A stretch of DNA of 64,000 nt from NCBI RefSeq assembly GCF_019977735.1, contig NZ_AP025018.1:9738580-9802579 (forward strand), in the 5' to 3' direction. The DNA comes from Calothrix sp. PCC 7716. Its GTDB lineage: Bacteria > Cyanobacteriota > Cyanobacteriia > Cyanobacteriales > Nostocaceae. Every line of letters begins with the position of its first letter. The stretch's first letter is position 1. The notes beneath the pieces are model-generated. The model did not search any database. It saw nothing but the letters and a program-made list of their open reading frames with translations, and was not told the origin of the DNA. Made by a program: the position numbers and the translations under genes. Shown one piece after another: positions 1 to 64,000 of this stretch.

Positions 1-2
1 AG

Positions 3-491
3 CAATTCAATTTTAGTGATAATGAGTCTTCGGGACCAAAGCGTGCAGCATTATCAGAGAAATTAGTCACAACCGATGTTGAGAAGCAAGGACTGAGAGC
101 GCAAATTCTAGGACTTAATCAGCAAATAGGTCAATTAGAGTACAGATTAAAAGTTTTATCGCAGCGTCAGTCTAAGTTAGAAGATTTGAAACGTGATGTA
201 CAGATTGCTGAAGCTGTGTTCTCATCTACTATTGCCCGCTTAGACATGGCAAAATCTAGTGTGTCTTCTGCTTATCCGCAAATTCAATTATTGTCCCATC
301 CAAGTTTACCTGAATCTGGAACTGGAGCAAATCGGAATTTGATATTACTCGGCGCCGGATTTGGTTCAATATTACTAAGCAGTGGTTTAGCTAGACTTTT
401 ACAGAACAAAGTACCAAAAACAGATTATTTACTTACAGATAATATTTTGAACGGTAAAAAGACAAAAATTTATGAAACCTCTGAACATTGA
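3..491 (+). CDS. Polysaccharide chain-length/co-polymerase protein (Wzz/GumC type), C-terminal part
   Basis: The frame is open from the window edge, so the start lies upstream; 162 codons are visible. The first ~75 residues are charged and Gln/Leu-rich, consistent with the periplasmic coiled coil of polysaccharide co-polymerases. They are followed by a PQIQLLSHPSLPES-type Pro-rich stretch and one C-terminal membrane segment (ILLGAGFGSILLSSGLARLL). That order is typical of the end of GumC/Wzz proteins, which set chain length in the inner membrane. There is no Walker kinase domain after the membrane segment, so this is not a fused BY-kinase. It overlaps the polymerase gene by 20 bp, so the two are probably translationally coupled. 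Function is inferred from topology and context. Confidence 0.7.
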   Translation, partial: QFNFSDNESSGPKRAALSEKLVTTDVEKQGLRAQILGLNQQIGQLEYRLKVLSQRQSKLEDLKRDVQIAEAVFSSTIARLDMAKSSVSSAYPQIQLLSHPSLPESGTGANRNLILLGAGFGSILLSSGLARLLQNKVPKTDYLLTDNILNGKKTKIYETSEH

Positions 492-1728
492 AGAATCTTT
501 AATTTGGTATTTTATACTGTTTACCTATGTTATCTATGCTTTGGGTCTGTTATTTCCTGCTACTGCGTTACTTGCTTGGGTTTTATTTTTCTTAGTGATT
601 AGAAGAAGTAAGTCTATATGTGTATCTTGGCGCCTGTGGATGTGGTGCATATGTATGGTGGTGATTTTATTTGCTACATATATGGGTATTGATGACTTTA
701 AACTTGGTGCAAACGCTCAACTTCGAGGAACACTAGGTTGGTTGACTACTTCTGCTGTGTTTGCACTGTTTGTTTTAAGTGGGTGTTTAAATATTAGACC
801 ACAGTTAATTTATCGTGCTGTGTGTATATTGTGTTTGCAAAGCTTAGTTGCTATACCCATTACGTTTATTGCTTATCAGTTGAATTTACCAGATATTCTT
901 TACTCTTCTCCGGTTGAAAGATTTATTCAGAATGGACCAATATTTTACCAAGTGGGTTTTTATGCAATTGATTATGATACTCAAAGTCTACGTTTATTTC
1001 TGTTTGCACCTTGGTGTCCTGCTTTGGGGTTAATTGGCAATATCTACTTTTTTTTGGCATTAGAAGAGAAAAATAGATTTTGGCGGTATATTGGAATAAT
1101 TGGTGCCGTTGCCATGAGTATTGTATCAGTTTCACGTTCTGCGTTTGTAGCGTTGCCAATTGTTTTGGTATTAACTTGGTTATTACGAAACTTATTTAAA
1201 CCGAAAATACAGGTGATTAGTGGTTTAGTTTGTTTTTTATCAGGTATATTTAGCACAAACTTGTTAGAACTATTTAAAAATACATCTGAAGAATTTAGTT
1301 CATCACGAGCTAGTTCTTCGAGAGTTCGTTCTGCACTCGTAAGAATTGCCTTAGACCGTTGGAAAGAAGCGAAAATATGGGGTCACGGTACACAAGACCC
1401 AGGTCCCAAAGTCGTTGCAAATTTACCAATAGGTTCACATCATACTTGGGCAGGATTATTATTTGCAAAAGGTGCTATCGGATTTTTAGCTTTTATGCTA
1501 CCGTTTGTAATTAGTTTTTTTGATTTGGCTTTAAAGTCTTATACAAGTAAAGTCGCTAAAGTTAGTTTGAGTGTTTTACTAATTTTATTAATATTTTCTT
1601 TTGGGGAACAAGTTGATATATTAGGTTATCTTTGTTTTCCAGGATTAATATTAATTGGTATGGGATTACAAGAAAAACCAAGTTATTTATTTGATTTTTT
1701 CAATAATTTAAATAATGCTAATATCTAA
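472..1728 (+). CDS. O-antigen ligase/polymerase-like membrane protein (Wzy type)
   Basis: This 418-residue protein is almost entirely hydrophobic, with about ten predicted membrane helices. It has a hydrophilic loop near residues 275-325 (EEFSSSRASSSRVRSALVRI) followed by WGHGTQDPGP and HHTWAGLLFAKGAIGFLAF. That pattern (VSRSA motif, large periplasmic loop, then a His/Trp-containing HHTW segment) is characteristic of the O-antigen ligase/Wzy superfamily, which polymerises lipid-linked repeat units or transfers them at the periplasmic face. It overlaps both the co-polymerase upstream (20 bp) and the flippase fragment downstream (14 bp), indicating one operon. Sequence alone does not separate polymerase from ligase; the EPS context favours polymerase. 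Confidence 0.75.
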   Translation: MKPLNIEESLIWYFILFTYVIYALGLLFPATALLAWVLFFLVIRRSKSICVSWRLWMWCICMVVILFATYMGIDDFKLGANAQLRGTLGWLTTSAVFALFVLSGCLNIRPQLIYRAVCILCLQSLVAIPITFIAYQLNLPDILYSSPVERFIQNGPIFYQVGFYAIDYDTQSLRLFLFAPWCPALGLIGNIYFFLALEEKNRFWRYIGIIGAVAMSIVSVSRSAFVALPIVLVLTWLLRNLFKPKIQVISGLVCFLSGIFSTNLLELFKNTSEEFSSSRASSSRVRSALVRIALDRWKEAKIWGHGTQDPGPKVVANLPIGSHHTWAGLLFAKGAIGFLAFMLPFVISFFDLALKSYTSKVAKVSLSVLLILLIFSFGEQVDILGYLCFPGLILIGMGLQEKPSYLFDFFNNLNNANI

Positions 1729-1923
1729 AGTACGACAGAAAATTTTCAATAAAATATCATATCAATTATCAAATCAGTTTATTCGTAACATTGGCTGGCT
1801 TGGTGGCGCCGAATTAGTAAATCGTGTGTTTCGTTTAGGTACTACAGTAGTATTAGCACGTACTCTTAGCCCTCAAGATTATGGGTTAGCTGCTATAGTT
1901 TTAACTACTCAGGATATTACTAA
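1715..1923 (+). pseudogene. Polysaccharide flippase (Wzx/MATE-like), 5' fragment cut by an insertion element
   Basis: These are the first ~70 codons of a lipid-linked oligosaccharide flippase: an amphipathic N-terminus, the first membrane helix (FIRNIGWLGGAELVNRVFRL) and the family motif VLARTLSPQDYGLAA. The frame breaks at QDITN, where a 3368-bp element begins, and stops at 1952-1954 inside the element. The rest of the gene resumes at 5299. Joining 1715-1923 to 5299-6370 gives 1281 bp, a clean 426-residue frame reading QDITNVFTLNSG across the joint, so no other damage is evident. The wild-type protein would move the repeat unit across the inner membrane for the neighbouring polymerase. Confidence 0.88.
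1917..1923. repeat. Target-site duplication, left copy (TTACTAA)
   Basis: TTACTAA directly abuts the left inverted repeat of the IS1634-like element. The identical 7 bases follow the right inverted repeat at 5292-5298. Only one copy is needed to rebuild the flippase codons for I-T-N. Confidence 0.9.
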
Positions 1924-1954
1924 CCCATATTCCGCACTTCAAAATATAGCATAA

Positions 1955-3388
1955 AATACTACATATTTACTTAGAGTAAGTGCGTCACTAAAAATACCTT
2001 GTATTTCCTAAGTAAATTAATATCTTGTGTCTAACGGGAAAAGTCGTAAAAACAAAATGAAGAGTGTACAAGTATACCAATAATTAAAAATGGCTCTTAA
2101 TTAATTCAGTAATTATTTTAACTATAGTTGAAGTATTATTACTTAAAAATTGACATATGATTCTTTGAATGGCGCCAAAAATTGCTTAACTTAATTTCAA
2201 TTTTCTGATAAGGAGCCTAAACGCTTTGGTAGAAATGCTCTTCCGGAGAAGCACGTTTGTACATCTAACTGTAAATAGCCATCGATAGTTAGTTACAATC
2301 TCAAATACAAATACTGTAAACAAAACAAGATTTTCCTTAAAACTCATAACAAATATTTTTTAAAATCTTACTAAAATCTAAACCAATAATACTAAAAAAG
2401 TTTTGAATTTTAGCGGAAGTTGTAGCTGTGAGCTACAACGACGATACGGCGCCTGTAATAAAGTAAATGAATCATAATATTATAATTTAATTTTGACTAT
2501 AAAAGGAATGTGTAAAAAATGTAAAAAAGCGCAAAAAAGTACATATATCAGAATTATTCATAACAGCGCAGCGTGATGGGGGAGGGCTGCCGCCCGTCCC
2601 CCAAACCCCCTCCGGGTACCTATTTTTGAATGACTTGGCTTCACTGTCGTTCAGCCAGTCAATTCAAAAACAGGTTAAACAATTATAAAAAACAGGCTTA
2701 TTAAAGCGATGAGTGAACTTTTATATCATAATTTATTAAAATCTAAAAATAGATGAATTATCATGTTGTACTAGGCCTAAAAATATTAATGATAATTCAT
2801 GATAATTCATGATAATTATTTATAAAAATTTTGCCTGTCGTTATAACATTTTTAGTGATATTGTCTACATAAAAAATCAAAATTTTACTTTAAATAAATT
2901 TCCAAATTTTTAATATGCTACCATCAAAGAAAACTACGTTAACGTTCACAACTCATAAAACAAGTTCACATTCTACTCGTTTGAAGTATAACGTGTGCAT
3001 ATGAAAGAATCAAAATTAGATGCACTCAACCACCAATAAGTGCGCGGTATTTTTACAAAAACTAGATAGGGAGAGCCGGATAAGTTGAAAATTAAATCTA
3101 TATTGCCCAAACTTATTGAGTATTTTATTTTACTACGTATTAATTTTAAATTTGCTTATACGCAGTTACTGTTTTGACATTAAATTTGATAGGCAAAATA
3201 TGAATAAGCAGACCGGAGCAAAATAAATCTATATTACGAAGTAATTATTAGGTTGCTCGCGCTTATCAGTACTTGATTTTAAACTTTTTGCTCCCACCAG
3301 AACGTACATTATTTTAGTGTGCCGACCAACCGCGCGGTAGCACTCGTGAGACAATTAAAAAAACTCAAAAATATTTTAGAGGTAAAAA
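1955..3388. other. Long gene-free left half of the IS1634-like element
   Basis: About 1.43 kb between the left end and the transposase start holds no convincing reading frame on either strand. Visible structure includes a perfect palindrome TTGTAGCT-GTG-AGCTACAA near 2418-2436, a G/C-rich patch at 2576-2617 (GGGGGAGGGCTGCCGCCCG), an imperfect inverted repeat near 2623-2668, and three tandem copies of ATGATAATTC at 2789-2816. Two GGCGCC sites occur here (2171, 2449) although the transposase gene has none, so part of this DNA may be older host sequence carried as a passenger. It could also encode a structured RNA; nothing in the sequence proves that. Confidence 0.55.
2789..2816. repeat. Short tandem repeat (ATGATAATTC, about 3 copies)
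   Basis: Two perfect head-to-tail 10-bp units followed by an 8-bp partial unit lie inside the non-coding half of the IS1634-like element. Confidence 0.8.
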
Positions 3389-5059
3389 ATGTCTCCAACA
3401 TCAGAAGCAAAAATTAAGAATATTGACCATCTAGGAATCGTAGCTGGGCTAATTGATGAAATAGGAATAGTTGAAACAATTAATTCCAAATTAGGAATAG
3501 ACTCTCGTGAGAAGATTGCAGCGGGAATAATGGTTAAAGCTATTTTAATCAATGGATTAGGGTTTGTATCAAGACCTTTATATTTATTCGAGCAGTTTTT
3601 TGATGATAAAGCAATTGAGATATTATTGGGCGAAGATGTAGAAAGCGATTATCTTAACGACGATAAAATTGGAAGAGTCATGGATAATTTATATAAATAC
3701 GGATTGAATAATCTGTTTATAGAAATTGTCTTATCAGTAATTAAAAAATTTAAAATAGATACAAAGTATTCACATTTAGATGCAACATCATTTCATTTGC
3801 ATGGAGAGTATAAAAGCGAAATTAATCAAGAAGAGCAAGAAGAAATTACTAAAGAAAGACCAATATTTATAACCAAAGGATATTCTCGTGACCACAGACC
3901 AGATTTAAAACAATGTGTTTTAGATTTGATAACGAGTAGTGATGGAGATATACCATTATTAATGAGAGCAGGAGATGGTAATGAAGCAGATAAAGCGGTA
4001 TTTGGTAAAATTTTAGCAGAGTTTAAAAAACAAATAGTTTTTGACAGTATCATGGTTTGTGACAGTGCATTGTATACGCAAGAAAACCTTAAGTTGATTG
4101 AGCATTTAAAATGGATTAGCAGAGTACCGATGACGATAAAAAAAGCGCAAGAATTAGTTCAGTCTGTAAATACGGAGGAGATGGAAGAGATAAAGAAAAT
4201 AGAAGATATAGAAGAGATGGATACAGAAGAAAGGGAGAAAAGAGAAAAGATATATCGAGATTTAGAAGGCTACAAATGGAAAGAAGAAATAGTTAATTAT
4301 GGTGCTGTTCAGCAAATTTGGCTAATAGTAGAAAGTCAAAAAAGAAAAAATAGCGATTTAGAAAAGCTAGAGAAAAAGATAAAAAAAGAAAAAGTTAAAG
4401 TTGAAAAGTTGCTGAAAGAGTTGAAAAAAGAAGATTTTGAAACTCCAGAGCAAGCGCGGTATAAATTAAAAGGGGTCAACAAAAAGTTGAAATTCTTTGA
4501 AATTAAAGAAGTTAAACTTATTGAAAGTAAGTCAAAAGATAATAAAACTATTTATAAAATTGAAGGAGTGGGTCAGGAAAAATTAACAGAGATAGAAATA
4601 CGGAAAAAAGAAGCTGGAAGATTTATTTTAGCTACTAATCTAGTTGAGGACGGCGAAAAATTAAAACCATCAGAAATTATTACAACTTATAAAAATCAAC
4701 AGTCTTGCGAGAGAGGATTTAGATTTCTAAAAGACCCTCTATTTTTTGCCGATAGTTTTTTTGTTGAAAATCCTGAAAGAATCGAGACGATGCTATTTTT
4801 AATGTCTTTATGTTTGCTGGTCTATAACCTTGGTCAAAGGGAACTGAGAAATAGCTTAAAAAGAATTAAAATCGGAATCAAGAATCAATTAGGAAAGCTA
4901 ACTTTATCTCCGACATTAAGATGGGTATTTCAATGTTTTCAAGGAATTCATCTTTTAACTTTAAATAGTGTTAATCAAATTGTTAATTTAACAACAGAAC
5001 GTCAGTTTATTTTGAGTTGTCTACCATCATCTTGCCAAAAATATTATTTGCTTTCTTAA
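3389..5059 (+). CDS. IS1634-family DDE transposase
   Basis: This 556-residue protein begins with the conserved N-terminal block of IS1634 transposases (IKNIDHLGIVAGLIDEIGIV, then LNDDKIGRVMD). The catalytic DDE core is visible as D in SHLDATSFHLHGEY (about residue 130), D in MVCDSALY (about 226), and E in the Y-R-E-K-like signature QQSCERGFRFLKDPL (about 440). Between the second D and the E lies a long charged, Glu/Lys-rich coiled-coil insertion (about residues 258-400). A strong ribosome site (agaggt) precedes the ATG by a few bases. The gene looks intact, so the element may still be mobile. Confidence 0.92.
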   Translation: MSPTSEAKIKNIDHLGIVAGLIDEIGIVETINSKLGIDSREKIAAGIMVKAILINGLGFVSRPLYLFEQFFDDKAIEILLGEDVESDYLNDDKIGRVMDNLYKYGLNNLFIEIVLSVIKKFKIDTKYSHLDATSFHLHGEYKSEINQEEQEEITKERPIFITKGYSRDHRPDLKQCVLDLITSSDGDIPLLMRAGDGNEADKAVFGKILAEFKKQIVFDSIMVCDSALYTQENLKLIEHLKWISRVPMTIKKAQELVQSVNTEEMEEIKKIEDIEEMDTEEREKREKIYRDLEGYKWKEEIVNYGAVQQIWLIVESQKRKNSDLEKLEKKIKKEKVKVEKLLKELKKEDFETPEQARYKLKGVNKKLKFFEIKEVKLIESKSKDNKTIYKIEGVGQEKLTEIEIRKKEAGRFILATNLVEDGEKLKPSEIITTYKNQQSCERGFRFLKDPLFFADSFFVENPERIETMLFLMSLCLLVYNLGQRELRNSLKRIKIGIKNQLGKLTLSPTLRWVFQCFQGIHLLTLNSVNQIVNLTTERQFILSCLPSSCQKYYLLS

Positions 5060-5291
5060 GTTTAACAAGGTTTTGAAAGTGAATAAAAATTTATCAACAT
5101 TCAAAGGAACAGTAATTGCTCCTCAAATTTTTAATGCTTATAAAATCTATTTTATGAGCCAAATCTTTTACATTTGATTATTTATTTTTAAAAGTATATT
5201 CGTTCAGCACTCTATTTCTTCGTCATCATGAATTTTTGCTTTTTCCTTGGTTGTAATCTTTTGTACTTCAAATTGAAGTGCGGAATGTGGG

Positions 5292-5298
5292 TTACTAA
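5292..5298. repeat. Target-site duplication, right copy (TTACTAA)
   Basis: Second copy of the 7-bp duplication flanking the IS1634-like element. It is immediately followed by the flippase codons for V-F-T-L. Confidence 0.9.
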
Positions 5299-6370
5299 TG
5301 TATTCACGCTTAATTCTGGAATTGGAAACAAAATTATTCATGCTGATGAAAAAGATGTTGAAACTTTAGCAAATACAGCATATTGGTTAAATTGGATTAT
5401 TTGCTCTGCATTATTTACACTTCAATGTATTGCAGCATATCCAATTGCATTCTTTTACAACGAGCAAAAACTGATTTTACCAATATGTACAGTTGCTCTA
5501 ATTTATTTAATGATTCCCATTTTTTCTACTCAAAATGCTTTTAATAATAGAGAAAATAAACTCAAGGTGACAGCTATATGTAATGCTCTACAGTCAATAA
5601 CCGCGAATATTGCCGCGATCTCATTTGCTTTATTTGGTTTTGGAATGTGGTCACTTGTACTACCCGCAGTTTTAACGACTCCTATTTGGATTGTAGTTAA
5701 TTATAAGTACCAACCCTGGCGCCCAAGTGGAGAGTATTCTTTGCATCGTTGGCAAGAAATTGTTAAGTATGGTAAAGATATTCTTGGTTCAGAGATACTC
5801 GATAAAGTTAGAGCCAACTTAGATTACTTTTTAATTGGACGTTTTTTGGGGGTTGAAGCGTTAGGGTTATATTTCTTTGCTTTTAACGCTGGTTTAGGAA
5901 TTAGTCTAAATGTTATTAATGCAATGGTTTGGCCTTTGTTCCCGCATCTCTGCGCGGCAAGACAAGATTCTGTGCAATTCAAAAATAGATACTTTGGCAG
6001 TCTTAGAACAATTGCACTGGTAATTGTACCACTGGTATTGCTACAGTCGAGTTTGGCGCCGTTTTATGTACCAATTGTTTTTAGTTCCAAATGGGTAGCG
6101 GCAATACCTATATTAGTAATTATTTGTCTTTCGGCAATACCACGTCCGTTCGCGGCTGCTGCTGCAATGTTACTCCAAGCAGTTGATAAAGGTTGGATAA
6201 ATCTCTGTTGGAGTATGACTTTTACTCTGGTATTTGCAATTAGCTTACTCATTGGTATGCAGTGGGGAAGTATTGGTGTAGCAACCGCAGTATTAATGAC
6301 TCATGCAGGCGCCATGCCGATATTTTCGATTTGGGCGACTAGATACGTATTAGCTAAGGAGCGTGTATGA
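5292..6370 (+). pseudogene. Polysaccharide flippase (Wzx/MATE-like), 3' fragment
   Basis: This is the C-terminal ~358 codons of the interrupted flippase, in frame from the right target duplication to the stop at 6368-6370. It carries the remaining hydrophobic helices of a polysaccharide-biosynthesis export protein, including VRANLDYFLIGRFLGVEALGLYFFAFN, which is typical of the family. A chance start inside the element (5228) would give a 380-residue product lacking the first helix; whether that is translated or functional is doubtful. The stop overlaps the next glycosyltransferase start (ATGA), so the original genes were translationally coupled, and the insertion may reduce expression of everything downstream. 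Confidence 0.87.
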
Positions 6371-7284
6371 TTCCAACGGTAACTGTTGTAATGCCCGCTT
6401 ATAACTCATCAGAGTATTTACGCGAAAGTATTGAATCTGTTTTAGCTCAGACATTTAAAAATTTTGAACTACTAGTAATTGATGATGGGTCTATAGATAA
6501 CACTCCTCAAATAGTGCGTTCTTATATCAAGCGAGATAGTCGAGTCAAGCTGATATCACAAACTAATCAAGGTGTATCTGCTACTCGTAACCGAGGAATT
6601 AGTTTATCCAAGTCAGAATATATTGCCTTTATAGACGCTGATGACACATGGTTTCCAGAAAAGCTTAACAGTCATATTGAAAGCTTTAAGCGAGATAAAA
6701 ATCTTGGTGTAAGTTTTGCAAGAGTGACATTGTTAAACACCAAAGGTAAGTTAGCAGGAATTGCTACAGCACGCTTGACTAAATTAAAACCTCAACACTT
6801 TTTATATGAAAATCCCACAATTACAGTGTCTAATCTTGTGGTGAAGCGAGAAGTATTTGAAAGTATTGGGAATTTTGACACGAGTATGAATTATGCAGAA
6901 GATTTAGATTTTTTACTACGAGTCATTACGAGTAACAAATGGAAAATAGAAGGTTTCAACAAAATTTTAATGGCATACCGCACAACCACATCAGGTTTAT
7001 CTTCAAATTTATATCATATGGAAGAAGGATGGGAAATATTAGCTGCTAAGGCAAACTCATATGCACCAGATTTAATTAATAAACATTATTGGTATGCGCG
7101 TAGTATTCATTTACGCTATTTAGCCCGTAGAGCTTTACGTTTACGTCTCCCTTCTAAAGTTAGTGTTGATTTTATGACACGCGGTTTAATGTCTAATTGG
7201 CAAATTATATTTCGAGAACCACGTCGAACTATTTTGACCATGTTAGCTGTTTATGGAAAAGATTTAATTAAGTTAAAAATTTAA
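6367..7284 (+). CDS. Family 2 glycosyltransferase (EPS repeat-unit assembly)
   Basis: This 305-residue GT-A fold transferase has an N-terminal VVMPAYNSSEYLRESIESVL motif, nucleotide-sugar binding IDDGSIDNT (about residue 39), and the metal-binding DXD equivalent FIDADDTWF (about 90). The C-terminal third shares the LRYLARRALRL and WQIIFREPRRT blocks with the transferase at 10154, marking them as paralogs. The start is fixed by the AAGGAG ribosome site at 6356-6361 and the ATGA overlap with the flippase. It should transfer a sugar from an activated donor to the lipid-linked repeat unit on the cytoplasmic side. The donor and acceptor cannot be told from sequence. Confidence 0.88.
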   Translation: MIPTVTVVMPAYNSSEYLRESIESVLAQTFKNFELLVIDDGSIDNTPQIVRSYIKRDSRVKLISQTNQGVSATRNRGISLSKSEYIAFIDADDTWFPEKLNSHIESFKRDKNLGVSFARVTLLNTKGKLAGIATARLTKLKPQHFLYENPTITVSNLVVKREVFESIGNFDTSMNYAEDLDFLLRVITSNKWKIEGFNKILMAYRTTTSGLSSNLYHMEEGWEILAAKANSYAPDLINKHYWYARSIHLRYLARRALRLRLPSKVSVDFMTRGLMSNWQIIFREPRRTILTMLAVYGKDLIKLKI

Positions 7285-7286
7285 CC

Positions 7287-8216
7287 ATGAAAATTTGTTA
7301 CCTCATCCAAACTCATAAAAACATCCAACAAATATATAGACTAGTCAAAGTCATCAAAACTTCTAGTCCCCAATCATACATTTACATAATTCATAGCCCT
7401 ACAAAATTCAAACTCACTCAGGAACAATTTTCAGAATTCAGCAACATTCAAATAACTAACATTGCAACCCAATTAGGAGACTTTTCATTAACTCAAGGCT
7501 ACTTTGACTGTATAGAATTTTTAATCAAACATAATATTGACTTTGACTGGTTAATCAATCTTTCAGGTCAAGACTATCCAACTCAACCGCTATTCAAAAT
7601 TGAAAAATTTCTACAAAACACGAGTTACGATGCTTTCGCTGAATATTTCGACGCACTTTCACTACAAAACCCTTGGCAGATAGGACTTGGGCGCCAGCGT
7701 TACTTCTATCACTATTGGCGTGCATCTCAAGAATTGACTAATTGGCAAAAAATATTAATTAAGCCAATTAAAAATTTAGTCAATGCATCACCATTCAAAG
7801 TTAAAATTGAAACCTCTTACGCTCTCGCTATTGGTAAAGAACTCAAACATACACCGTTTCACCAGAAATACATTTGTTATGGTGGCTCATACTTTGTGAC
7901 TTTATCAAAGAAATGTGTGATGTATTTGTATGAAGTGTTTAGTACGAACAAGTATTTAATTCAACATTATCAACAAGCGAGTCAAGCAGAAGAATCATTG
8001 ATTCAAACAATTTTAGTAAACAGTGATTTATTCCGGATATCAAATACTAATCATCGTTATATTGATTTTAAGGGCAGTAAGTATGGACACCCACGCATAC
8101 TCACAATTCAAGATTACGATTCGCTATTAAACAAAGAAATTCATTTTGCCCGCAAGTTTGATATTCATCAAGATACTAAAATTTTAGACTTACTCGACAA
8201 ATTAATATGCCGATAG
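7287..8216 (+). CDS. Branch-type beta-1,6-N-acetylglucosaminyltransferase-like protein (GT14)
   Basis: This 309-residue protein opens with MKICYLIQTHKN and contains LGDFSLTQGYFDCIEFLI and FDWLINLSGQDYPTQPL. Those are hallmark segments of the core-2/I-branching (Branch) family, and the Ser-Gly-Gln-Asp-Tyr-Pro motif is especially diagnostic. Members transfer a sugar, often GlcNAc or xylose, to a glycan and are common in bacterial polysaccharide clusters. It starts 2 bp after the previous stop and overlaps the next gene by 10 bp, so it is co-translated with them. It probably adds a branch or one residue of the EPS unit; the exact sugar is unknown. Confidence 0.85.
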   Translation: MKICYLIQTHKNIQQIYRLVKVIKTSSPQSYIYIIHSPTKFKLTQEQFSEFSNIQITNIATQLGDFSLTQGYFDCIEFLIKHNIDFDWLINLSGQDYPTQPLFKIEKFLQNTSYDAFAEYFDALSLQNPWQIGLGRQRYFYHYWRASQELTNWQKILIKPIKNLVNASPFKVKIETSYALAIGKELKHTPFHQKYICYGGSYFVTLSKKCVMYLYEVFSTNKYLIQHYQQASQAEESLIQTILVNSDLFRISNTNHRYIDFKGSKYGHPRILTIQDYDSLLNKEIHFARKFDIHQDTKILDLLDKLICR

Positions 8217-9118
8217 TATCAGTCATCGTGCCTGCATATAATTGTGAATCAACAATTATTGAAACAATCGTCTCAATTCAAAACCAAACTCTATTTGATA
8301 TAGAAATAATTGTCATAAATGATGGTTCTACCGATAGCACCCTAGACCGTTTAATGACTATTCAAGATAAACGCTTAAAAATCTTGAACTACGAAAACTC
8401 TGGATTACCAACTGCGCGAAACCGTGGAATAGCTCACGCTACTAGTCCATATATATCATTTATTGATGCAGATGACTTATGGGCGCCAGATAAATTAGAG
8501 TTACAAGTAGCTGCACTAAAAAGTCATCCCAACGCAGGAGTCGCGTATAGTTGGACTATCTGCATGGATAACGAAGGCAAAAACTTTTATCCTGGAGTTC
8601 AAGCAAGTTACCAAGGAAATGTCTTTTCTAACTTACTTGTCTGTAACTTCATTGCAAGCGGTTCTAATGTACTGCTAACTCGACAAGTAATCGATGCAGT
8701 AGGTGAATTTGACAGTACATTAAAATCGTGCGAAGACTGGGACTACTGGTTAAGAGTTGCACGTTCTTGGGAATTTGTAGTAGTCCCAAAACCTCAAATT
8801 ATCTACCGCTTATCGAGTGGCGCCATGTCTAGCAAAATAGACGTAATGGAAAAATACCAATTACTAGTCCTCGAAAAAGCATTCACAGAGGCGCCTTCTG
8901 AATACCAACACCTCAAAAAACAAGGACAGTCATATATATATCAATTTTTGACACACCTCTGTTTAACTCGTGCCAAAAATAAAGGCGCCGTTACAGCAAC
9001 AAAAAACCTATGGAAATCAATAAATCTTTATCCAAAAACTTTATTAACTCTAAAAACACAAAAACTAATCATTAAATTATTAATCGCACAAACTAGAAAC
9101 CGGGTTTCTGTTCGATAA
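8207..9118 (+). CDS. Family 2 glycosyltransferase
   Basis: This 303-residue GT2 enzyme has SVIVPAYNCESTIIETIVSI, VINDGSTDST and FIDADDLWAPDKLELQ. The middle region (VAYSWTICMDNEGKNFYPG, SCEDWDYWLRVARSWEF) closely matches the following gene at 9184, so the pair arose by duplication. The ED(W) motif around residue 181 fits the proposed catalytic-base region of GT2 enzymes. The last codons (T-R-N-R-V-S-V-R) are written by a copy of the AGAAACCGGGTTTCT intergenic repeat, so an inserted repeat appears to have supplied the C-terminus and stop. A cytoplasmic EPS-assembly role is inferred from context. Confidence 0.88.
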   Translation: MPIVSVIVPAYNCESTIIETIVSIQNQTLFDIEIIVINDGSTDSTLDRLMTIQDKRLKILNYENSGLPTARNRGIAHATSPYISFIDADDLWAPDKLELQVAALKSHPNAGVAYSWTICMDNEGKNFYPGVQASYQGNVFSNLLVCNFIASGSNVLLTRQVIDAVGEFDSTLKSCEDWDYWLRVARSWEFVVVPKPQIIYRLSSGAMSSKIDVMEKYQLLVLEKAFTEAPSEYQHLKKQGQSYIYQFLTHLCLTRAKNKGAVTATKNLWKSINLYPKTLLTLKTQKLIIKLLIAQTRNRVSVR

Positions 9119-9160
9119 CTTGTAATAAAAATGAAAATTTTGCATAGAAACCCAGTTTCT
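9095..9160. repeat. REPIN-like doublet: two AGAAACCSGGTTTCT palindromes
   Basis: Two 15-bp near-palindromes lie at 9095-9109 (AGAAACCGGGTTTCT) and 9146-9160 (AGAAACCCAGTTTCT), 51 bp apart start to start. The first is inside the 3' end of the 8207 glycosyltransferase. The same doublet occurs at 27187, 46821 and 47288 in this window. Confidence 0.85.
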
Positions 9161-9183
9161 TTATACCTTGTAACATTAAAAAT

Positions 9184-10170
9184 ATGCCTCAAATTTCAGT
9201 AATTATTCCTGCCTACAACGCACAAAAAACAATCATAGAAACCATAAATTCGGTTCAAAAACAAACCATACAAGACATTGAAATAATAGTGGTCAATGAT
9301 GGTTCAACCGATAACACGCAAACTCTACTTCAAACTATTAACGATTCACGACTAAAAATAATTTCATCGCAAAACGAAAGAGTATCTGCCGCGCGTAACA
9401 AAGGAATAAAAGCAGCGCAAAGCGAATTTATTGCATTACTAGACGCTGATGACTTATGGACAAACGATAAACTAGAGCTTCAACTGGCTAAAATGATTGC
9501 AAACCCAGATGTAGCAGTAGTTTACAGTTGGACGGATGAAATAGATGAAAGCGGGAGAAAAAGCTACCCAGGCGCCCGTTTATATTTAGAAGGGGATGTG
9601 TATCAAGAATTACTAATAGTAAATTTCTTAGCAAATGGCTCAACTCCCTTAATACGCAAACAAGCCATAGAAACAGTTTCAGGATTCAACGTCAACTTAG
9701 AATATGGTGAAGACTGGGAATTTTATATTCGACTAGCAGCAAAATATAAATTTGCCGTCGTTCCCAAACAACAAGTCTTTTACCGTAAATCATCTACTAG
9801 TGCAACATCAAAAGTTGCCGTCATGGAAAAAAACCTATTAATAACATTAGATGTAATCTACCAATTAGTCCCTTCACATTTGCAGCACTTAAAAAAACAA
9901 AGTTTGGCAGCTTTATATCATTACCTAACAGCAGCATACTTCGCACACGTCAAGAACACCAATGATATAGACATAGTTGGTAAAAAACTTTGGAAATCAA
10001 TTACTCTCAACCCAAAATACCTTCTTGAACCAGTTACAAGGTTCTACTTCTTCAAATGGCTATTAATGAAACTCCTCACACCTCAACTTATCAAACACCT
10101 CCTCTCTCTGCGCTCTCTGTGCCTCTGTGGTAAAAAACTCTTTATTATCAAAGATGAATTACAATCCTAA
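9184..10170 (+). CDS. Family 2 glycosyltransferase
   Basis: This 328-residue GT2 paralog of the preceding gene has SVIIPAYNAQKTIIETINSV, VVNDGSTDNTQTLL, LLDADDLWTNDKLELQ and EYGEDWEFYIRLAAKYKF. The fold and motifs are complete by about residue 300. The final ~25 residues (LLSLRSLCLCGKKL and onward) are encoded by a CTCTGTG-rich intergenic repeat, so the C-terminal tail is probably a recent acquisition that reads into the next gene. It overlaps the preferred start of the next transferase by 17 bp. A role in assembling the EPS repeat unit is inferred. Confidence 0.86.
   Translation: MPQISVIIPAYNAQKTIIETINSVQKQTIQDIEIIVVNDGSTDNTQTLLQTINDSRLKIISSQNERVSAARNKGIKAAQSEFIALLDADDLWTNDKLELQLAKMIANPDVAVVYSWTDEIDESGRKSYPGARLYLEGDVYQELLIVNFLANGSTPLIRKQAIETVSGFNVNLEYGEDWEFYIRLAAKYKFAVVPKQQVFYRKSSTSATSKVAVMEKNLLITLDVIYQLVPSHLQHLKKQSLAALYHYLTAAYFAHVKNTNDIDIVGKKLWKSITLNPKYLLEPVTRFYFFKWLLMKLLTPQLIKHLLSLRSLCLCGKKLFIIKDELQS
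10101..10138. repeat. CTCTGTG-type intergenic repeat, copy 1
   Basis: A CTCTCTGCGCTCTCTGTGCC-type stretch ends in CTGTGGTAAAAAA. Related copies are seen near 26431, 35449 and 53811. Here it is read as codons of the 9184 gene. Confidence 0.75.
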
Positions 10171-11194
10171 AGTCTCAGTTATTATTCCTGTATACGGCGC
10201 CGAAAAATTCATTGCCAAAACGCTTGAATCAGTAATAAATCAAACATACCGCAACATAGAAATACTGATTATTGACGATGAAACCCGTGATAACAGCATT
10301 GAAATATGTAAACAATTTAACGACGCACGTATTAAAATTATCAGCCAAAAAAATCGTGGTTTAGCAGGTGCCAGAAATACTGGTATACGCAACGCCCAAG
10401 GTGAGTACCTAGCATTTATTGATGCAGATGACTTATGGCGCCCTCATAAATTAGAAAGACACATCACCCATTTAACTTTTAACCCTCATATAGGAGTAAG
10501 CTTCAGTCGTTCACAATTTATTGACGAGAACGATAATCCTTTGGGTATTTATCAAATGTCAAAGTTAAGCGATATCACACCGTTAGACTTTTGGTGTCGC
10601 TCTCCTATCGGTAACGGTTCAGCAGGAGTATTTAGGCGCCGAGTGTTTGATGATATAAAATTTCAAAGTAACCTCTACGGCACAACAGAAGACTTTTATT
10701 TTGATGACAACTTTCGTGAGTCAGAAGACGTAGAGTGCTGGTTACGGATATCTATTCAGACACAATGGCAAATAGAAGGTATTGCAGAAGACCTGACACT
10801 CTATAGAATTCACCCCAAAGGATTATCAGCAGATATCACTAAAATGATGGAGTCTTGGTATAAACTAATCGAGAAAGTCCGCTCTTATGCACCAACAGAA
10901 ATGGAAGAGTGGGAAAAACCAGCAATTGCATATAGACTTAGGTATTTAGCACGTCGAGCAGTCACTCTCCAAGCAGGTTGGACAAGTATGAATCTACTAC
11001 ATCGTGCCCTAACTACCTACTGGCAAATTTTACTCGAAGAACCACGACGAACTTGCATTACAGGCGCCGCAGCTTATTTCTTGTGTATTCTACCAAAACC
11101 AATATACTCACAAATTCAAAAGCTAGCTTTATCCATCACAGGAGCAAATCAAAAAACTAGAATTAACCAGGAACAAAATGCGGTTACTTCGTAA
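10154..11194 (+). CDS. Family 2 glycosyltransferase
   Basis: This GT2 enzyme of about 346 residues is called from the ATG at 10154 (MNYNPKVSVIIPVYGAEKF). A start 27 bp upstream is in frame but lies inside the CTCTGTG repeat. Motifs are LIIDDETRDNSIEIC, FIDADDLWRPHKLE and ESEDVECWLRISIQTQW (acidic catalytic region). The C-terminal LRYLARRAVTLQ and WQILLEEPRRTC blocks pair it with the transferase at 6367. It carries an extra ~18 residues (TTEDFYFDDNFRE) before the acidic motif. It overlaps the next gene by 17 bp and is part of the same transcription unit. Confidence 0.87.
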   Translation: MNYNPKVSVIIPVYGAEKFIAKTLESVINQTYRNIEILIIDDETRDNSIEICKQFNDARIKIISQKNRGLAGARNTGIRNAQGEYLAFIDADDLWRPHKLERHITHLTFNPHIGVSFSRSQFIDENDNPLGIYQMSKLSDITPLDFWCRSPIGNGSAGVFRRRVFDDIKFQSNLYGTTEDFYFDDNFRESEDVECWLRISIQTQWQIEGIAEDLTLYRIHPKGLSADITKMMESWYKLIEKVRSYAPTEMEEWEKPAIAYRLRYLARRAVTLQAGWTSMNLLHRALTTYWQILLEEPRRTCITGAAAYFLCILPKPIYSQIQKLALSITGANQKTRINQEQNAVTS

Positions 11195-13268
11195 ATTTTT
11201 ACCTATTACAGCAGTAATTATTTTGATTGTATTATTCAACACTCAAAGTAATTCAATAAATTTAGTATTAGGAACAGGTAATGTTGCTATAGGAGGAGGT
11301 GGTTATGTGACGGGTATTTACTTACATTCAAAACAACGCGATTTAGTTTATATAAAAACAGATGTCGGTGGATTTTATCGTTGGAATTCTACGAATCAAA
11401 GTTGGATTCCTTTAACAGATCATTTTCCTTTAGAACGGGTAAATTATTACGGAGGAGAAGCTATTGCACTTGACCCGCAAAACCCTAATACTGTTTATAT
11501 TGCTGTTGGTAAATATGCGAGTGACTGGTGGCAGCATAAAGGAACTATTTTTAAATCAACTAATCAAGGCAAGACTTGGCAGAAATTAAATTTAGATTTA
11601 AAGATGGGTGGTAACGAACCTCAACGCTGGACTGGCGAACGACTTGCAATTAATCCTTTTAATTCTCAACTACTTTTATTCGGTTCACGTAAAAATGGCT
11701 TGTGGATATCACATAATAGTGGTAAAACTTGGAGTCAAGTCAAATCATTTCCTGGTAAGCTCAAAGATAATCTTGGTATTACAGTAATTACATTTAATCC
11801 AAGTGTTCGTAATCAAGTTTATGCGGTAGTATATGATGATGGAATTTACCAATCTAATGATTTGGGCATTACTTGGCAAAAGCTTCTTAATAGTCCAGCC
11901 CAAGCTAATCGTTTAGCAATTAGAGGTAATACACTTTATGTCACACATAGTTCTGGCGTTAGTAAATACTCTAATGGTAAATGGAGTAATATTACACCCG
12001 CAAATAATCAAACTGCATTTAATGCCTTAACAATAAACCCATCCAACTCTAACGAAATAATTGTAACTACGCTTACAGAAAAAGCCTTACAAATTTATCA
12101 TTCACGTAATAAAGGCGCCACTTGGAAACTTCAAAACCGTAAAACAATAAGTAGTGTTCCTTGGTGGTCAGATTACATGTTGTCTAACCCTTCGGTTGCA
12201 GCGATTGAATTTGACACACACGTTAAAAACCGAGTCTGGATGACCGACTGGTATGGTATTTGGCGTACAGATAATATCAACACCAATCAAGTTGTTTGGA
12301 ATAATTATCAAAAAGGACACGAAGAAGTAGTAACTTTTGGTTTAGTTTCACCTCCAGTCGGGGCGCCATTAATAAGTGCATTAAGCGATGTGGAAGGATT
12401 TTATCATGAACAACTAGATGTTTACCCATCAAGAATGCTTGGTAGTCAAGATAAACGTCATAATCTGTTTCAAGACACCTATAGCATAGCTTACTGCGAA
12501 ACTAACCCAAAACGAATGGTGCGCGTTGGAGGTAATCGTTTTAATAATACCTATGGAGGCGCCACTTCTGATGATGGGGGTAAGACATGGAGACAGTTTG
12601 CTTCATTTCCAGAAAAAATTATGCCTACACGTGTCGCCATGTCAGCAACCGACCCGAACTTATTTATTATTACAGTCAGTAACGGTCAACCACTGCGAAC
12701 TACAAATAATGGTGCCACTTGGCAGAAAGTATCAGGACTACCTAATGGATTTAATGCCCCTTGGAATTGGAGTCAACCATTAGCAGCAGACAAAGTAAGC
12801 GGTAACACCTTTTATTACTATAGTAACAGTAAACTTTACCGCAGCGATAATGGTGGCGCCTCATTTAATATCGCATCCACATCCATACCCCACGCTGACT
12901 GGCACTCATTAAAAACAGTCCCACTCGTTAAAGGTGAATTATGGTTAAGTTTAGATAACCAAGGACTTTATCATTCCACCGACTCAGGCAAAACCTTTTT
13001 ACCCATAAAATCAGTAAAAGGCGCCCATCTATTTAGTGTTGGTAAAGCAAAAAACAACAGTAAAATTCCAACATTGTACTTATACGGTAAAATTTCTAAA
13101 TTAAAAAATGGCATCTTTCGTTCTGTAGACCAAGGAAAAACATGGAAAAGAATTGGTGATAGTAAAAAACCTATCGGAAACGACCCAAATGTTATGGAAG
13201 CAAGTAGACAAAAATTTGGTTTAGTTTTTATTGGCACCAATGGTAGAGGTATTTATTACGTTAATTAA
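11178..13268 (+). CDS. Secreted GH74-like beta-propeller glycosidase
   Basis: This 696-residue protein has an N-terminal hydrophobic segment (about residues 6-22) consistent with a signal peptide or anchor. It then has VAIGGGGYVTGIYLHSK and YIKTDVGGFYRWN, the signature start of family GH74 (xyloglucanase-type) two-propeller enzymes. D62 in TDVGG and the acidic pair at about 465-466 in GGATSDDGGKTW fall where the two catalytic aspartates of the family are expected. Several BNR/Asp-box repeats (S-x-D-x-G-x-T-W) follow the propeller blades. It overlaps the upstream transferase by 17 bp, so it belongs to the EPS operon. It probably trims or releases the polymer outside the cytoplasm; true xyloglucanase activity is unlikely to be its role here. 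Confidence 0.75.
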   Translation: MRLLRKFLPITAVIILIVLFNTQSNSINLVLGTGNVAIGGGGYVTGIYLHSKQRDLVYIKTDVGGFYRWNSTNQSWIPLTDHFPLERVNYYGGEAIALDPQNPNTVYIAVGKYASDWWQHKGTIFKSTNQGKTWQKLNLDLKMGGNEPQRWTGERLAINPFNSQLLLFGSRKNGLWISHNSGKTWSQVKSFPGKLKDNLGITVITFNPSVRNQVYAVVYDDGIYQSNDLGITWQKLLNSPAQANRLAIRGNTLYVTHSSGVSKYSNGKWSNITPANNQTAFNALTINPSNSNEIIVTTLTEKALQIYHSRNKGATWKLQNRKTISSVPWWSDYMLSNPSVAAIEFDTHVKNRVWMTDWYGIWRTDNINTNQVVWNNYQKGHEEVVTFGLVSPPVGAPLISALSDVEGFYHEQLDVYPSRMLGSQDKRHNLFQDTYSIAYCETNPKRMVRVGGNRFNNTYGGATSDDGGKTWRQFASFPEKIMPTRVAMSATDPNLFIITVSNGQPLRTTNNGATWQKVSGLPNGFNAPWNWSQPLAADKVSGNTFYYYSNSKLYRSDNGGASFNIASTSIPHADWHSLKTVPLVKGELWLSLDNQGLYHSTDSGKTFLPIKSVKGAHLFSVGKAKNNSKIPTLYLYGKISKLKNGIFRSVDQGKTWKRIGDSKKPIGNDPNVMEASRQKFGLVFIGTNGRGIYYVN

Positions 13269-13276
13269 AGAAAAAA

Positions 13277-13340
13277 TCCCCCTAAATTCTCCTTAATAAG
13301 GGGGACTTAAAAAAAATCTTAGCCCCCCTTATTAAGGGGG
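13277..13340. repeat. C/G-run palindromic repeat downstream of the GH74-like gene
   Basis: Two hairpins follow the stop codon: TCCCCCT...AAGGGGGA (13277-13305) and CCCCCTTATTAAGGGGG (13324-13340). A G-rich tail continues to about 13356. This is a common style of cyanobacterial intergenic repeat. It may attenuate transcription into wecG. Confidence 0.6.
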
Positions 13341-13386
13341 TTGGGGGTTGGGGGGATTAAACTCTAAATTACGAAAGAAACTTAAC

Positions 13387-14041
13387 ATGCACAAATTTGA
13401 AGAACTTTCATTACTTGGAATAAAATTCCATAAACTCAAAGTCAATGAACTCATCAACTATATAGTTACCTCAGCGCAACAAAACAAAAAAACAATAGTA
13501 GGTAACGTCAACGTTAGAGCAATAAACTTTGCCTATGAACTACCCTGGTATAAAAACTTTATTAACAAATCTGATGTTGTCTTTTGTGATGGTTTTGGTG
13601 TATTACTCGGCGCCAAAATGTGTGGTCATTGTCTAAACTCATCTAACCGCATGACTTGTCCTGACTACATCGAAAACCTTGCTTCTTCATGCGAAAAAGC
13701 AAATGTTTCTTTGTTCTTACTTGCAGGTAAACCAGGTGTAGCAGAACAAGCCGTTGAAAAGCTTCGACTTATTGCACCTAATCTAAAAATTGACTCGCAT
13801 CATGGCTACTTCGACAAGTCAGGTGTAGAAAATGAATTAGTTATCAAGCGAATTAATCAATTTCAGCCCGATGTATTATATGTAGGCTTCGGTATGCCCG
13901 TACAAGAACGCTGGATTCTTAATAATTCAGCCCGTATTAACGCAAAAGTCTTTTTACCACTAGGTGCCTGTCTTGATTTTTACACAGGTGCCGTTTATCG
14001 CGGTCCACGTTGGATGACTAACAGAGGACTTGAATGGTTAA
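13387..14041 (+). pseudogene. WecG/TagA/CpsF-family glycosyltransferase (GT26), 5' part, interrupted by IS630-like element
   Basis: This region encodes residues 1-218 of a GT26 transferase: KTIVGNVNVRAINFAYELPWYK, FCDGFGVLLGAKM, SNRMTCPDYIENL, ERWILNNSA and PRWMTNRGLEWL. The frame reaches a stop at 14050-14052 just inside an insertion element. The last ~36 codons, including the family motif TEPQRLWERYVVGNPLFFYR, lie beyond the element at 15171-15280. Joining 13387-14041 to 15171-15280 gives 765 bp, a 254-residue uninterrupted protein of normal family length. The start chosen is the ATG at 13387; an earlier TTG is in the repeat. Wild-type enzyme adds the second sugar to the undecaprenyl-linked primer made by the WcaJ-type protein next door. 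Confidence 0.88.
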
Positions 14042-14048
14042 TACCAAT

Positions 14049-14615
14049 TTAATATGAAGCTGCATAGAAAAGCGCTTCTAAAATAAAGTTGTAAGAGGAG
14101 ACAGACATAACCTGTTCAAGTGTAAGTTGGTCAAACAACTCTTGGATGCAATTACGTAAATCTTGCAACGAAGAAAACAGTTTATTTTTAAGTGGTTTTT
14201 TAAGTAATTCCCAAAGTCTTTCAATTGGATTAAGTTCAGGGGAATGTGGCGGTTGGAGCAGAGGGATAATATTTTCAGGCCAACGAATTGCAGAACTTGT
14301 ATGGGCAGGCGCCTGGTCAATCTGTAAAATTGCATAATCGGAGCCTAATTCGTGAGATAGCCAATCCAAGAACTCTTGAAAGTATTCACCATTGAGTTTA
14401 GGAGACTCGTATAAATAATGTTCTCCCGTTAAGGGTTCGATGGCGCCATATATCCAAAAATTGTCTCGTCCCCATGCAACAGGTACAGTCGGTTTTATTC
14501 CAGGAGCGGTAATAACTTTACCTGTCTGTGTTTTCAAACCAAGTCTGGTTTCATCTTGACAAAAATAACGAATGCATCTGCCTTGTGCTAGAAGGGTTTC
14601 CAGGCTCAACAGCAC
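14049..14615 (-). CDS. IS630-family transposase, ORF B (DDE catalytic domain)
   Basis: This 188-residue frame holds the IS630 catalytic triad: D in FCQDETRLGLKT, D in AILQIDQAPAHTS and E in LNPIERLWELLKK. It lacks a DNA-binding domain, which is supplied by the upstream overlapping frame. Its GTG at 14615 is probably not a true start: the two frames overlap at an A-run (A AAA AAC on the - strand) suited to a programmed -1 frameshift that would give a fused ~350-residue transposase. The fused junction reads GFKKKLGTVLLSLETLL. Confidence 0.85.
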   Translation of the reverse strand: MLLSLETLLAQGRCIRYFCQDETRLGLKTQTGKVITAPGIKPTVPVAWGRDNFWIYGAIEPLTGEHYLYESPKLNGEYFQEFLDWLSHELGSDYAILQIDQAPAHTSSAIRWPENIIPLLQPPHSPELNPIERLWELLKKPLKNKLFSSLQDLRNCIQELFDQLTLEQVMSVSSYNFILEALFYAASY

Positions 14616-15109
14616 CGTACCAAGTTTTTTTTAAAGCCTTGTACTACTTCTTCGTCTTGCTTGTGACTTTTAGGGCGTGGAGCTTTAAGTTTTGCTCCAA
14701 ATCGATATCTTACCCATGCATAAACTGTTCCATACTCCATATTAAGTCCATGTTCTTTTTCTAACCACTCAACGATGGCGCCATAACTAGTAAAACCTTC
14801 CCCTGTTTCTAGTTCCCGCTTTAGCGCTGCGATTATTTCTTCATTCATTTTGGGGGTCGCACCTGGCGCCTTTTTTATTTCCAACAAACTAGCTAATCCG
14901 CCCGAACGATATTTTTGTAGCCATCTTGTTATGGTTGAGGTATCTCTACCAAGACGTTCTCCTATTTCCTGTTGCTCGCTTATTTGACCACTTTCAAGCC
15001 ACCATAGCATTTGAAGTTTCTCTTTTTGGTCTGCGAGTCTAGCTGTTTGTAGCCGTTTCTTTAACTCCTCTTCACTCTCTGTTATCTCTATTTTAAATGG
15101 GCGGCTCAT
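14606..15109 (-). CDS. IS630-family transposase, ORF A (helix-turn-helix domain)
   Basis: This 167-residue frame has paired helix-turn-helix regions, with LWWLESGQISEQQEIGERLGRDTSTITRW as the first and YGAIVEWLEKEHGLNMEYGTVYAWVRY as the second. It matches the DNA-binding half of IS630 transposases. It ends in FKKNLVRCC just after an 8-A run where a -1 shift would continue into the DDE domain. With the second frame it forms one transposase of normal family length. Confidence 0.83.
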   Translation of the reverse strand: MSRPFKIEITESEEELKKRLQTARLADQKEKLQMLWWLESGQISEQQEIGERLGRDTSTITRWLQKYRSGGLASLLEIKKAPGATPKMNEEIIAALKRELETGEGFTSYGAIVEWLEKEHGLNMEYGTVYAWVRYRFGAKLKAPRPKSHKQDEEVVQGFKKNLVRCC

Positions 15110-15170
15110 AAGTACTTAAGGTAGATGCAGGTTACAACACTATTATATGCGACTTCATATTAAATTGGTA

Positions 15171-15280
15171 TAACACGATTTTTTACAGAACCTCAACGTC
15201 TATGGGAACGCTACGTAGTTGGTAATCCACTCTTTTTTTACCGTGTGCTACGTCAACTATCTAAATCATCAAAGGTGTAA
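15171..15280 (+). pseudogene. WecG/TagA-type glycosyltransferase, 3' fragment
   Basis: After the IS630-like element the frame continues as TRFFTEPQRLWERYVVGNP and ends at TAA 15278-15280. This is the conserved C-terminal block of GT26 proteins. A chance upstream start for the next gene (15219) overlaps this fragment in another frame and is not used here. Confidence 0.87.
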
Positions 15281-15284
15281 AATT

Positions 15285-16685
15285 ATGGTATCAGAATCAT
15301 TATCACTTTCTGCTTTTAAACCCGATTTAAGGTCATCAAAAGGAACTCAAATACAACGTGGTATCACAGTTCGCTTACTACGAGTTATTTCATTACTAAC
15401 ATTAGATACTTTATCATTAGCATCTGCTTGGAATTTAGGAACGTTTGATTCAACTCAATCATTACCATTACTAAATCTCAGTCTTTTACTCACCATTTTT
15501 ATTTCGTCAGATTTATACAAAGCAGGTGTAAATCGTCGTAACTATATTCGCATTATTAAAGGTACATCAATATCTTTTTTATTGCTTCTGCTAATTACTT
15601 GCCTTTATGCTCCAAAAATAGATATACCACATTCAAGCTTTTTACTTCCTTGGTTGCTATCTATAATTTTAATTTGCACTGCACGTTACTTATTCGATGC
15701 CAGTACTAACATTCTACGTAAACAAGGCGCCGTGCGTCATGCAATTTATTTAATTACAGATGCGAACGAGCAAAAAAAGCAAATTAATTTACTCAAGCAA
15801 GAAAATTGTTACATCATTCAAGGTGTAAACGATTCAAGTTGCCTTGACTTAGCAAACCGTGAGCAAACGCTGAATAAGTTACGTCAGTTGGGTATCTCCG
15901 AAGTCTTTATCTCTTGGAATTCTATCAAAAACCGTTTACATATATGCTGGCACTTTTACAACGCAGGCATCACAATTCGTATTTTACCATCAACACACGA
16001 ACTATATCATCCAAAATCAAAAGTATGGATGCTGGGTGAATTACCTTGCTTAACAATTTCGGCGCCAATTATTGCAGGTAGTGATTTTTGGATAAAAAGA
16101 ATCTTTGACTTAGTATGTTCAACAATTTTATTAATTGCCTTCTCTCCATTATATGTAAGCATCGCCATTTTAATCAAACTCGACTCACCAGGGCCAATAT
16201 TATTTCAACAAGACCGAGTGGGACTTCACGGTAAAAAGTTTAAAATTTGGAAGTTCCGCACAATGGTGACAGATGCTGAAAAACTGCAAGCTGCGCTAGA
16301 AGCCAAAAACGAAATTAAAGACGGTGTACTCTTCAAACTCAAAGATGACCCCCGCATTACAAACGTTGGTAAATTTCTACGTCGCTACAGTCTTGATGAA
16401 TTACCTCAATTATTTAACATAGTACTTGGCGAAATGAGTCTTGTTGGTCCTCGTCCTCTCCCTTTACGCGATGTCGAACGTTTCAAAACTACACACTTCA
16501 TTCGTCAAGAAGTTCTCCCTGGCATCACTGGTTTATGGCAAGTTTCCGGACGTTCGGACATCGAAAATTTTGAAGATGGGGTCAAGTTAGACATAACTTA
16601 CATTGAAAACTGGTCAATATGGCTCGATTTAAGAATTTTGTTTAAAACTGTTGGTGTTGTGTTCAATAAGACAGGCGCTTACTAA
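15285..16685 (+). CDS. Exopolysaccharide priming glycosylphosphotransferase (WcaJ type)
   Basis: This protein is about 466 residues from the ATG at 15285 (MVSESLSLSAF), 4 bp after wecG ends. The N-terminal half has four to five membrane helices (about residues 30-130) and a nucleotide-binding-like region. The C-terminal third is a complete bacterial sugar transferase domain: KRIFDLVCSTILL, DSPGPILFQQDRVGLHGK, KIWKFRTM, RYSLDELPQLFNIVLG and MSLVGPRPLP. It transfers a sugar-1-phosphate (often glucose) to undecaprenyl phosphate, starting each EPS repeat unit. The predicted next enzyme, the GT26 transferase, is broken upstream, so primed lipid may not be extended. Confidence 0.9.
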   Translation: MVSESLSLSAFKPDLRSSKGTQIQRGITVRLLRVISLLTLDTLSLASAWNLGTFDSTQSLPLLNLSLLLTIFISSDLYKAGVNRRNYIRIIKGTSISFLLLLLITCLYAPKIDIPHSSFLLPWLLSIILICTARYLFDASTNILRKQGAVRHAIYLITDANEQKKQINLLKQENCYIIQGVNDSSCLDLANREQTLNKLRQLGISEVFISWNSIKNRLHICWHFYNAGITIRILPSTHELYHPKSKVWMLGELPCLTISAPIIAGSDFWIKRIFDLVCSTILLIAFSPLYVSIAILIKLDSPGPILFQQDRVGLHGKKFKIWKFRTMVTDAEKLQAALEAKNEIKDGVLFKLKDDPRITNVGKFLRRYSLDELPQLFNIVLGEMSLVGPRPLPLRDVERFKTTHFIRQEVLPGITGLWQVSGRSDIENFEDGVKLDITYIENWSIWLDLRILFKTVGVVFNKTGAY

Positions 16686-16746
16686 GTAACTCTAGTTTCT
16701 TTCAAAATGCTATCCTTGTAACGAACCAAAACGTGGTCAAAGCCCT

Positions 16747-16920
16747 ATGGATGCCTTGATAGAAAAATTAAGCGTTAAATTAGGTCATTGGCAACCTGAT
16801 GTTGCCGAGCAAGTGCGACAATATATAGAAGCAATCATTGAACTTGCCGACAATGATTCGCTAGATATTCTACACAGTCGCGTTGGTGAACAAACAACAT
16901 CTTCGTCAGAGGGTCAATAA
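16747..16920 (+). CDS. Small acidic helical hypothetical protein (57 aa)
   Basis: The ATG at 16747 opens a 57-residue frame (MDALIEKLSVKLGHWQPDVAEQVRQYIEAI and onward) ending at TAA 16918-16920. Composition is helical and acidic, with the pattern EIIELAD...LDILHSR seen in small cyanobacterial hypothetical proteins that often sit beside toxin-like genes. No partner toxin is visible here. The hairpin following at 16928 could end its transcript. Function unknown. Confidence 0.55.
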   Translation: MDALIEKLSVKLGHWQPDVAEQVRQYIEAIIELADNDSLDILHSRVGEQTTSSSEGQ

Positions 16921-16927
16921 AAATTTG

Positions 16928-16986
16928 GGGGTACTTTCCTTGAAATTAGGCGCCTTCATAACGGCTAACCCCAAGGAAAATACCCC
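16928..16986 (-). terminator. Hairpin terminator shared between ho1 and the small + strand gene
   Basis: GGGGTACTTTCCTTG (16928-16942) pairs with CAAGGAAAATACCCC (16972-16986), with one mismatch. On the - strand the hairpin is followed by AAATTTTTATT, giving a U-rich tail suitable for ending the heme oxygenase transcript. A GGCGCC lies in the loop. Confidence 0.65.
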
Positions 16987-17016
16987 TATTTGGTTATTTA
17001 AGTAGATATATTTTAA

Positions 17017-17733
17017 TTATTCAGCAGTAGCAAGTTCTGTGCTTCCGCGAGAACGGCGCCGAGTTAGGGAGTTGAAAACCATTATTCCAATAGCTTTAAT
17101 TAAATTACCTTCTAACTCTTGGAACATTTTCATGTTGACGCCAAAAGCATCGTTTGCTTCTTGAACGATTTTGTCACAAGTCGCTGACTCTAGTGGCATT
17201 TCGTCTAAAGCTGCACGGTACTTAGCTTTGAAAGCTTTTTCATCGGTGATATCGGCAAATTCATAGAACGCTGTTCCGTTGCCATCTGTGAGGTTCATTG
17301 CAGTTTGAGCAATACCCTTTAAAATTTGTCCCCCCGACAAGTCACCAAGGTAACGAGTGTAAGAGTGAGAAATTAATAATTCTGGTTCTGAGTTTGATAT
17401 TTCACGAATGCGTTGTACATATGCACTTCCTGCGGGTGACAACTTCACTTGGTCACGCCAGTTGGCACCGTAGTAGTATGCTAAATCTTGCTCTAGTGTG
17501 TGCTTGCGATAAAGTTGGGGAAAATTGATTTTAGAAACGATGGGGTGATTTTTGTGTTTATCCATCTCCTCTTCCATTGCTGAGTAGATGAAGTAGAAGT
17601 TGCCTACTAGCTTCCGGTAAGAGTTCTTTTCCACCACACCTTTTAAAAAGCACTTGACAAAACCAACGTTTTCCGCCATCGTATGGGCTTTTTTTGTACC
17701 TACACGTAATTTGGATGATAAGTTACTACTCAT
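17017..17733 (-). CDS. ho1: Heme oxygenase (phycobilin synthesis)
   Basis: This 238-residue protein matches cyanobacterial HO-1 throughout: LRVGTKKAHTMAENVGFVKC, with H17 as proximal heme ligand; YFIYSAMEEEMD; and the distal-helix motif YTRYLGDLSGGQILKG. The enzyme opens heme to biliverdin, CO and iron using ferredoxin, feeding phycocyanobilin for phycobilisomes and phytochromes. The C-terminus has a short basic stretch (LTRRRSRGS). It is transcribed alone and ends at a hairpin. The upstream spacer holds twin palindromes that may be an operator. Confidence 0.96.
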   Translation of the reverse strand: MSSNLSSKLRVGTKKAHTMAENVGFVKCFLKGVVEKNSYRKLVGNFYFIYSAMEEEMDKHKNHPIVSKINFPQLYRKHTLEQDLAYYYGANWRDQVKLSPAGSAYVQRIREISNSEPELLISHSYTRYLGDLSGGQILKGIAQTAMNLTDGNGTAFYEFADITDEKAFKAKYRAALDEMPLESATCDKIVQEANDAFGVNMKMFQELEGNLIKAIGIMVFNSLTRRRSRGSTELATAE

Positions 17734-18093
17734 GCTTATTTTCTCAACTTTGAAATTAAAAACCGCGCTTCAGCTACATTAAAATAGTTTGATGAGAAAT
17801 TCTCTTAAAATGAAGCATATCGCAACAAATTGTAATTTTTGACACGAAAGCAGGAAGTAGGGAGGGGCATTGTACATTTTGCTTCATATATTTTTTGCTT
17901 TTTGTTCTTTCTCGCTTTCTTTACAGTAAATTTACTAAAAACATAAGTAAATTTACTGACACATGAGTCAGACTCGCTTACATTAGTGATAAACAAAAAA
18001 TAAACATATCCTGAAGGAAAAGTATTCATAGGGAATTGTTGAATAAAGTGTAAAGTGCTATCCTCCAATGTGAGTGTGTGGAGCGTTTAAATT
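17734..18093. other. Divergent spacer between ho1 and glmM
   Basis: This 360-bp stretch between divergently transcribed genes has no convincing gene; an open - strand frame at 17805-18068 lacks coding character. It contains two identical 12-bp palindromes at 17925 and 17946, listed separately. Both promoters must lie here. Confidence 0.6.
17925..17957. promoter_or_regulatory. Candidate operator: twin AGTAAATTTACT palindromes
   Basis: AGTAAATTTACT occurs at 17925-17936 and again at 17946-17957. Each is a perfect palindrome, and the copies are spaced exactly 21 bp, two turns of the helix. The flanking C and G extend the pair into one larger inverted repeat. The location between divergent ho1 and glmM promoters fits a dimeric regulator binding cooperatively. 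The regulator is unknown. Confidence 0.55.
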
Positions 18094-19539
18094 ATGGTCT
18101 CTTTTTTAACGAAGCCTCAAGCTGATAAAAGTGCAATATCTTCCTCAAGCATGAGCAATTTAGGGCTAAATGCTGCTATACCAACAACTCCTTTATTTGG
18201 AACTGATGGTATTCGCGGAAGAGTTGGAGATTTATTAACGGCGCCCTTAGCGTTACAAGTTGGTTTCTGGACTGGTATTGTACTGCGTAGTCATGCCATT
18301 AACCCAGGCCCAGTTATATTAGGTCAAGACTCTCGCAACTCCAGCGATATGCTAGCAATGGCTTTAAGTGCTGGTTTAACCGCAGCTGGTGTTGAGGTTT
18401 GGTACTTGGGTTTATGTCCAACTCCATGTGTAGCCTATTTAACAAGTATTAGCTCGGCAATTGGTGGTGTGATGATTTCTGCCAGCCATAATCCACCAGA
18501 GGATAATGGTATAAAAGTATTTGGCGCCTTGGGTGGAAAATTATCAAAAGAGTTGCAAGCAGAAATTGAAGCTGGACTAAGGGGTAATTCAGTGGCTGTT
18601 GTTGGACATGCAAAATGTGGTCGTCACTATACACGGAAAGAGATGGTATCAGAATATGCCGAATCTTTAATAAAACCTTTACGAAATACTCCCTTTACGG
18701 GAATGAAAATAGTATTAGACTTAGCTTGGGGCGCCGCAGTTGGTTTAGGTGCCTCGATTTTCAAGTCTATGGGTGCCGAAGTAATTTGTATGCATAATAA
18801 AGCTGACGGTGATAAAATCAACGTTAACTGCGGTTCTACCCATTTAGAATTATTACAGCAAGTTGTCGTCGAAAACGGCGCAGATATGGGTTTTGGGTTC
18901 GATGGTGATGCAGATAGAGTTTTAGCTGTAGATAACACCGGACGTATTGTTGATGGTGACTATATATTATATCTATGGGGTAGTAGTTTAGTTTCATCTC
19001 AACAACTCCCCGAAAAGCTAATAGTTTCTACCGTCATGGCAAATTTAGGATTTGAGCGTGCATGGAATAAACTAGGTGGTGTTTTAACTCGCACTGCTGT
19101 AGGTGACCAATATGTACAAGCAGAAATGTTAAAAACTGGTGGAATGCTAGGTGGCGAACAATCAGGACATATCCTTTGCCGCCATTATGGTATTACTGGT
19201 GATGGTTTACTAACTGCGTTACATATTGCCGCTTTAGTTCGTGAGTCAGGAGAAACTTTTAGCGAACTTGTAAATAAAAGCTTTACTACTTATCCACAAA
19301 TATTAAAGAATGTGCGTGTCGAAGACCGTAATAAACGCATGAGTTGGCAGGAATGTCAACCATTAATGGATACTATTGCAAAAGCAGAGACTGCAATGGG
19401 TAATAGCGGTAGAGTGTTAGTTCGTCCATCGGGTACTGAACCTTTAATTCGTGTAATGGTCGAAGCTGAAGATGCTGAACTGACACAATATTGGACTGAT
19501 ACTTTAGTTGCTGCCGCTCAAGAACATTTGGCTTGTTAA
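18094..19539 (+). CDS. glmM: Phosphoglucosamine mutase
   Basis: This 481-residue protein has the four GlmM domains. The substrate loop is [11 protein letters not shown]. The catalytic phosphoserine is S131 in [17 protein letters not shown], metal is bound by DGDADR (270-275), and the C-terminal phosphate-binding loop is [16 protein letters not shown]. It interconverts glucosamine-6-phosphate and glucosamine-1-phosphate on the route to UDP-GlcNAc for peptidoglycan and polysaccharides. The first ~22 residues before [10 protein letters not shown] are a cyanobacterial-style extension; MSNLGLN at 18151 is an alternative start. Confidence 0.97.
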
Positions 19540-19560
19540 TTAATTTTATTGCTTGCATGT

Positions 19561-19590
19561 AGGCGCCTTTTTACAAGGGTGCCTTTTTTT
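19561..19590 (+). terminator. Rho-independent terminator of glmM
   Basis: AGGCGCC (19561-19567) pairs with GGTGCCT (19578-19584) and is followed by a run of T. One arm is a GGCGCC palindrome, so the genome-wide repeat forms part of the stem. Confidence 0.7.
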
Positions 19591-19606
19591 ATTTTGTGTG
19601 AATTAG

Positions 19607-19735
19607 CATCCTTGCCCATTCTCAGAATCGATTAATGGTGTATCTAGGGACGTTTTGGAGCGCAATTTCAAAGTGTTACCACCAGATACTCATGGGTTTG
19701 ACCGTGATAAAAATGGTATTGGTTGCGAAAAATAA
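19607..19735 (+). pseudogene. Excalibur calcium-binding domain fragment
   Basis: An open stretch ends in DTHGFDRDKNGIGCEK followed by TAA at 19733-19735. D-x-D-x-N-G-x-x-C-E is the diagnostic motif of the excalibur (EF-hand-like) extracellular calcium-binding domain. No good start or N-terminal sequence is present, and the frame is preceded by a stop at 19604. It is therefore best read as the tail of a lost gene, although a very small intact gene cannot be excluded. Confidence 0.6.
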
Positions 19736-19741
19736 TTATAA

Positions 19742-20581
19742 TTAGAGCATTGGAAGCGCACGAGGACGAGGGCCAATTGGAAATGCATTGTTGATTTGAG
19801 CAAGTTCGGTGTCGCTTAAATGAAGTTTGCCTGCTCCTGCATTATCGGTGGCATGTTTGGAATTGCCTGCTTTAGGTATTGCAAAAAGCGATTTGGAGCG
19901 TACCAAAAACCGAAGTGCAACTTGGTAAGGAGTAGAATTGTAAGCAGTTGCAATTTTTTGCAGAACCTTACCTCCTTCACTATGGGGACTAGGAAAGTTA
20001 CCTTGACCAAAGGGACTATAAGCGACTACAGCAACATTATGTTTTTCGCACCAGGGAATAACGGCATGTTCGATTGCTCGCTCATTTAAATGATAAAGCA
20101 CTTGGTTGCAAGCAATATGATTATCGCCCACAATTTTATAAACGGCTTCAAGGTCAGGAACATCAAAGTTACTAACACCCCAAGAAAGAATTTTTCCCTC
20201 TTGCTTAAGCTGTTCAAATGCTGCAATTGTATCTTCTAAGCGATGTTGTCCACGCCAGTGTAATAAATAACAGTCCAAACAGTCAGTTTTAAGACGAGCA
20301 AGTGATTTTTCACAAGCTGCAATAGTTCCACGTCGAGATGCATTGCTAGGAAGCACTTTGGAAACCAAGAATACCTCATCACGGCGCCCACTAATTGCTT
20401 CGGCAACTATTTCCTCAGCTTTACCATACATTTCTGCGGTATCAATATGAGTCATGCCAAGGTCTAAACCCTGACTTAGAGCGGCAAGTGCAGAGTTACG
20501 GTTATCATTATCGATTTTCCAGGTTCCTTGACCAATTATAGCAACCTGACGCTGAGTAGTACCAAATTGTCGCTGTTCCAT
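19742..20581 (-). CDS. Aldo/keto reductase
   Basis: This protein is about 279 residues from the ATG at 20581 (MEQRQFGTTQRQVAIIGQGT); an in-frame start 57 bp upstream adds an unlikely leader. The catalytic tetrad is visible as D and Y in HIDTAEMYG, K in FLVSKVLP, and H in CYLLHWRG. The NADPH-binding IPKAGN motif is near residue 240. Family members reduce aldehydes and ketones with NADPH in the cytosol; the substrate is not predictable. It faces glmM tail to tail. Confidence 0.93.
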   Translation of the reverse strand: MEQRQFGTTQRQVAIIGQGTWKIDNDNRNSALAALSQGLDLGMTHIDTAEMYGKAEEIVAEAISGRRDEVFLVSKVLPSNASRRGTIAACEKSLARLKTDCLDCYLLHWRGQHRLEDTIAAFEQLKQEGKILSWGVSNFDVPDLEAVYKIVGDNHIACNQVLYHLNERAIEHAVIPWCEKHNVAVVAYSPFGQGNFPSPHSEGGKVLQKIATAYNSTPYQVALRFLVRSKSLFAIPKAGNSKHATDNAGAGKLHLSDTELAQINNAFPIGPRPRALPML

Positions 20582-20712
20582 GTTTATTGTCCTGGTAATC
20601 GTTTGAAGGGAGCAATTTTCAATATTAGTTAATAACAAATTGCTTATATTCCTTCAAAAGTATTAGTTTTCTATTCTATAAACCCGGTTTAGGCAAGAAT
20701 AAGCTATTTCGG

Positions 20713-21276
20713 TTAAGAAGAGAGATATTGATTAAATACTGCAATTCTGTTTTTGTTATCGAAAGAAAGAACGCTAAATGGATCTTTTTTATCACCCATC
20801 TCCATTCCAGGAGTACCTACAGGCATATTAGGAACAGATAAGCCAGAAATATTTGATTTTTTCTCAAGCAAACGTTTGATATCATTTGCCGGAACATGTC
20901 CTTCAATAACATACCCATCTATCATTGCTGTATGGCAGGATGTTAAGTTATCGGGAACTTGCAACTTCTGTTTTACTGCCTCAATATCAGATGTAAGAAA
21001 ATCTTGGACAGAGAAACCCTCTGTTTTTAAATGCTTTATCCACCCACCGCAACAGGTACACTCAGGACTACGATACACGGTTATATTCGGTATTTGAGTT
21101 TTTAACGTTGGCTGAGTAATTGTGCTTGCATAGCTTACAGAAGCAGTACTTCCTAAAATACTTAACATGATTACTGTAGTTATTGCTACAATTGCAAGAC
21201 TTGCTACGATAGAGTACAAACTGTTTCGGCGCCTCATTTTAAATTTCCCATAATATTGTCTAAACTTATAGTACAT
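20713..21276 (-). CDS. DUF411 metal-binding protein, exported
   Basis: This 187-residue protein has one N-terminal hydrophobic segment (about residues 20-40) that should target it to the envelope. A DUF411 domain follows: TVYRSPECTCCGGWIKHL, TSCHTAMIDGYVIEGHVP and GTPGMEMG. The CTCC and SCH residues plus the Met-rich end suggest copper or similar metal binding, as proposed for this family. MRRRNSL at 21237 is an alternative start. The family is often found with copper-resistance genes, but none is adjacent. Confidence 0.85.
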   Translation of the reverse strand: MYYKFRQYYGKFKMRRRNSLYSIVASLAIVAITTVIMLSILGSTASVSYASTITQPTLKTQIPNITVYRSPECTCCGGWIKHLKTEGFSVQDFLTSDIEAVKQKLQVPDNLTSCHTAMIDGYVIEGHVPANDIKRLLEKKSNISGLSVPNMPVGTPGMEMGDKKDPFSVLSFDNKNRIAVFNQYLSS

Positions 21277-21495
21277 ATTTTTTTATTATTAATACTTCAG
21301 GCGCCGTTTTGTCTACACAAAGCTCGTAGTTGCGTATTAATATGTATAAAGAGTATGATTGTTATAGATGTTCATCCTGTAAAATAGCGCTTCTTTTCAG
21401 GATTTTAAGTTCTTGTATTTCTTTGGGTAGAGTTGATTTAAGTTAGTACTAATGCTATAATTAGCAGCTATTGATGGTGCTGTTATACTAAGTCG
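21277..21495. other. Divergent spacer upstream of the hybrid kinase
   Basis: This 219-bp stretch between divergent genes contains the words GTTCATCCTGTAAAATAGCG (21370-21389) and a near copy at 26297 (GTTCATCCTGTAGAAAAGCG). That suggests a dispersed repeat. I see no gene. Confidence 0.4.
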
Positions 21496-21525
21496 ATGAG
21501 ATTTTACCCCCTTCGATATGTTAAT

Positions 21526-24500
21526 ATGAAGTCACTTCGGTTTCTCTTGCTTGACAACAATCTTCAGGATGCCGATATAATTAAAGCTACCTTGCGTCAG
21601 GGTGCCATTGATTGTGAATTATTGAGAGTGGAAACCCGCTCAGATTTCGTTGATGCACTCAATAATAATTTATTTGACTTAGTTTTAGCTGATTTTGCAG
21701 TGCCTGATATTAATGGACTTTCTGCTCTGGAAATTGCCTGTGAAATTAGTCCTGATGTTCCATTTATTTTTGTTTCTAGCAGTTTGGATGAGGAGTTAGA
21801 GATTGTAGCACTGAAAAATGGCGCCACCGATTATGTACTAAAACAACGTATAAAACGGTTAGTACCATCTGTAATACGAGCATTGCAGCATATTCGAGAT
21901 ATTACCGAGCGTAAATGTGCAGAACTCAACGCCAAATTTCTTGATGAAATTAGTCAAGACTTGGTGGATATAGATGATGTAGATAAAATTGTGCAATTGG
22001 TCGGCGAAAAGCTTTGGAGTTATAGAAATACTTCAAGTTGTGTCTTTACCAAAATTAATTTGGCGACAGATGAAGCGTTAATTGAATATAATTGGCATCA
22101 AGATAATATACCTAGTTTGGTTGGCACCTATCGCATTTCAGAGTTTGTTACCGACGAGTTTTTAATCGCTGTCCAAACCGGAAAACCTATTGTTGTAAGA
22201 AATGTTAACACTGATGTACGTGTTGTTGACGCACAACGCTTCTATAAGCTTAACATTGGTGCGGAACTTAATATCCCGTTAATTCGAGACGGGGAATGGA
22301 AATTTTCGTTTACAGTGTTTCATTCACATCCATATAATTGGCGCGATGACGAAATTAAATTGATGCAGGAATTAGCGAACCGCATCTTTCAAAAATTGGA
22401 ACGCACGCGCGTTGAAACAGCATTGCGTGAATCTGAAGAAAAATATCGCACGTTGTTCGAGTCTATTGACCAAGGCTTTTGTATTTGCGAAGTGTTGTTT
22501 GACGACAACGATAAACCAATTGATTATCGGTTTCTTGTAGTGAACCCAGTATTTGAAGCGCTTACGGGACTTAGGGAAGCGGCAGGTAAAACCATACGCT
22601 CTCTCGTGCCCAATATCGAAGCCTTCTGGTTTGAAATTTATGGTAGAGTTGTGAAAACTGGCAAACCCGTTCGGTTTGAAAATCAATCGAATGTAATGAA
22701 TCGTTGGTTTGATATCAACGCTTTTCCCCTTGGCGAACCGCAAAGCCACAAATTAGGCATCTTATTTACAAATACTACCGCGCGTAAAAAAATTGAACAG
22801 GAACGGGAGCGTTTTCTTGCCGTAGGTTCAGATTTGCAAGTAGTAGTTGGTATAGACGGTTACTTTAAATGGGCCAGTCCAACCTTTGAACGAATGCTTG
22901 GCTGGACTGTGGACGAAATGACATCACGTCCTTGGACTGATTTCTTACATCCAGATGATATAGCTAGAACCGAAACGGAAATAGAGCGTGTTTTGTTGGG
23001 TAATAAATCATTTGCATTTGAAAACCGTTATCGTCACAAAGATGGCTCCCAGCATTGGTTGCTTTGGAACGCACAGTCGTATCCCAAAGAACAGGTAGTT
23101 TACGCGGTTGCCGTTGACATTACTGAGCGCAAAATTGCGGAAATAGCTTTAATCGAAAGCGAGAAGCAAAGCCGAAATATTCTGGAGAGTATAAAAGATG
23201 GCTTCTTAGCGCTCGATTATAACTGGAAATTTACATATGTAAATCAGGCAGCAGAACATTTGCTTGACTGTAATGCAGGTGCCTTGCTTGGTAAAAATTT
23301 CTGGGAATGGTTTCCTGGACTTGCGGATACTGAATTCGGGCAGCTTCACCGTCGCGTCATGGGTAACCGTGTGGCTGAGTCACTCACAGCGTTTTACCCA
23401 GACCATAATCGCTGGTATGAAGTTAACAGCTACCCAGCAAAAGACGGAATTACAATTTTCTTCCGCAATATTACTGATAGTAAACAGGCAGAAGAAGCCT
23501 TGCGCCAAAGCGAATCTCGCTTTCGGCTCATGGTTGAAAGTGCCAAAGAATACGCAATTTTTACCCTTGACCTTAACGGCATAATTTCTAGTTGGAATTC
23601 CGGTGCCGAAAGGCTTTTGGGTTATACAGAGGCTCTTGCTATTGGTTGTAGCGGTCGGTTGATTTTTACACCAGAAGACAACGACATTAATAAAGCCGAG
23701 CAAGAAATGGAACTAGCCTTGACAGAGGGACGCGCAGAAAACGAACGTTGGCATATACGCTCTAATGGCAGTCGCTTTTGGGCAAGCGGTTTAATGATGC
23801 CATTACTTTCAGAAGCTGGAAATGTGCAGGGTTTTGTGAAAATTTTGCAGGACAAAACCGAGCAACGGCAAGCTCATGAACAAATTCAACAACAAGCACA
23901 GCAACTGCAACAAGCCAACCGAATTAAAGATGAATTTCTAGCGGTATTATCGCATGAATTGCGTTCACCTTTAAACCCCATTTTAGGCTGGTCAAAGTTA
24001 CTTCAAACAGGCAAACTCGACTCTTCTAAAACCGCCCAAGGACTAAACGCCATTGAACGTAATGCCAAGTTACAATCGGAACTAATCGAAGATTTACTTG
24101 ATGTCTCCCGAATTTTACAAGGCAAATTGTCTCTAAGTGTTCATCCAGTCGATTTGGCGCCGACAATTGAAGCTGCAATGGAAACAGTACAGCTAGCAGC
24201 ACAAGCAAAATCAATCCAAATAAATGCAAAGTTTGAAGCAAATATAGGACAAGTTTCAGGTGACGCAAATCGATTACAGCAAATAGTTTGGAACCTGCTC
24301 TCCAACGCAGTTAAATTTACCGACGTAGGAGGACAAGTAAGCATTGCTCTTAAACATCTTGGTAATACAGCCCAAATAATCGTCAGCGATAATGGTAAAG
24401 GCATTAACCCCGACTTTCTTCCTTATATATTTGATTATTTTCGTCAAGAAGATGGCAGCATAACCCGAAAATTTGGAGGTTTAGGTTTAGGATTAGCAAT

Positions 24501-25038
24501 AGTCCGTCACCTAGTAGAACTACATGGTGGAACCGTTTATGCAGAGAGTTTAGGCGAAAGGCAAGGGGCAACCTTTACTGTTACATTACCACTCATACCA
24601 AATTCTTGCCAAACAAACATTGATAACAAAACCTCCGAGTCATCTCTTAATTTAGATGGTATCAAAGTTTTGGTAGTTGATGATAATACCGATACACTAG
24701 AGTTTATCGCCTCCATGTTATCTATATATGGAGCATCAGTAACAGCCGTTAGTTCAGGCACCGAAGCTCTTGCAACTATAGTCAACAACAAACCAGATAT
24801 ATTAGTAAGTGATATCGGAATGCCAGATATGGACGGTTATACACTCATTCAGCAATTAATAACTTTGGCGCCGCAATATAGACTTTTACCAACAATTGCT
24901 CTCACTGCATTTGCTGGAGAAATAAATCAACAACAAGCCCTGAAAGCAGGATTTCAACGACATTTATCTAAACCTATTGAACCACAACTCCTAATTACAA
25001 CCATCAAAGAATTATTCAACGCATCCCTTATGTCATGA
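21526..25038 (+). CDS. Hybrid sensor histidine kinase / response regulator with GAF and PAS domains
   Basis: This protein is about 1170 residues from MKSLRFLLLDNN; a start 30 bp upstream is possible. In order it has a receiver (about 1-120, D56 in LADFAVPDING), a GAF-like domain (about 140-290), four PAS regions with PAC motifs such as FENRYRHKDGSQHWLLW (about 300-770), a HisKA phosphoacceptor H810 in LAVLSHELRSPLNPILGW, an ATPase domain with NLLSNAVKFT, DNGKGI and GGLGLGLAIVRHL, and a C-terminal receiver (D1096 in VSDIGMPDMDGY). It is a soluble multi-input phosphorelay sensor without membrane segments. The first receiver reads LDNN where most have an acidic pair, so its phosphorylation may be altered. 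No cognate regulator is adjacent. Confidence 0.95.
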   Translation: MKSLRFLLLDNNLQDADIIKATLRQGAIDCELLRVETRSDFVDALNNNLFDLVLADFAVPDINGLSALEIACEISPDVPFIFVSSSLDEELEIVALKNGATDYVLKQRIKRLVPSVIRALQHIRDITERKCAELNAKFLDEISQDLVDIDDVDKIVQLVGEKLWSYRNTSSCVFTKINLATDEALIEYNWHQDNIPSLVGTYRISEFVTDEFLIAVQTGKPIVVRNVNTDVRVVDAQRFYKLNIGAELNIPLIRDGEWKFSFTVFHSHPYNWRDDEIKLMQELANRIFQKLERTRVETALRESEEKYRTLFESIDQGFCICEVLFDDNDKPIDYRFLVVNPVFEALTGLREAAGKTIRSLVPNIEAFWFEIYGRVVKTGKPVRFENQSNVMNRWFDINAFPLGEPQSHKLGILFTNTTARKKIEQERERFLAVGSDLQVVVGIDGYFKWASPTFERMLGWTVDEMTSRPWTDFLHPDDIARTETEIERVLLGNKSFAFENRYRHKDGSQHWLLWNAQSYPKEQVVYAVAVDITERKIAEIALIESEKQSRNILESIKDGFLALDYNWKFTYVNQAAEHLLDCNAGALLGKNFWEWFPGLADTEFGQLHRRVMGNRVAESLTAFYPDHNRWYEVNSYPAKDGITIFFRNITDSKQAEEALRQSESRFRLMVESAKEYAIFTLDLNGIISSWNSGAERLLGYTEALAIGCSGRLIFTPEDNDINKAEQEMELALTEGRAENERWHIRSNGSRFWASGLMMPLLSEAGNVQGFVKILQDKTEQRQAHEQIQQQAQQLQQANRIKDEFLAVLSHELRSPLNPILGWSKLLQTGKLDSSKTAQGLNAIERNAKLQSELIEDLLDVSRILQGKLSLSVHPVDLAPTIEAAMETVQLAAQAKSIQINAKFEANIGQVSGDANRLQQIVWNLLSNAVKFTDVGGQVSIALKHLGNTAQIIVSDNGKGINPDFLPYIFDYFRQEDGSITRKFGGLGLGLAIVRHLVELHGGTVYAESLGERQGATFTVTLPLIPNSCQTNIDNKTSESSLNLDGIKVLVVDDNTDTLEFIASMLSIYGASVTAVSSGTEALATIVNNKPDILVSDIGMPDMDGYTLIQQLITLAPQYRLLPTIALTAFAGEINQQQALKAGFQRHLSKPIEPQLLITTIKELFNASLMS

Positions 25039-25150
25039 GTAGTGAACGAAGGGCGCAGTTTTCCTGCTTTCGCGCGCATCTTAGGATTATTGTACTAATA
25101 TATATTGTGTCAACCAGCATTTTTCTATCTTTATAGAGAATTGAATACCC

Positions 25151-25390
25151 ATGACGTTGCGTCACAGTTTAGCATTTTTGGATACACAGACAGGACAATT
25201 AGTAGAAGCAGGCAAACACGAGCAACTATTAGAAAAAAAATGGAATTTATACAGCGTTGTGGCGAGTACAATCAGGAGTAAGGTAATATTAATTTTTTTT
25301 CAATTGATTCTATTTTTTCTACAGTTAGGCGCCAATTGTGATATTACAACATGTCTTTTAATCTGGTTCATTTGTACTTATCGTGATTGA
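25151..25390 (+). pseudogene. ABC exporter ATPase C-terminal remnant
   Basis: A short frame reads LDTQTGQLVEAGKHEQLLEK and then drifts into hydrophobic non-homologous sequence from about 25280. The motif G-x-L-V-E-x-G-x-H-x-x-L-L is the invariant end of ABC exporter nucleotide-binding domains, just past the H-loop. Walker motifs are absent, so this is a fragment of a lost gene and not a working transporter. Confidence 0.55.
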
Positions 25391-25605
25391 ATTTATTAGT
25401 GCGTAAGTTACTCTAAACTAAAAAATCTGGTAAACGAAGCCTTCATGTTATCCGTAATATATATATTTATGGTAGGATAGTCTGCGGCAACAAAAAAATG
25501 TACCTGAAGGCGCGAATTATCATTGGCATAAAAGAAATATCTTCTATACAATAAAAGTAATGCCCTCAAAATTTCACTTTAATTTCGTAACTAAACTGTA
25601 TCAAT

Positions 25606-26106
25606 ATGGCGAGAAAAAAAATAACGAAGTCTGAAGAGCGCGAGCCATCAGCGACAAAAGTCAAACAAGTCAAACCCGAAGAAAACAAGGCATCGGCTAA
25701 AAAAGTCAAAGAAATTAAGCCCTTGGAAGGTGAGGCATTAGTTAGCAAAGTCAAAGAAATGCCGAACAGCAGTAAAGAAGAAAAAGCTAAGGCCTGCGGC
25801 TACTATAGCGTTACCAAGAACGGCATAGAGCGAGTTAACATGATGAAATTCCTCAATGCTTTACTTGATGCAGAAGAGATATCATTTGATACCCGTTCGG
25901 ATGAGCATGGTCATGTCGGCCGCAGTCCAAACTATCGAATTACAGTGCAATCTAACGGCAATTTGCTTGTAGGTTCAGCTTATACAAAACAATTGGGCTT
26001 GAAACCTGGAGATGAATTTACCATCAATATTGGAAGAAAGCACATTAAATTGATATCAGTCTCAGAGCAAGAAGAGCCAGAAAATCAAGACGAGCTTGCT
26101 GCTTAA
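25606..26106 (+). CDS. Cyanobacterial AbrB-family transcription regulator (cyAbrB)
   Basis: This 166-residue protein has a core that is clearly cyAbrB: SKEEKAKACGYYSVTKNGIE, RVNMMKFLNALLDAEEI, YRITVQSNGNLLVGSAYTKQ and LGLKPGDEFTINIGRKHIKL, where the C-terminal part is the AbrB-like swapped-hairpin DNA-binding domain. Such proteins globally tune carbon/nitrogen and heterocyst genes. The first ~45 residues are an unusual Lys/Glu-rich extension containing three imperfect repeats (TKVKQVKPEE, KKVKEIKPLE, SKVKEM) absent from typical members of about 130 residues. It is monocistronic and followed by a strong terminator. Confidence 0.93.
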   Translation: MARKKITKSEEREPSATKVKQVKPEENKASAKKVKEIKPLEGEALVSKVKEMPNSSKEEKAKACGYYSVTKNGIERVNMMKFLNALLDAEEISFDTRSDEHGHVGRSPNYRITVQSNGNLLVGSAYTKQLGLKPGDEFTINIGRKHIKLISVSEQEEPENQDELAA

Positions 26107-26128
26107 AAGCTAATCTAAAATCTATGAT

Positions 26129-26164
26129 GGGCGCCCTTTGTGATAAACTTAGGGCGCCTTTTCT
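26129..26164 (+). terminator. Terminator of the cyAbrB gene built from two GGCGCC sites
   Basis: GGGCGCCCT (26129-26137) and AGGGCGCC (26151-26158) form a strong hairpin with a 13-base loop, followed by TTTTCT. Both arms contain the genome's GGCGCC palindrome. Confidence 0.85.
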
Positions 26165-26166
26165 AA

Positions 26167-26560
26167 TCACGGGACACGAATTATTAAATTAGGTAGGATG
26201 CGTGACGCTATCAAAATATTTCAGCGTGATTATAAAACAAACGATGCCTAAACCCCTTAATGATAATCTTGTATAAAAATTACAACGACTATACATGTTC
26301 ATCCTGTAGAAAAGCGTTTTTTTGCGTTCACGGAGTGTCTCCGGAGGGAAAAATTACTTAGTTTATAAAAATAAAAGCAACTATATTTACTCAGTGTTCT
26401 CGTAACTTACTTATTTAAGGCACCTCTTATTCTCCTCTCTCTGTGTACTTTGTGTCTTATAAGGTAAAAAAAACTATTGGATATCTTTATAATACTTTTG
26501 CTTTTGAAATCGACTTTGAAATTTCCAACCTCTTAAAGAAGCTGGAAATATACTTATATT
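26167..26560. other. Intergenic stretch with dispersed repeats
   Basis: This ~394-bp stretch has no gene. It holds the GTTCATCCTGTAG word (26297), a CTCTGTG-type repeat (26431-26472) and a weak hairpin ATTTCCA...TGGAAAT (26521-26549) that may end the - strand gene at 26561. Confidence 0.5.
26431..26472. repeat. CTCTGTG-type intergenic repeat, copy 2
   Basis: CTCCTCTCTCTGTGTACTTT followed by a GTGTC...GGTAAAAAA tail matches the repeat inside the 9184 gene and the copies at 35449 and 53811. Confidence 0.7.
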
Positions 26561-27043
26561 CTATGAGTTGTGAATTACAGGCTTAGAATAATACTGCCTA
26601 GATAGTGGACATAAATTGTCACCAAGTTCAAATACCCCCTCATCGAGCAAGACATATTCTCCTTGGTGCAAGCGTATATCTGATTTCTCTAAAAGTGATT
26701 GAAACTCCTGCCGTGTAGCAATACGTGCAGGCGCCACTAATTTCTGTTCAGATTCGGTTTTAACCAAAATACCACGTTCGTACCAAATAACAGATGGTGC
26801 CTGAGTTGGTTGTGGATATTTATCTTGCTGTTTGGCAACATATTTCTCCAACTCAGACCATTGTTTCGAGTAGCGGTACTCAGAAAGCGCTTGTGCTAAC
26901 CAGTGAGGACGGTTGATATCATGCAAAAAATCAGCTATCACATGAATCGTATCACGTACATTTTCATACACGGCGCCTTGGTTTACATATTGGTTAAGCT
27001 CTTTTGTGGCAGGGAGAGTTGTTTTAATTTCGCGGGTTATCAT
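26561..27043 (-). CDS. Hypothetical protein, 160 aa
   Basis: I do not recognise this family. It is a soluble protein with no signal or membrane segment. The first half is helical (PATKELNQYVNQGAVYENVR, FLHDINRPHWLAQALSEYRY). The second half appears beta-rich with a charged surface (VIWYERGILVKTESEQKLVA) and ends in a Cys-containing CPLSRQYY segment. Codon use and GGCGCC content match the surroundings, so it is probably a resident gene. It is transcribed alone on the - strand. Confidence 0.65.
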   Translation of the reverse strand: MITREIKTTLPATKELNQYVNQGAVYENVRDTIHVIADFLHDINRPHWLAQALSEYRYSKQWSELEKYVAKQQDKYPQPTQAPSVIWYERGILVKTESEQKLVAPARIATRQEFQSLLEKSDIRLHQGEYVLLDEGVFELGDNLCPLSRQYYSKPVIHNS

Positions 27044-27186
27044 TTTGATATGTATCTAATTAGTAGATGCCTATAAAGGCGTATACTTATCTTTCCCATA
27101 TTTAAATAAGATTCATCACAAGTATGGTCAATTTATACAAATAGGTGAGTGATAAAATATATAATTTATGTCTTTGCGTGCTAGTG

Positions 27187-27251
27187 AGAAACCCGGTTTC
27201 TTTTGGTAATGTTGAGGATTGTAATGCTTAATGTAGAGAAACCGGGTTTCT
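27187..27251. repeat. REPIN-like doublet, copy 2
   Basis: AGAAACCCGGTTTCT at 27187-27201 and AGAAACCGGGTTTCT at 27237-27251 are 50 bp apart start to start. It lies immediately after the stop of the 27254 gene (- strand), a position where it could act as a transcription end. Confidence 0.87.
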
Positions 27252-27253
27252 GG

Positions 27254-28474
27254 TTATTTTTTAACTAAAATGTACGCATTCGCAAATTCAGGGAGTGTAC
27301 GAATATAGTCTTGAAAATCTGCTTTGGTTTTAAAAATGCCGGAAAGATAATCAAGTTGGTATAAACTTGGTAAAAAAGCACCACCAGTATCAGCAATAAC
27401 AGCCATTCGCAGGCGCCGATTATTGCCTCTTCCTGAATCTAGCACAATCATACGACCTAAGCCAATGTTTAAAACATCGCCAGCAAAGGTTACACCAGGT
27501 TTGATTGAGATTTTCGCGTCAATTTTATATCCATAACCTTTGATAGCGTCAACCTTTCTAAAATACCAGTAGCGCTTTTGGTTTCTTGGGTTTACTCCTT
27601 TAACAAAAGGAATTTCGTTACTTCTGTCTACATTGAAATACCCACTAGTACCATCGGGAAAATTAATTAATATAGTACCTTCCATCAATGCTTCTTCTAA
27701 ACCTTGCCGAGTTAGATAAGCAAGGGGTTCAACTTTACCGTGTTCTTTGCCACCCGGTTCGTATATACCACCCAATACATCTTGTTTTGTGTATTTGGTA
27801 TAAAACTTATTAGAAGCAAATTCATCTTTAAGACTGTAGATAGGAATACTGAAAGCAGAAGTTTTTGTACGTGAACCTGGGTGTGTGAAGACAGCGTACT
27901 TAGTTAAGCGTACTTGTTTTTGGGCAGGTTTTTTGGGGTTATGTGCCGTCCATTTGATAACTCGGAAATTTTGATTGATAAAATCTGGGTTTTGTAAGCG
28001 AGTTGGGCGCCCATTTGAAATATCTTCTCGCAAAACGGATATCATAAAGTCAAGGGTTTTGAGCGTATCTTCGATTGTTACACCTTGTGTAGCCAATAAC
28101 CCAGGACGTAAAACATCAGGGTCAGCATTTGAATGTTCTTGGTAGTATTTGCGAGTGTTAACAAGGGTACTTAGTAAATCAGCTTGATCGAAATTAACTC
28201 TCGCTTTTGGTAAAGTTGAATTATCAAGAATTTTATTACCCTGAACGGTATATGTATATTGTCTTGCTTCATTAATCACTCTGTAGGCATCAGAAGCTTG
28301 TGCGATTTTGGGGCTTTGAGCTACAATAGATACTGGAGGTTCAGTAGAATCCGCTTTAACTAAATTCTGTGAACAGCTATTTAAGGCTACTGTGGATAGT
28401 ACTGACAGTAAACACAAGCCGAGAGATAGGTAAAATTTGCGACTAAATTTAAAACGCATAAAACGTAGAAACAA
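27254..28474 (-). CDS. MltA-like 3D-domain lipoprotein (putative murein hydrolase)
   Basis: This 406-residue protein has a basic start, a hydrophobic segment and ALNSC near residue 33, a plausible lipobox for lipid attachment. The middle contains QGLEEALMEGTILINFPDGTSGYFNV. The C-terminus has RMIVLDSGRG and MAVIADTGGAFLPSLYQLDYLSGIF, a good match to the 3D (three-Asp) domain of MltA-type lytic transglycosylases, which cleave peptidoglycan. Two of the three aspartates are evident (DTGGA and the Asp in QLDYL). An alternative start is 28459. The role in envelope remodelling is inferred. Confidence 0.65.
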   Translation of the reverse strand: MFLRFMRFKFSRKFYLSLGLCLLSVLSTVALNSCSQNLVKADSTEPPVSIVAQSPKIAQASDAYRVINEARQYTYTVQGNKILDNSTLPKARVNFDQADLLSTLVNTRKYYQEHSNADPDVLRPGLLATQGVTIEDTLKTLDFMISVLREDISNGRPTRLQNPDFINQNFRVIKWTAHNPKKPAQKQVRLTKYAVFTHPGSRTKTSAFSIPIYSLKDEFASNKFYTKYTKQDVLGGIYEPGGKEHGKVEPLAYLTRQGLEEALMEGTILINFPDGTSGYFNVDRSNEIPFVKGVNPRNQKRYWYFRKVDAIKGYGYKIDAKISIKPGVTFAGDVLNIGLGRMIVLDSGRGNNRRLRMAVIADTGGAFLPSLYQLDYLSGIFKTKADFQDYIRTLPEFANAYILVKK

Positions 28475-28749
28475 CTTCTACAGGTAAATGATAGGGTGAT
28501 TTGGCGAAAATAAACAGCAACTAAGATGTTTGACGACAAGACGCGATGTGGGTATGCTTGGTTTCCTGAATTTGGTATATGTATATACGGTTATGGTGCG
28601 TAATGCTATTAGATATACCCTACGTATAATTATAAGCCTCACCATGAAAACGATTTTGGCAAAATGCATAAATAACAGCACAAACGTGAGCATATAAATT
28701 TTAGGCAGAGTCTCGAACCCTGCTATCAAAATTTATAACTGTAACTAAT
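28475..28749. other. Divergent spacer upstream of kinase genes
   Basis: This 275-bp stretch separates the lipoprotein gene from the kinase pair. An open - strand frame covers most of it but has no coding character. Promoters for both directions are expected; I could not assign boxes with confidence. Confidence 0.4.
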
Positions 28750-30156
28750 ATGCAAATAGTACACAGGTATGGAGATGTAATTGCTGAGAAATATCAAATT
28801 ATAGATATTCTAGGACAGGGTGGAAGCTGTACGACATACGCAGTGCAAGATTTGACGAGTAATCAAAAAATTGCTTTAAAGTCTCTATCGCTACACTGGG
28901 TAAAAGACTGGAAAGTGGTAGAACTGTTTGAACGCGAAGGAAATATTCTTTCACAGTTAGACCATCCTGCTATCCCTTGTTACCTTGAATACTTTTATAT
29001 CGATACACCAGATAATCGTAGCTTTTATATTGCCCAACAGGTGGCGCCAGGAAAATCTTTAGCCTTCAGGGTTGAGCAGAGTTGGCGTACAACTGAGCAA
29101 GAAGTTAAAGATATTGCCATACAGATATTAGAAGTTTTGAAATATTTACATGGGTTAACACCGCCCGTAGTACATCGCGACATCAAACCGCAAAATATTA
29201 TTCGTGGTGATGATGGGAAGGTGTTTTTGGTAGACTTCGGCGCCGTGCAGCAAACTTACCATAACACGTTTATGCGGGGAAGTACTGTGGTGGGAACGTA
29301 TGGCTATATGGCGCCAGAACAGTTTCGGTCTCAAGCTGTACCCGCTACTGACTTATACGGTTTGGCAGCAACACTATTATATCTATTAACGCATCGCTCA
29401 CCCGCCGACTTACCCAGTGATGGATTAAAAATAGATGTGTGTAGCTGCGTAAAGGTGAGCGAACACTTTACTGCTTGGTTAGAGAAGATGTTGGAACCAG
29501 ACTTGGAACAAAGGTTTGGGTCAGCAACTGAAGCTTTGGAAGCATTACTGTATAAACATCCAATTAAAAGTAACAAAATAGTTAAGAAGCCGAAAACAAC
29601 ACTAAAGTTACTACTTGCGACTGCATCAATTACTGGGGCTGTCTATAGTATTAATTTACTAAGCACTTATAGATTAGAGGTTTTAACGAAACTTAGATTT
29701 AGTAACTTTATAAATACCATTTCTTTAAATCAAGCAATAGAAAATGGCGATGAAAAATTAATCAAGACTTTAATCAGCGGTGGTGTTGATGTTAATGCCA
29801 AAAATTCTTTTGGAGAAACGCCATTGCATGTAGTTAAAGATATAGAAATGGCAAAACTACTAATTAGTAAAGGCGCTAATGTAAATGCTAAAGATAAAGC
29901 AGGTAATACGCCCGTATATAAACGTATCAGTGATTCTAATAAACCAATAGTGGAATTATTAATTCAAAATGGCGCCGATGTCAACGCTAAAAATGAAAAT
30001 GGAGAAACACCATTACATATTGCTTCCGCAGAACTTGGTGAAAGCATAAAAAATTTATTGCTTGAAAACGGCGCCAACCCGAATATCAAAGATAATAGAG
30101 GTTTGACAGCTATACAAAACAGTAAAAATTCTGAAGTAAGAAAAAAGCATCATTAA
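28750..30156 (+). CDS. Ser/Thr protein kinase with ankyrin repeats
   Basis: This 468-residue protein carries a full Hanks-type kinase domain (about residues 12-275): glycine loop LGQGGSCTTY, lysine in IALKSLSL, catalytic HRDIKPQN (D144), DFGAVQ and the activation-segment end YGYMAPEQF. A hydrophobic segment near 280-300 may anchor it. Four ankyrin repeats follow (about 325-460; for example GADVNAKNENGETPLHIA). They should bind a protein partner, placing the partner on the other side of the membrane if the segment spans. It ends 22 bp before a paralogous kinase, so the two are probably one operon. Confidence 0.93.
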   Translation: MQIVHRYGDVIAEKYQIIDILGQGGSCTTYAVQDLTSNQKIALKSLSLHWVKDWKVVELFEREGNILSQLDHPAIPCYLEYFYIDTPDNRSFYIAQQVAPGKSLAFRVEQSWRTTEQEVKDIAIQILEVLKYLHGLTPPVVHRDIKPQNIIRGDDGKVFLVDFGAVQQTYHNTFMRGSTVVGTYGYMAPEQFRSQAVPATDLYGLAATLLYLLTHRSPADLPSDGLKIDVCSCVKVSEHFTAWLEKMLEPDLEQRFGSATEALEALLYKHPIKSNKIVKKPKTTLKLLLATASITGAVYSINLLSTYRLEVLTKLRFSNFINTISLNQAIENGDEKLIKTLISGGVDVNAKNSFGETPLHVVKDIEMAKLLISKGANVNAKDKAGNTPVYKRISDSNKPIVELLIQNGADVNAKNENGETPLHIASAELGESIKNLLLENGANPNIKDNRGLTAIQNSKNSEVRKKHH

Positions 30157-30178
30157 GTCAAATAAAAATAAGTGAAAT

Positions 30179-31684
30179 ATGAAAAATATCAATCAAATAG
30201 AAGAATTAATCATCGTTGACCAAGATAACGAAAAGAAATCATATAAAATTATAGATGTTTTAGGAGAAGGTGGTGTAGGAATTACTTATTTAGCCACAGA
30301 CCAGAAAATGGAACAAGTAGCGATTAAAGTATTATCCCTACAACAGCTTAACGACTGGAAACAAGTAGAGCTATTTGAAAGGGAAGCAAAAATTCTTAGC
30401 CAACTGCATCACCCTGCCATCCCCGAATATTTGAACTACTTCCAAATAGAAACACCGCAAAACGTTTGTTTTTACATAGTTCAAAAACTGGCAAAAGGAA
30501 CATCGCTTGCTGCACTTATCGCTCAGGGTTGGCAACCAAGCGAAAGCGAGGTAAAAGATATAGCTATACAACTGCTAGAAATATTAAATTATCTACACTC
30601 CCTTACTCCACCTGTTATTCATCGCGATATTAAACCACAAAATATTATCCGTGAGGATAATGGCAAAATTTATCTTGTGGACTTCGGCGCCGTCCAAGAT
30701 ACATATCATAATACTGTTACAGGTGGCAGCACCGTTGTGGGAACATATGGTTATATGGCGCCGGAACAATTTAGAGGGCAAGCTGTACCTTCCACAGACT
30801 TATATGGGTTGGCAACAACACTACTATTTTTACTAGCTCGAAAATGCCCAACTGAGTTACCACAACGTCATCTCAAAATCGATTTTCATTCTCATGTTAA
30901 TATTTCATCCAACTTTGCCAACTGGTTAGAGTACATGTTGGAACCATCTATCAAAGACCGTTGTGGTGATGCAAACACCGCTTTAAAAATGTTGCAAGGC
31001 AAACATTATAATAAACCTCAAAAGCCTAAAAATACTTTTATTAAAGTTAAAGAGAATGACTTGAGCTTAATTATAGATATACCACCAGGAAACTCAAACA
31101 ATTATACCTTATTTCTGTTGATGATATATCCAATCTTACTTAGTGCTTGCTCAATAATTAGCTACTATATTGAGTTATTGCTGATTCATTTTAAATGGAT
31201 AGAAGGATTATCTATAATTATTTCTGTTTTTATTTTTATTTGGTTATTTTGGAAATATATTAAGAATATTAAAAATAGCACTTTTATAGAAGTGTTATTT
31301 ATTATAAGTTTCCTACCAATATATTTTATATTCTCTTCTTTGACTTGCTTCACGATACTCTATCTACTCTCAACAGTTGCGTCTTTATTATTATCATATT
31401 CATTTGGCTTATTTGCAATTATAATTACTTTAAATAATCTAATTAACTTTATGTCACATAGAAGAATTATAGTTAAAAATAATTATATTAATATTGAATA
31501 TTCTTTATTAAAGTTTACCTGGCGCCGTAGGGATATCTCTTATAAAGGAAAGAAATATTTGCGCGCGTGTAAATTTTTAACCAAGGTGGAAAAGCAATGG
31601 TTAGAACTGGAAATTAATCAATTTATGAAGAACATTTATAAAAAAAATTATTTACAGCAACAGGTCAAAACATTCTTTAGATGA
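30179..31684 (+). CDS. Ser/Thr protein kinase with C-terminal membrane region
   Basis: This 501-residue paralog of the preceding kinase has LGEGGVGITYLA, HRDIKPQN (D150), DFGAVQDTYH and YGYMAPEQFRGQAVPSTDLY. The C-terminal part differs completely. About four hydrophobic helices span residues 315-430, followed by a basic cytoplasmic-type tail (RRIIVKNNYINIEYSLLKFTWRRRD) rather than ankyrin repeats. A GGCGCC codes for W-R-R in this tail. The pair may phosphorylate shared or reciprocal targets, but no substrate is indicated by neighbours. Confidence 0.92.
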   Translation: MKNINQIEELIIVDQDNEKKSYKIIDVLGEGGVGITYLATDQKMEQVAIKVLSLQQLNDWKQVELFEREAKILSQLHHPAIPEYLNYFQIETPQNVCFYIVQKLAKGTSLAALIAQGWQPSESEVKDIAIQLLEILNYLHSLTPPVIHRDIKPQNIIREDNGKIYLVDFGAVQDTYHNTVTGGSTVVGTYGYMAPEQFRGQAVPSTDLYGLATTLLFLLARKCPTELPQRHLKIDFHSHVNISSNFANWLEYMLEPSIKDRCGDANTALKMLQGKHYNKPQKPKNTFIKVKENDLSLIIDIPPGNSNNYTLFLLMIYPILLSACSIISYYIELLLIHFKWIEGLSIIISVFIFIWLFWKYIKNIKNSTFIEVLFIISFLPIYFIFSSLTCFTILYLLSTVASLLLSYSFGLFAIIITLNNLINFMSHRRIIVKNNYINIEYSLLKFTWRRRDISYKGKKYLRACKFLTKVEKQWLELEINQFMKNIYKKNYLQQQVKTFFR

Positions 31685-31763
31685 AAGCATAAAAAATAAG
31701 CAAAAACCTATCAAATCAATACGTTTGGCTTATTTAGGGTGCTTAAGTAAGTGCCATTTCACC

Positions 31764-32396
31764 CTACGTATGTATAAATTGTTCAAATTCATATAGTGCA
31801 AGACTTACTCCAACAACTTTAGCACGGCTAATGTATTGTGGGATAATTTTTACAACGTCGATATCAGGAAAAGTTGGGGAAGTTAAAGTCTCTATATATT
31901 TATCGTTTACTAAAATATTGATTTTTAGTGATGGTGCGTCATAAACCCAAAGCTCAGGTACACCCAAAGCTTTATACGCATCCGTTGTGGTTTTGGAGGT
32001 CACATCAGTTTCCAGTGCAAGGTCGGGTGGTGGGTCTATAGACAAGTCTATTCGTTCTTTACCAATAACTGCTTTATAATTTTGAATATAAAAACAATCA
32101 TCTGGTTCTATACCAGCAGTCATATTTTGACGTTTAAAGGTAGTTGACCCTAAAGGTTTCCATGCAAGCTTTTTGGATTTAAGTAGAATTTTGACCAAAT
32201 CAGCTATTAATACTTTATTTCGTTCGTGTTCAGGTAGCGGCGCCATAATTTCTAAAATACCATTTGCATAAGCTATTCGTGAAGAACGCTTTTCTCCAAG
32301 TTCATCTAAAATAGCTTCAAACCTTTGCCACGAAACAGGTTGAAGCGTTACTTTCTGACCGGGTTCTAAAAGTAAGCTAATTGTAGCGCTTGACAT
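31764..32396 (-). CDS. Uma2-family putative endonuclease (DUF820)
   Basis: This 210-residue protein has the Uma2/restriction-endonuclease-like core: YANGILEIMAPLPEHE, GIEPDDCFYIQN, PPDLALETDVTSKT, and KALGVPELWVYD. The acidic residues in PDD and ETD with the SK lysine resemble a PD-(D/E)XK nuclease centre. The family is greatly expanded in cyanobacteria and its biological function is not settled; mobile-element or toxin roles have been suggested. It is a single gene here. Confidence 0.9.
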   Translation of the reverse strand: MSSATISLLLEPGQKVTLQPVSWQRFEAILDELGEKRSSRIAYANGILEIMAPLPEHERNKVLIADLVKILLKSKKLAWKPLGSTTFKRQNMTAGIEPDDCFYIQNYKAVIGKERIDLSIDPPPDLALETDVTSKTTTDAYKALGVPELWVYDAPSLKINILVNDKYIETLTSPTFPDIDVVKIIPQYISRAKVVGVSLALYEFEQFIHT

Positions 32397-32473
32397 TTGT
32401 TACCTACTTTGACGCTCAGATTAAATAGCCAAATTTATTTTATCATTATTAAATATTGTAACTAAAAGTAAAA

Positions 32474-34006
32474 ATGACTATAGGTATTTGGATATTAGGT
32501 GATCAACTTCATCACAGACAAGCAGCACTTGCTTCTTTAGGTAGTCAAAAGGCACCTATAATTATGATTGAATCACTACAACACGTTAAAGCGCGCGAGT
32601 ATCATAAACAGAAGCTTGTACTCGTATGGTCTGCAATGCGTCATTTTGCCGAAGAACTGCGCGATTCAGGGTATGATGTCACCTATAAAATAGCTGATGA
32701 TTTTGCCACACAGCTGACAAAGTGGGTAGAAGAGAATAATATCACCGAAGTGCGGGTAATGGCGCCTGCCGATAAACCCTTCGTTGATGTGATAAAAAAT
32801 ATTGAATGTCCTATTACATTAATACCCAATAATCATTATTTGTGGACACACGAACAATTTGCACAGTGGGCAAGAGGACGTAAAAACCTATTGATGGAGT
32901 ATTTTTATAGAGAAGGGCGCCAGCGTTTTAATATATTAATGTCTGGTGACAAACCTACTGGAGGAACTTGGAACTATGATAAAGACAACCGTCAACCTCC
33001 TAAAGGGAAACTAAACACTCCACCCGCAAGATGGTTTGAACCAGATAAAATAACCCAAGAAGTGATTGATTTTGTTAATTCTCTCACTATTCCTACATAT
33101 GGAGAGTTAAAAGAATTTCATTGGGGAGTTACACGCGCTTCGGCTTTAGAAGTATTAGACTGGTTTGTAAATGTCCGTCTTCCTAACTTTGGTCCTTATC
33201 AAGATGCAATGGTAGTAGGGGAAGACACAATGTGGCACGCGATGATATCTCCATATATTAATATAGGGTTGCTGCATCCTTTAGAAGTAGTGCAAGCAGC
33301 AGAACTTGCATATGTTGAACAGAAACTGCCCCTTAATAGTGTAGAAGGATTTATTCGCCAAGTTATGGGATGGCGCGAATATATGTATGGACTGTATCAT
33401 TATGTAGGCGCCGATTATTCAGAAAAGAACTACTTTAACCATACAGAAGCGTTACCCGAATTTTTCTGGACGGGTGACACTAAGATGAACTGCTTGCATC
33501 AAGTTATATCTCAATTACTGCGTATTGGATATGTACATCACATCCAGCGTTTAATGATATTGAGTAATTTTTCCTTAATAGCAGGGTTTTCACCGCAACA
33601 GGTAGAAAGTTGGTTTCATACAGCATTTATTGATGCATATGATTGGGTAATGCAAACTAATGTTATTGGTATGGGACTGTTTGCAGATGGTGGAATTGTT
33701 GGTTCAAAGCCATATGCATCATCAGCTAATTATGTCAATAAAATGAGTAATTATTGTAAAGGGTGTGCATATGACCCGAAAGCACGTACAGGAGAAAAAG
33801 CTTGTCCGTTTAACTATTTTTACTGGGATTTTCTTGACCGTAACCGCGATAAACTTACTAACCAGGGACGAATGAGTTTTATTCTGAAAAATTTAGATGG
33901 TATGTCTGAAGAAGAATTAAAAGCTATTCAGAAATTAGCGCGCGATTGGCATAAAAATACTAAAAAGTATATTATAGCTATAGACTTACGGGAGTGGACA
34001 CCATGA
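32474..34006 (+). CDS. Iron-sulfur cryptochrome/photolyase-related protein (FeS-BCP)
   Basis: This 510-residue protein opens with IWILGDQLHHRQAAL, the start of the photolyase-related DPRP domain, and includes FIRQVMGWREYMYGLY and YDWVMQTNVIGMGLFADGG in the FAD-binding region. Four cysteines, C340, C428, C431 and C444, have the same 88-3-13 spacing as the [4Fe-4S] ligands known for Agrobacterium PhrB. Members repair (6-4) photoproducts with blue light. The start gives a normal family length. Downstream lies a GTCATTCTGAGC-type repeat. Confidence 0.93.
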   Translation: MTIGIWILGDQLHHRQAALASLGSQKAPIIMIESLQHVKAREYHKQKLVLVWSAMRHFAEELRDSGYDVTYKIADDFATQLTKWVEENNITEVRVMAPADKPFVDVIKNIECPITLIPNNHYLWTHEQFAQWARGRKNLLMEYFYREGRQRFNILMSGDKPTGGTWNYDKDNRQPPKGKLNTPPARWFEPDKITQEVIDFVNSLTIPTYGELKEFHWGVTRASALEVLDWFVNVRLPNFGPYQDAMVVGEDTMWHAMISPYINIGLLHPLEVVQAAELAYVEQKLPLNSVEGFIRQVMGWREYMYGLYHYVGADYSEKNYFNHTEALPEFFWTGDTKMNCLHQVISQLLRIGYVHHIQRLMILSNFSLIAGFSPQQVESWFHTAFIDAYDWVMQTNVIGMGLFADGGIVGSKPYASSANYVNKMSNYCKGCAYDPKARTGEKACPFNYFYWDFLDRNRDKLTNQGRMSFILKNLDGMSEEELKAIQKLARDWHKNTKKYIIAIDLREWTP

Positions 34007-34046
34007 TTAAAGATGATTTTGAATTATACTAAGAACGGTTTAGAAA

Positions 34047-34138
34047 TGTCATTCTGAGCGTAGCGTAATGCGGAGCATTTGCCGCAGGCTAGAATCTCTA
34101 AGATGCTTCACTGCACTGCGTTTCGTTCAGCATGACAA
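34047..34138. repeat. GTCATTCTGAGC-type inverted repeat
   Basis: TGTCATTCTGAGCGTAGCG (34047) and CGTTCAGCATGACA (34125-34138) form the outer arms. The centre carries GAATCTCTAAGATGCTTCACTG. This resembles a widely dispersed bacterial intergenic repeat whose two arms are imperfect inverted copies. It may act as the 3' end of the photolyase-related transcript. Confidence 0.75.
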
Positions 34139-34174
34139 AGTTTATATTTAACCCGTTTACAGTATATCCTACTC

Positions 34175-34181
34175 TAAGGAG
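34175..34181 (+). promoter_or_regulatory. Ribosome binding site fixing a GTG start
   Basis: TAAGGAG lies three bases before the GTG at 34185. No nearby ATG is in frame, so this site decides the start of the helix-turn-helix-like gene. Confidence 0.7.
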
Positions 34182-34184
34182 TTA

Positions 34185-34664
34185 GTGTTAAAATTTGAAG
34201 AGGCAAATCGTAAAATTAAGGCTAATGAAGAAAATCGACGTTTAGACCCTGATGGTTGGCAGATGATGCAGGAGTCTAACGACGCTCTACGGTCGAAAAT
34301 TATTGCAGAAATTGTTGAATATGAAGCATTAGTTGCTCATGACCCAGATAAACCAGTAGTGCTGGGAATAGAGAACCTTGGTTATTTATCAGACTTGTTA
34401 ATTAAAGCGCGTATTGCTTTTAAAATCACCCATAAAGAACTAGCAAGTTTTTTAAGGTGTACAGAAGAACAAACAGTAGCATTTGAAGATAAAGATTATC
34501 AAAATGCTAGCTATGTTGATTTTTTAACTGCAATGAATGCATTAGGAATAAAGCATATAGATGGTAAGTTTGTAGTCCATCTTGAAGATTATTACAGAGA
34601 GAGATTAAAAGCTATGCGTTCTCATCCTGTTAATTTTGATATAAACATGAAAAAAGCATCATAA
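34185..34664 (+). CDS. Small helix-turn-helix-like protein, 159 aa
   Basis: The GTG start is supported by TAAGGAG just upstream (34175-34181). The N-terminal ~65 residues are a charged helix (EEANRKIKANEENRRL, WQMMQESNDALRSKIIAEI). Residues about 75-130 read SDLLIKARIAFKITHKELASFL and TVAFEDKDYQNASYVDFLTA, which resembles an XRE-type helix-turn-helix (A-x-x-x-x-I-T-x-x-E-L-A). It could therefore be an antitoxin-like or single-domain DNA-binding protein. No toxin partner is adjacent. A terminator follows at 34695. Confidence 0.65.
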   Translation: MLKFEEANRKIKANEENRRLDPDGWQMMQESNDALRSKIIAEIVEYEALVAHDPDKPVVLGIENLGYLSDLLIKARIAFKITHKELASFLRCTEEQTVAFEDKDYQNASYVDFLTAMNALGIKHIDGKFVVHLEDYYRERLKAMRSHPVNFDINMKKAS

Positions 34665-34694
34665 TAAGTAAGATGAAAGGGTAGGAAAAAGGAG

Positions 34695-34733
34695 AAGGAG
34701 GAAAGAAAAAATTAGAACTTTTCCTCCTTTTTC
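34695..34733. terminator. Bidirectional hairpin terminator
   Basis: AAGGAGGAAA (34695-34704) pairs with TTTCCTCCTT (34720-34729), followed by TTTC on the + strand and preceded by A-rich sequence serving the - strand. It lies between converging genes (34664 end and 34749 end) and can serve both. Confidence 0.75.
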
Positions 34734-34748
34734 GTTTACCCCCTTTAC

Positions 34749-35213
34749 CTATTGCCATTCATGACTAGCAACTGCGTATACATATTTCCAAGTTGCTTGT
34801 CCAACAATACCATCGGGTGTTAAATTCCCACTTTTTTGAACTTTGATAACAGCTTCTTTTGTTTTCGATCCAAATACACCGTCTGGAGTTCCAGTATAAG
34901 CATTGCTGAGAAGTTCAGATTTTAATAACTGTTGTAAGATTTTTACCTGTTCTCCACTTGAACCTTCTTTTAAAGTTGGTCTACCTATTGGATACTGCTC
35001 AATATCAATTGCTCTCAAGGTTTTGGCTCCTGCAATTCCATCGGGTGTTAATCCGTGATTCTTTTGGAACTTGATTACTGCTGCTTTGGTCGCTGCTCCA
35101 AATTTACCATCTACGGCGCCTATATAGAAACCGAGCTTTTTCAAATTTTCTTGGAGTCGGCTAACTTCTGCACCTGTGGAACCTTCTTGGATAAAATCTG
35201 TGGATACTGGCAT
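34749..35213 (-). CDS. Peptidoglycan-binding domain protein (two PG_binding_1 repeats)
   Basis: This 154-residue protein is composed of two PG_binding_1 modules. The first is about 10-65 (GSTGAEVSRLQENLKKLGFY, VDGKFGAATKAAVIKFQKNH, LTPDGIAGAKT). The second is about 78-150 (GSSGEQVKILQQLL, DGVFGSKTKEAVIKVQKS, LTPDGIVGQATW). These three-helix domains bind cell-wall glycans. There is no signal peptide and no catalytic domain, so export and role are unclear; it may be a wall-targeting subunit or a processed remnant of a hydrolase. Confidence 0.9.
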   Translation of the reverse strand: MPVSTDFIQEGSTGAEVSRLQENLKKLGFYIGAVDGKFGAATKAAVIKFQKNHGLTPDGIAGAKTLRAIDIEQYPIGRPTLKEGSSGEQVKILQQLLKSELLSNAYTGTPDGVFGSKTKEAVIKVQKSGNLTPDGIVGQATWKYVYAVASHEWQ

Positions 35214-35499
35214 AATTTTTTTAATGTATTCTTAGATACTTTGTTTGAGTTGTTATCTATACATTCAAGTTCTTGCCAAGTGATTTCGGAAACGCTGCAA
35301 ATCTCCCTTCAATCATATCCTTCCGCAATAACCTGTATCATATGGTTGCCTTGTAGGTTTGACAGATTGTAGTATAACCCTTGTTGCACAGGCACCTAAC
35401 ATTACTCCGAACTATCCTAAACTCACATCCACTCGTTCTACATTATAATCTCTCTGTGTACTCTGTGTCTCTGTGGTAAAAATATCTTATACGAGACAC
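35214..35499. other. Intergenic stretch with CTCTGTG repeat
   Basis: This 286-bp stretch upstream of the peptidoglycan-binding gene has no gene that I can support. A CTCTGTG-type repeat lies at 35449-35482, just after the end of the - strand serine hydrolase. Confidence 0.45.
35449..35482. repeat. CTCTGTG-type intergenic repeat, copy 3
   Basis: TCTCTCTGTGTACTCTGTGT runs into CTCTGTGGTAAAAA. It is the cleanest copy in this window and sits between two - strand genes. Confidence 0.75.
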
Positions 35500-37473
35500 T
35501 TAAAATCTAAACCCTAATAAGTTCCAATAATTTAAAAAAGTTAAAAACATCAACGCGGCGCCTGTAATTACTGTATAATATATTCTTTGAATGCATCTTC
35601 CTTGTTTATTCTTCCAAATTAAAAAAATGTAATAGGTTAATATAATAGTCATTCCACCTGATATAATTGGCATAGACAACAAAATTTTATACACTGGATT
35701 CACTCCGTAAATTATTCTAAAAAACTCCGATTGCTTGTAAGGTATTATCAATCTACCAATCACTATAAACAGTAAGTTGACATAAGCAATCAAAATTATA
35801 AGCAATTTAGTTCTGCTGATTATATATGATGATTGATTTTCTGTTATAATAGAACTGAGAAGCCTGGGTAAATGTATAAAATTAAAAAGTTTAAGTTTTC
35901 GATTGAAGTAAATTAAAGCTAATTTGACAGGTTGGGATAAACAAGCAAATATAAAGATGGAAAAAAAGATTTTGTACAAAAGTATTTGAAAAGAAAGATT
36001 TTCATACCAGTTTTTTTGACGAAGCGTAAAAATGCCATCGAATAAATAAATAGCATTTTTACGTTGTTTAAAACTAATATACTTATCGCCTTCTAAAGAT
36101 AGAAATAGCATCGGTGCAACTTGAACGTATTGCCGAGAATCATAAACAAGTGTATTATCTGGTTTAATTTCCACGGTAAAATAATACGGTTCAAAAAACT
36201 TTTCTATCGTTGTTTGAGATGTAATAGTATCTAAATAATTCCCGTTTAACCGACGTAATGCTTTTAAAGATTTAGCAGCAGCAAGATTTGGTTTATTTTC
36301 AATGGGATAATAACGATTGAGAAATTCTCTGATAAACTGGGAATCAAGTGTGGATGTGGAGTTACAGACAACAAACACTCCCACGTCCGAATGAGGTATC
36401 AAAATTAATTGACTTACAAACCCTTCTATTAAACCACCGTGTCGAATTATTCTGACATTGTTACGAAACTGTTCTTGAAATGCATACGCTATACCTGGAA
36501 TGCGCGCGTCTGATGTAAAATGTTGACGGTGCATTTCTTTGATTGTACCTGGTTGTAATATGGAAGTGTCATACAGGCGCCCTTGGTTTAAGTGGGCTAT
36601 CATAAAGTTGGCAATGTCAGTTGCTGTAGTACTCAAAGCTATTGCTGGAACTTGATGTTCGTATGTATAAGGTTGGGCTTCATATTTATTATCCTTATAT
36701 TCGTAACCTATTGCTAAGTCTGATTTTAATGAAGGTGGTGGTGGCTGTAAAAAGGTAGTATGCTGCATCCCCAAAGGTTGTAAAATCTTTTTGTCTATAT
36801 ATTCAGCAAACGGTATCCTTGAAACTCGCTCGACAATATAACCTACTAATGCGATTCCATAATTAGAATACGTTGATATTATACCTGGAGGTTGTATTTG
36901 TAAGGGTTTGCGTTTTGCTAAATGCTCTCCAAGTGGTTGTAGTAAGTTCTGAGTTCGGGCTGACATGCCAATATCATTGACATCTAAGCCTGATGTGTGA
37001 GTTAATAAATTGGCTATTGTTATGGGTTGTGAAAAATTATTATCAAGCTGAAAGTCTTTAATATAGTCGTTTACAGGATTTTTCAAGTTGATTTTACCCT
37101 GCTCTACAAGCTGCATTATCGCAGTGGCAGTAAATAATTTAGATATTGATGCGACTCTAAATAAGGTTTTATCTGGAACAACAGGTATTTTCTTGTCCAC
37201 ATCCGCATAACCATATCCCTGTTGGAAATATATCTTTCCATCTTTAACCACCACAACTGCTACACCCGGAACTTTCTCCTCATCCATTTTTTCGGCAAAG
37301 TACTCGTCAACAAATTTCTTTAAACCCTCTAAATGATTTAAAGATTGTTTTTCGACGTGGACTGTTAAAGGTGTTTGCTGCGGTTGCAAATGTATTATCC
37401 GTGCAGGAGTTGCAATTGCAGTCTGAAACAATGCTGCTATCATTACAATACACACAAATGGTAGACGTTTCAT
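35500..37473 (-). CDS. Exported serine hydrolase (class C beta-lactamase fold) with C-terminal membrane helices
   Basis: This 657-residue protein has an N-terminal signal peptide (about residues 1-22). The serine hydrolase domain spans about 50-400: S109-x-x-K112 in VASISKLF, the Y-x-N motif in STYSNYGIALVGY, and HGG in IRHGGLIEG. This is the low-molecular-mass PBP/class C beta-lactamase/esterase family. A beta-rich linker follows, then about four membrane helices near residues 500-655. This architecture resembles D-alanyl-D-alanine carboxypeptidase-like or peptide-modifying enzymes of the envelope. Its substrate is unknown. Confidence 0.88.
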   Translation of the reverse strand: MKRLPFVCIVMIAALFQTAIATPARIIHLQPQQTPLTVHVEKQSLNHLEGLKKFVDEYFAEKMDEEKVPGVAVVVVKDGKIYFQQGYGYADVDKKIPVVPDKTLFRVASISKLFTATAIMQLVEQGKINLKNPVNDYIKDFQLDNNFSQPITIANLLTHTSGLDVNDIGMSARTQNLLQPLGEHLAKRKPLQIQPPGIISTYSNYGIALVGYIVERVSRIPFAEYIDKKILQPLGMQHTTFLQPPPPSLKSDLAIGYEYKDNKYEAQPYTYEHQVPAIALSTTATDIANFMIAHLNQGRLYDTSILQPGTIKEMHRQHFTSDARIPGIAYAFQEQFRNNVRIIRHGGLIEGFVSQLILIPHSDVGVFVVCNSTSTLDSQFIREFLNRYYPIENKPNLAAAKSLKALRRLNGNYLDTITSQTTIEKFFEPYYFTVEIKPDNTLVYDSRQYVQVAPMLFLSLEGDKYISFKQRKNAIYLFDGIFTLRQKNWYENLSFQILLYKIFFSIFIFACLSQPVKLALIYFNRKLKLFNFIHLPRLLSSIITENQSSYIISRTKLLIILIAYVNLLFIVIGRLIIPYKQSEFFRIIYGVNPVYKILLSMPIISGGMTIILTYYIFLIWKNKQGRCIQRIYYTVITGAALMFLTFLNYWNLLGFRF

Positions 37474-37561
37474 TTACTGGCTATGTTGGATGAGTGAAAA
37501 TCCCGATTTTTGAATCGAGATTACACATTCTACTCGATTTTGTATCATTCCTCGCTTTTTA

Positions 37562-38752
37562 CTATCTCATCCCCTCAAATACCAATCGTGATATATCTGG
37601 AAAAATACTGTTACTCTCACTATATTTACGGGAGCATCCAAAAACTGCCACTATATACTGCATTCTACCATCTTTGCTTCCTATATAAGCCACTTCTTGG
37701 CGCCCTGTTGATGTTTGACCCGCTTTGGAAGCAAATATAATTTCTTTACCTGACAACGACTCACCCAAAAAATTCTCTATCGCATTAAATCCCTCTGTGG
37801 GAGGAGGATTATTTTTCCATGTGGATATGCGTAAATCTCGTTTCAACAATGTCAACATTTTCTGACTTGATGGCGCCGAAACAGCACGATTTGTTACAAT
37901 TTCATACATCAGTCGTGCCGCATGATATGTTGATATGCGATTGCCAGTATTTTGACTATTCTGTAATTGTAGTTCTGTACCTTGAGGTTGGCTTATTTTT
38001 GGTTCAGTGACTGGAAACGTTTTTTGACTAATATTGATACCTTTATATCCAGCTTGTTCAAAAAAACGGTTTACCTGATATCTTTTATTTAGCCAGGTTG
38101 CTAATTTAGACTCACTCAATTGATTCAAAGAAGTTTTTGTGTCGGTTATTGTGTCTATTATCTGACTTGCTGCATCATTATCTGATTTCAAAATCATATT
38201 TACTAAATTTTGATGAGAATAATTATTATTATCAACAATATACAAGTTGTGATATTGCTCTAATATAACCATCCAGAATAATTTGACAACACTGGCAGGA
38301 TATTTAGGAACGTGTTGGTGGTATCCTGAGATTGTTTGAGTTTTGATATCAATTAATGTAACTGATAAAGGTTCTAATGGTAATTCTTGCTGTTTGGTCA
38401 AGTTAACGACAGCATTGACTATCTTATCTAATTTTTGACTTTTAGTTAATTTTGGGTTATTTAGGACATTGTATGTAATTTTAAAATTCTTTGTTTTGAT
38501 TAAGGGGTTACTTTTTATCGCTGAAACCTTTAATGTCTTGATGACTTCCACAGCAGAGGAATTTATAAATCTTGCATGGGGTAATTGATGATGATTTACT
38601 TTATACCGTTGACGAATAATTTTATTATATCCGCAGGCACCGATTAAAACGGCGCCGAATATTAAAAAAATTTGCTTGGTAAATAACCATGAGTACCAGT
38701 TGGGAGCTATTTTGTCTTGGTCGTCTAATTTGTTTGTCCTGATTTGTTTCAT
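37562..38752 (-). CDS. Serine hydrolase (class A beta-lactamase-like), membrane-anchored
   Basis: This 396-residue protein has one N-terminal membrane segment (about residues 25-42, LFTKQIFLIFGAVLIGAC). The transpeptidase-like domain shows S-x-x-K in YPASVVKLFW (about 155), S-D-N in ILKSDNDAASQ, and the third motif as K-A-G in FASKAGQTSTGRQ, where K-T-G is usual. The altered third motif and an insert of about 40 residues after SDN are unusual for true beta-lactamases. It lies 88 bp upstream of the class C-type hydrolase on the same strand, so they may be co-transcribed. Confidence 0.86.
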   Translation of the reverse strand: MKQIRTNKLDDQDKIAPNWYSWLFTKQIFLIFGAVLIGACGYNKIIRQRYKVNHHQLPHARFINSSAVEVIKTLKVSAIKSNPLIKTKNFKITYNVLNNPKLTKSQKLDKIVNAVVNLTKQQELPLEPLSVTLIDIKTQTISGYHQHVPKYPASVVKLFWMVILEQYHNLYIVDNNNYSHQNLVNMILKSDNDAASQIIDTITDTKTSLNQLSESKLATWLNKRYQVNRFFEQAGYKGINISQKTFPVTEPKISQPQGTELQLQNSQNTGNRISTYHAARLMYEIVTNRAVSAPSSQKMLTLLKRDLRISTWKNNPPPTEGFNAIENFLGESLSGKEIIFASKAGQTSTGRQEVAYIGSKDGRMQYIVAVFGCSRKYSESNSIFPDISRLVFEGMR

Positions 38753-39010
38753 TTAGAATAAAGTCAGAATTTTAACCGACAGTATACCAGATAACATGCG
38801 CTTTTATTGTTTTACAGTTATGGCGCCATTTAATATAAGCATTTTTAACCCTACGATAGATGTCAAGTAGCTGTATAGCCTGTTTAGATTAAAATTATTC
38901 GCACAGAGTCAAAAAATCTGATAGGGTGAAATAATGTTTAGATGTATGGAAACTACTTGAAATAAATCATTAATTGGAACTAAAAGTGTAAATTATTACT
39001 TAAATTTATC
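38753..39010. other. Divergent spacer between serine hydrolase and TamB-like gene
   Basis: This 258-bp AT-rich stretch has no reading frame of note and one GGCGCC at 38822. Promoters for both directions are expected here. Confidence 0.4.
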
Positions 39011-42000
39011 ATGAGATTACCACCAGGGCGTGATTCTGAACCACTTAATCGTCGATTATGGCTTTTACTGTTGAGACGTGGTAGTATTGCTTTGATTGTG
39101 GTTTTAGTCGCTTCCATTAGTGGTGGCGCCTGGTGGTTAAGAAATTTTATCCTTCAAGATTTAGTACCCTTAGTTCAAACGAATCTAGCTGAGTTGCTCG
39201 GACGACCGATAGAAATCGGTAAGGTGGATAGTGTAACTTTAAATAGTATCCGATTTAGTTCGCTCAATATACCCGCAACTGCACAGGACTCAGATAGAGT
39301 TACAGCAAAAGCTATTGATGTTCAATTTAATCCTTTACAAGTTCTTTTTACTAGAACTCTGAATTTAAATGTTGCTTTAGTCGAACCGAGTGTTTATTTA
39401 GAGCAAGATAAAAACGGTCAATGGTTAACTACACAAATAAAGACAGGGAAAGAAGAGAAAGGTTTTATTACGACTAATTTAGAAAGTTTGATTATACGCA
39501 ATGCCAGTTTGGCCTTAGTACCCACACCAAAACCTGGTATACCGAAAACTACTGTTGTTTTTAATCAAGCTAATGGTGTTATCAGAATTTTACCAGAGAA
39601 GCAAGGCGCCACTACTATAACAAATTTATCGTATGATATCGGCGCCTCTGTTAGCAATACTCAAGGTAAAGTAGATATCGATGGTAAAACTCAGTTAGTT
39701 TCAGGACAAATAAATTCGACGAACTTAAATGTCCAAGCACGTGATTTACTCGTTGCTGATATAACTAAATTAGTGCAATCACCGATAAGTGCGACTTCGG
39801 GTAGCGTTAATGCTTTCCTTACAGTAGATATTACACCGAAGGCGCCTATAAGTGTAACCGGAACCGCCGATTTAAATAAAATTGCCGCGAAAGTAGATAA
39901 TATTCCTCAATTAATTACCAACACCCAAGGTAACTTACAGTTTCAAGGTCAAAACATTTCTACAAATAACCTGACTACGAACTTTGGGAAAATACCACTC
40001 CAGGTACAAGGCACCGTCAATACTCAAACAGGTTACAATTTGAATGCGCTGATTCTACCCACAAATATTCAAACCATTCTCAGCACCCTCAACGCAAAGT
40101 CACCAGTTACAGCTATCGGACAAGTCCAAGCAAACGTCAAAATTCAAGGCAACATCAAACAACCCACCGCAACGGGAACCATTAGTACAGTAAAACTCGC
40201 GACTATCGACCGTTTACAACTAAACTCGGTCAGTAGCAACTTTCGTGTAGATATTTCAGGTACACCCGTTATTACCCTTTCTAACCTCCAAGTCACACCA
40301 ACCCTAGGAGGACAAATTTTAGGAAGTGGAAAAATTCAACTTGCTCAAAATGGTAATGTCAACCTAAATATACAAGCATTGGGAATTCCTGGAAATTCTG
40401 TTGCGGGTATATATAATGTTGCACTTCCTCTCAATATTGGTAACGTTGCTGCAAACGCGAATATTTCTGGCCAACTCGGTCAACCACTACAACTCGCTTT
40501 ACAAAACTTAAAAGTGGCACCAGAAATAGGAGGAGTAGTTACAGCAAACGGTAATATACAGTTAGCGCAGCAAGGTAATGTCAATCTAAATATACAAGCT
40601 TCGGGAATTCCAGGAAACAGAGTTGCTTCTGCATATAATATTGCACTTCCTATAAATATAGGTAATGTCGGCGCCAATGGTAATGTTTCAGGTCGTTTGG
40701 GAACATCTTCATTACAACTTGCTTTACAAAACTTAAAAGTGGCACCAGAAATAGGAGGAGTAGTTACAGCAAACGGTAATATACAGTTAGCACAGCAAGG
40801 TAATGTCAATCTAAATATACAAGCTTCGGGAATTCCAGGAAACAGAGTTGCTTCTGCATATAATATTGCACTTCCTATAAATATAGGTAATGTCGGCGCC
40901 AATGGTAATGTTTCAGGTCGTTTGGGTACTCCTTCATTACAACTTGCTTTACAAAACTTAAAAGTGGCACCAGAAATAGGAGGAGTAGTTACAGCAAACG
41001 GTAATATACAGTTAGCGCAACAAGGTCGAGTCAACTTAAATTTAAACGCTTTGCAAATACCTGGGGATGCAATAGCGCGTGCATATAAAGTGAAGGCTCC
41101 AATTACAATAGGTAATGTGAGTGCAAATGCGAATATTTCGGGAGTGCTGGGTAATTTAAGGACAATAGCACAATTTCAGGCGCCGAGTTCAACTTATCCG
41201 AGTTCGGGACAAATTAGCATTGCCACAAGTAATAACAATAATATAGAGTTGCAAAATGCGAGTATTCGCTTCGCTGGTGGAACGGTGACAGCACAGGGTA
41301 GGGTAGAAGATAAACGTTTTAATGTAGCTGTTCGTGCGGATGGTGTACAATTGAACCGCTTTGATAAATTACAGTTACCGAAACAACTTTCATCAGGGAG
41401 TTTGAATACAGCGTTGAATTTAACGGGTACAACAGACTCGTTACAGTTAGAGAATATACGAGCATTAGGACTTGCCACTATAAATAATGTAGCATCCGGC
41501 GCCGTCAATATAAGCAATATAAGTTTGAATAACGGTCGTTGGCAAGTTAATGGTGGTGTTTCGCAAATTGCCTTAAATCAGTTTTCGTCTAACTTACGTG
41601 GTCGGTTAAATAGTAGCTTTAATATAGGGGGAACAACAAAATCGTTTGCTCTCTCAAATATTCGTGGAAGTGGAAATTTTAATTTAACTCAAGGGGTATC
41701 GGTACTTGAACAACCCGTAGTGGGTAACTTACAGTGGGACGGTCAACTCTTAGGACTGAGTGCGAGAACTACAGGGTTAACCGCAAATGGTGTAATAGCA
41801 GTCAACACCGAAAGTCAAGCACCACAAATTACAGATTTGAATTTGAATATTGCTGCACGTAACTTTAACTTACTTAAGGCACCAGTAACAATACCAAATT
41901 TAGCTTTGGCTGGTAGAGTAGATTTTACAGGGAATGTCACGGGTAATTTAAACACACCTATTGCCAATGGAAATTTGGAGTTACGGAACTTTGCTGTAAA

Positions 42001-44782
42001 TAACTTAGCGTTCGACCCAGTTTTGACAGGAAGTGTGAGTTATGCTGGTGGAACGGGCGCCGCTTTGAATCTAACTGGTAACAAACAAGATAGAATAGCA
42101 GTGAATCTAGGCGCCGATAATCTTCCGACATCGTTTATAATTCAACGTGGAGAAAGTGTCGCAAAGGGTAGAACAGAGGGAGATAATTTAATTGCCAGTG
42201 CAGAAAACTTTCCTGTAACTGTTTTAGGAAGTCTTGTTCCTGCAAATATCCCAAATATCCAACCGTTAGCAGGGAATATATCAGGTAACGTTGTTGCGAA
42301 TATTAGAACGAGAAATGCAAGTGGCGCCGTAGCAGTGGTTCAACCAAGAATTGGTAGAATAGCGGGAGAAGCATTTACAGGAAACTTTAGCTTTATTAAT
42401 GGAACTGCCAGTTTAAATAATGGACAATTTCAAGTCGGTGATAGTTTAATATCGTTGAATGGTAGTGTAGAGACACAAGGAAATCGTCAAGTTCAAGTTC
42501 AAGCTACGGTAAATCAAGCCAGAATCGAAAAGCTTTTACAAGCATTGAGTATTTATAACTTTCAAGATTTATTAACAGGTGTAGAGTCTCCACAATTTGC
42601 AGGAGCTTCAGTATTAAGACCAACAACTGAGTTGTATATACCGCAGGATGTGAGTTTGTTAACGCAGTTGGATATATTTAAGAAAATTACAGATGTTATA
42701 GCTAAACAGGAAACAGTTGAGCAACAACAAGAAGTAACGGGTATACCAGCACTTTCGGAACTACAAGGTTTAATTAGTGCCAAGTTGGATGTAACAGGTT
42801 CGTTAGAGTCGGGGTTAAATACGAACTTTAATGTAAATGGTTCAAATGTGGAATGGGGGAGTTACAATATTGGGGGAGTAACGGCGAATGGTGATTTTAC
42901 GAATGGTACATTAACGTTACAACCTTTACAGGTAGGTTTTGAAGGTGGAATTTTAGGATTTACGGGACAGTTGGGTCAAAGAGAGTTATCGGGACAGTTC
43001 CGAGTATCGAACTTACCAATTTCAGCATTACAACGGTTTGGTAATTTACCAGTTAATGCGACGGGTGAAATAAACGCATTAACAGCGCTAAGTGGTAGTT
43101 TAACAAATCCGAGTGCGAAAGGGGATGTTTCCCTGGCAAATGCGACGTTAAATTCTAAACCGATAAAAAGCGCACAGTTGAGTTTTAATTTAAATAATGC
43201 GCGTTTAAATTTTGGTAGTACAGTAGCGGTAACCGATGCACAACCACTTAATATTATAGGTAGTATACCTGCTGCCTTACCATTCGGCGCTCCTCCAGAA
43301 AGTAATCAAATAAATATAACAGCGAATGTAAGAGATGATGGTTTATCGTTGTTGAACGTACTTACCGACCAAGTTAGCTGGGTTTCGGGTACGGGAGAGG
43401 TAAATGTAGCGATAGGGGGAACATTGAGTCAACCGACGATAACCGGAACAGCAAACGTGAATAATGCGACTTTGACAACGGTAGCATTAACAGAGCCTTT
43501 AACTAATGTAACAGGCGCCGTGCAATTTGACCGTGATGTAATAAATGTGCAAAATTTAGAAGCTTTATATAATAGAGAACGAGTAACAGCAGCAGGAAGT
43601 TTACCAATATTTGAGCAGCAAACAGTAAATAATCCTTTAACAGTATCATTAAATGACCTGAATGTGAGATTAGAAGGACTATATGAAGGGGGAGTTAGTG
43701 GAGATGCGGTTATTACAGGAAGTGTAGTCAAACCAGTATTAGGTGGAACAATAAGACTAGCTTCAGGAGAAGTATCAATAACTCAACGGTCAGGACAACA
43801 ACGACAGCAACCACAACAAGAAGCTTTAGAGACAGAAGAGAATGAAACACCAACTAACCAAAATACAACAACACAGCGTCCTCCCATTGGGTTTTCGGAA
43901 CTAAGATTAATATTAGAAGATAATGTGCGGGTTACAAGTGACTTATTGCCAACAAATTTAACAAACCCACTTTTATCGAGTTTAACAAATCAAGATTTTT
44001 TGAGCTTTGATGCAGAAGGCGCCTTAACAATAAATGGTACATTAGAAAAACCACTTCCTGAAGGAGTAATCAACTTAACAGGGGGACAAATAAACTTATT
44101 TGCTACACAATTTGTATTAGAACGGGGATACGAGCAAACAGCAACGTTTACACCAAGTCTAGGTTTAGACCCAATACTGAATGTAAGATTGTTAGCAATA
44201 GTACCAGAATCGAATGCAACTCGATTACCCACATCATCAATATCAGGAGAAATAAATGAAGTTCCAGTAACAAGTTTAGGTACATTACGCAGTGTGCGTG
44301 TATTTGCGCGTGTCAACGGACAAGCAAGTAATATAAACGACAACTTAGAATTAACAAGTGACCCAAGACGCAATAGAGCCGAAATAGTATCTTTAATAGG
44401 GGGAACTATCGTTAATGCATTTAACCAACAAGACGGAGGACTAGGAATAATATCCGCAGCAGGAAATAGAATATTAACACCCCTACAAGGAATAATCAGT
44501 TCACTCGGTCAAACAATAGGATTAAGCGAACTACGTTTATATCCCACAGTCATCAACAACCGTAGCACAAACAGAAGTTCATCAGTATTAGGATTAGCAG
44601 CAGAAGCAGGATTTAACGTCAATAGAAATATATCCTTATCAGTATCGCGAGTCTTCATAGTCGATGAACCATTTAGATATAACTTAATATATCGACTCAA
44701 CGACGAAATGTTATTGAGAGGTTCAACAGATTTATCAGAAGACAGTCGCGCGCTGTTTGAGTACGAAACTAGAATTCCATAA
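39011..44782 (+). CDS. TamB-like translocation/assembly module protein
   Basis: This 1923-residue protein has a short cytoplasmic start, one membrane helix (about residues 22-47), and a very long repetitive beta-rich periplasmic region. It ends with the conserved DUF490/TamB domain (about 1540-1923), including LRLILEDNVRVTSDLLPTNL, FVLERGYEQTATF, LELTSDPRRNRAEIVSLIGG and SEDSRALFEYETRIP. Such proteins bridge inner and outer membranes as a lipid-conducting groove or assist outer-membrane assembly. Residues about 497-720 hold three near-identical 75-residue units (225 bp each). It is the longest gene here and is monocistronic. Confidence 0.94.
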   Translation: MRLPPGRDSEPLNRRLWLLLLRRGSIALIVVLVASISGGAWWLRNFILQDLVPLVQTNLAELLGRPIEIGKVDSVTLNSIRFSSLNIPATAQDSDRVTAKAIDVQFNPLQVLFTRTLNLNVALVEPSVYLEQDKNGQWLTTQIKTGKEEKGFITTNLESLIIRNASLALVPTPKPGIPKTTVVFNQANGVIRILPEKQGATTITNLSYDIGASVSNTQGKVDIDGKTQLVSGQINSTNLNVQARDLLVADITKLVQSPISATSGSVNAFLTVDITPKAPISVTGTADLNKIAAKVDNIPQLITNTQGNLQFQGQNISTNNLTTNFGKIPLQVQGTVNTQTGYNLNALILPTNIQTILSTLNAKSPVTAIGQVQANVKIQGNIKQPTATGTISTVKLATIDRLQLNSVSSNFRVDISGTPVITLSNLQVTPTLGGQILGSGKIQLAQNGNVNLNIQALGIPGNSVAGIYNVALPLNIGNVAANANISGQLGQPLQLALQNLKVAPEIGGVVTANGNIQLAQQGNVNLNIQASGIPGNRVASAYNIALPINIGNVGANGNVSGRLGTSSLQLALQNLKVAPEIGGVVTANGNIQLAQQGNVNLNIQASGIPGNRVASAYNIALPINIGNVGANGNVSGRLGTPSLQLALQNLKVAPEIGGVVTANGNIQLAQQGRVNLNLNALQIPGDAIARAYKVKAPITIGNVSANANISGVLGNLRTIAQFQAPSSTYPSSGQISIATSNNNNIELQNASIRFAGGTVTAQGRVEDKRFNVAVRADGVQLNRFDKLQLPKQLSSGSLNTALNLTGTTDSLQLENIRALGLATINNVASGAVNISNISLNNGRWQVNGGVSQIALNQFSSNLRGRLNSSFNIGGTTKSFALSNIRGSGNFNLTQGVSVLEQPVVGNLQWDGQLLGLSARTTGLTANGVIAVNTESQAPQITDLNLNIAARNFNLLKAPVTIPNLALAGRVDFTGNVTGNLNTPIANGNLELRNFAVNNLAFDPVLTGSVSYAGGTGAALNLTGNKQDRIAVNLGADNLPTSFIIQRGESVAKGRTEGDNLIASAENFPVTVLGSLVPANIPNIQPLAGNISGNVVANIRTRNASGAVAVVQPRIGRIAGEAFTGNFSFINGTASLNNGQFQVGDSLISLNGSVETQGNRQVQVQATVNQARIEKLLQALSIYNFQDLLTGVESPQFAGASVLRPTTELYIPQDVSLLTQLDIFKKITDVIAKQETVEQQQEVTGIPALSELQGLISAKLDVTGSLESGLNTNFNVNGSNVEWGSYNIGGVTANGDFTNGTLTLQPLQVGFEGGILGFTGQLGQRELSGQFRVSNLPISALQRFGNLPVNATGEINALTALSGSLTNPSAKGDVSLANATLNSKPIKSAQLSFNLNNARLNFGSTVAVTDAQPLNIIGSIPAALPFGAPPESNQINITANVRDDGLSLLNVLTDQVSWVSGTGEVNVAIGGTLSQPTITGTANVNNATLTTVALTEPLTNVTGAVQFDRDVINVQNLEALYNRERVTAAGSLPIFEQQTVNNPLTVSLNDLNVRLEGLYEGGVSGDAVITGSVVKPVLGGTIRLASGEVSITQRSGQQRQQPQQEALETEENETPTNQNTTTQRPPIGFSELRLILEDNVRVTSDLLPTNLTNPLLSSLTNQDFLSFDAEGALTINGTLEKPLPEGVINLTGGQINLFATQFVLERGYEQTATFTPSLGLDPILNVRLLAIVPESNATRLPTSSISGEINEVPVTSLGTLRSVRVFARVNGQASNINDNLELTSDPRRNRAEIVSLIGGTIVNAFNQQDGGLGIISAAGNRILTPLQGIISSLGQTIGLSELRLYPTVINNRSTNRSSSVLGLAAEAGFNVNRNISLSVSRVFIVDEPFRYNLIYRLNDEMLLRGSTDLSEDSRALFEYETRIP
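40501..41034. repeat. 225-bp tandem repeats inside the TamB-like gene
   Basis: Units begin at 40501, 40726 and 40951, each opening ACAAAACTTAAAAGTGGCAC. The first two are almost identical over 225 bp, and the third matches for about 80 bp before diverging. Each unit codes for 75 residues, so copy changes keep the frame. Confidence 0.88.
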
Positions 44783-45067
44783 TAATTATAAAACCTTTGG
44801 CGCCAAAACAAAAAAATACCCCAACACCTTTCTTCTTTCTTCTTTCTTCTTTCTTCTTTGTGTCTTTTGTGTCTACCCTGCGGGAAATCCTCCGGATTAT
44901 GTGGTTCAATCCTCTTAATTCCCAAATTTTCAAATAACAGCGTTGTAGTATAATGTAGCTTGCCTTTAGTGATTTTTCTTGGCTCGGTTAAATAACGGAT
45001 ATGTCATTCGGTTGGCGTATAATATTTTAGAAATTTGACATATATTATATAGTTTGGTAATATTCTT
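44783..45067. other. Intergenic stretch with CTTCTTT microsatellite
   Basis: This 285-bp stretch between the TamB-like and membrane-protein genes has a simple repeat of CTTCTTT units at 44830-44858, followed by GTGTCTTTTGTGTC, a diverged CTCTGTG-type tail. No gene is supported. Confidence 0.5.
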
Positions 45068-45649
45068 ATGATGAAAAATAGATTTGTAATTAGTTGGACG
45101 TTAATTAGTACTCTTTGCATAAGCTTGATAGTAAGTGGAATTATATTTGGCTCAGTTAATTGGCGCCCTGCTGATTACGGTAATATACAAACATCGATTG
45201 TCGTTTACTTCATTTATTGGATTTTATTAGCAAGTTTACAAGGAGCAGCGCTTTTTTGGAAGTTTGGAGATAAGAACTTTGCTTATAGATGGTTTTTTGT
45301 TACAAGCATAACTGGCTTTTTTGTCATGTTTTTGCATGATTTGATTGTACTACATGTTATGAACGTTGATACCAGAGGACAAGGATCAATCTTTCTTTTA
45401 CTTAGCTTACCGAGTTTAGCTATTACGGGTGGGTTTATATTAGGATTTGCTCAACTTTGGTTAATCAAAAATCGTTATAAACCTAATTTAGAACCTGTTC
45501 AACTGAATATGTACTGGCTATTTTTAGGTGTTGTTTCATGGATAATTGGTTTTGCTAGTTTTTATCTTGGTAATTTTTCCCCAGCTTTATTTATTCTTTA
45601 CCCTATTGGAAGCATTATTAAAGGCTGGTTTATTAATAAGTATTTGTAA
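45068..45649 (+). CDS. Hypothetical five-helix membrane protein, 193 aa
   Basis: I do not recognise the family. Hydrophobic helices lie at about residues 10-30, 43-65, 75-98, 110-132 and 148-185. Short charged loops include SVNWRPADYGNIQ and KNRYKPNLEP. The last helix pair contains LGVVSWIIGFASFYLGNFSP. No catalytic motif is visible. It stands alone on the + strand between the TamB-like gene and the curlin-like array, with a palindrome about 310 bp downstream. Confidence 0.7.
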   Translation: MMKNRFVISWTLISTLCISLIVSGIIFGSVNWRPADYGNIQTSIVVYFIYWILLASLQGAALFWKFGDKNFAYRWFFVTSITGFFVMFLHDLIVLHVMNVDTRGQGSIFLLLSLPSLAITGGFILGFAQLWLIKNRYKPNLEPVQLNMYWLFLGVVSWIIGFASFYLGNFSPALFILYPIGSIIKGWFINKYL

Positions 45650-46104
45650 TGTATATAAATTTAAATAATTTTTACCTGAGGGGCGGCATTTCAAAACTAT
45701 TACCTCATTCACTAGGCGTGTTATACAATAGTAACAAGCCTACAGGGTTAAAGAACCTTTCTCAAGAATTATATTAATTGAAAAATTTTAGCAAAGATGG
45801 AAATATGCAGTTCCTAATCCAATACTGCTTGGTTACGAATTAATAAGGTATCTACAGGGTTTTGTTCTTTGTCGAATTTTACCTTCGGTACACTACCTGA
45901 AGGGAAAACTACGTTTACGTGAACGCGCACCGAGCAGTCTTGGGCGCCTTGGAAGCAAAATGTGAACCGTGGTTCACATTTTCTAAGTATCGAGGTTTAA
46001 AATTGTATAATCCTTTTCCTGAAATGTACTAGTGTAAAATTATACGTTGATATTGATGTGTGAAAGCTTTTTGATTTTGTGGTTTGTAATAGCTTTCACG
46101 CACC
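45650..46104. other. 455-bp intergenic region with a perfect palindrome
   Basis: No gene is supported here. The one clear feature is AAAATGTGAACC-GT-GGTTCACATTTT at 45957-45982, listed separately, next to a GGCGCC at 45943. Confidence 0.55.
45957..45982. promoter_or_regulatory. 26-bp perfect palindrome, candidate operator or terminator
   Basis: AAAATGTGAACC and GGTTCACATTTT are perfect inverted copies separated by GT. The A and T ends could make it a bidirectional terminator for the converging genes around it, but the 310-bp distance from the upstream gene also allows an operator or a small-RNA end. Confidence 0.5.
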
Positions 46105-46677
46105 CTACTCTACGTTTAAATTTAAGGTGTAATTTATGTTTCCATCTCCGCTTGTTTGCTGGGTGATATTGTTGTCAGTACTGTTCATTTCTACTTTTAC
46201 AGATGCTGTCGCTGGTGTGTAATTACCTGATATTTCTACTTTTTTCTGTCCTCTTGTTAAGTAGGGTGATAAATTAATCTGAGATTGTTTGCCATTTAGG
46301 CGCCTGACTATTTTCCCATTAATTTTGATTGTCCCTCGTATTTTGGCGCCACCAGAGTTGATTTTTAGTATATGAGGTTGTCTACGATTCGCTGCACTTA
46401 TATTTATGCTATCACTCTGAATGTTTGTGTTATCTGATATTTGAGTACTGGAAGATGTAAAGTTGACGTTATCATCATCAACATCTTCTGTATCTTCATA
46501 CGAGTCGTCGTCTATTTCTGGCGCGGAGCTTTTTAGTAGCTTAGGAGACGAAGTTTGTTTTGAGCTAATACTAGTTTTTACTGTTGAGGTTTGTTGGCTA
46601 TAAGAATTATTGCTGAACAAGGTGAACAGACTGATAATTAAGCCAAGGGGAAGACCATAAAGAAGTATTTTTCGCAT
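46105..46677 (-). CDS. Secreted hypothetical protein with acidic linker, 190 aa
   Basis: An N-terminal signal peptide (about residues 1-27, ending NNSYSQQ) is followed by a Ser/Thr-rich low-complexity stretch and an acidic segment (DDDSYEDTEDVDDDN, about 57-71). The C-terminal ~80 residues appear beta-rich (INSGGAKIRGTIKINGKIVR, KVEISGNYTPATASVKVEM). It ends with NITQQTSGDGNINYTLNLNVE, which echoes the Q/G/N pattern of the curlin-like array next door. It lies 211 bp beyond the array on the same strand, so it may be an accessory of that system. No family recognised. Confidence 0.65.
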   Translation of the reverse strand: MRKILLYGLPLGLIISLFTLFSNNSYSQQTSTVKTSISSKQTSSPKLLKSSAPEIDDDSYEDTEDVDDDNVNFTSSSTQISDNTNIQSDSINISAANRRQPHILKINSGGAKIRGTIKINGKIVRRLNGKQSQINLSPYLTRGQKKVEISGNYTPATASVKVEMNSTDNNITQQTSGDGNINYTLNLNVE

Positions 46678-46776
46678 AAGCTTTAATTAGAGATAAAAGT
46701 ATAAAATGTCTAAATCTAAATGTAGAGACTGAAATATATCTGGTCTCTACTACTAATTTATCCAACAATGCCGAAA

Positions 46777-46792
46777 GCCCCCAGGAGGGGGC
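46777..46792 (-). terminator. Hairpin at the end of the curlin-like array
   Basis: GCCCCC-AGGA-GGGGGC is a perfect 6-bp stem followed on the - strand by TTTCGG. It lies about 100 bp after the last gene of the array. Confidence 0.55.
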
Positions 46793-46820
46793 AACAATTT
46801 GTTACAATTACTTAAATTAA

Positions 46821-46886
46821 AGAAACCCGGTTTCTAAGCAAAATTGTTGTTTTTATTACAAGATATAAATAAGAAACCGGGTTTCT
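46821..46886. repeat. REPIN-like doublet, copy 3
   Basis: AGAAACCCGGTTTCT (46821-46835) and AGAAACCGGGTTTCT (46872-46886) lie 51 bp apart, directly after the stop of the 46889 gene. Confidence 0.87.
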
Positions 46887-46888
46887 AA

Positions 46889-47245
46889 TTAGCGCTTGCG
46901 GCCAGGTACGTTTACTTGAGTGCCAACATTAATGTTAATATGTGGCATTCTTACTCCTGTTGGATTTTTACCACCAGATAGATGTTGGGTTCTATTGATG
47001 CTTTGATTGACTCTACCTCCTCCGGTGTAAACTTGAGCTCCAGTTGCAGTAGAGGTATTACCAAAACAATCTTTGCTGATGCTTTGACTGGTGTTTCTTG
47101 TTTGATTAGCTCGTTTGGCACCAACTGCAATTTGGTTATCAACAGCAACGTTAATACAGGTAGCGCTAGCTTTTGGTGTAAATGTGGGAACCAGTGTTGG
47201 CAGCGCGCTCATTACAGTAGCTAAAGCAATTAATTTTAGTTTCAT
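46889..47245 (-). CDS. Curlin-like small secreted protein 1 (diverged), 118 aa
   Basis: It has a signal peptide of about 28 residues ending PKASA. The mature part carries two Q/N/G-rich blocks: VDNQIAVGAKRANQTRNTSQ, and VYTGGGRVNQSINRTQHLSG. Two cysteines are present (TCINVA and KDCFGN). The C-terminus is basic (NVPGRKR). It is the most diverged member of the array and lies last in the transcription direction, bracketed by two REPIN-like doublets. It may be a nucleator or minor subunit of a fibre; that is inference. Confidence 0.7.
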   Translation of the reverse strand: MKLKLIALATVMSALPTLVPTFTPKASATCINVAVDNQIAVGAKRANQTRNTSQSISKDCFGNTSTATGAQVYTGGGRVNQSINRTQHLSGGKNPTGVRMPHININVGTQVNVPGRKR

Positions 47246-47287
47246 GATTTTCTCCGTATATGTGATGATAAATTAAAGAAACATTGA

Positions 47288-47367
47288 AGAAACCGGGTTT
47301 ATTGTCAATATTTGTAATATAAATAAATATTTGTCTGCGACAATGAATGCGTAGAAACCCGGTTTCT
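47288..47367. repeat. REPIN-like doublet, copy 4
   Basis: A degenerate AGAAACCGGGTTTAT (47288-47302) and an intact AGAAACCCGGTTTCT (47353-47367) are 65 bp apart. It fills the gap between two array genes. Confidence 0.8.
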
Positions 47368-47368
47368 A

Positions 47369-47695
47369 TTAGCAAGCTCTAGCTTGTTGCTGGGTTGTTT
47401 TCTGTGTTCCGTTAACGTTAACTGTGTTACGACGCCCTACAATTCCAACGTTCTGATTCATAAGTTGGTCGGAATATTGACGTTGAGAACCAGAGCGATG
47501 GCTGCAATATCCTCTTTTACGTTGGTTTTGCGTGGTAATTTGGGTACCGTTAACATGGGCTGAGTTGCCAGAACCATTAACATATACAGATTGATTGAGT
47601 TCTTGATTTGCGTCTTGCTTGGAACCAGCGAATGCTGCATTAGGAATCATAAGTACAGCAGCTAATAAACCAAGAGCGTAGATAGAATTTTTCAT
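47369..47695 (-). CDS. Curlin-like small secreted protein 2 (diverged), 108 aa
   Basis: The signal peptide ends MIPNAAFAG. Two repeat modules follow: ANQELNQSVYVNGSGNSAHV, and SDQLMNQNVGIVGRRNTVNV, each ending in NGTQ-TT-Q-Q. A basic Cys-containing linker (RKRGYCSHRS) joins them, and the chain ends QARAC. The layout of module, basic Cys linker, module, terminal Cys matches the conserved array members although the sequence has drifted. The spacing of Gln, Gly and Asn is like curlin repeats. Confidence 0.72.
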   Translation of the reverse strand: MKNSIYALGLLAAVLMIPNAAFAGSKQDANQELNQSVYVNGSGNSAHVNGTQITTQNQRKRGYCSHRSGSQRQYSDQLMNQNVGIVGRRNTVNVNGTQKTTQQQARAC

Positions 47696-47731
47696 TTTTG
47701 TATACCTAAGAGTGTTGTGTGTTTTTGTGTA

Positions 47732-48070
47732 CTATCTATTAGAACAGGCAGCAGATTGTTGACCCTGAACAACATTAGTATTAATAATTTTGATACGGTT
47801 ACGATTTCCGTTGTTTGCTGCTGAGATGTTTGTGTCGTTGGTGCCTCCTTGAGTTTGATTGGTAGGGGTTTGACATAAAAGCTTTTTAGCTCTTCTTTGT
47901 GACCTAATAACGTAAGTTCTGTTTACAATACGGATTTTGTTGTTTCTACCAACGTTACTAGCATTAATATTTGTGTTTCCGGTATCACCCTGAACTTGTT
48001 CACCCGCAAATGCCACAGGCGCCATTGCAAAGGCTGCAAGTATACCAAGAATTAAAGACTTTTTAAACAT
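47732..48070 (-). CDS. Curlin-like small secreted protein 3, 112 aa
   Basis: The signal peptide matches the rest of the array (MFKKSLILGILAAFAMAPVA). Module 1 is VQGDTGNTNINASNVGRNNK and module 2 is TQGGTNDTNISAANNGNRNR. The linker is basic with one cysteine (RSQRRAKKLLCQ), and a second cysteine lies near the end (QSAACSNR). It is intermediate between the diverged members downstream and the near-identical ones upstream. Confidence 0.75.
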   Translation of the reverse strand: MFKKSLILGILAAFAMAPVAFAGEQVQGDTGNTNINASNVGRNNKIRIVNRTYVIRSQRRAKKLLCQTPTNQTQGGTNDTNISAANNGNRNRIKIINTNVVQGQQSAACSNR

Positions 48071-48107
48071 AACTGCTTTAACTATTCCTTCCTATATATT
48101 GATAAAT

Positions 48108-48458
48108 TTAGTAGCAAGCAGCAGATTGAACTTGGCTAATGTTGGTTTCATTCGACACACGGGTGCGGTTGTAATTTCCAACAACTCCTGCATTAATTGC
48201 TGTATCGGTAACATTACCTTGAGTTTGGCTTCCACCAGAACACTTATTTCTGTGATGTCTGCCACGACGAGATTCATATTTGTCTTGGTATTGACCAACA
48301 TTAGTTGTGTTGTCAATATAACTGCTGTTACCGTGACCTACGCTACCTGCATTAATGTTGGTATAAGTACTGTTACCTTGTACTTGATCATTAGCAAAAG
48401 CTGCGGGCGCCAATGTCATAGCAGCAAGTACGCCTAAAACCAAAGATTTCTTCAACAT
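48108..48458 (-). CDS. Curlin-like small secreted protein 4, 116 aa
   Basis: The signal peptide is MLKKSLVLGVLAAMTLAPAA. Module 1 is VQGNSTYTNINAGSVGHGNS and module 2 is TQGNVTDTAINAGVVGNYNR; each ends in TN(V/I)-x-Q-x-Q. The linker DKYESRRGRHHRNKCSGGS is His/Arg-rich with one Cys, and the chain ends QSAACY. It has a ribosome-site-like AGGTAT spacing before ATG, shared with its neighbours. Confidence 0.78.
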   Translation of the reverse strand: MLKKSLVLGVLAAMTLAPAAFANDQVQGNSTYTNINAGSVGHGNSSYIDNTTNVGQYQDKYESRRGRHHRNKCSGGSQTQGNVTDTAINAGVVGNYNRTRVSNETNISQVQSAACY

Positions 48459-48509
48459 TGTTATATACCTAAGTTAATTGTGTGTGTGGTGTTGATGTTT
48501 GATGTTGTA

Positions 48510-48531
48510 GAGACGTGATACATCACGTCTC
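48510..48531. repeat. Inter-gene hairpin GAGACGTGAT/ATCACGTCTC, copy 1
   Basis: This perfect 10-bp stem with a 2-base loop lies upstream of gene 4 and downstream of gene 5 on the - strand. Copies recur at 48940, 49370 and 49832 between array genes, so the hairpin travels with the duplicated unit. Confidence 0.85.
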
Positions 48532-48540
48532 AATCTAAAT

Positions 48541-48888
48541 TTAGTAACAAGCAGCAGACTGACCTTGACTAACGTTGGTTACGTTACGAACGCGGGTGTT
48601 ATTGCGATTTCCAACAACTCCTGCATTAATTGCAGTATCAGTAACATTACCTTGAGTTTGGCTTCCACCAGCGCACTTACGAGTGTGGCGTTTCACACGA
48701 CGAGACTCATACTTGCCTTGAGATTGGTTGATATTAGTTCCGTTTTTAATATTGGTTCTGTTACCATTACCTACAACACCTGCTTCGATGGTGGTAACGG
48801 TGCTGTTACCTTGTGTTTGACCTGCAAAAGCTGCTGGCGCCAATGTCATTGCTGCGAGTAAGCCTAAAACCAAAGATTTCTTCAACAT
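48541..48888 (-). CDS. Curlin-like small secreted protein 5, 115 aa
   Basis: The start chosen is MLKKSLVLGLLAAMT at 48888; the longer frame reads into the inter-gene hairpin. Module 1 is TQGNSTVTTIEAGVVGNGNR and module 2 is TQGNVTDTAINAGVVGNRNN. The basic linker is KYESRRVKRHTRKCAGGS, and the chain ends QSAACY. It appears identical at the protein level to gene 6, with only a few silent DNA differences, so the pair is a very recent duplication. Confidence 0.8.
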   Translation of the reverse strand: MLKKSLVLGLLAAMTLAPAAFAGQTQGNSTVTTIEAGVVGNGNRTNIKNGTNINQSQGKYESRRVKRHTRKCAGGSQTQGNVTDTAINAGVVGNRNNTRVRNVTNVSQGQSAACY

Positions 48889-48939
48889 TGTTATATACCT
48901 TAAATTAGTTGTGTGTGTTTTGTTTCGATGTTTGTTGTA

Positions 48940-48961
48940 GAGACGTGATACATCACGTCTC
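48940..48961. repeat. Inter-gene hairpin, copy 2
   Basis: GAGACGTGAT-AC-ATCACGTCTC, identical to copy 1, lies between array genes 5 and 6. Confidence 0.85.
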
Positions 48962-48970
48962 AATCTAAAT

Positions 48971-49318
48971 TTAGTAACAAGCAGCAGATTGACCTTGACT
49001 AACGTTGGTTACGTTACGAACGCGGGTGTTATTGCGATTTCCAACAACTCCTGCATTAATTGCAGTATCAGTAACATTACCTTGAGTTTGGCTTCCACCA
49101 GCGCACTTACGAGTGTGGCGTTTCACACGACGAGACTCATACTTGCCTTGAGATTGGTTGATATTAGTTCCGTTTTTAATATTGGTTCTGTTACCATTAC
49201 CTACAACACCTGCTTCGATAGTGGTAACGGTGCTGTTACCTTGTGTTTGACCTGCGAAAGCTGCTGGCGCCAATGTCATTGCTGCGAGTAAGCCTAAAAC
49301 CAAAGATTTCTTCAACAT
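48971..49318 (-). CDS. Curlin-like small secreted protein 6, 115 aa
   Basis: This is the duplicate of gene 5, 430 bp away, with the same signal peptide, modules, Cys linker and QSAACY end. The upstream untranslated sequence (TATACCTTAAATTAGTTGTG on the + strand) is also shared, so promoter-proximal and ribosome-binding sequence were copied too. Confidence 0.8.
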   Translation of the reverse strand: MLKKSLVLGLLAAMTLAPAAFAGQTQGNSTVTTIEAGVVGNGNRTNIKNGTNINQSQGKYESRRVKRHTRKCAGGSQTQGNVTDTAINAGVVGNRNNTRVRNVTNVSQGQSAACY

Positions 49319-49369
49319 TGTTATATACCTTAAATTAGTTGTGTGTGTTTTGTTTCGATGTTTGTTGTA

Positions 49370-49414
49370 GAGACGTGATTAATTCCCTGCGGGACACTAC
49401 GCTCTGCACGTCTC
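49370..49414. repeat. Inter-gene hairpin, copy 3, with inserted loop
   Basis: GAGACGTG (49370-49377) pairs with CACGTCTC (49407-49414). The loop has been enlarged by CCCTGCGGGACACTACGCTC-type sequence, a different short cyanobacterial repeat nested in the hairpin. Confidence 0.75.
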
Positions 49415-49423
49415 AATTTAAAT

Positions 49424-49771
49424 TTAGTAACAAGCAGCAGACTGAGCTTGTCTAACGTTGGTTACATTATTGATGCGGGTGTTGTTACGATTTCCAACAA
49501 CTCCTGCGTTAATTGCAGTATCAGTAACATTACCTTGAGTTTGGCTGACACCAGCGCATTTACTTCTGTGGCGCTTTACGCGACGAGCCTCATACTTGCT
49601 TTGAGATTGTCCAACATTCGTTCTGTTATTAATATTGGTATTGTTACGATTACCTGAAACACCTGCTTCGATGGTGGTAACGGTGGTGTTACCTTGTGTT
49701 TGACCTGCAAAAGCTGCTGGTGCCAATGTCATTGCTGCGAGTACGCCTAAAACCAAAGATTTCTTCAACAT
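49424..49771 (-). CDS. Curlin-like small secreted protein 7, 115 aa
   Basis: The start is MLKKSLVLGVLAAMT at 49771. Module 1 is TQGNTTVTTIEAGVSGNRNN and module 2 is TQGNVTDTAINAGVVGNRNN. The linker is KYEARRVKRHRSKCAGVS, and the end is QSAACY. It differs from genes 5 and 6 at scattered positions, mostly Asn/Thr/Lys swaps at alternating, presumably surface, positions. Confidence 0.8.
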   Translation of the reverse strand: MLKKSLVLGVLAAMTLAPAAFAGQTQGNTTVTTIEAGVSGNRNNTNINNRTNVGQSQSKYEARRVKRHRSKCAGVSQTQGNVTDTAINAGVVGNRNNTRINNVTNVRQAQSAACY

Positions 49772-49831
49772 TGTTATATTCCTTAAATTAGTTATGTGTG
49801 TGTTGTTTCGATGTTTGATGTTTTTGTTGTA

Positions 49832-49853
49832 GAGACGTGATAAATCACGTCTC
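49832..49853. repeat. Inter-gene hairpin, copy 4
   Basis: GAGACGTGAT-AA-ATCACGTCTC lies between array genes 7 and 8. Confidence 0.83.
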
Positions 49854-49862
49854 AATTTAAAT

Positions 49863-50210
49863 TTAGTAACAAGCAGCAGACTGAGCTTGTCTAACGTTGG
49901 TTACATTATTAATGCGGGTGTTATTGCGATTTCCAACAACTCCTGTATTAATTGCAGTGTCAGTAACATTACCTTGAACTTGGCTTCCACCAGGGCACTT
50001 ATAAGAATGGCGTCTAACGCGACGAGATTCATACTTGGTTTGAGATTGGCCAACATTAGTTCTGTTATTAATGTTGGTTCTGTTGCCATTACCTACAACA
50101 CCTGCTTCGATAGTGGTAACGGTGCTGTTACCTTGTGTTTGACCTGCAAAAGCTGCTGGTGCCAATGTCATTGCTGCGAGTACGCCTAAAACCAAAGATT
50201 TCTTCAACAT
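49863..50210 (-). CDS. Curlin-like small secreted protein 8, 115 aa
   Basis: The signal peptide is MLKKSLVLGVLAAMTLAPAA. Module 1 is TQGNSTVTTIEAGVVGNGNR and module 2 is VQGNVTDTAINTGVVGNRNN. The linker is KYESRRVRRHSYKCPGGS, and the chain ends QSAACY. It is part of the same duplication series and close to gene 7 in its second half. Confidence 0.8.
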   Translation of the reverse strand: MLKKSLVLGVLAAMTLAPAAFAGQTQGNSTVTTIEAGVVGNGNRTNINNRTNVGQSQTKYESRRVRRHSYKCPGGSQVQGNVTDTAINTGVVGNRNNTRINNVTNVRQAQSAACY

Positions 50211-50261
50211 TGTTATATACCTTAATAGTTGTGTGTAAAAGTCATTAATAGGAGTTATTTC

Positions 50262-50624
50262 TTAATAGCAAGCCGCAGATTGACCTTGGCTAACATTAGT
50301 CACATTCGATACACGGGTGCGGTTGTAATTTCCAACAACTCCTGTTGAAATTGCAGTATCGGTAACATTACCTTGAACTTGGTTGCCACTAGGACGACAG
50401 CTACGACGATTGTATCTGCTACCACGACGTGACTCATACTTGGTTTGGTATTGACCAACGTTTGTTGTATTGTCAACACTAGTTCTGTTACCATTACCCA
50501 CGACACCTACATTAATGTCTGTAACAGTGGTGTTTCCTTGTACCTGGTCATTTGCAAATGCTGCTGGCACCATTGTCATTGCTGCTAATACGCCTAATAC
50601 CAAAGACTTCTTCAACATTTTCAT
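50262..50624 (-). CDS. Curlin-like small secreted protein 9 (first in transcription order), 120 aa
   Basis: It starts MKMLKKSLVLGVLAAMT; the second Met (50618) aligns with the starts of its neighbours. Module 1 is VQGNTTVTDINVGVVGNGNR and module 2 is VQGNVTDTAISTGVVGNYNR. The linker is longer (RRGSRYNRRSCRPSGN) and keeps the single Cys, and the chain ends QSAACY. As the 5'-most gene it probably carries the main promoter, in the spacer beyond 50624. Confidence 0.78.
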   Translation of the reverse strand: MKMLKKSLVLGVLAAMTMVPAAFANDQVQGNTTVTDINVGVVGNGNRTSVDNTTNVGQYQTKYESRRGSRYNRRSCRPSGNQVQGNVTDTAISTGVVGNYNRTRVSNVTNVSQGQSAACY

Positions 50625-51119
50625 ATACCTCTTAGTTGTGTGTTGTTCTTTAAGATTAATTTTATTTAACCAAGAAACTTAAGTGTTTAAGACGACAAAA
50701 AGCCCTAAATGTTTCCAGTTAACTTTTATTCCTTAGAAAATTAACATCATTGAAATTCAGTAATTTTACTCTATTCAATGTAATTGTTTTATCGTTTGGA
50801 ATAATTTGTTATACAGGGCTGAATCGAGTCATTCCGGATGATTTAGAAAAGTTTTTCTTTATCGTTGTGAAGCTGTTCTCAGAAGACCTGAGAAATAACC
50901 TCTTTCCGCTTGCCTCTATAACAGTTTTAACCAAAGTTCTTGAGTGTGTCAAGTGTTAATGCAAAAATTTTGGTAATTTTTTTTGTGGGCATTAAGGGGG
51001 AATATTGATAACACGTATTAGCTTAAATGAAATTACCCATGAGGGTACTTTGGATTTAATTGCATACTTAGGCGCACACTGAGGGCGCCATCAATATATA
51101 TATAGTGATATATATAGTG
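50625..51119. other. 495-bp spacer upstream of the curlin-like array
   Basis: The array promoter is expected here. A TTG-started 69-codon + frame at 50750-50959 has one hydrophobic segment and a Cys-rich end, but no good ribosome site and no family resemblance, so I do not call it a gene. A TATATATAGTGATATATATAG run lies at 51097-51118, next to the TPR gene end. Confidence 0.5.
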
Positions 51120-53087
51120 TTACCAGTCACTACTACGTTCTAGGCGTTGCATTAATCCCCCTTCTAATTTATCTTTCCATTTTAATACATCTGTACGTTC
51201 TGGCTCAATGCGTTCCCACATTTTTAGCCAAGCACGGGCGCCATCGCGTTGTTTTTTTGCAACTAAGAGTTCTAGGTAAGCATTGCTGAATGCTGAGAAC
51301 TCGTCGTAGTGGAAGCGTTTGCGCTGCATAATGGGTTTGATTATTTCTAGTGCTTCGTCAAGTTCACCTTTGACTATATGTCCGCGCGCGATACCGACTT
51401 TAGATAATATATAGTCTGGAAATTGTTCTATAACCTGATGTAACAGTGCTTGTCCTTCTTCTCTACGTCCTTGATATTCGTAGCAAAGTGCAAGGTTATT
51501 AAGTATGGTGGGAGATTGTGTAATTTCTAAAGCTTGTTTGAGGATTGTTTCAGCTTGTTCTAATGCTTCAGGTGTTGGTGTTTTCATCAACCAGTACGTT
51601 TGTGTTAGCATATCATGAACTTCTGGTGAATGCCTAAATATTGGTTCATTGTGGAATTCGTAGCTAAGAAGACTGATGTGTTGCCACTTGCCTTGTAACC
51701 ACATGCGGATAGTTTCTGGTAATAAACCCGCTGCTGATAAGTTGGTTGCAGCATGGTAACGCATTTCATCTGGACCACGCTGACTAAGTGCAAAGTCACG
51801 CATTGCGTTTTGCATGTCGGAGGTTTTAGCTAAAAAAGCTAAACTATAAGCTAGTTCGCGCCCACTAATGTCACCTCGGTCTAGAAGTGCGGGTATTAAA
51901 GAGGCAAAATTAGGATGTTCGGCTAAGAATTTTTGTATGACTTTTGACTTTTGTGCATCATATGACGATTTAGCATTGGCGCCTATGACTAGTCTAAGTT
52001 GGTCGATAGTTTTTTGTGTCACCCATTGTTCTAAACTAAAAGCCCAAGGTGCATGACGCTCTTGCATCGGTTTTTTAAGGTCATCTAAATTTTGTTGTAC
52101 TAAATGGGCGCCTGTCAAATAGCCTTGTGCTTTTTTCCATAAGTCACGTGCTTCATCAAGCCTAGAGAGCCTAGCCATAGTCACGGCAACCAAGTGGTAA
52201 AATAAACCACTACCGCTTTTCGTGTCACCGTGTAATTGAACTTCTTCGTAAATTTGTAAAATCCCTTCATCATCACCTAAGTAAGCGAGTGCCTCAACTT
52301 TTTTTGTCCAAGATTCCCAAGCTTTAGCACTACTACTAACTTTGAGACGTTGGGCAATAAGTTTAGCGTTTTCAAACTGACCGTTTAGACAAAGAAAGCG
52401 TGTTAAATTCGCAAGCGCATGTATATTATCAGGTTGGATATCAAGAACTTTTTGACAAGTACTAATAGCCTCGTTCAAATTACTTTCAATAAAACTAATC
52501 AAACTAAGATTATTATAAGCCGAAACAAAATTAGGACGTGCTTGTAAAACAGTTTCTTCAGCTTGACGTGCTTTCACGTACTCACACTGTTCTAAATATA
52601 ACTGTCCACGTTCATGTAATATAGCTATTTCCAATCCATCTTCTTTTACCAAACCAATATCAGCAACTAGTTTTTCTATTTTACTTTCTAATTCTGCTAC
52701 TTTAACAGCAGCATCACTAGCGCGTTCATGGTTTGGAAATTTACTCAAAGCATTACGAAAAGCTTGTAATGCTAATAAGAAATGCTGCATTAAAAAATAT
52801 CCGCCAGCTAACCCATAAGCAATATCAGCATTATTAGGTTGTACAGCTAATAACATCTCAGATGCGCGCGTATAACCAGGAATATCCTTTACTTCGTAAC
52901 AAGCATTAACGAGATTTAATAAAACATCAAGATTTTGGGGATAATCATGTGATAGAGCATTTAAACTATAACGTGCTTCCAACCATTGTCCCCGCACTAT
53001 AAACGCTTTAGCTTTACGCAACTCAGGTGCCAAAGGTAAGGCGCCAAACCCAGTATGCTTATGTAAAGACTTATTCAAGCTTGCCAT
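51120..53087 (-). CDS. Tetratricopeptide-repeat protein, 655 aa
   Basis: The protein is built of many TPR-like helical pairs, clearest at residues about 40-130 (QNLDVLLNLVNACYEVKDIPGYTRASEMLL), 170-245 (NFVSAYNNLSLISFIESNLNEAISTCQKVL) and 500-600 (SPTILNNLALCYEYQGRREEGQALLHQVIEQ). There is no signal peptide, so it is cytosolic. Such proteins are scaffolds for protein complexes. The middle region (about 330-470, EQWVTQKTIDQLRLVIGANA) has no repeat pattern and may be a separate helical domain. Its target is unknown. Confidence 0.88.
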   Translation of the reverse strand: MASLNKSLHKHTGFGALPLAPELRKAKAFIVRGQWLEARYSLNALSHDYPQNLDVLLNLVNACYEVKDIPGYTRASEMLLAVQPNNADIAYGLAGGYFLMQHFLLALQAFRNALSKFPNHERASDAAVKVAELESKIEKLVADIGLVKEDGLEIAILHERGQLYLEQCEYVKARQAEETVLQARPNFVSAYNNLSLISFIESNLNEAISTCQKVLDIQPDNIHALANLTRFLCLNGQFENAKLIAQRLKVSSSAKAWESWTKKVEALAYLGDDEGILQIYEEVQLHGDTKSGSGLFYHLVAVTMARLSRLDEARDLWKKAQGYLTGAHLVQQNLDDLKKPMQERHAPWAFSLEQWVTQKTIDQLRLVIGANAKSSYDAQKSKVIQKFLAEHPNFASLIPALLDRGDISGRELAYSLAFLAKTSDMQNAMRDFALSQRGPDEMRYHAATNLSAAGLLPETIRMWLQGKWQHISLLSYEFHNEPIFRHSPEVHDMLTQTYWLMKTPTPEALEQAETILKQALEITQSPTILNNLALCYEYQGRREEGQALLHQVIEQFPDYILSKVGIARGHIVKGELDEALEIIKPIMQRKRFHYDEFSAFSNAYLELLVAKKQRDGARAWLKMWERIEPERTDVLKWKDKLEGGLMQRLERSSDW

Positions 53088-53238
53088 TTACAGATAACCC
53101 CTGCTTTTAACAACACAGCTTACCTCTTCAGAGTTTATCCATCTTTAACAGGAGTTAATACACTTTTCTTAGTTTTTCTTTAAATAAGCTCTCAACACTA
53201 CGTGTTGCAGAAAAAATCTTCTCCCTGCATAATTGTAA

Positions 53239-53412
53239 TCCAGCGGGGGAATTCCTTCAGCGTTAGAGCGTTTAGTTGCAACTGCTTTTGGTAAAGCTGC
53301 TGTAGATTTACTAGCACAAGGCGATACTGGCAAGATTGTTGAATGGCACAAAGGAAAAGTTGAAGCCATACCTCTTCCTCACAAGTTCCTCAACTTATTT
53401 AAGTATAAATAA
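53239..53412 (+). pseudogene. 6-phosphofructokinase C-terminal fragment
   Basis: An open stretch bounded upstream by in-frame stops (53230, 53236) reads GGIPSALERLVATAFGKAAV followed by DLLAQGDTGKIVEWHKGKV and ends at TAA 53410-53412. The G-G-x-P-S-A-x-x-R and A-T-x-x-G-x-A-A-V pattern is the conserved C-terminal end of bacterial PfkA. The rest of the gene is gone. It marks the start of a decayed stretch running to about 54030. Confidence 0.7.
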
Positions 53413-53615
53413 CAATATCAGGTCTAATTCAAGAGTATTCTCAATAAACGTAGCTTTTTTAAGTTCCCAGTTCTCATCACTTTAAAAAGGATATTGTCTC
53501 ATGGTATCAACATCCGTAAATCCACAAAAAGTAAACCAAAATTCGTTACATACACTAACCCAGATTCTGTACTTAAGACGCGATTAGAAGTAACCAAACA
53601 TTCTTAAAAACCAAT

Positions 53616-53646
53616 ATTCCCGACGAGAGCAGAAGTTGTCGGGAAT
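53616..53646 (+). terminator. Hairpin terminator in the decayed stretch
   Basis: ATTCCCGAC (53616-53624) pairs perfectly with GTCGGGAAT (53638-53646) around a 13-base loop, followed by ATAAAC. It is probably left over from the lost gene upstream. Confidence 0.55.
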
Positions 53647-53810
53647 ATAAACAAAAAACAGGAAAAAACACAATTAGTTATCATTATCCGATTCTTCATT
53701 ACCGTGCTGATGGTTCAGTAGTTACCATTCATAATGGTATCGGCCGTCCACCTTGGGCAGGTACAGAATAGCGTAAAATTACTTAGGAGCAGCTTTGACT
53801 ATTTTAATAA

Positions 53811-53850
53811 CTCTGACCTCTGTGTCAAGAGCGTCTCTGTAGTAAAAATC
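53811..53850. repeat. CTCTGTG-type intergenic repeat, copy 4 (diverged)
   Basis: CTCTGACCTCTGTGTCAAGA followed by GCGTCTCTGTAGTAAAAATC keeps the order of the other copies but has diverged. Confidence 0.55.
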
Positions 53851-53955
53851 TTTACTTCCAAAACTAATGACATGAACTACTACTGGTTTGTATCATTAAT
53901 TTTAAGAGTAAAGAATATTACTATTTAGGGTCGCATTGATTCTGTATATTCAGAA

Positions 53956-54029
53956 TCATGGTCGGGTAAAATCTTTTCTAAATTCCGCAATGACGGGATG
54001 TAAAACCCAATTATCCCCACCAATAACAT
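53956..54029 (-). pseudogene. AraC-type regulator remnant, 3' part beyond the insertion element
   Basis: On the - strand this reads VIGGDNWVLHPVIAEFRKDF and ends at TGA (53956-53958). It continues the frame of the fragment at 55824-56106. Joining the two across the element gives a 118-codon open frame (357 bp with stop). AraC regulators are normally about 300 residues or more, so the gene had already lost its helix-turn-helix end before the element arrived, or the loss came independently. Confidence 0.65.
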
Positions 54030-55821
54030 TTGGACTTTGGACAAAATAATAAGTTTGCGAACAATGTTTGTGAGCTAAAAAAGGACGCAGTTTTTTATCC
54101 CAGTTATGAGATTAACTGAGTAAAACAAGTATATTTGCAGAAAAACTACGCAGCTTTAGGCTGTGAAATGTTTGATTTTTGACTTTTTTTGATAACAGGA
54201 TGCTTAACTCTTTTAGTCTGGGTCTGACCCCTCACCCTACCAGTCGCATTTCCTCGGGGTTTTGGCGAATTTCCTGGTTTTCCGACCTCCGAAATAATTC
54301 TTTGGAAGTCACGTTGTACGGTACTGGGAGAAATAATTTTATCATTGTTTTGCTTTTGATAGCGCTCCCACGGTCTTGGTAAATAGTTAGATAATTCTTT
54401 TGCAGCCCATAATTGTACGTAGGCGAGCATTACTAAACGTATCCAATTTTCTTCGCGCTTTACGTCGGTCGTTTGGAAATTAGTCATTAGTAAACGTTGC
54501 TTTTTAAATCTAAACATATGTTCTATGTCAAACCGTTGCCGATAGCAAGAATAGACTTCTGCAAGCGTAATACGTCCGCGTTGCTCACCCATAACTATCA
54601 ACCACATCGGTTTCCAAACCGCACAGCCAGTATCATCGGTAACATGAACCCGTACTAGAGTAAATGGGCATTTATACATTTGTTCTTGTTGAGTTCCCCT
54701 CATCAACATATGGTGCCAAGCCTTGAGGGTTACTGTGAATTGGCGACCTTTCTTGCTAGTGCTCTTGAATTGTGTTGTCTCGTCAGGCGGGTGCCAAGTC
54801 TCTTCAAGGGCAAGGTCGAAACGTTCAGCAAATTTTTTTGGACACCCGCGTTTCTTCTCTTCTTGTTGTGCAGGTGGTGAAGAGTAAAAAATTCGATTAC
54901 TACGAACTCTGGTAATTACAACCAAATTTTTGTGTTTGGATGAATTAAATAGGAATGAGCGTTGACTATAAGCACTATCAGCAGTTAATACTGATAATTT
55001 ACCGTGCCACGGAAGCGATTCATCTGACATCAATGCGTTAATTTGGTTAATGCCAACACTTATACCTTTCTTATCAGTTGGAACTCTTTCTCCCGACAGT
55101 GGAATTGACCAAGGCGCCGACTGGTGGGAGTCTTTTTCAGGTAACAGCGACACGAATGAAAAAGAATGACCAACACCGATGGATTTATTACCTGCAATAG
55201 TATTTGGCTGGTAAATATAACCTCTTTCAGGTAAGGTTGGAGAGTAAGGGCGCGGGTGAGGAGTTGTATCCGTTGCAAATAAGTAAAAAGAGCGTTTTTC
55301 CGGTTGGGGCGTAACTTCAGCAATTAGTCGAGTTAAATTTTTTAGCTTTTTTCTCTTCTTTTTCTTATCATCGTTGAAATTAAATGATTTTTCAATTGCC
55401 TTGTAGATTGAGCTATAAGTCCTTTCAAATAAAGGACTTATAGATAACTCAACAGGGGAAGAAGCGCCGTTTGAGTTACTAGCCAAAGCATCAATTAAAT
55501 CAATAATACTATCACTGTAAGATTTAAACAATTTACGTAAATGTTGCCGAAAAGAGCGGAATTGCGCTATTAATTGATTATTGTTTATTACTTGCATAGC
55601 CATCAGTTGTTTTGGTATGTAGTTCGTTTCTGATAATACTATGTATTGATATACTCACCCTGATGGCTATTTTTATAACTAACAACTTAGAGCAAAAGTT
55701 TTTATTAGTTCATATCAACTACTGGGAAGTCAATCTAATAAAATGAAAAATATAAATGAAAACAACGTAAATGTTCTTCGCAATATTAGTGCGCGAACGT
55801 ACTATTTTGTCCAAAGTCCAA
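54030..55821 (-). mobile_element. IS4/IS701-superfamily insertion sequence, 1792 bp
   Basis: Terminal inverted repeats are TTGGACTTTGGACAAAATA (left, 54030) and TATTTTGTCCAAAGTCCAA (right, ending 55821); similarity continues further in (AGTTTGCG / CGCGAACG). AT flanks both sides. Removing the element restores the reading frame of the surrounding AraC-type remnant. One transposase gene fills it. Only one GGCGCC lies inside (near 55114). Confidence 0.82.
54146..55603 (-). CDS. DDE transposase (IS4/IS701 superfamily), 485 aa
   Basis: The catalytic residues appear as D in YLFATDTTPHPRPYSPT (about residue 113), D in VLTADSAYSQRSFLF (about 209), and E in the textbook Y-2-R-3-E-6-K signature YRQRFDIEHMFRFKK (about 363). 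The N-terminal ~90 residues contain a basic helical region and DDKKKKRKK. The C-terminal ~50 residues are basic and Gly/Pro-rich (GKPGNSPKPRGNATGRVRG), probably DNA-contacting. The frame is intact, so the element may be active. Confidence 0.88.
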   Translation of the reverse strand: MAMQVINNNQLIAQFRSFRQHLRKLFKSYSDSIIDLIDALASNSNGASSPVELSISPLFERTYSSIYKAIEKSFNFNDDKKKKRKKLKNLTRLIAEVTPQPEKRSFYLFATDTTPHPRPYSPTLPERGYIYQPNTIAGNKSIGVGHSFSFVSLLPEKDSHQSAPWSIPLSGERVPTDKKGISVGINQINALMSDESLPWHGKLSVLTADSAYSQRSFLFNSSKHKNLVVITRVRSNRIFYSSPPAQQEEKKRGCPKKFAERFDLALEETWHPPDETTQFKSTSKKGRQFTVTLKAWHHMLMRGTQQEQMYKCPFTLVRVHVTDDTGCAVWKPMWLIVMGEQRGRITLAEVYSCYRQRFDIEHMFRFKKQRLLMTNFQTTDVKREENWIRLVMLAYVQLWAAKELSNYLPRPWERYQKQNNDKIISPSTVQRDFQRIISEVGKPGNSPKPRGNATGRVRGQTQTKRVKHPVIKKSQKSNISQPKAA

Positions 55822-55823
55822 AT

Positions 55824-56106
55824 TTACACTAGGGTTATGACCAAAAAGACTAAAACTTAATTCTAAAAAAATATAAGGTTGAGTTTGGCAAGTTTCTACA
55901 ACTAAATTTTCTTGTAGATTGTAGTCTTCTACCAAAAGAGAAATACCCGGACGTAAGTGAAACCAACGTCTAGAACCATAACTAATCCCCTTGGGGTCAT
56001 GTATTTGAAGCTCATAAGTTTTTGCTTTAAAATTGCTGTTATTGTCTAGTGAGGTCGTAGGTAATAAATGGTAACAATCTGCTGATTCTTGTAAAACAAG
56101 GGTCAT
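55824..56106 (-). pseudogene. AraC-type regulator remnant, N-terminal part
   Basis: Read from MTLVLQESADCYHLLPTTSL (56106; a longer frame to 56157 adds a hydrophobic lead). It continues YELQIHDPKGISYGSRRWFH, LRPGISLLVEDYNL and FLELSFSLFGHNPSVN. This N-terminal sensing-domain pattern is common in cyanobacterial AraC-family regulators. The insertion element cuts it after SVN, and no DNA-binding domain is left. Confidence 0.65.
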
Positions 56107-56157
56107 AAAATTTTGGGTTTGAGATTTTATTAAAAGATAGATGAGAAATAATATCAT

Positions 56158-56520
56158 TAATTTAGATAAAAATCAGTGTCAAGAGTCACACGTACATACA
56201 TACGGGAGCATGAAAAAGCCGCTAAATAGCTAGAATCTTTGTTAGAAGCAACTTGTAAAGTTCCAGAAAATGAAGCCGAAGCGAAATCTTGGCATTGGAA
56301 TCATAAACGGTAAATAAATCGTCGAAGCATTGCTGAATAAGGGTTTGACGGCTTTACTTGTAAAAATAGTCTAAACTCCAGAAGGTAAGGCAGGGGTCTG
56401 CAACTATTAAAATATAACTGTAAGCACTCGTGACAAATAATCTGTTAGCAGTGATATCAATTGGTCAAAATTGACATCACTGCTAACAGTGACAAGTAAT
56501 TAATTAATGTACAACTTTAG
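56158..56520. other. Remnant sequence and hairpin next to the prophage boundary
   Basis: A broken + frame around 56207-56313 reads LESLLEATCKVPENEAEAKS after an in-frame stop and ends soon after; family not recognised. The hairpin at 56442-56489 is listed separately. Otherwise empty. Confidence 0.4.
56442..56489. repeat. Long inverted repeat near the att site
   Basis: CTGTTAGCAGTGAT (56442-56455) and ATCACTGCTAACAG (56476-56489) are perfect inverted copies. With one mismatch the stem extends through TCAA/TTGA to about 19 bp. It lies 30 bp outside the tRNA fragment, so it could be a terminator of the prophage's head operon or a recombinase arm site. Confidence 0.65.
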
Positions 56521-56574
56521 AGGCGCCACCCGGATTTGAACCGGGGGATGGAGGTTTTGCAGACCTCTACGAAA
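56521..56574 (-). other. tRNA-Cys(GCA) 3'-half fragment: probable prophage attachment site
   Basis: On the - strand the sequence reads GAGGT-CTGCAAA-ACCTC (anticodon arm, anticodon GCA), a variable region, CCCGG-TTCAAAT-CCGGG (T arm) and TGGCGCCT (3' acceptor strand). The 5' acceptor and D arm are missing; the sequence before the anticodon arm is unrelated AT-rich DNA. A 3' tRNA half next to phage genes is the classic product of integrase recombination into a tRNA gene, with the complete tRNA-Cys expected at the other prophage end. It is not a working tRNA. Confidence 0.8.
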
Positions 56575-56777
56575 ACTATAAAAGCCTTATGATGCAAAGC
56601 TTTGAACAATTTAATATTCTTGCGTGCTTAAAATCGTGCTTAGTAAGAATATTGCTAAATCATCAATAAACAAGACTGATTAACGAACAAGTCACAAATC
56701 GCAGGTCGCAAGTTAAGAACTGCGATTTGTGACTCGAATGGCGCCGAATATGTACCCACCTTCGCACATAAATCATT
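56575..56777. other. Gene-free end of the prophage with a hairpin
   Basis: This ~200-bp stretch has no gene; no integrase lies at this end. GTCACAAATCGCAG (56691-56704) pairs perfectly with CTGCGATTTGTGAC (56720-56733), a likely terminator for the head genes that run toward it. Confidence 0.6.
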
Positions 56778-57086
56778 TTATTTTTTGCTGGTCTTAGTTT
56801 TTAAATCTTCTGCCTTCGTGGTTTCCGTTGGTGTTAACTGTGTGTTAGCTTGCTCAACCTTTGTTTCCGTTGATTCAGGTTGTAAATTGCTATCGCTTAC
56901 CTTCACTTCCGTTGGTGTTAACTCGCTGTTTGAAAGAGGATTTTCTGGAGCATTTTCAGTGTTCTGTTCTACCACTGGGGTTTCAGTTAGGCTCCAACCA
57001 GCATTTATCCACGCTTGAGAATCAATAGCAGGGATACGGCGCCACTCCCCATCTTTATATAAAGGGATGGGATCAACTACGAGCAT
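56778..57086 (-). CDS. Small phage protein, 102 aa (unknown, Thr/Glu-rich)
   Basis: The N-terminal ~35 residues look folded (PIPLYKDGEWRRIPAIDSQA). The rest is low-complexity and rich in Thr, Glu, Asn and Pro (TPTEVKVSDSNLQPESTETK), probably unstructured. It overlaps the upstream gene by 10 bp and is last in the head-gene series on the - strand. It could be a head-tail connector accessory or capsid decoration; no family recognised. Confidence 0.65.
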   Translation of the reverse strand: MLVVDPIPLYKDGEWRRIPAIDSQAWINAGWSLTETPVVEQNTENAPENPLSNSELTPTEVKVSDSNLQPESTETKVEQANTQLTPTETTKAEDLKTKTSKK

Positions 57087-57487
57087 GATACAAATGCTCC
57101 ATATACAAGGTTTCCGGGACTGCCCACTTTGATAGAGCGCGCGCGGATATAAGCAGCGGTTGGCAGAATATCTTCTATGTAGGCACCATCAAGGGGAATA
57201 AGCACATCGCCGCCCTTATTGGGGAGAGGGGCAATACCCACTTGTACATAGATTCCAGCAAGAGTAGAGGCAACTTCAATTGCAACTTGCCATTCTGTCG
57301 TACCTGCGGCATAACCTGTGTAGCCAGGTGTGTGAACTACGGCTTTATACTCCATCTGCTTGGTAACAGGAAATAGCACTCCTGTTTCTGCAGTTCCGCT
57401 GGATATAGCGAGATTTGATGCGTTGCGGAGTTCAAGCGACTTATCAAAATAAGTCGCGCGACGGTTTGCGATTGTTGAACGTGGCAT
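57077..57487 (-). CDS. Phage structural protein of unknown type, 136 aa
   Basis: A beta-rich chain follows a basic start (PRSTIANRRATYFD): SSGTAETGVLFPVTKQMEYK, GTTEWQVAIEVAST and YIRARSIKVGSPGNLVYGAF. The small size, the position directly after the major capsid gene and the absence of enzymatic motifs suggest a head-decoration or stabilising protein. That role is inference from gene order. It is coupled to the next small gene by a 10-bp overlap. Confidence 0.65.
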   Translation of the reverse strand: MPRSTIANRRATYFDKSLELRNASNLAISSGTAETGVLFPVTKQMEYKAVVHTPGYTGYAAGTTEWQVAIEVASTLAGIYVQVGIAPLPNKGGDVLIPLDGAYIEDILPTAAYIRARSIKVGSPGNLVYGAFVSCS

Positions 57488-57498
57488 TTTTTATTAAT

Positions 57499-57516
57499 AC
57501 CTTCTGATAAGAAGGT
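57499..57516. repeat. Hairpin downstream of the capsid gene
   Basis: ACCTTCT-GATA-AGAAGGT is a perfect 7-bp stem between the capsid gene and the next gene. It shares the ACCTTCT...AGAAGGT arms of the larger hairpin at 58583. Confidence 0.7.
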
Positions 57517-57536
57517 GGCGAAAATTAATTAACTAC

Positions 57537-58469
57537 TTAAGCAATTGCTGCTGCGTCCGTTATGCCCATGAGGCGCGCGGCTGCCCGACCGTGAAAACAT
57601 GCGAGCGCGGTATACCACTCAACTCGGGTTCTCTTTACGGGTTTAGTTTCAAGTTCGCCCAAATCGCGCGTAGCAATACCATACTTGCCGTCTGCCTTGC
57701 CTTGGATGCCGACTAGCTTCTTAGTGCCAAGCGACATCACGTATATAGAAGTACATTGGAGGCTCGTCCCATCACTTGAAGCTTCTGTGTAACCAAGAAT
57801 CTTATTTCCCAGGTTGTCGTAGTCAGCAATCAATATTGGTAAATCGTTATAGTACATTACTTGCTTGCCAAATTCATCTTTGTCAAAGTGAATTTGACCG
57901 CCTAATCCGTTACGTACTGCTTGAGTAAGTCGGCGCCGAACCGATTTATCCGCCATTAAATGAGTGGCGCCGTCAACTTGGTCGATTGCTTCATCTAGTT
58001 TCAATAATGAAAGCGGTCCGCCCGATGGCGCATTGTCCAAAAGCTGAGAACCTGTTAGACGAACTTGCAAACCATCAAATGCGCGCGGGTTGACACGACT
58101 GTCTCCTTTGATAAAATTCCTAGTCCACATCAAGGAAAGCGCTTTCACTTTTTGCAGTTCATGAACTGTGCGAACACTTTCGCCTTGCGTATCAAGGATG
58201 AATTTATCTACGTCCAAGTCTCCACCAGCAATTTTAAAAGCTTCAGATTGAGGGTTAACTACGCCTACTGATTCTTCGTAGCCTTCGTTTATACCTCTGA
58301 ATCCCACGCCTGGTAGTTCGTCTTCACGATTGTAGTGAATACCGGAGCCATCGTGATTCTCAAAAGGAAGTTCTCGCAGGATGTCGGATTGCGCTGCGTA
58401 TTCTTCAATAATTGTTGCGTTTTCAATTGAATCAGCTACTTTTGCTGATTCTAATAAAGTCATTGCCAT
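57537..58469 (-). CDS. Phage major capsid protein (HK97-fold candidate)
   Basis: This 310-residue protein starts with a helical N-arm (TLLESAKVADSIENATIIEE) and PFENHDGSGIHYNREDELP. It continues with EESVGVVNPQSEAFKIAGGDLDVDKF, the extended-loop region of HK97-like shells, then RNFIKGDSRVNPRAFDGLQV and ATHLMADKSVRRRL. The order scaffold, capsid, small head genes supports the call. Length fits a mature shell protein. I recognise the family pattern but cannot confirm the fold without a structural search. Confidence 0.78.
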   Translation of the reverse strand: MAMTLLESAKVADSIENATIIEEYAAQSDILRELPFENHDGSGIHYNREDELPGVGFRGINEGYEESVGVVNPQSEAFKIAGGDLDVDKFILDTQGESVRTVHELQKVKALSLMWTRNFIKGDSRVNPRAFDGLQVRLTGSQLLDNAPSGGPLSLLKLDEAIDQVDGATHLMADKSVRRRLTQAVRNGLGGQIHFDKDEFGKQVMYYNDLPILIADYDNLGNKILGYTEASSDGTSLQCTSIYVMSLGTKKLVGIQGKADGKYGIATRDLGELETKPVKRTRVEWYTALACFHGRAAARLMGITDAAAIA

Positions 58470-58739
58470 GATTGTTTACGATGTTTAGTTGACTACATCG
58501 CGAATGGCATCACGCCGTTAGTTCGAACCAGCATCACGCTGATTAGTGCGATTAAAATTTGGTTGTTTTATTAATTCCCATAACCTTCTTATCCGAAGGT
58601 TTGATCTTCGCCTTCGGATAAGAAGGTGAGCCACTTGCAGGTGCGGTGAGCGAGCCTGCGGTGTCAGCTTCTGTCCCGTAGGACTCGCGAATCCGAAGGG
58701 ACTCCCTCTTGTCAAAGTGGCGAACCCGAAGGGTAAGTG
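58470..58739. other. 270-bp spacer between scaffold and capsid genes
   Basis: It contains the 58583 hairpin and several CCGAAGG-type repeats (AATCCGAAGGGACTCCC, ACCCGAAGGG) of the sort scattered in cyanobacterial genomes. No gene. Such a repeat-rich spacer is unusual in the middle of a phage head operon. Confidence 0.6.
58583..58627. repeat. 17-bp perfect inverted repeat between scaffold and capsid genes
   Basis: ACCTTCTTATCCGAAGG (58583-58599) and CCTTCGGATAAGAAGGT (58611-58627) are perfect inverted copies with an 11-base loop. It lies upstream of the capsid start on the - strand and could process or stabilise capsid mRNA. Confidence 0.85.
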
Positions 58740-59462
58740 TTAGTTAATTCCCAACTCGCGCGCTTTAGCCAATCTCTCCGCACGGTTGCCCATCTGCATC
58801 AAAGATTCGCGCGTTGCTGCTACAGTGTTGTATTGTGATGAGCGCTGCATACCACCACCGGCGCCTTTATCGCTTTCAAAAAGTGCAGCCGTAGGTCCAC
58901 CACCACGCAATTTCAGCATCAAGTCTTCAACCGTGTAAGCATTGCCTTTAGCATCGCGCATGGGAGTTTTATCGCGCGGGTCGAGTACAACAAGGCGCCC
59001 TTTTTCATCAAGCTGGATATAATTTTTAGCACGCTCTTGTATTAAGTCGAAGTAGCTGTAGCCATCTTCGTCTTTGCCCGCGCGTCCACCGCAGCTATAA
59101 AAAGCTTTTTCTAGGGAATTAACTATTTTAGTGTCCTGAAGCTGATTTTGTAATTCTTGAATTTGCTGAGTAAGCGTTGTTTTTTCACCAGTCCAGCGCT
59201 CTTTTAATTCTGCAAAATTCTTTTGCTCTTCAAGCTTGCGCTCTTCGTAGCTGGCTGCAAGCTGTTCATATTCTTTGAATTTTACTGGGTCGATACCTTT
59301 GATTTGTTCGAGGTTTTTAGAAAGCTCCAAAACCCTAGTTTCTAAATCTTTGGCTTTTTGCGCGTGTTCATCTCGCTCTTTGCGCGTAGCTTTAGCAGTA
59401 TTTAATATTTTTTGAATTTCTTCTTCGGTGTACTGCTTTGGCGTATCTAAAATTTCATCCAT
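58740..59462 (-). CDS. Phage capsid scaffolding protein
   Basis: This 240-residue protein has its first ~130 residues as a continuous charged coiled coil (QKILNTAKATRKERDEHAQK, KEYEQLAASYEERKLEEQKN, TLTQQIQELQNQLQ). A small globular C-terminal region follows (YFDLIQERAKNYIQLDEKGR, TVEDLMLKLRGGGPTAALFE) and ends with a basic helix (GNRAERLAKARELGIN). Coiled coil plus basic C-terminal helix upstream of a capsid gene is the standard plan of a scaffold that templates shell assembly and is then lost. Confidence 0.78.
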   Translation of the reverse strand: MDEILDTPKQYTEEEIQKILNTAKATRKERDEHAQKAKDLETRVLELSKNLEQIKGIDPVKFKEYEQLAASYEERKLEEQKNFAELKERWTGEKTTLTQQIQELQNQLQDTKIVNSLEKAFYSCGGRAGKDEDGYSYFDLIQERAKNYIQLDEKGRLVVLDPRDKTPMRDAKGNAYTVEDLMLKLRGGGPTAALFESDKGAGGGMQRSSQYNTVAATRESLMQMGNRAERLAKARELGIN

Positions 59463-59509
59463 GAGATATACTTACTATTTGTCATCACGACAAAGTGAAG
59501 AATTCCCCT

Positions 59510-62500
59510 ATGGCTGTAAATATCAGCGCGCGTAATTATCAATTAATCATTAATGGGTTGGACTGTACTCCTGCCTTAAAAAGTGTTGATGGGGGATTTT
59601 CCCACTACGACAGCACGGGTTTAATATTAATAAACGCATCATTGGTGTTAGGTCGCGCGCTTGATTTTAATGAAAATTTAGACGACCGCAGTAACCCTAG
59701 ATGGGCGCGCGGTAATATCATCAATTTATATATAGCTAATTCTTCAGGCCAGCTAGTACCTGCGCCAATAATTGGTTATTTGTATATTTTAAAAGCCGAA
59801 TTTGATGGCATATCTCAGCTAAAAATAGAAGCTGGATGTATATTGAATTTATTGAATTTTCGCACTCCAGCAGGGGACGGTGCCTGTTTTGATTTAGGAC
59901 AAAGCGTTGGATTAAATGATATTGCTAGCAAGCTTTTGAATAAGGCAGGCACCGGAGCTAAGTGGGCAGGAAATTTAAATGGGGCGCCTTTAAAAGTGCC
60001 ATTGCCCAAGCTTAGTAATGAAAGTTATATTCAATTGTTTGGAAAGTTATGCTGGGCAAATTGCTTTATCGCTTATCAAGATAATCTTGGAATGATACGC
60101 ACTCGCAAAGTAAGCACGGTGCCTAATGTTATAAAATCTTTGCAAGTTGGTGTGGATGATGCACGCTATGAAAGATTGAGTGGTGCCGAATCTCCAGTTG
60201 AGTTAGTAAAGGTGTCTGGCGTGCTTTCGACTAAAAAGAAAGTCGAGCCAACTGTAACTTTAGAAGAAGAATACGGTCCGGTTAGTGCCGTGAATCCTGA
60301 AAGTAATAGTCTGAGCGTGACTCTAATTCGCAGGACTAAAACAACTGAGAAAATTCAACGATTTAACAGAACAATTGAAATAGAAACAAAAGTAGAGGAA
60401 CCATTAGGAATAATTGACCCCAAAGGCAAGAAGGGGGATACCCAGCTTTGGGACTCCTCAAGAAAGACGGAAATCAAGTATTACGAGCCGCCTGGAGTTA
60501 ACACCAGTGGGACAATAACACAGGTAGCGATAGGTGGAAGCTCACCTGCTCAAGATAATTGCCAAGAACCGGATGAAGGGCGCCTTTCTAGACATGAAAT
60601 AGAAATTTATCGTCCGTTTGTAGTGGTATTGCGGGATTATATTGAAGCCGCTGGATTAACGCCTTCTCAAATTGGAGGAGGGCTTACTTTCTGGCTTGAT
60701 GAAAGAAATAGTATTGATTATAGCTACGAACAAAAAACAGACCCAGAGACAAAAAAAATAACGATAATCCCTAAAATTGCAAACACCACAACGCGACCAG
60801 TAGGACAGATTTTACCTAACGAATCTTACGCTAACCTGCCATTGCAGCACTACCCAGCGAAGCGACAGCGGCAACAGTGGAGAGAGAAAAGAAAGGACGA
60901 ATGGGAGTTTAAGGAAACTAACTTTGAATGTTTGGCACTTGTTAACCCCGCTGCTGTTGAATCATCAAATCCAAATATTGTTATATCGCTCGGTAGTAAA
61001 TTAGTTTTGGTTGAAAGAAGCGCGCGTACTGTTGTTAGTAATAGTGGGCAAGCCACACCACCGGCGCCTGAACGCTTCCCCCCAACCCATGAAATAATAG
61101 AAAAGCAAGTAAAAGTTGAAGTGCGACTACCTGCTTTGTTTGGCAATCACCAGTTCCGTCCTAGGGAAAAGGAAATAGTAATAGATGGCGGGTTGCTAAC
61201 GTCTGAAGCTCAAGCGCGCGAGTTGGGTTTGATTGAAGGGCATATATTATGGGGGCGCCATAAAGGTCAAAGTTGTAGTGTCGCTGTATCTGACGAGTGG
61301 TTTAATGCGGCGCCTCTCGTTGGGTGTTGGTGGAAAGACATAAGCGGCGCCTCGCATTTATTTATGGTTGACGGGTTTTCGATGGCTTTTGTGAATAATC
61401 GTTTGGCATTGGCTTTTGATGGGATTTGGTGTGGTTCGGCGCCTGCTAATATCCCGCAAGGAGAGGAGTACGATAATTTAATTCCGCCTTACTCGCAGGT
61501 ATTTGATATCGAGCTAGGTTCAGTATCAATACTTGAATCACAGGCTTTTCCATATTCAATTGAGTTAACAGCTTCTGAGATAAAATCCCAAAGCCAATCA
61601 GGTTTTGGCATACTGACGGGTGCCGATATTTTTGATATTGAGTTTGGTAGTGTGTCGGGTTTTGGCATATTAACGGGTGCCGATATTCGCGACATTGAGC
61701 TTGGTAGTGTGTCGGGTTTTGAGTCTACTTCTCCAGTAAATGTTTTGCTTGGCGGTGCCTCTGGAATATTTGTTTTAGTAGCAGAAGGCATTCAGTTGGG
61801 GTCAGTTTCTGGATTTGATGTTGATGTTGATAGTTTTGAAGCGCGCGCTAATATTGGTTCAGTGTCGGGGTTTGAAGTTGAGTTGGCGCCTGCTGTTGAT
61901 ATTGAGTTAGGTTCTATATCACAATGCGCGTTTGATGTTAATGAGTTTGATACGCGCGTTGAAAGTGGCTCTAGTTCAGGGCTTGACATTGAAATTGCAG
62001 CGGCTATTGATGTTGAGCTTGGCTCAAATTCTCAATTTAAATTCAATGTCGATGAATTTGAAATTGAAGTAGATGCGGGTTCGATTTCTGGAATTGAGAT
62101 TGAAGTGGTGCCGGATATTGACGTTGAGCTTGGCTTGATTTCTCAAATGGAAATTGAGCTAAATCTTTTTGAGTTCATGCTACAATTAGGCGCCGTATCT
62201 GGGTTAGAAATTGAGAGAATGCCACTTATTGACTACAGTCGTCCATTCGAGACTTTAAGGACTTTCTCGTCAGTCCCTGCTGATGTGGATAACGATTTTC
62301 CTGATGACAATGATTTTGTTAGTTTGAATATTCCTGCCACTAGCACGGTGAAGCTTCTGGAGATATTCCCAAAAAATTTGGTTGCGACTGGGGCGCCTTC
62401 CGCTTTAGTTGTTGCTGTATATATGATGTCGGGAAGTGAAAAATCACTGCTTTCTTTGATAGGATATAGCGCTGGAGAGAATAGGGCAAGCGTGCTTTCT

Positions 62501-63907
62501 GGTAAAGCTTTTACTCTAGCTAACCGAGTATTTGTTGAAGTGAATACTCAAGACAGCGGAATTAAATTTGCAGTAAAATTGCAAGCAGACGTATCTAGCA
62601 CATCGGTAATTTTCGATTCTTTGCCAGGACAGTTCATATGCGCGAATCCTGGATATCCTAGTAATGTGAGCAGCCTGGTTTCGATATTTACTAGCTCTGT
62701 TTTGCCTCTGGGCTTAAGCTGTAATGTTAACTCCGTAAACTATTCGACTCACGCATTAAATATCAGTGGAGCTTCCTTCGATCTTGATGAGGAATTAAGA
62801 ATTAATTTTAATAATTTATCGGGAACAGCTATTCCTCATCAGGGTATTAGTGGAAGATTTTTGCCGGAAGATATAGATATAAACGCCAACACAATTAGGG
62901 TTCGCAACTCTTTTGTGGATTTTAGATTGCTTAAAAATCAGCAGGTGCGTATTCGTGGCACCATCGGCTCTACGCTTCCATCTTTAAACGGAACAGCAAT
63001 GGCTGTAGGCACAACTTATTTTGTAATCTCAGCCACCGGGAATATAGGCGACCAGATAATAACGATTGGCACGGATGCAGGTGGTATCGCAAATATCACA
63101 AATAAAGGTGTAGGGATATTCTTTGTATTTCCATTTCCTTATGTTAATTGCCAGTGGAAAGCTGGAAATAGAATCAGCATTGATGGCGGAAGTTTGGTAA
63201 CTTTCACTCAAGAAATAGTTAATACTTCTGTGGCTATAACCGCTGGCACGGCATCAACAATTACGCATCAGACAGCACATGGGTACAGCGCTAATCAAGC
63301 TGTAATTTTAGGTGGCGCCACCGCACCCACGGGCGGGTTTATTGGGCATACCTATTACGTTGTTGGAAACGCTGCCTTAACGAGTACTGCGTACAATGTT
63401 TCTCTTGTTCCTGGTGGCGTTCCTCTAGCGTTTACAGGCGCTGGAACGGGCGTAACGATGAACGGGATAGCAGTTACAGTGACTGCTGGAACACCTTCGA
63501 CAATTACCTTAAATAATCATTTCTTGAATCAATTACAAAGAATTACTTTAGGAGGAACAACGTTACCAGGCGCCAGTTTTACTTATAGCGATTTATTTGT
63601 AGTAACGAATAACTTCCCGTCTGCGCCTTTCCAGATTTCGCAGCAAAAAAATGGTGCAGCAATCGCATTTGGAACTACAGGTACAACAGTAACATTGACT
63701 GCGAGTATTAGTGGAAATCATAATTACAACCTCAACAAAACCAAGGTTAATGTTCGCTCAATAGACGAATCGCGGCTTGCTTTTTATGATTCGTCTGGGA
63801 ACCAAATTACTCTTACTAATCAAGGAGGCGCCTTTAGCGTTACTTCTGAAGAAACTCCTTTAGTTACAGGAGAGATAAAAGCTAGACCTATATTGGTGGT
63901 GATATGA
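59510..63907 (+). CDS. Very large phage tail/baseplate-type protein with acidic repeat region
   Basis: This protein is about 1465 residues from MAVNISARNYQ; a GTG 15 bp upstream is also in frame. Residues 1-240 (LIINGLDCTPALKSVDGG, QSVGLNDIASKLLNKAG) resemble a tail-hub or baseplate domain. Residues about 240-650 are mixed. Residues about 665-905 are an acidic array of degenerate units of the form D-I-E-L-G-S-V-S-G-F. The last ~300 residues hold two copies of a T-A-G-T-x-S-T-I-T module followed by V-I-L-G-G-type strands, probably fibre-like. It is transcribed divergently from the head genes and overlaps the next gene by 4 bp. The host-contact role is inferred. Confidence 0.7.
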   Translation: MAVNISARNYQLIINGLDCTPALKSVDGGFSHYDSTGLILINASLVLGRALDFNENLDDRSNPRWARGNIINLYIANSSGQLVPAPIIGYLYILKAEFDGISQLKIEAGCILNLLNFRTPAGDGACFDLGQSVGLNDIASKLLNKAGTGAKWAGNLNGAPLKVPLPKLSNESYIQLFGKLCWANCFIAYQDNLGMIRTRKVSTVPNVIKSLQVGVDDARYERLSGAESPVELVKVSGVLSTKKKVEPTVTLEEEYGPVSAVNPESNSLSVTLIRRTKTTEKIQRFNRTIEIETKVEEPLGIIDPKGKKGDTQLWDSSRKTEIKYYEPPGVNTSGTITQVAIGGSSPAQDNCQEPDEGRLSRHEIEIYRPFVVVLRDYIEAAGLTPSQIGGGLTFWLDERNSIDYSYEQKTDPETKKITIIPKIANTTTRPVGQILPNESYANLPLQHYPAKRQRQQWREKRKDEWEFKETNFECLALVNPAAVESSNPNIVISLGSKLVLVERSARTVVSNSGQATPPAPERFPPTHEIIEKQVKVEVRLPALFGNHQFRPREKEIVIDGGLLTSEAQARELGLIEGHILWGRHKGQSCSVAVSDEWFNAAPLVGCWWKDISGASHLFMVDGFSMAFVNNRLALAFDGIWCGSAPANIPQGEEYDNLIPPYSQVFDIELGSVSILESQAFPYSIELTASEIKSQSQSGFGILTGADIFDIEFGSVSGFGILTGADIRDIELGSVSGFESTSPVNVLLGGASGIFVLVAEGIQLGSVSGFDVDVDSFEARANIGSVSGFEVELAPAVDIELGSISQCAFDVNEFDTRVESGSSSGLDIEIAAAIDVELGSNSQFKFNVDEFEIEVDAGSISGIEIEVVPDIDVELGLISQMEIELNLFEFMLQLGAVSGLEIERMPLIDYSRPFETLRTFSSVPADVDNDFPDDNDFVSLNIPATSTVKLLEIFPKNLVATGAPSALVVAVYMMSGSEKSLLSLIGYSAGENRASVLSGKAFTLANRVFVEVNTQDSGIKFAVKLQADVSSTSVIFDSLPGQFICANPGYPSNVSSLVSIFTSSVLPLGLSCNVNSVNYSTHALNISGASFDLDEELRINFNNLSGTAIPHQGISGRFLPEDIDINANTIRVRNSFVDFRLLKNQQVRIRGTIGSTLPSLNGTAMAVGTTYFVISATGNIGDQIITIGTDAGGIANITNKGVGIFFVFPFPYVNCQWKAGNRISIDGGSLVTFTQEIVNTSVAITAGTASTITHQTAHGYSANQAVILGGATAPTGGFIGHTYYVVGNAALTSTAYNVSLVPGGVPLAFTGAGTGVTMNGIAVTVTAGTPSTITLNNHFLNQLQRITLGGTTLPGASFTYSDLFVVTNNFPSAPFQISQQKNGAAIAFGTTGTTVTLTASISGNHNYNLNKTKVNVRSIDESRLAFYDSSGNQITLTNQGGAFSVTSEETPLVTGEIKARPILVVI
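61500..62215. repeat. Degenerate protein-level repeat region in the tail-type gene
   Basis: About ten to twelve units coding for (D)IELGSVSGFE-like motifs spaced about 18-35 residues apart. DNA copies are near-identical only for one pair (TTTTGGCATATTGACGGGTG-like, at 61603 and 61660); others match only as protein, so the array is old with recent local copying. Confidence 0.75.
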
Positions 63908-64000
63908 AAACTATATCGAGAGTAAGAAGTAACACAATCAAAAGAAGCGCTAATCCTGGGCTGCCTAATGATAAAGTTGTGAGCGGGTTTATTGCGGCGC
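63904..64000 (+). CDS. Phage gene, partial (starts here, runs off the window)
   Basis: The ATG at 63904 overlaps the stop of the large tail-type gene (ATGA) and opens MKTISRVRSNTIKRSANPGL, continuing to the window edge (about 32 codons). The start is basic with no recognisable domain yet. Its tight coupling suggests another tail-module protein. Confidence 0.6.
   Translation, partial: MKTISRVRSNTIKRSANPGLPNDKVVSGFIAA

Follow-up and report, generated by a model that had tools for sequence, protein, structure and literature searches.

The question raised by this locus is whether a row of small, tandemly repeated genes in Calothrix sp. PCC 7716 encodes an extracellular fibre and, if so, whether that fibre is curli. 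The DNA analysed here (the window) is a stretch of 64,000 nucleotides, in which a sequence-only reading had described nine consecutive minus-strand genes, all of one curlin-like kind, at 46889-50624.

A tandem array of small, putatively secreted proteins

The nine consecutive genes are real as called from open reading frames, and they encode eight distinct proteins. For the last gene by coordinate, the ATG at 50618 is the likelier start, as it aligns with the paralogues; another in-frame ATG precedes it by two codons, at 50624. Genes were sorted into classes A to E with our own HMMs, seeded by eye. Two parts of the earlier description had to be changed. P0001 is a different conserved partner (D) rather than a ninth gene of the same kind, and the unit does not end at 46889 but includes E at 46105-46677. 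The features are as follows, with the evidence in brackets.

50262..50618, minus strand: A gene, P0008, first of the array, 118 aa, alternative ORF start at 50624 (ORF, gene-class HMM, duplicated halves)
49863..50210, minus strand: A gene, P0007, 115 aa (ORF, gene-class HMM, half-vs-half test)
49424..49771, minus strand: A gene, P0006, 115 aa (ORF, gene-class HMM, half-vs-half test)
48971..49318, minus strand: A gene, P0005 copy 1, 115 aa (ORF, gene-class HMM, half-vs-half test)
48541..48888, minus strand: A gene, P0005 copy 2, 115 aa (ORF, gene-class HMM, half-vs-half test)
48510..48531, strand not assigned: perfect inverted repeat GAGACGTGAT-N2-ATCACGTCTC between A genes
48108..48458, minus strand: A gene, P0004, 116 aa (ORF, gene-class HMM, half-vs-half test)
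47732..48070, minus strand: A gene, P0003, 112 aa, diverged lineage (ORF, gene-class HMM, half-vs-half test)
47369..47695, minus strand: B gene, P0002, 108 aa, two-module, conserved B lineage, proposed minor subunit (nearest-neighbour comparison, motif)
46889..47245, minus strand: D gene, P0001, 118 aa, conserved signal-bearing partner (alignment of 31 sequences)
46105..46677, minus strand: E gene, P0009, 190 aa, signal- or anchor-bearing, beta-sandwich domain (structure model)

P0005 is encoded twice, at 48541-48888 and at 48971-49318, and these two genes differ only at three silent third-codon positions. Across the array, identity to P0005 falls from 86 through 84, 75, 72 and 46 to 36–37%, so the graded series from near-identical to diverged members stands. 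In two other genera, relatives of P0003 (L047 and L095) occur as lone genes. The inverted repeat recurs at 48940-48961 and at 49832-49853, and in interrupted form at 49370-49414. No RNA element was found within 45500-51200 at Rfam gathering scores. A promoter scan was uninformative (6 versus 14.4 expected; terminator-like sites 8 versus 3.5 expected). P0005 had no match when searched against plasmids, and a PHROGs search covered six of the nine window proteins. On pP880101, three gene copies share one protein accession.

A long tandem row of diverging genes whose signal-like segments stay conserved could mean that the products are small effectors or bacteriocin-like peptides released by the cell, the repetition serving to diversify them. 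EbfG, a set of tandem small secreted Synechococcus proteins in one operon, offers a parallel, but its source describes these as matrix proteins (PMC9981879). Identical-protein copies (the P0005 pair and the three on pP880101) argue for dose, the modules are low-complexity N/Q/T/G sequence, and by eye no immunity-like gene is paired with each copy. We regard the effector explanation as highly improbable.

Two modules and a spaced glutamine motif

All nine array proteins have a signal-peptide-like N-terminus (by eye), in keeping with the shared signal style noticed earlier, and the A and B leaders end A-x-A in Sec style, without a double glycine (also by eye). The claim of two modules joined by a linker was upheld for eight genes, representing seven distinct proteins: first and second halves score 78–125 against each other, compared to a best of 49–54 among 1000 shuffles, and 0/1000 shuffles reached the observed score for any protein. 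The claim did not clearly hold for P0001, which scores 34 (2/1000 shuffles as good) and is 17% identical to P0005. The mature proteins of the eight genes each have two cysteines and are net basic (8–13 K+R versus 2–6 D+E), which agrees with the basic, Cys-containing linker proposed earlier, although placement of the basic stretch and one Cys in the linker was by eye. N, Q, S, T and G make up 53–58% of mature A and B proteins.

No Pfam or NCBIfam family matched the array proteins above cut-off. The array remains without a named family, as originally suggested, and no known non-fibre family matches it above cut-off. Matches to the acid-shock protein Asr (NCBIfam; best 20 bits versus a cut-off of 50) were rejected, because they begin in the signal segment and fall far below the cut-off. 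We found no description of this protein family in the literature; since most subscription journals lay outside the search, this does not prove novelty.

Two spaced motifs, both chosen after the alignments were seen, characterize the modules. Among 43 non-redundant A proteins, 16 carry Q-x13-G-x2-N-x13-Q, with 31 occurrences in all (shuffle mean 0.6), and the other 27 lack the exact spacing. Q-x3-Q-x5-G-x2-[NS] is found 28 times in B (15 of 19 proteins, shuffle mean 1.0) and zero times in A. B shares this second motif with distant subunits from other cyanobacterial families (26 matches, 14 of 17 proteins, shuffle mean 0.6). One caveat here is that the 17 distant subunits (19 before two near-copies were dropped) were picked by eye as signal-bearing, Q/N-rich genes beside D or E, and hence the test was not blind. 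L109, L126, L127 and L131 seemingly have three or more modules, again by eye.

Across 43 non-redundant modules, each of the two strands shows conservation at alternate residues (2/5000 permutations as strong), these modules having been selected by Q-x13-G-x2-N-x13-Q itself, which 67 of 162 A/B proteins hold. Structure prediction gave an all-beta subunit but a weak model (pLDDT 66.6, pTM 0.42; range of five models 37.6–66.6), in which strands 7–17 and 22–39 flank a G18-x2-N21 turn. Foldseek returned no significant structural match for it (best E-value 1.7). FapC tops the list of ten entries, none significant, which includes HET-s and CsgA fibrils; 7/10 are not amyloids.

That list also holds one ice-binding protein, and Calothrix A proteins contain T-x-T-x-I stretches. 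Both would fit beta-solenoid ice-binding or desiccation-protective proteins with T-x-T ladders facing ice or water. However, T-x-T is confined to the same genus and a few others (such as g13 and g149), with Q, S or N in its place elsewhere (by eye), and we consider this the least probable of the explanations weighed here.

Resemblance to curlins holds for design and fails for membership

The minimal curli repeat is x6-Q-x-G-x2-N-x10 (PMC3521004). The curlin profile PF07012 matched none of the eight distinct array proteins, seven distant subunits or the plasmid subunit P0010, and it exceeded its cut-off in 0/21 genomes, with weaker matches below cut-off in six. For the core Q-x-G-x2-N, A has fewer occurrences than expected (1 versus 6.9) and B has none (0 versus 3.3), while distant subunits show enrichment (13 versus 2.8, 7/17 carriers). 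Three of the distant subunits were searched by sequence for a link to CsgA, and none matched it.

The reported lack of CsgG beside the array extends to the whole genome, where a search for PF03783 yielded 0 matches. CsgE is likewise absent (0), and CsgF has no match above cut-off and one below it (E=0.12, inside a 1798-aa frame). Among 20 other bearing genomes, CsgG exceeds its cut-off in four (G091, G289, G411 and G536) and is absent in 16; in none of the four does CsgG fall within the array or D/E regions that were retrieved. We therefore reject curli membership, on the lack of a curlin match and of CsgG, CsgE and above-threshold CsgF in the same genome. What survives of the curlin resemblance is the design, namely a strand, a G-x2-N turn and a second strand, with one conserved strand face.

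Variable A copies and a conserved B lineage

The nearest neighbour of an A protein belongs to the same genus in 118/126 cases and to the same locus in 68/126, consistent with the continuing expansion proposed earlier. For B, the nearest neighbour is another B in 32/32 cases and lies in another locus in 27/32. A copies thus multiply genus by genus, whereas B forms one lineage, usually with one copy per locus. A division into major (A) and minor (B) subunits, which the sequence-only reading had raised, is likely, but it is not universal: L043 and L081 have B-type genes repeated (four each) and no A. The antigenic-style variety raised in the same reading gained no evidence from this analysis.

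Conserved partner genes

C, D and E accompany A/B at many loci and across cyanobacterial families. Outside the window's own genus, 16 of 25 Nostocaceae array loci and 11 of 16 genera have the full order XRE-[A/B]n-B-C-D-E, and the operon order continues in other families. D or E occurs in at least 24 of 386 sampled cyanobacterial genomes, from eight families; such prevalences are lower bounds, as the genome searches score only the best first-look candidates. C30, C60, Q38, Q71 and Q81 of D are invariant across 31 aligned sequences. Residues 86–190 of E were modelled as a beta-sandwich domain (pLDDT 88.7). An E profile searched against the PDB hit ABC transporters and others (best E 0.0096), which we judged to be chance. 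F was dropped as a required part, being present in 3/17 genomes and absent from the window's genome and five others of its genus. Four gene names (MltA, PIN, polysaccharide deacetylase and XRE) come from inspection by eye; one XRE protein has sub-threshold matches to helix-turn-helix repressors.

In the window and five relatives of the same genus, a TamB gene adjoins the array (window TamB, E=2.4e-53), and at many loci of other genera an MltA-like gene lies beyond E. Both neighbours would suit structural proteins of the envelope (periplasmic or outer-membrane) that never leave the cell and are tied to outer-membrane building. Among the loci read, however, the TamB neighbourhood is limited to this one genus, the array having different neighbours in the other genera, and we rate an envelope role as improbable.

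The surroundings also bear on a non-amyloid alternative: matrix or sheath proteins with two folded beta modules, whose basic Cys linker binds acidic exopolysaccharide and cross-links by disulfides, copy number setting sheath density rather than building fibres. The net basic mature proteins with their two cysteines, and the basic stretch seen in the linker, fit this idea. So do a polysaccharide deacetylase-like gene beyond the XRE gene at most loci read and the non-significant resemblance of the E domain to GH2 and Fn3-type beta-sandwiches. Against it, distant members keep the two modules but not the linker or Cys (by eye), and no carbohydrate-binding family scored above cut-off. We consider this explanation unlikely, though the strongest of the rivals.

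A candidate fibre system of cyanobacteria

Our preferred reading, to which we give a probability of about 0.5, is that the array supplies the subunits for a fibre or fibrous matrix outside the cell, similar to curli in how it works but not itself curli. Fibre formation by the array proteins is plausible. Somewhat more tentatively, the locus may represent a separate, cyanobacteria-native class of extracellular fibre. Its subunits would be beta-arches with long arms, mostly two modules to a protein; C, D and E, at times together with F or with a multi-module partner of PEP-CTERM-like type, would be its dedicated assembly genes, and its export would be CsgG-free.

A and B proteins would leave by Sec, stay largely unfolded and cross the outer membrane by a CsgG-independent route; no export pore was identified for the array system, CsgG having been sought in the same genome and not found. 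Modules would then stack on one another into fibres, with A as the variable bulk subunit and B as a minor or nucleating one. D and E may serve in assembly, anchoring or outer-membrane passage, and the divergent XRE protein could regulate the operon at what is presumed to be its ancestral location. Having several A genes would increase dose and permit mixed subunits.

If this reading is true, a protein-fibre system missing from the family libraries used is common to filamentous and unicellular cyanobacteria, and its genes would give molecular access to sheaths, mats and the adhesion of filaments. The array would also be a natural experiment in how amyloid-like subunits can multiply beside a nucleator-like one that changes little in number, and it would raise the question of how the subunits get through the outer membrane when CsgG is not used.

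Comparison with known systems

Curli (CsgA/CsgB with CsgC/E/F/G; PF07012, PF03783, PF10627 and PF10614) have four or more repeats per subunit, 4–62 according to PMC10192328, versus two modules in the window proteins. In B and distant members, Q residues precede the turn glycine by 6 and 10 positions, compared to 2 in curli, and the partner genes here are C, D and E, with no CsgG/E/F set in the same genome. Curli subunits form amyloid fibres as a left-handed beta-solenoid of stacked arches; the weak subunit model obtained here (pLDDT 66.6) follows the matching strand-turn-strand plan but has no significant structural match. The likenesses are that both systems use small repeat proteins with signal segments, pair one variable with one conserved subunit, and share the order of strand, G-x2-N arc and strand with alternate-residue conservation (here from a weak model and alignments). 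Some distant members (7/17) carry the minimal core Q-x-G-x2-N.

FapC, of the Fap functional amyloid system of Pseudomonas, has few modules, separated by linkers, and heads the non-significant Foldseek list at an E-value of 1.7. No FapC was among the PDB chains matched by sequence, and no Fap-like operon was seen by eye.

EbfG proteins have a double-glycine leader and their own transporter, whereas the array proteins have Sec-like leaders and two modules; beside the array, no transporter-like ORF was noticed by eye in the ORF list. The core motif also differs. The EbfG source presents EbfG1-4 of Synechococcus elongatus PCC 7942 as small, tandem secreted proteins of one operon, three of the four being amyloid-prone in the authors' assay, and places them in the biofilm matrix (PMC9981879). 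EbfG and the array proteins are alike in being small, tandem, secreted cyanobacterial proteins, secretion in the present case being read from the leaders.

Gene organization of the array

The array belongs to a genome of 12.37 Mb in 10 contigs from the Calothrix group, for which five named relatives were found (Calothrix FI2-JRJ7, HK-06, PCC 7103 and NIES-4105; Dulcicalothrix PCC 7102). A run of nine minus-strand genes, together with a tenth, lies between a TPR and a TamB gene, with intergenic spacing of 36–123 bases as far as D and 211 bases from D to E.

Genes of the array and its flanks
51120–53087: TPR gene, flank on one side
Minus strand: class A, seven genes, six distinct proteins
47369, minus strand: class B
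46889, minus strand: class D
46105–46677, minus strand: class E
39011–44782: TamB gene (TamB E = 2.4e-53), flank on the other side

The sequence-only reading had described nine alike two-module genes. This holds for all seven distinct A/B proteins, whose first and second halves align with scores of 78–125 (best shuffles 49–54, 1000 each); D falls outside the description, since its halves score 34, a value equalled by 2/1000 shuffles, and it is thus not a clear two-module protein. Mature proteins are 49–58% N+Q+S+T+G, with two cysteines in each. Of the A genes, two encode an identical protein and are separated by just three substitutions, all at third codon positions; the two next relatives compared show 16–18 amino-acid codon differences and 11–13 silent ones, indicating very recent and older duplication side by side.

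That the array matches no known family was borne out for the nine distinct proteins (eight from the array plus E): none came near a Pfam cut-off (best, E, 14.9 bits versus 31.5), and the best NCBIfam match was Asr (20 bits, cut-off 50). Among six of the nine searched against PHROGs, the sole match was the E protein, P0009 (18.5 bits).

Several other features of the window were recorded. Inverted repeats (GAGACGTG...CACGTCTC) lie between A genes at 48510–48531, 48940–48961, 49370–49414 and 49832–49853; the 22-base form, at a tolerance of 3 mismatches, has no further site in the window outside the A-gene gaps. Such repeats, whole or interrupted, also separate the A genes of relatives L012–L014, but not those of L011 or L015. 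By eye, near-identical repeats of ∼75 residues (QLALQNLKVAPEIGGVV...NVSGRLGT) run within the TamB gene and also leave a long mirror ORF (40480–41034); related repeats occur in L015. Phage head genes at 57537–59462 encode a major head protein (phrog_212, E = 1.5e-77) and a scaffolding protein (phrog_206, E = 7e-17); adjoined by an opposite-strand ORF of 1470 aa, they represent a prophage or prophage remnant. Transposase-like ORFs, named by eye, are dispersed at 3389–5059, 14049–15109 and 54146–55603, the last with no PHROG match.

A conserved operon in Nostocaceae

Relatives matching the array profile were found in 64/217 Nostocaceae genomes and in 6/386 genomes sampled over the phylum. From 33 fetched stretches, we left out two solitary A genes (L047:8029–8376 and L095:9826–10173, relatives of the A protein P0003 that occur in two other genera at a distance from any array), one contig end lacking A (L046) and five own-genus stretches (L048, L093, L094, L096, L097). 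The remaining 25 array loci represent 16 other genera, and their genes were classed with our own HMMs. In 21/25 loci, the nearest classed gene preceding the first A or B is an XRE gene of opposite orientation; B-C-D follow in order in 22, and E is present in 18; the whole XRE-to-E order is complete in 16 loci and 11 of the 16 genera. A contig end lies on the side of the absent part in six loci (L045, L079, L081, L085, L087, L090) and does not explain the lack of E in L041 and L076 or of XRE and E in L083. Beyond the operon, most loci are flanked at one end by a polysaccharide deacetylase gene and at the opposite end by PIN and MltA-like genes (named by eye). At the level of sequence, a conserved operon of signal-bearing modular proteins is established.

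In the window and its five own-genus relatives (6/6), the order is TPR-[A]n-B-D-E-TamB, without C. The window's genome also retains a reduced set, A-C-E, at the XRE-linked place (L048), and we take this place as the ancestral site of the array. The own-genus genome G435 has XRE-A3-B-C-D without E at this place (L093) and an A gene adjoining TPR (L094).

A further gene, F (∼170 aa; PVNTENDFGFN...IFQPGRT), strongly conserved and with a coiled-coil-like end by eye, lies close to D or E at 11 loci (L044:17329–17856, L082, L077, L092, L076, L108–L112, L128). It was found in 3/17 genomes searched and in 0/6 own-genus genomes.

Related loci beyond Nostocaceae

Across 386 genomes, matches were obtained in 16 with the E profile and in 21 with the D profile; 13 genomes have both and 24 have either, from families f1, f5, f7, f9, f12, f16, f22 and f29. 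By eye, a small signal-bearing Q/N-rich gene lies close by in each of the 14 D-bearing loci read outside the own family. Plasmid pP880101 of Rippkaea orientalis PCC 8801 carries three subunit copies (one protein accession, 1–3 base differences) followed by C, D and E, spanning the record's origin and all annotated as hypothetical. Alignment of 13 distant subunits with five Nostocaceae proteins, two from the window, gives a common two-module plan with an invariant glycine per module; L109, L126, L127 and L131 apparently have additional modules (by eye).

In two loci (L136:1660–2736, L103:10010–11116), E is followed by a protein of ∼360 aa in which several G-x2-N-x-V-x-Q modules can be seen by eye; it may be a surface-anchored nucleator. 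Against PEP-CTERM, the L103 copy scores 17.7 bits, below the cut-off of 20.7, and the L136 copy has no match.

Divergence of A and B

Q-x3-Q-x5-G-x2-[NS] occurs 26 times in 17 distant subunits chosen by eye (14/17 proteins; shuffle mean 0.6, maximum 4), 28 times in 19 non-redundant B proteins (15/19; mean 1.0, maximum 5) and not once in 43 A proteins. The latter contain Q-x13-G-x2-N-x13-Q 31 times (16/43 proteins; shuffle mean 0.6). By our reading of these motifs, B would retain the old form and A would be derived. Among 158 A and B proteins placed on a tree, A has its nearest neighbour in the same genus in 118/126 cases and in the same locus in 68/126; for B, the nearest neighbour is another B in 32/32 and lies in another locus in 27/32. 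A is expanded or homogenised per lineage, and B is mostly a single inherited gene. Counter-cases to single-copy B are L043 and L081, which lack A and carry four B-type genes apiece; two matches are classed as B in each of L083 and L089, of which one in L089 is longer and doubtful.

Predicted structure

The exact Q-x13-G-x2-N-x13-Q spacing is found in 67/162 A/B proteins. In 43 non-redundant modules with this spacing, conserved residues alternate on both strands around a turn (even versus odd, 2.42 and 1.87 bits; odd versus even, 2.64 and 1.43), a pattern equalled in best phase by 2/5000 permutations. The model of the mature A protein P0005 (37 sequences) is all-beta, strand-turn-strand, and weak (pLDDT 66.6, pTM 0.42; five models, 37.6 to 66.6). 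Foldseek returned no significant match for it (best E 1.7). The 10 entries comprise amyloids (FapC, HET-s and CsgA fibrils) and, in 7 cases, non-amyloids (CcmM, SufB, GlmU, ice-binding protein, 1vh4, endoglin, bactofilin). Overall, the best reading is that the operon makes fibres, at a probability of about 0.5; we consider the main rival reading, a non-amyloid sheath protein, rather unlikely.

The E domain (six sequences) is modelled confidently as a beta-sandwich (pLDDT 88.7, pTM 0.81). No match in its structure search reached E 0.001 (the best, Fn3-like, had E 0.022); the sub-significant list holds many GH2 matches and the EbpB pilin (TM 0.54–0.55).

Comparison with curli

CsgG, noted earlier as missing beside the array, is missing from the whole genome, as is CsgE; CsgF has one sub-threshold match there. 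No curlin repeat exceeded the cut-off in 21 genomes, and CsgG did so in 4/20 other bearing genomes (no CsgG in the remaining 16). By contrast, PMC10192328 puts the absence of CsgG at only 2% of CsgA-bearing genomes. The same paper gives curli subunits 4–62 repeats, with a mean repeat length of 23. The likeness to curli lies in predicted strand-arc-strand modules, a single conserved face, and variable plus conserved subunits; the A and B pattern resembles that given in PMC3521004, where CsgA is variable and CsgB conserved. The array would work like curli without being curli.
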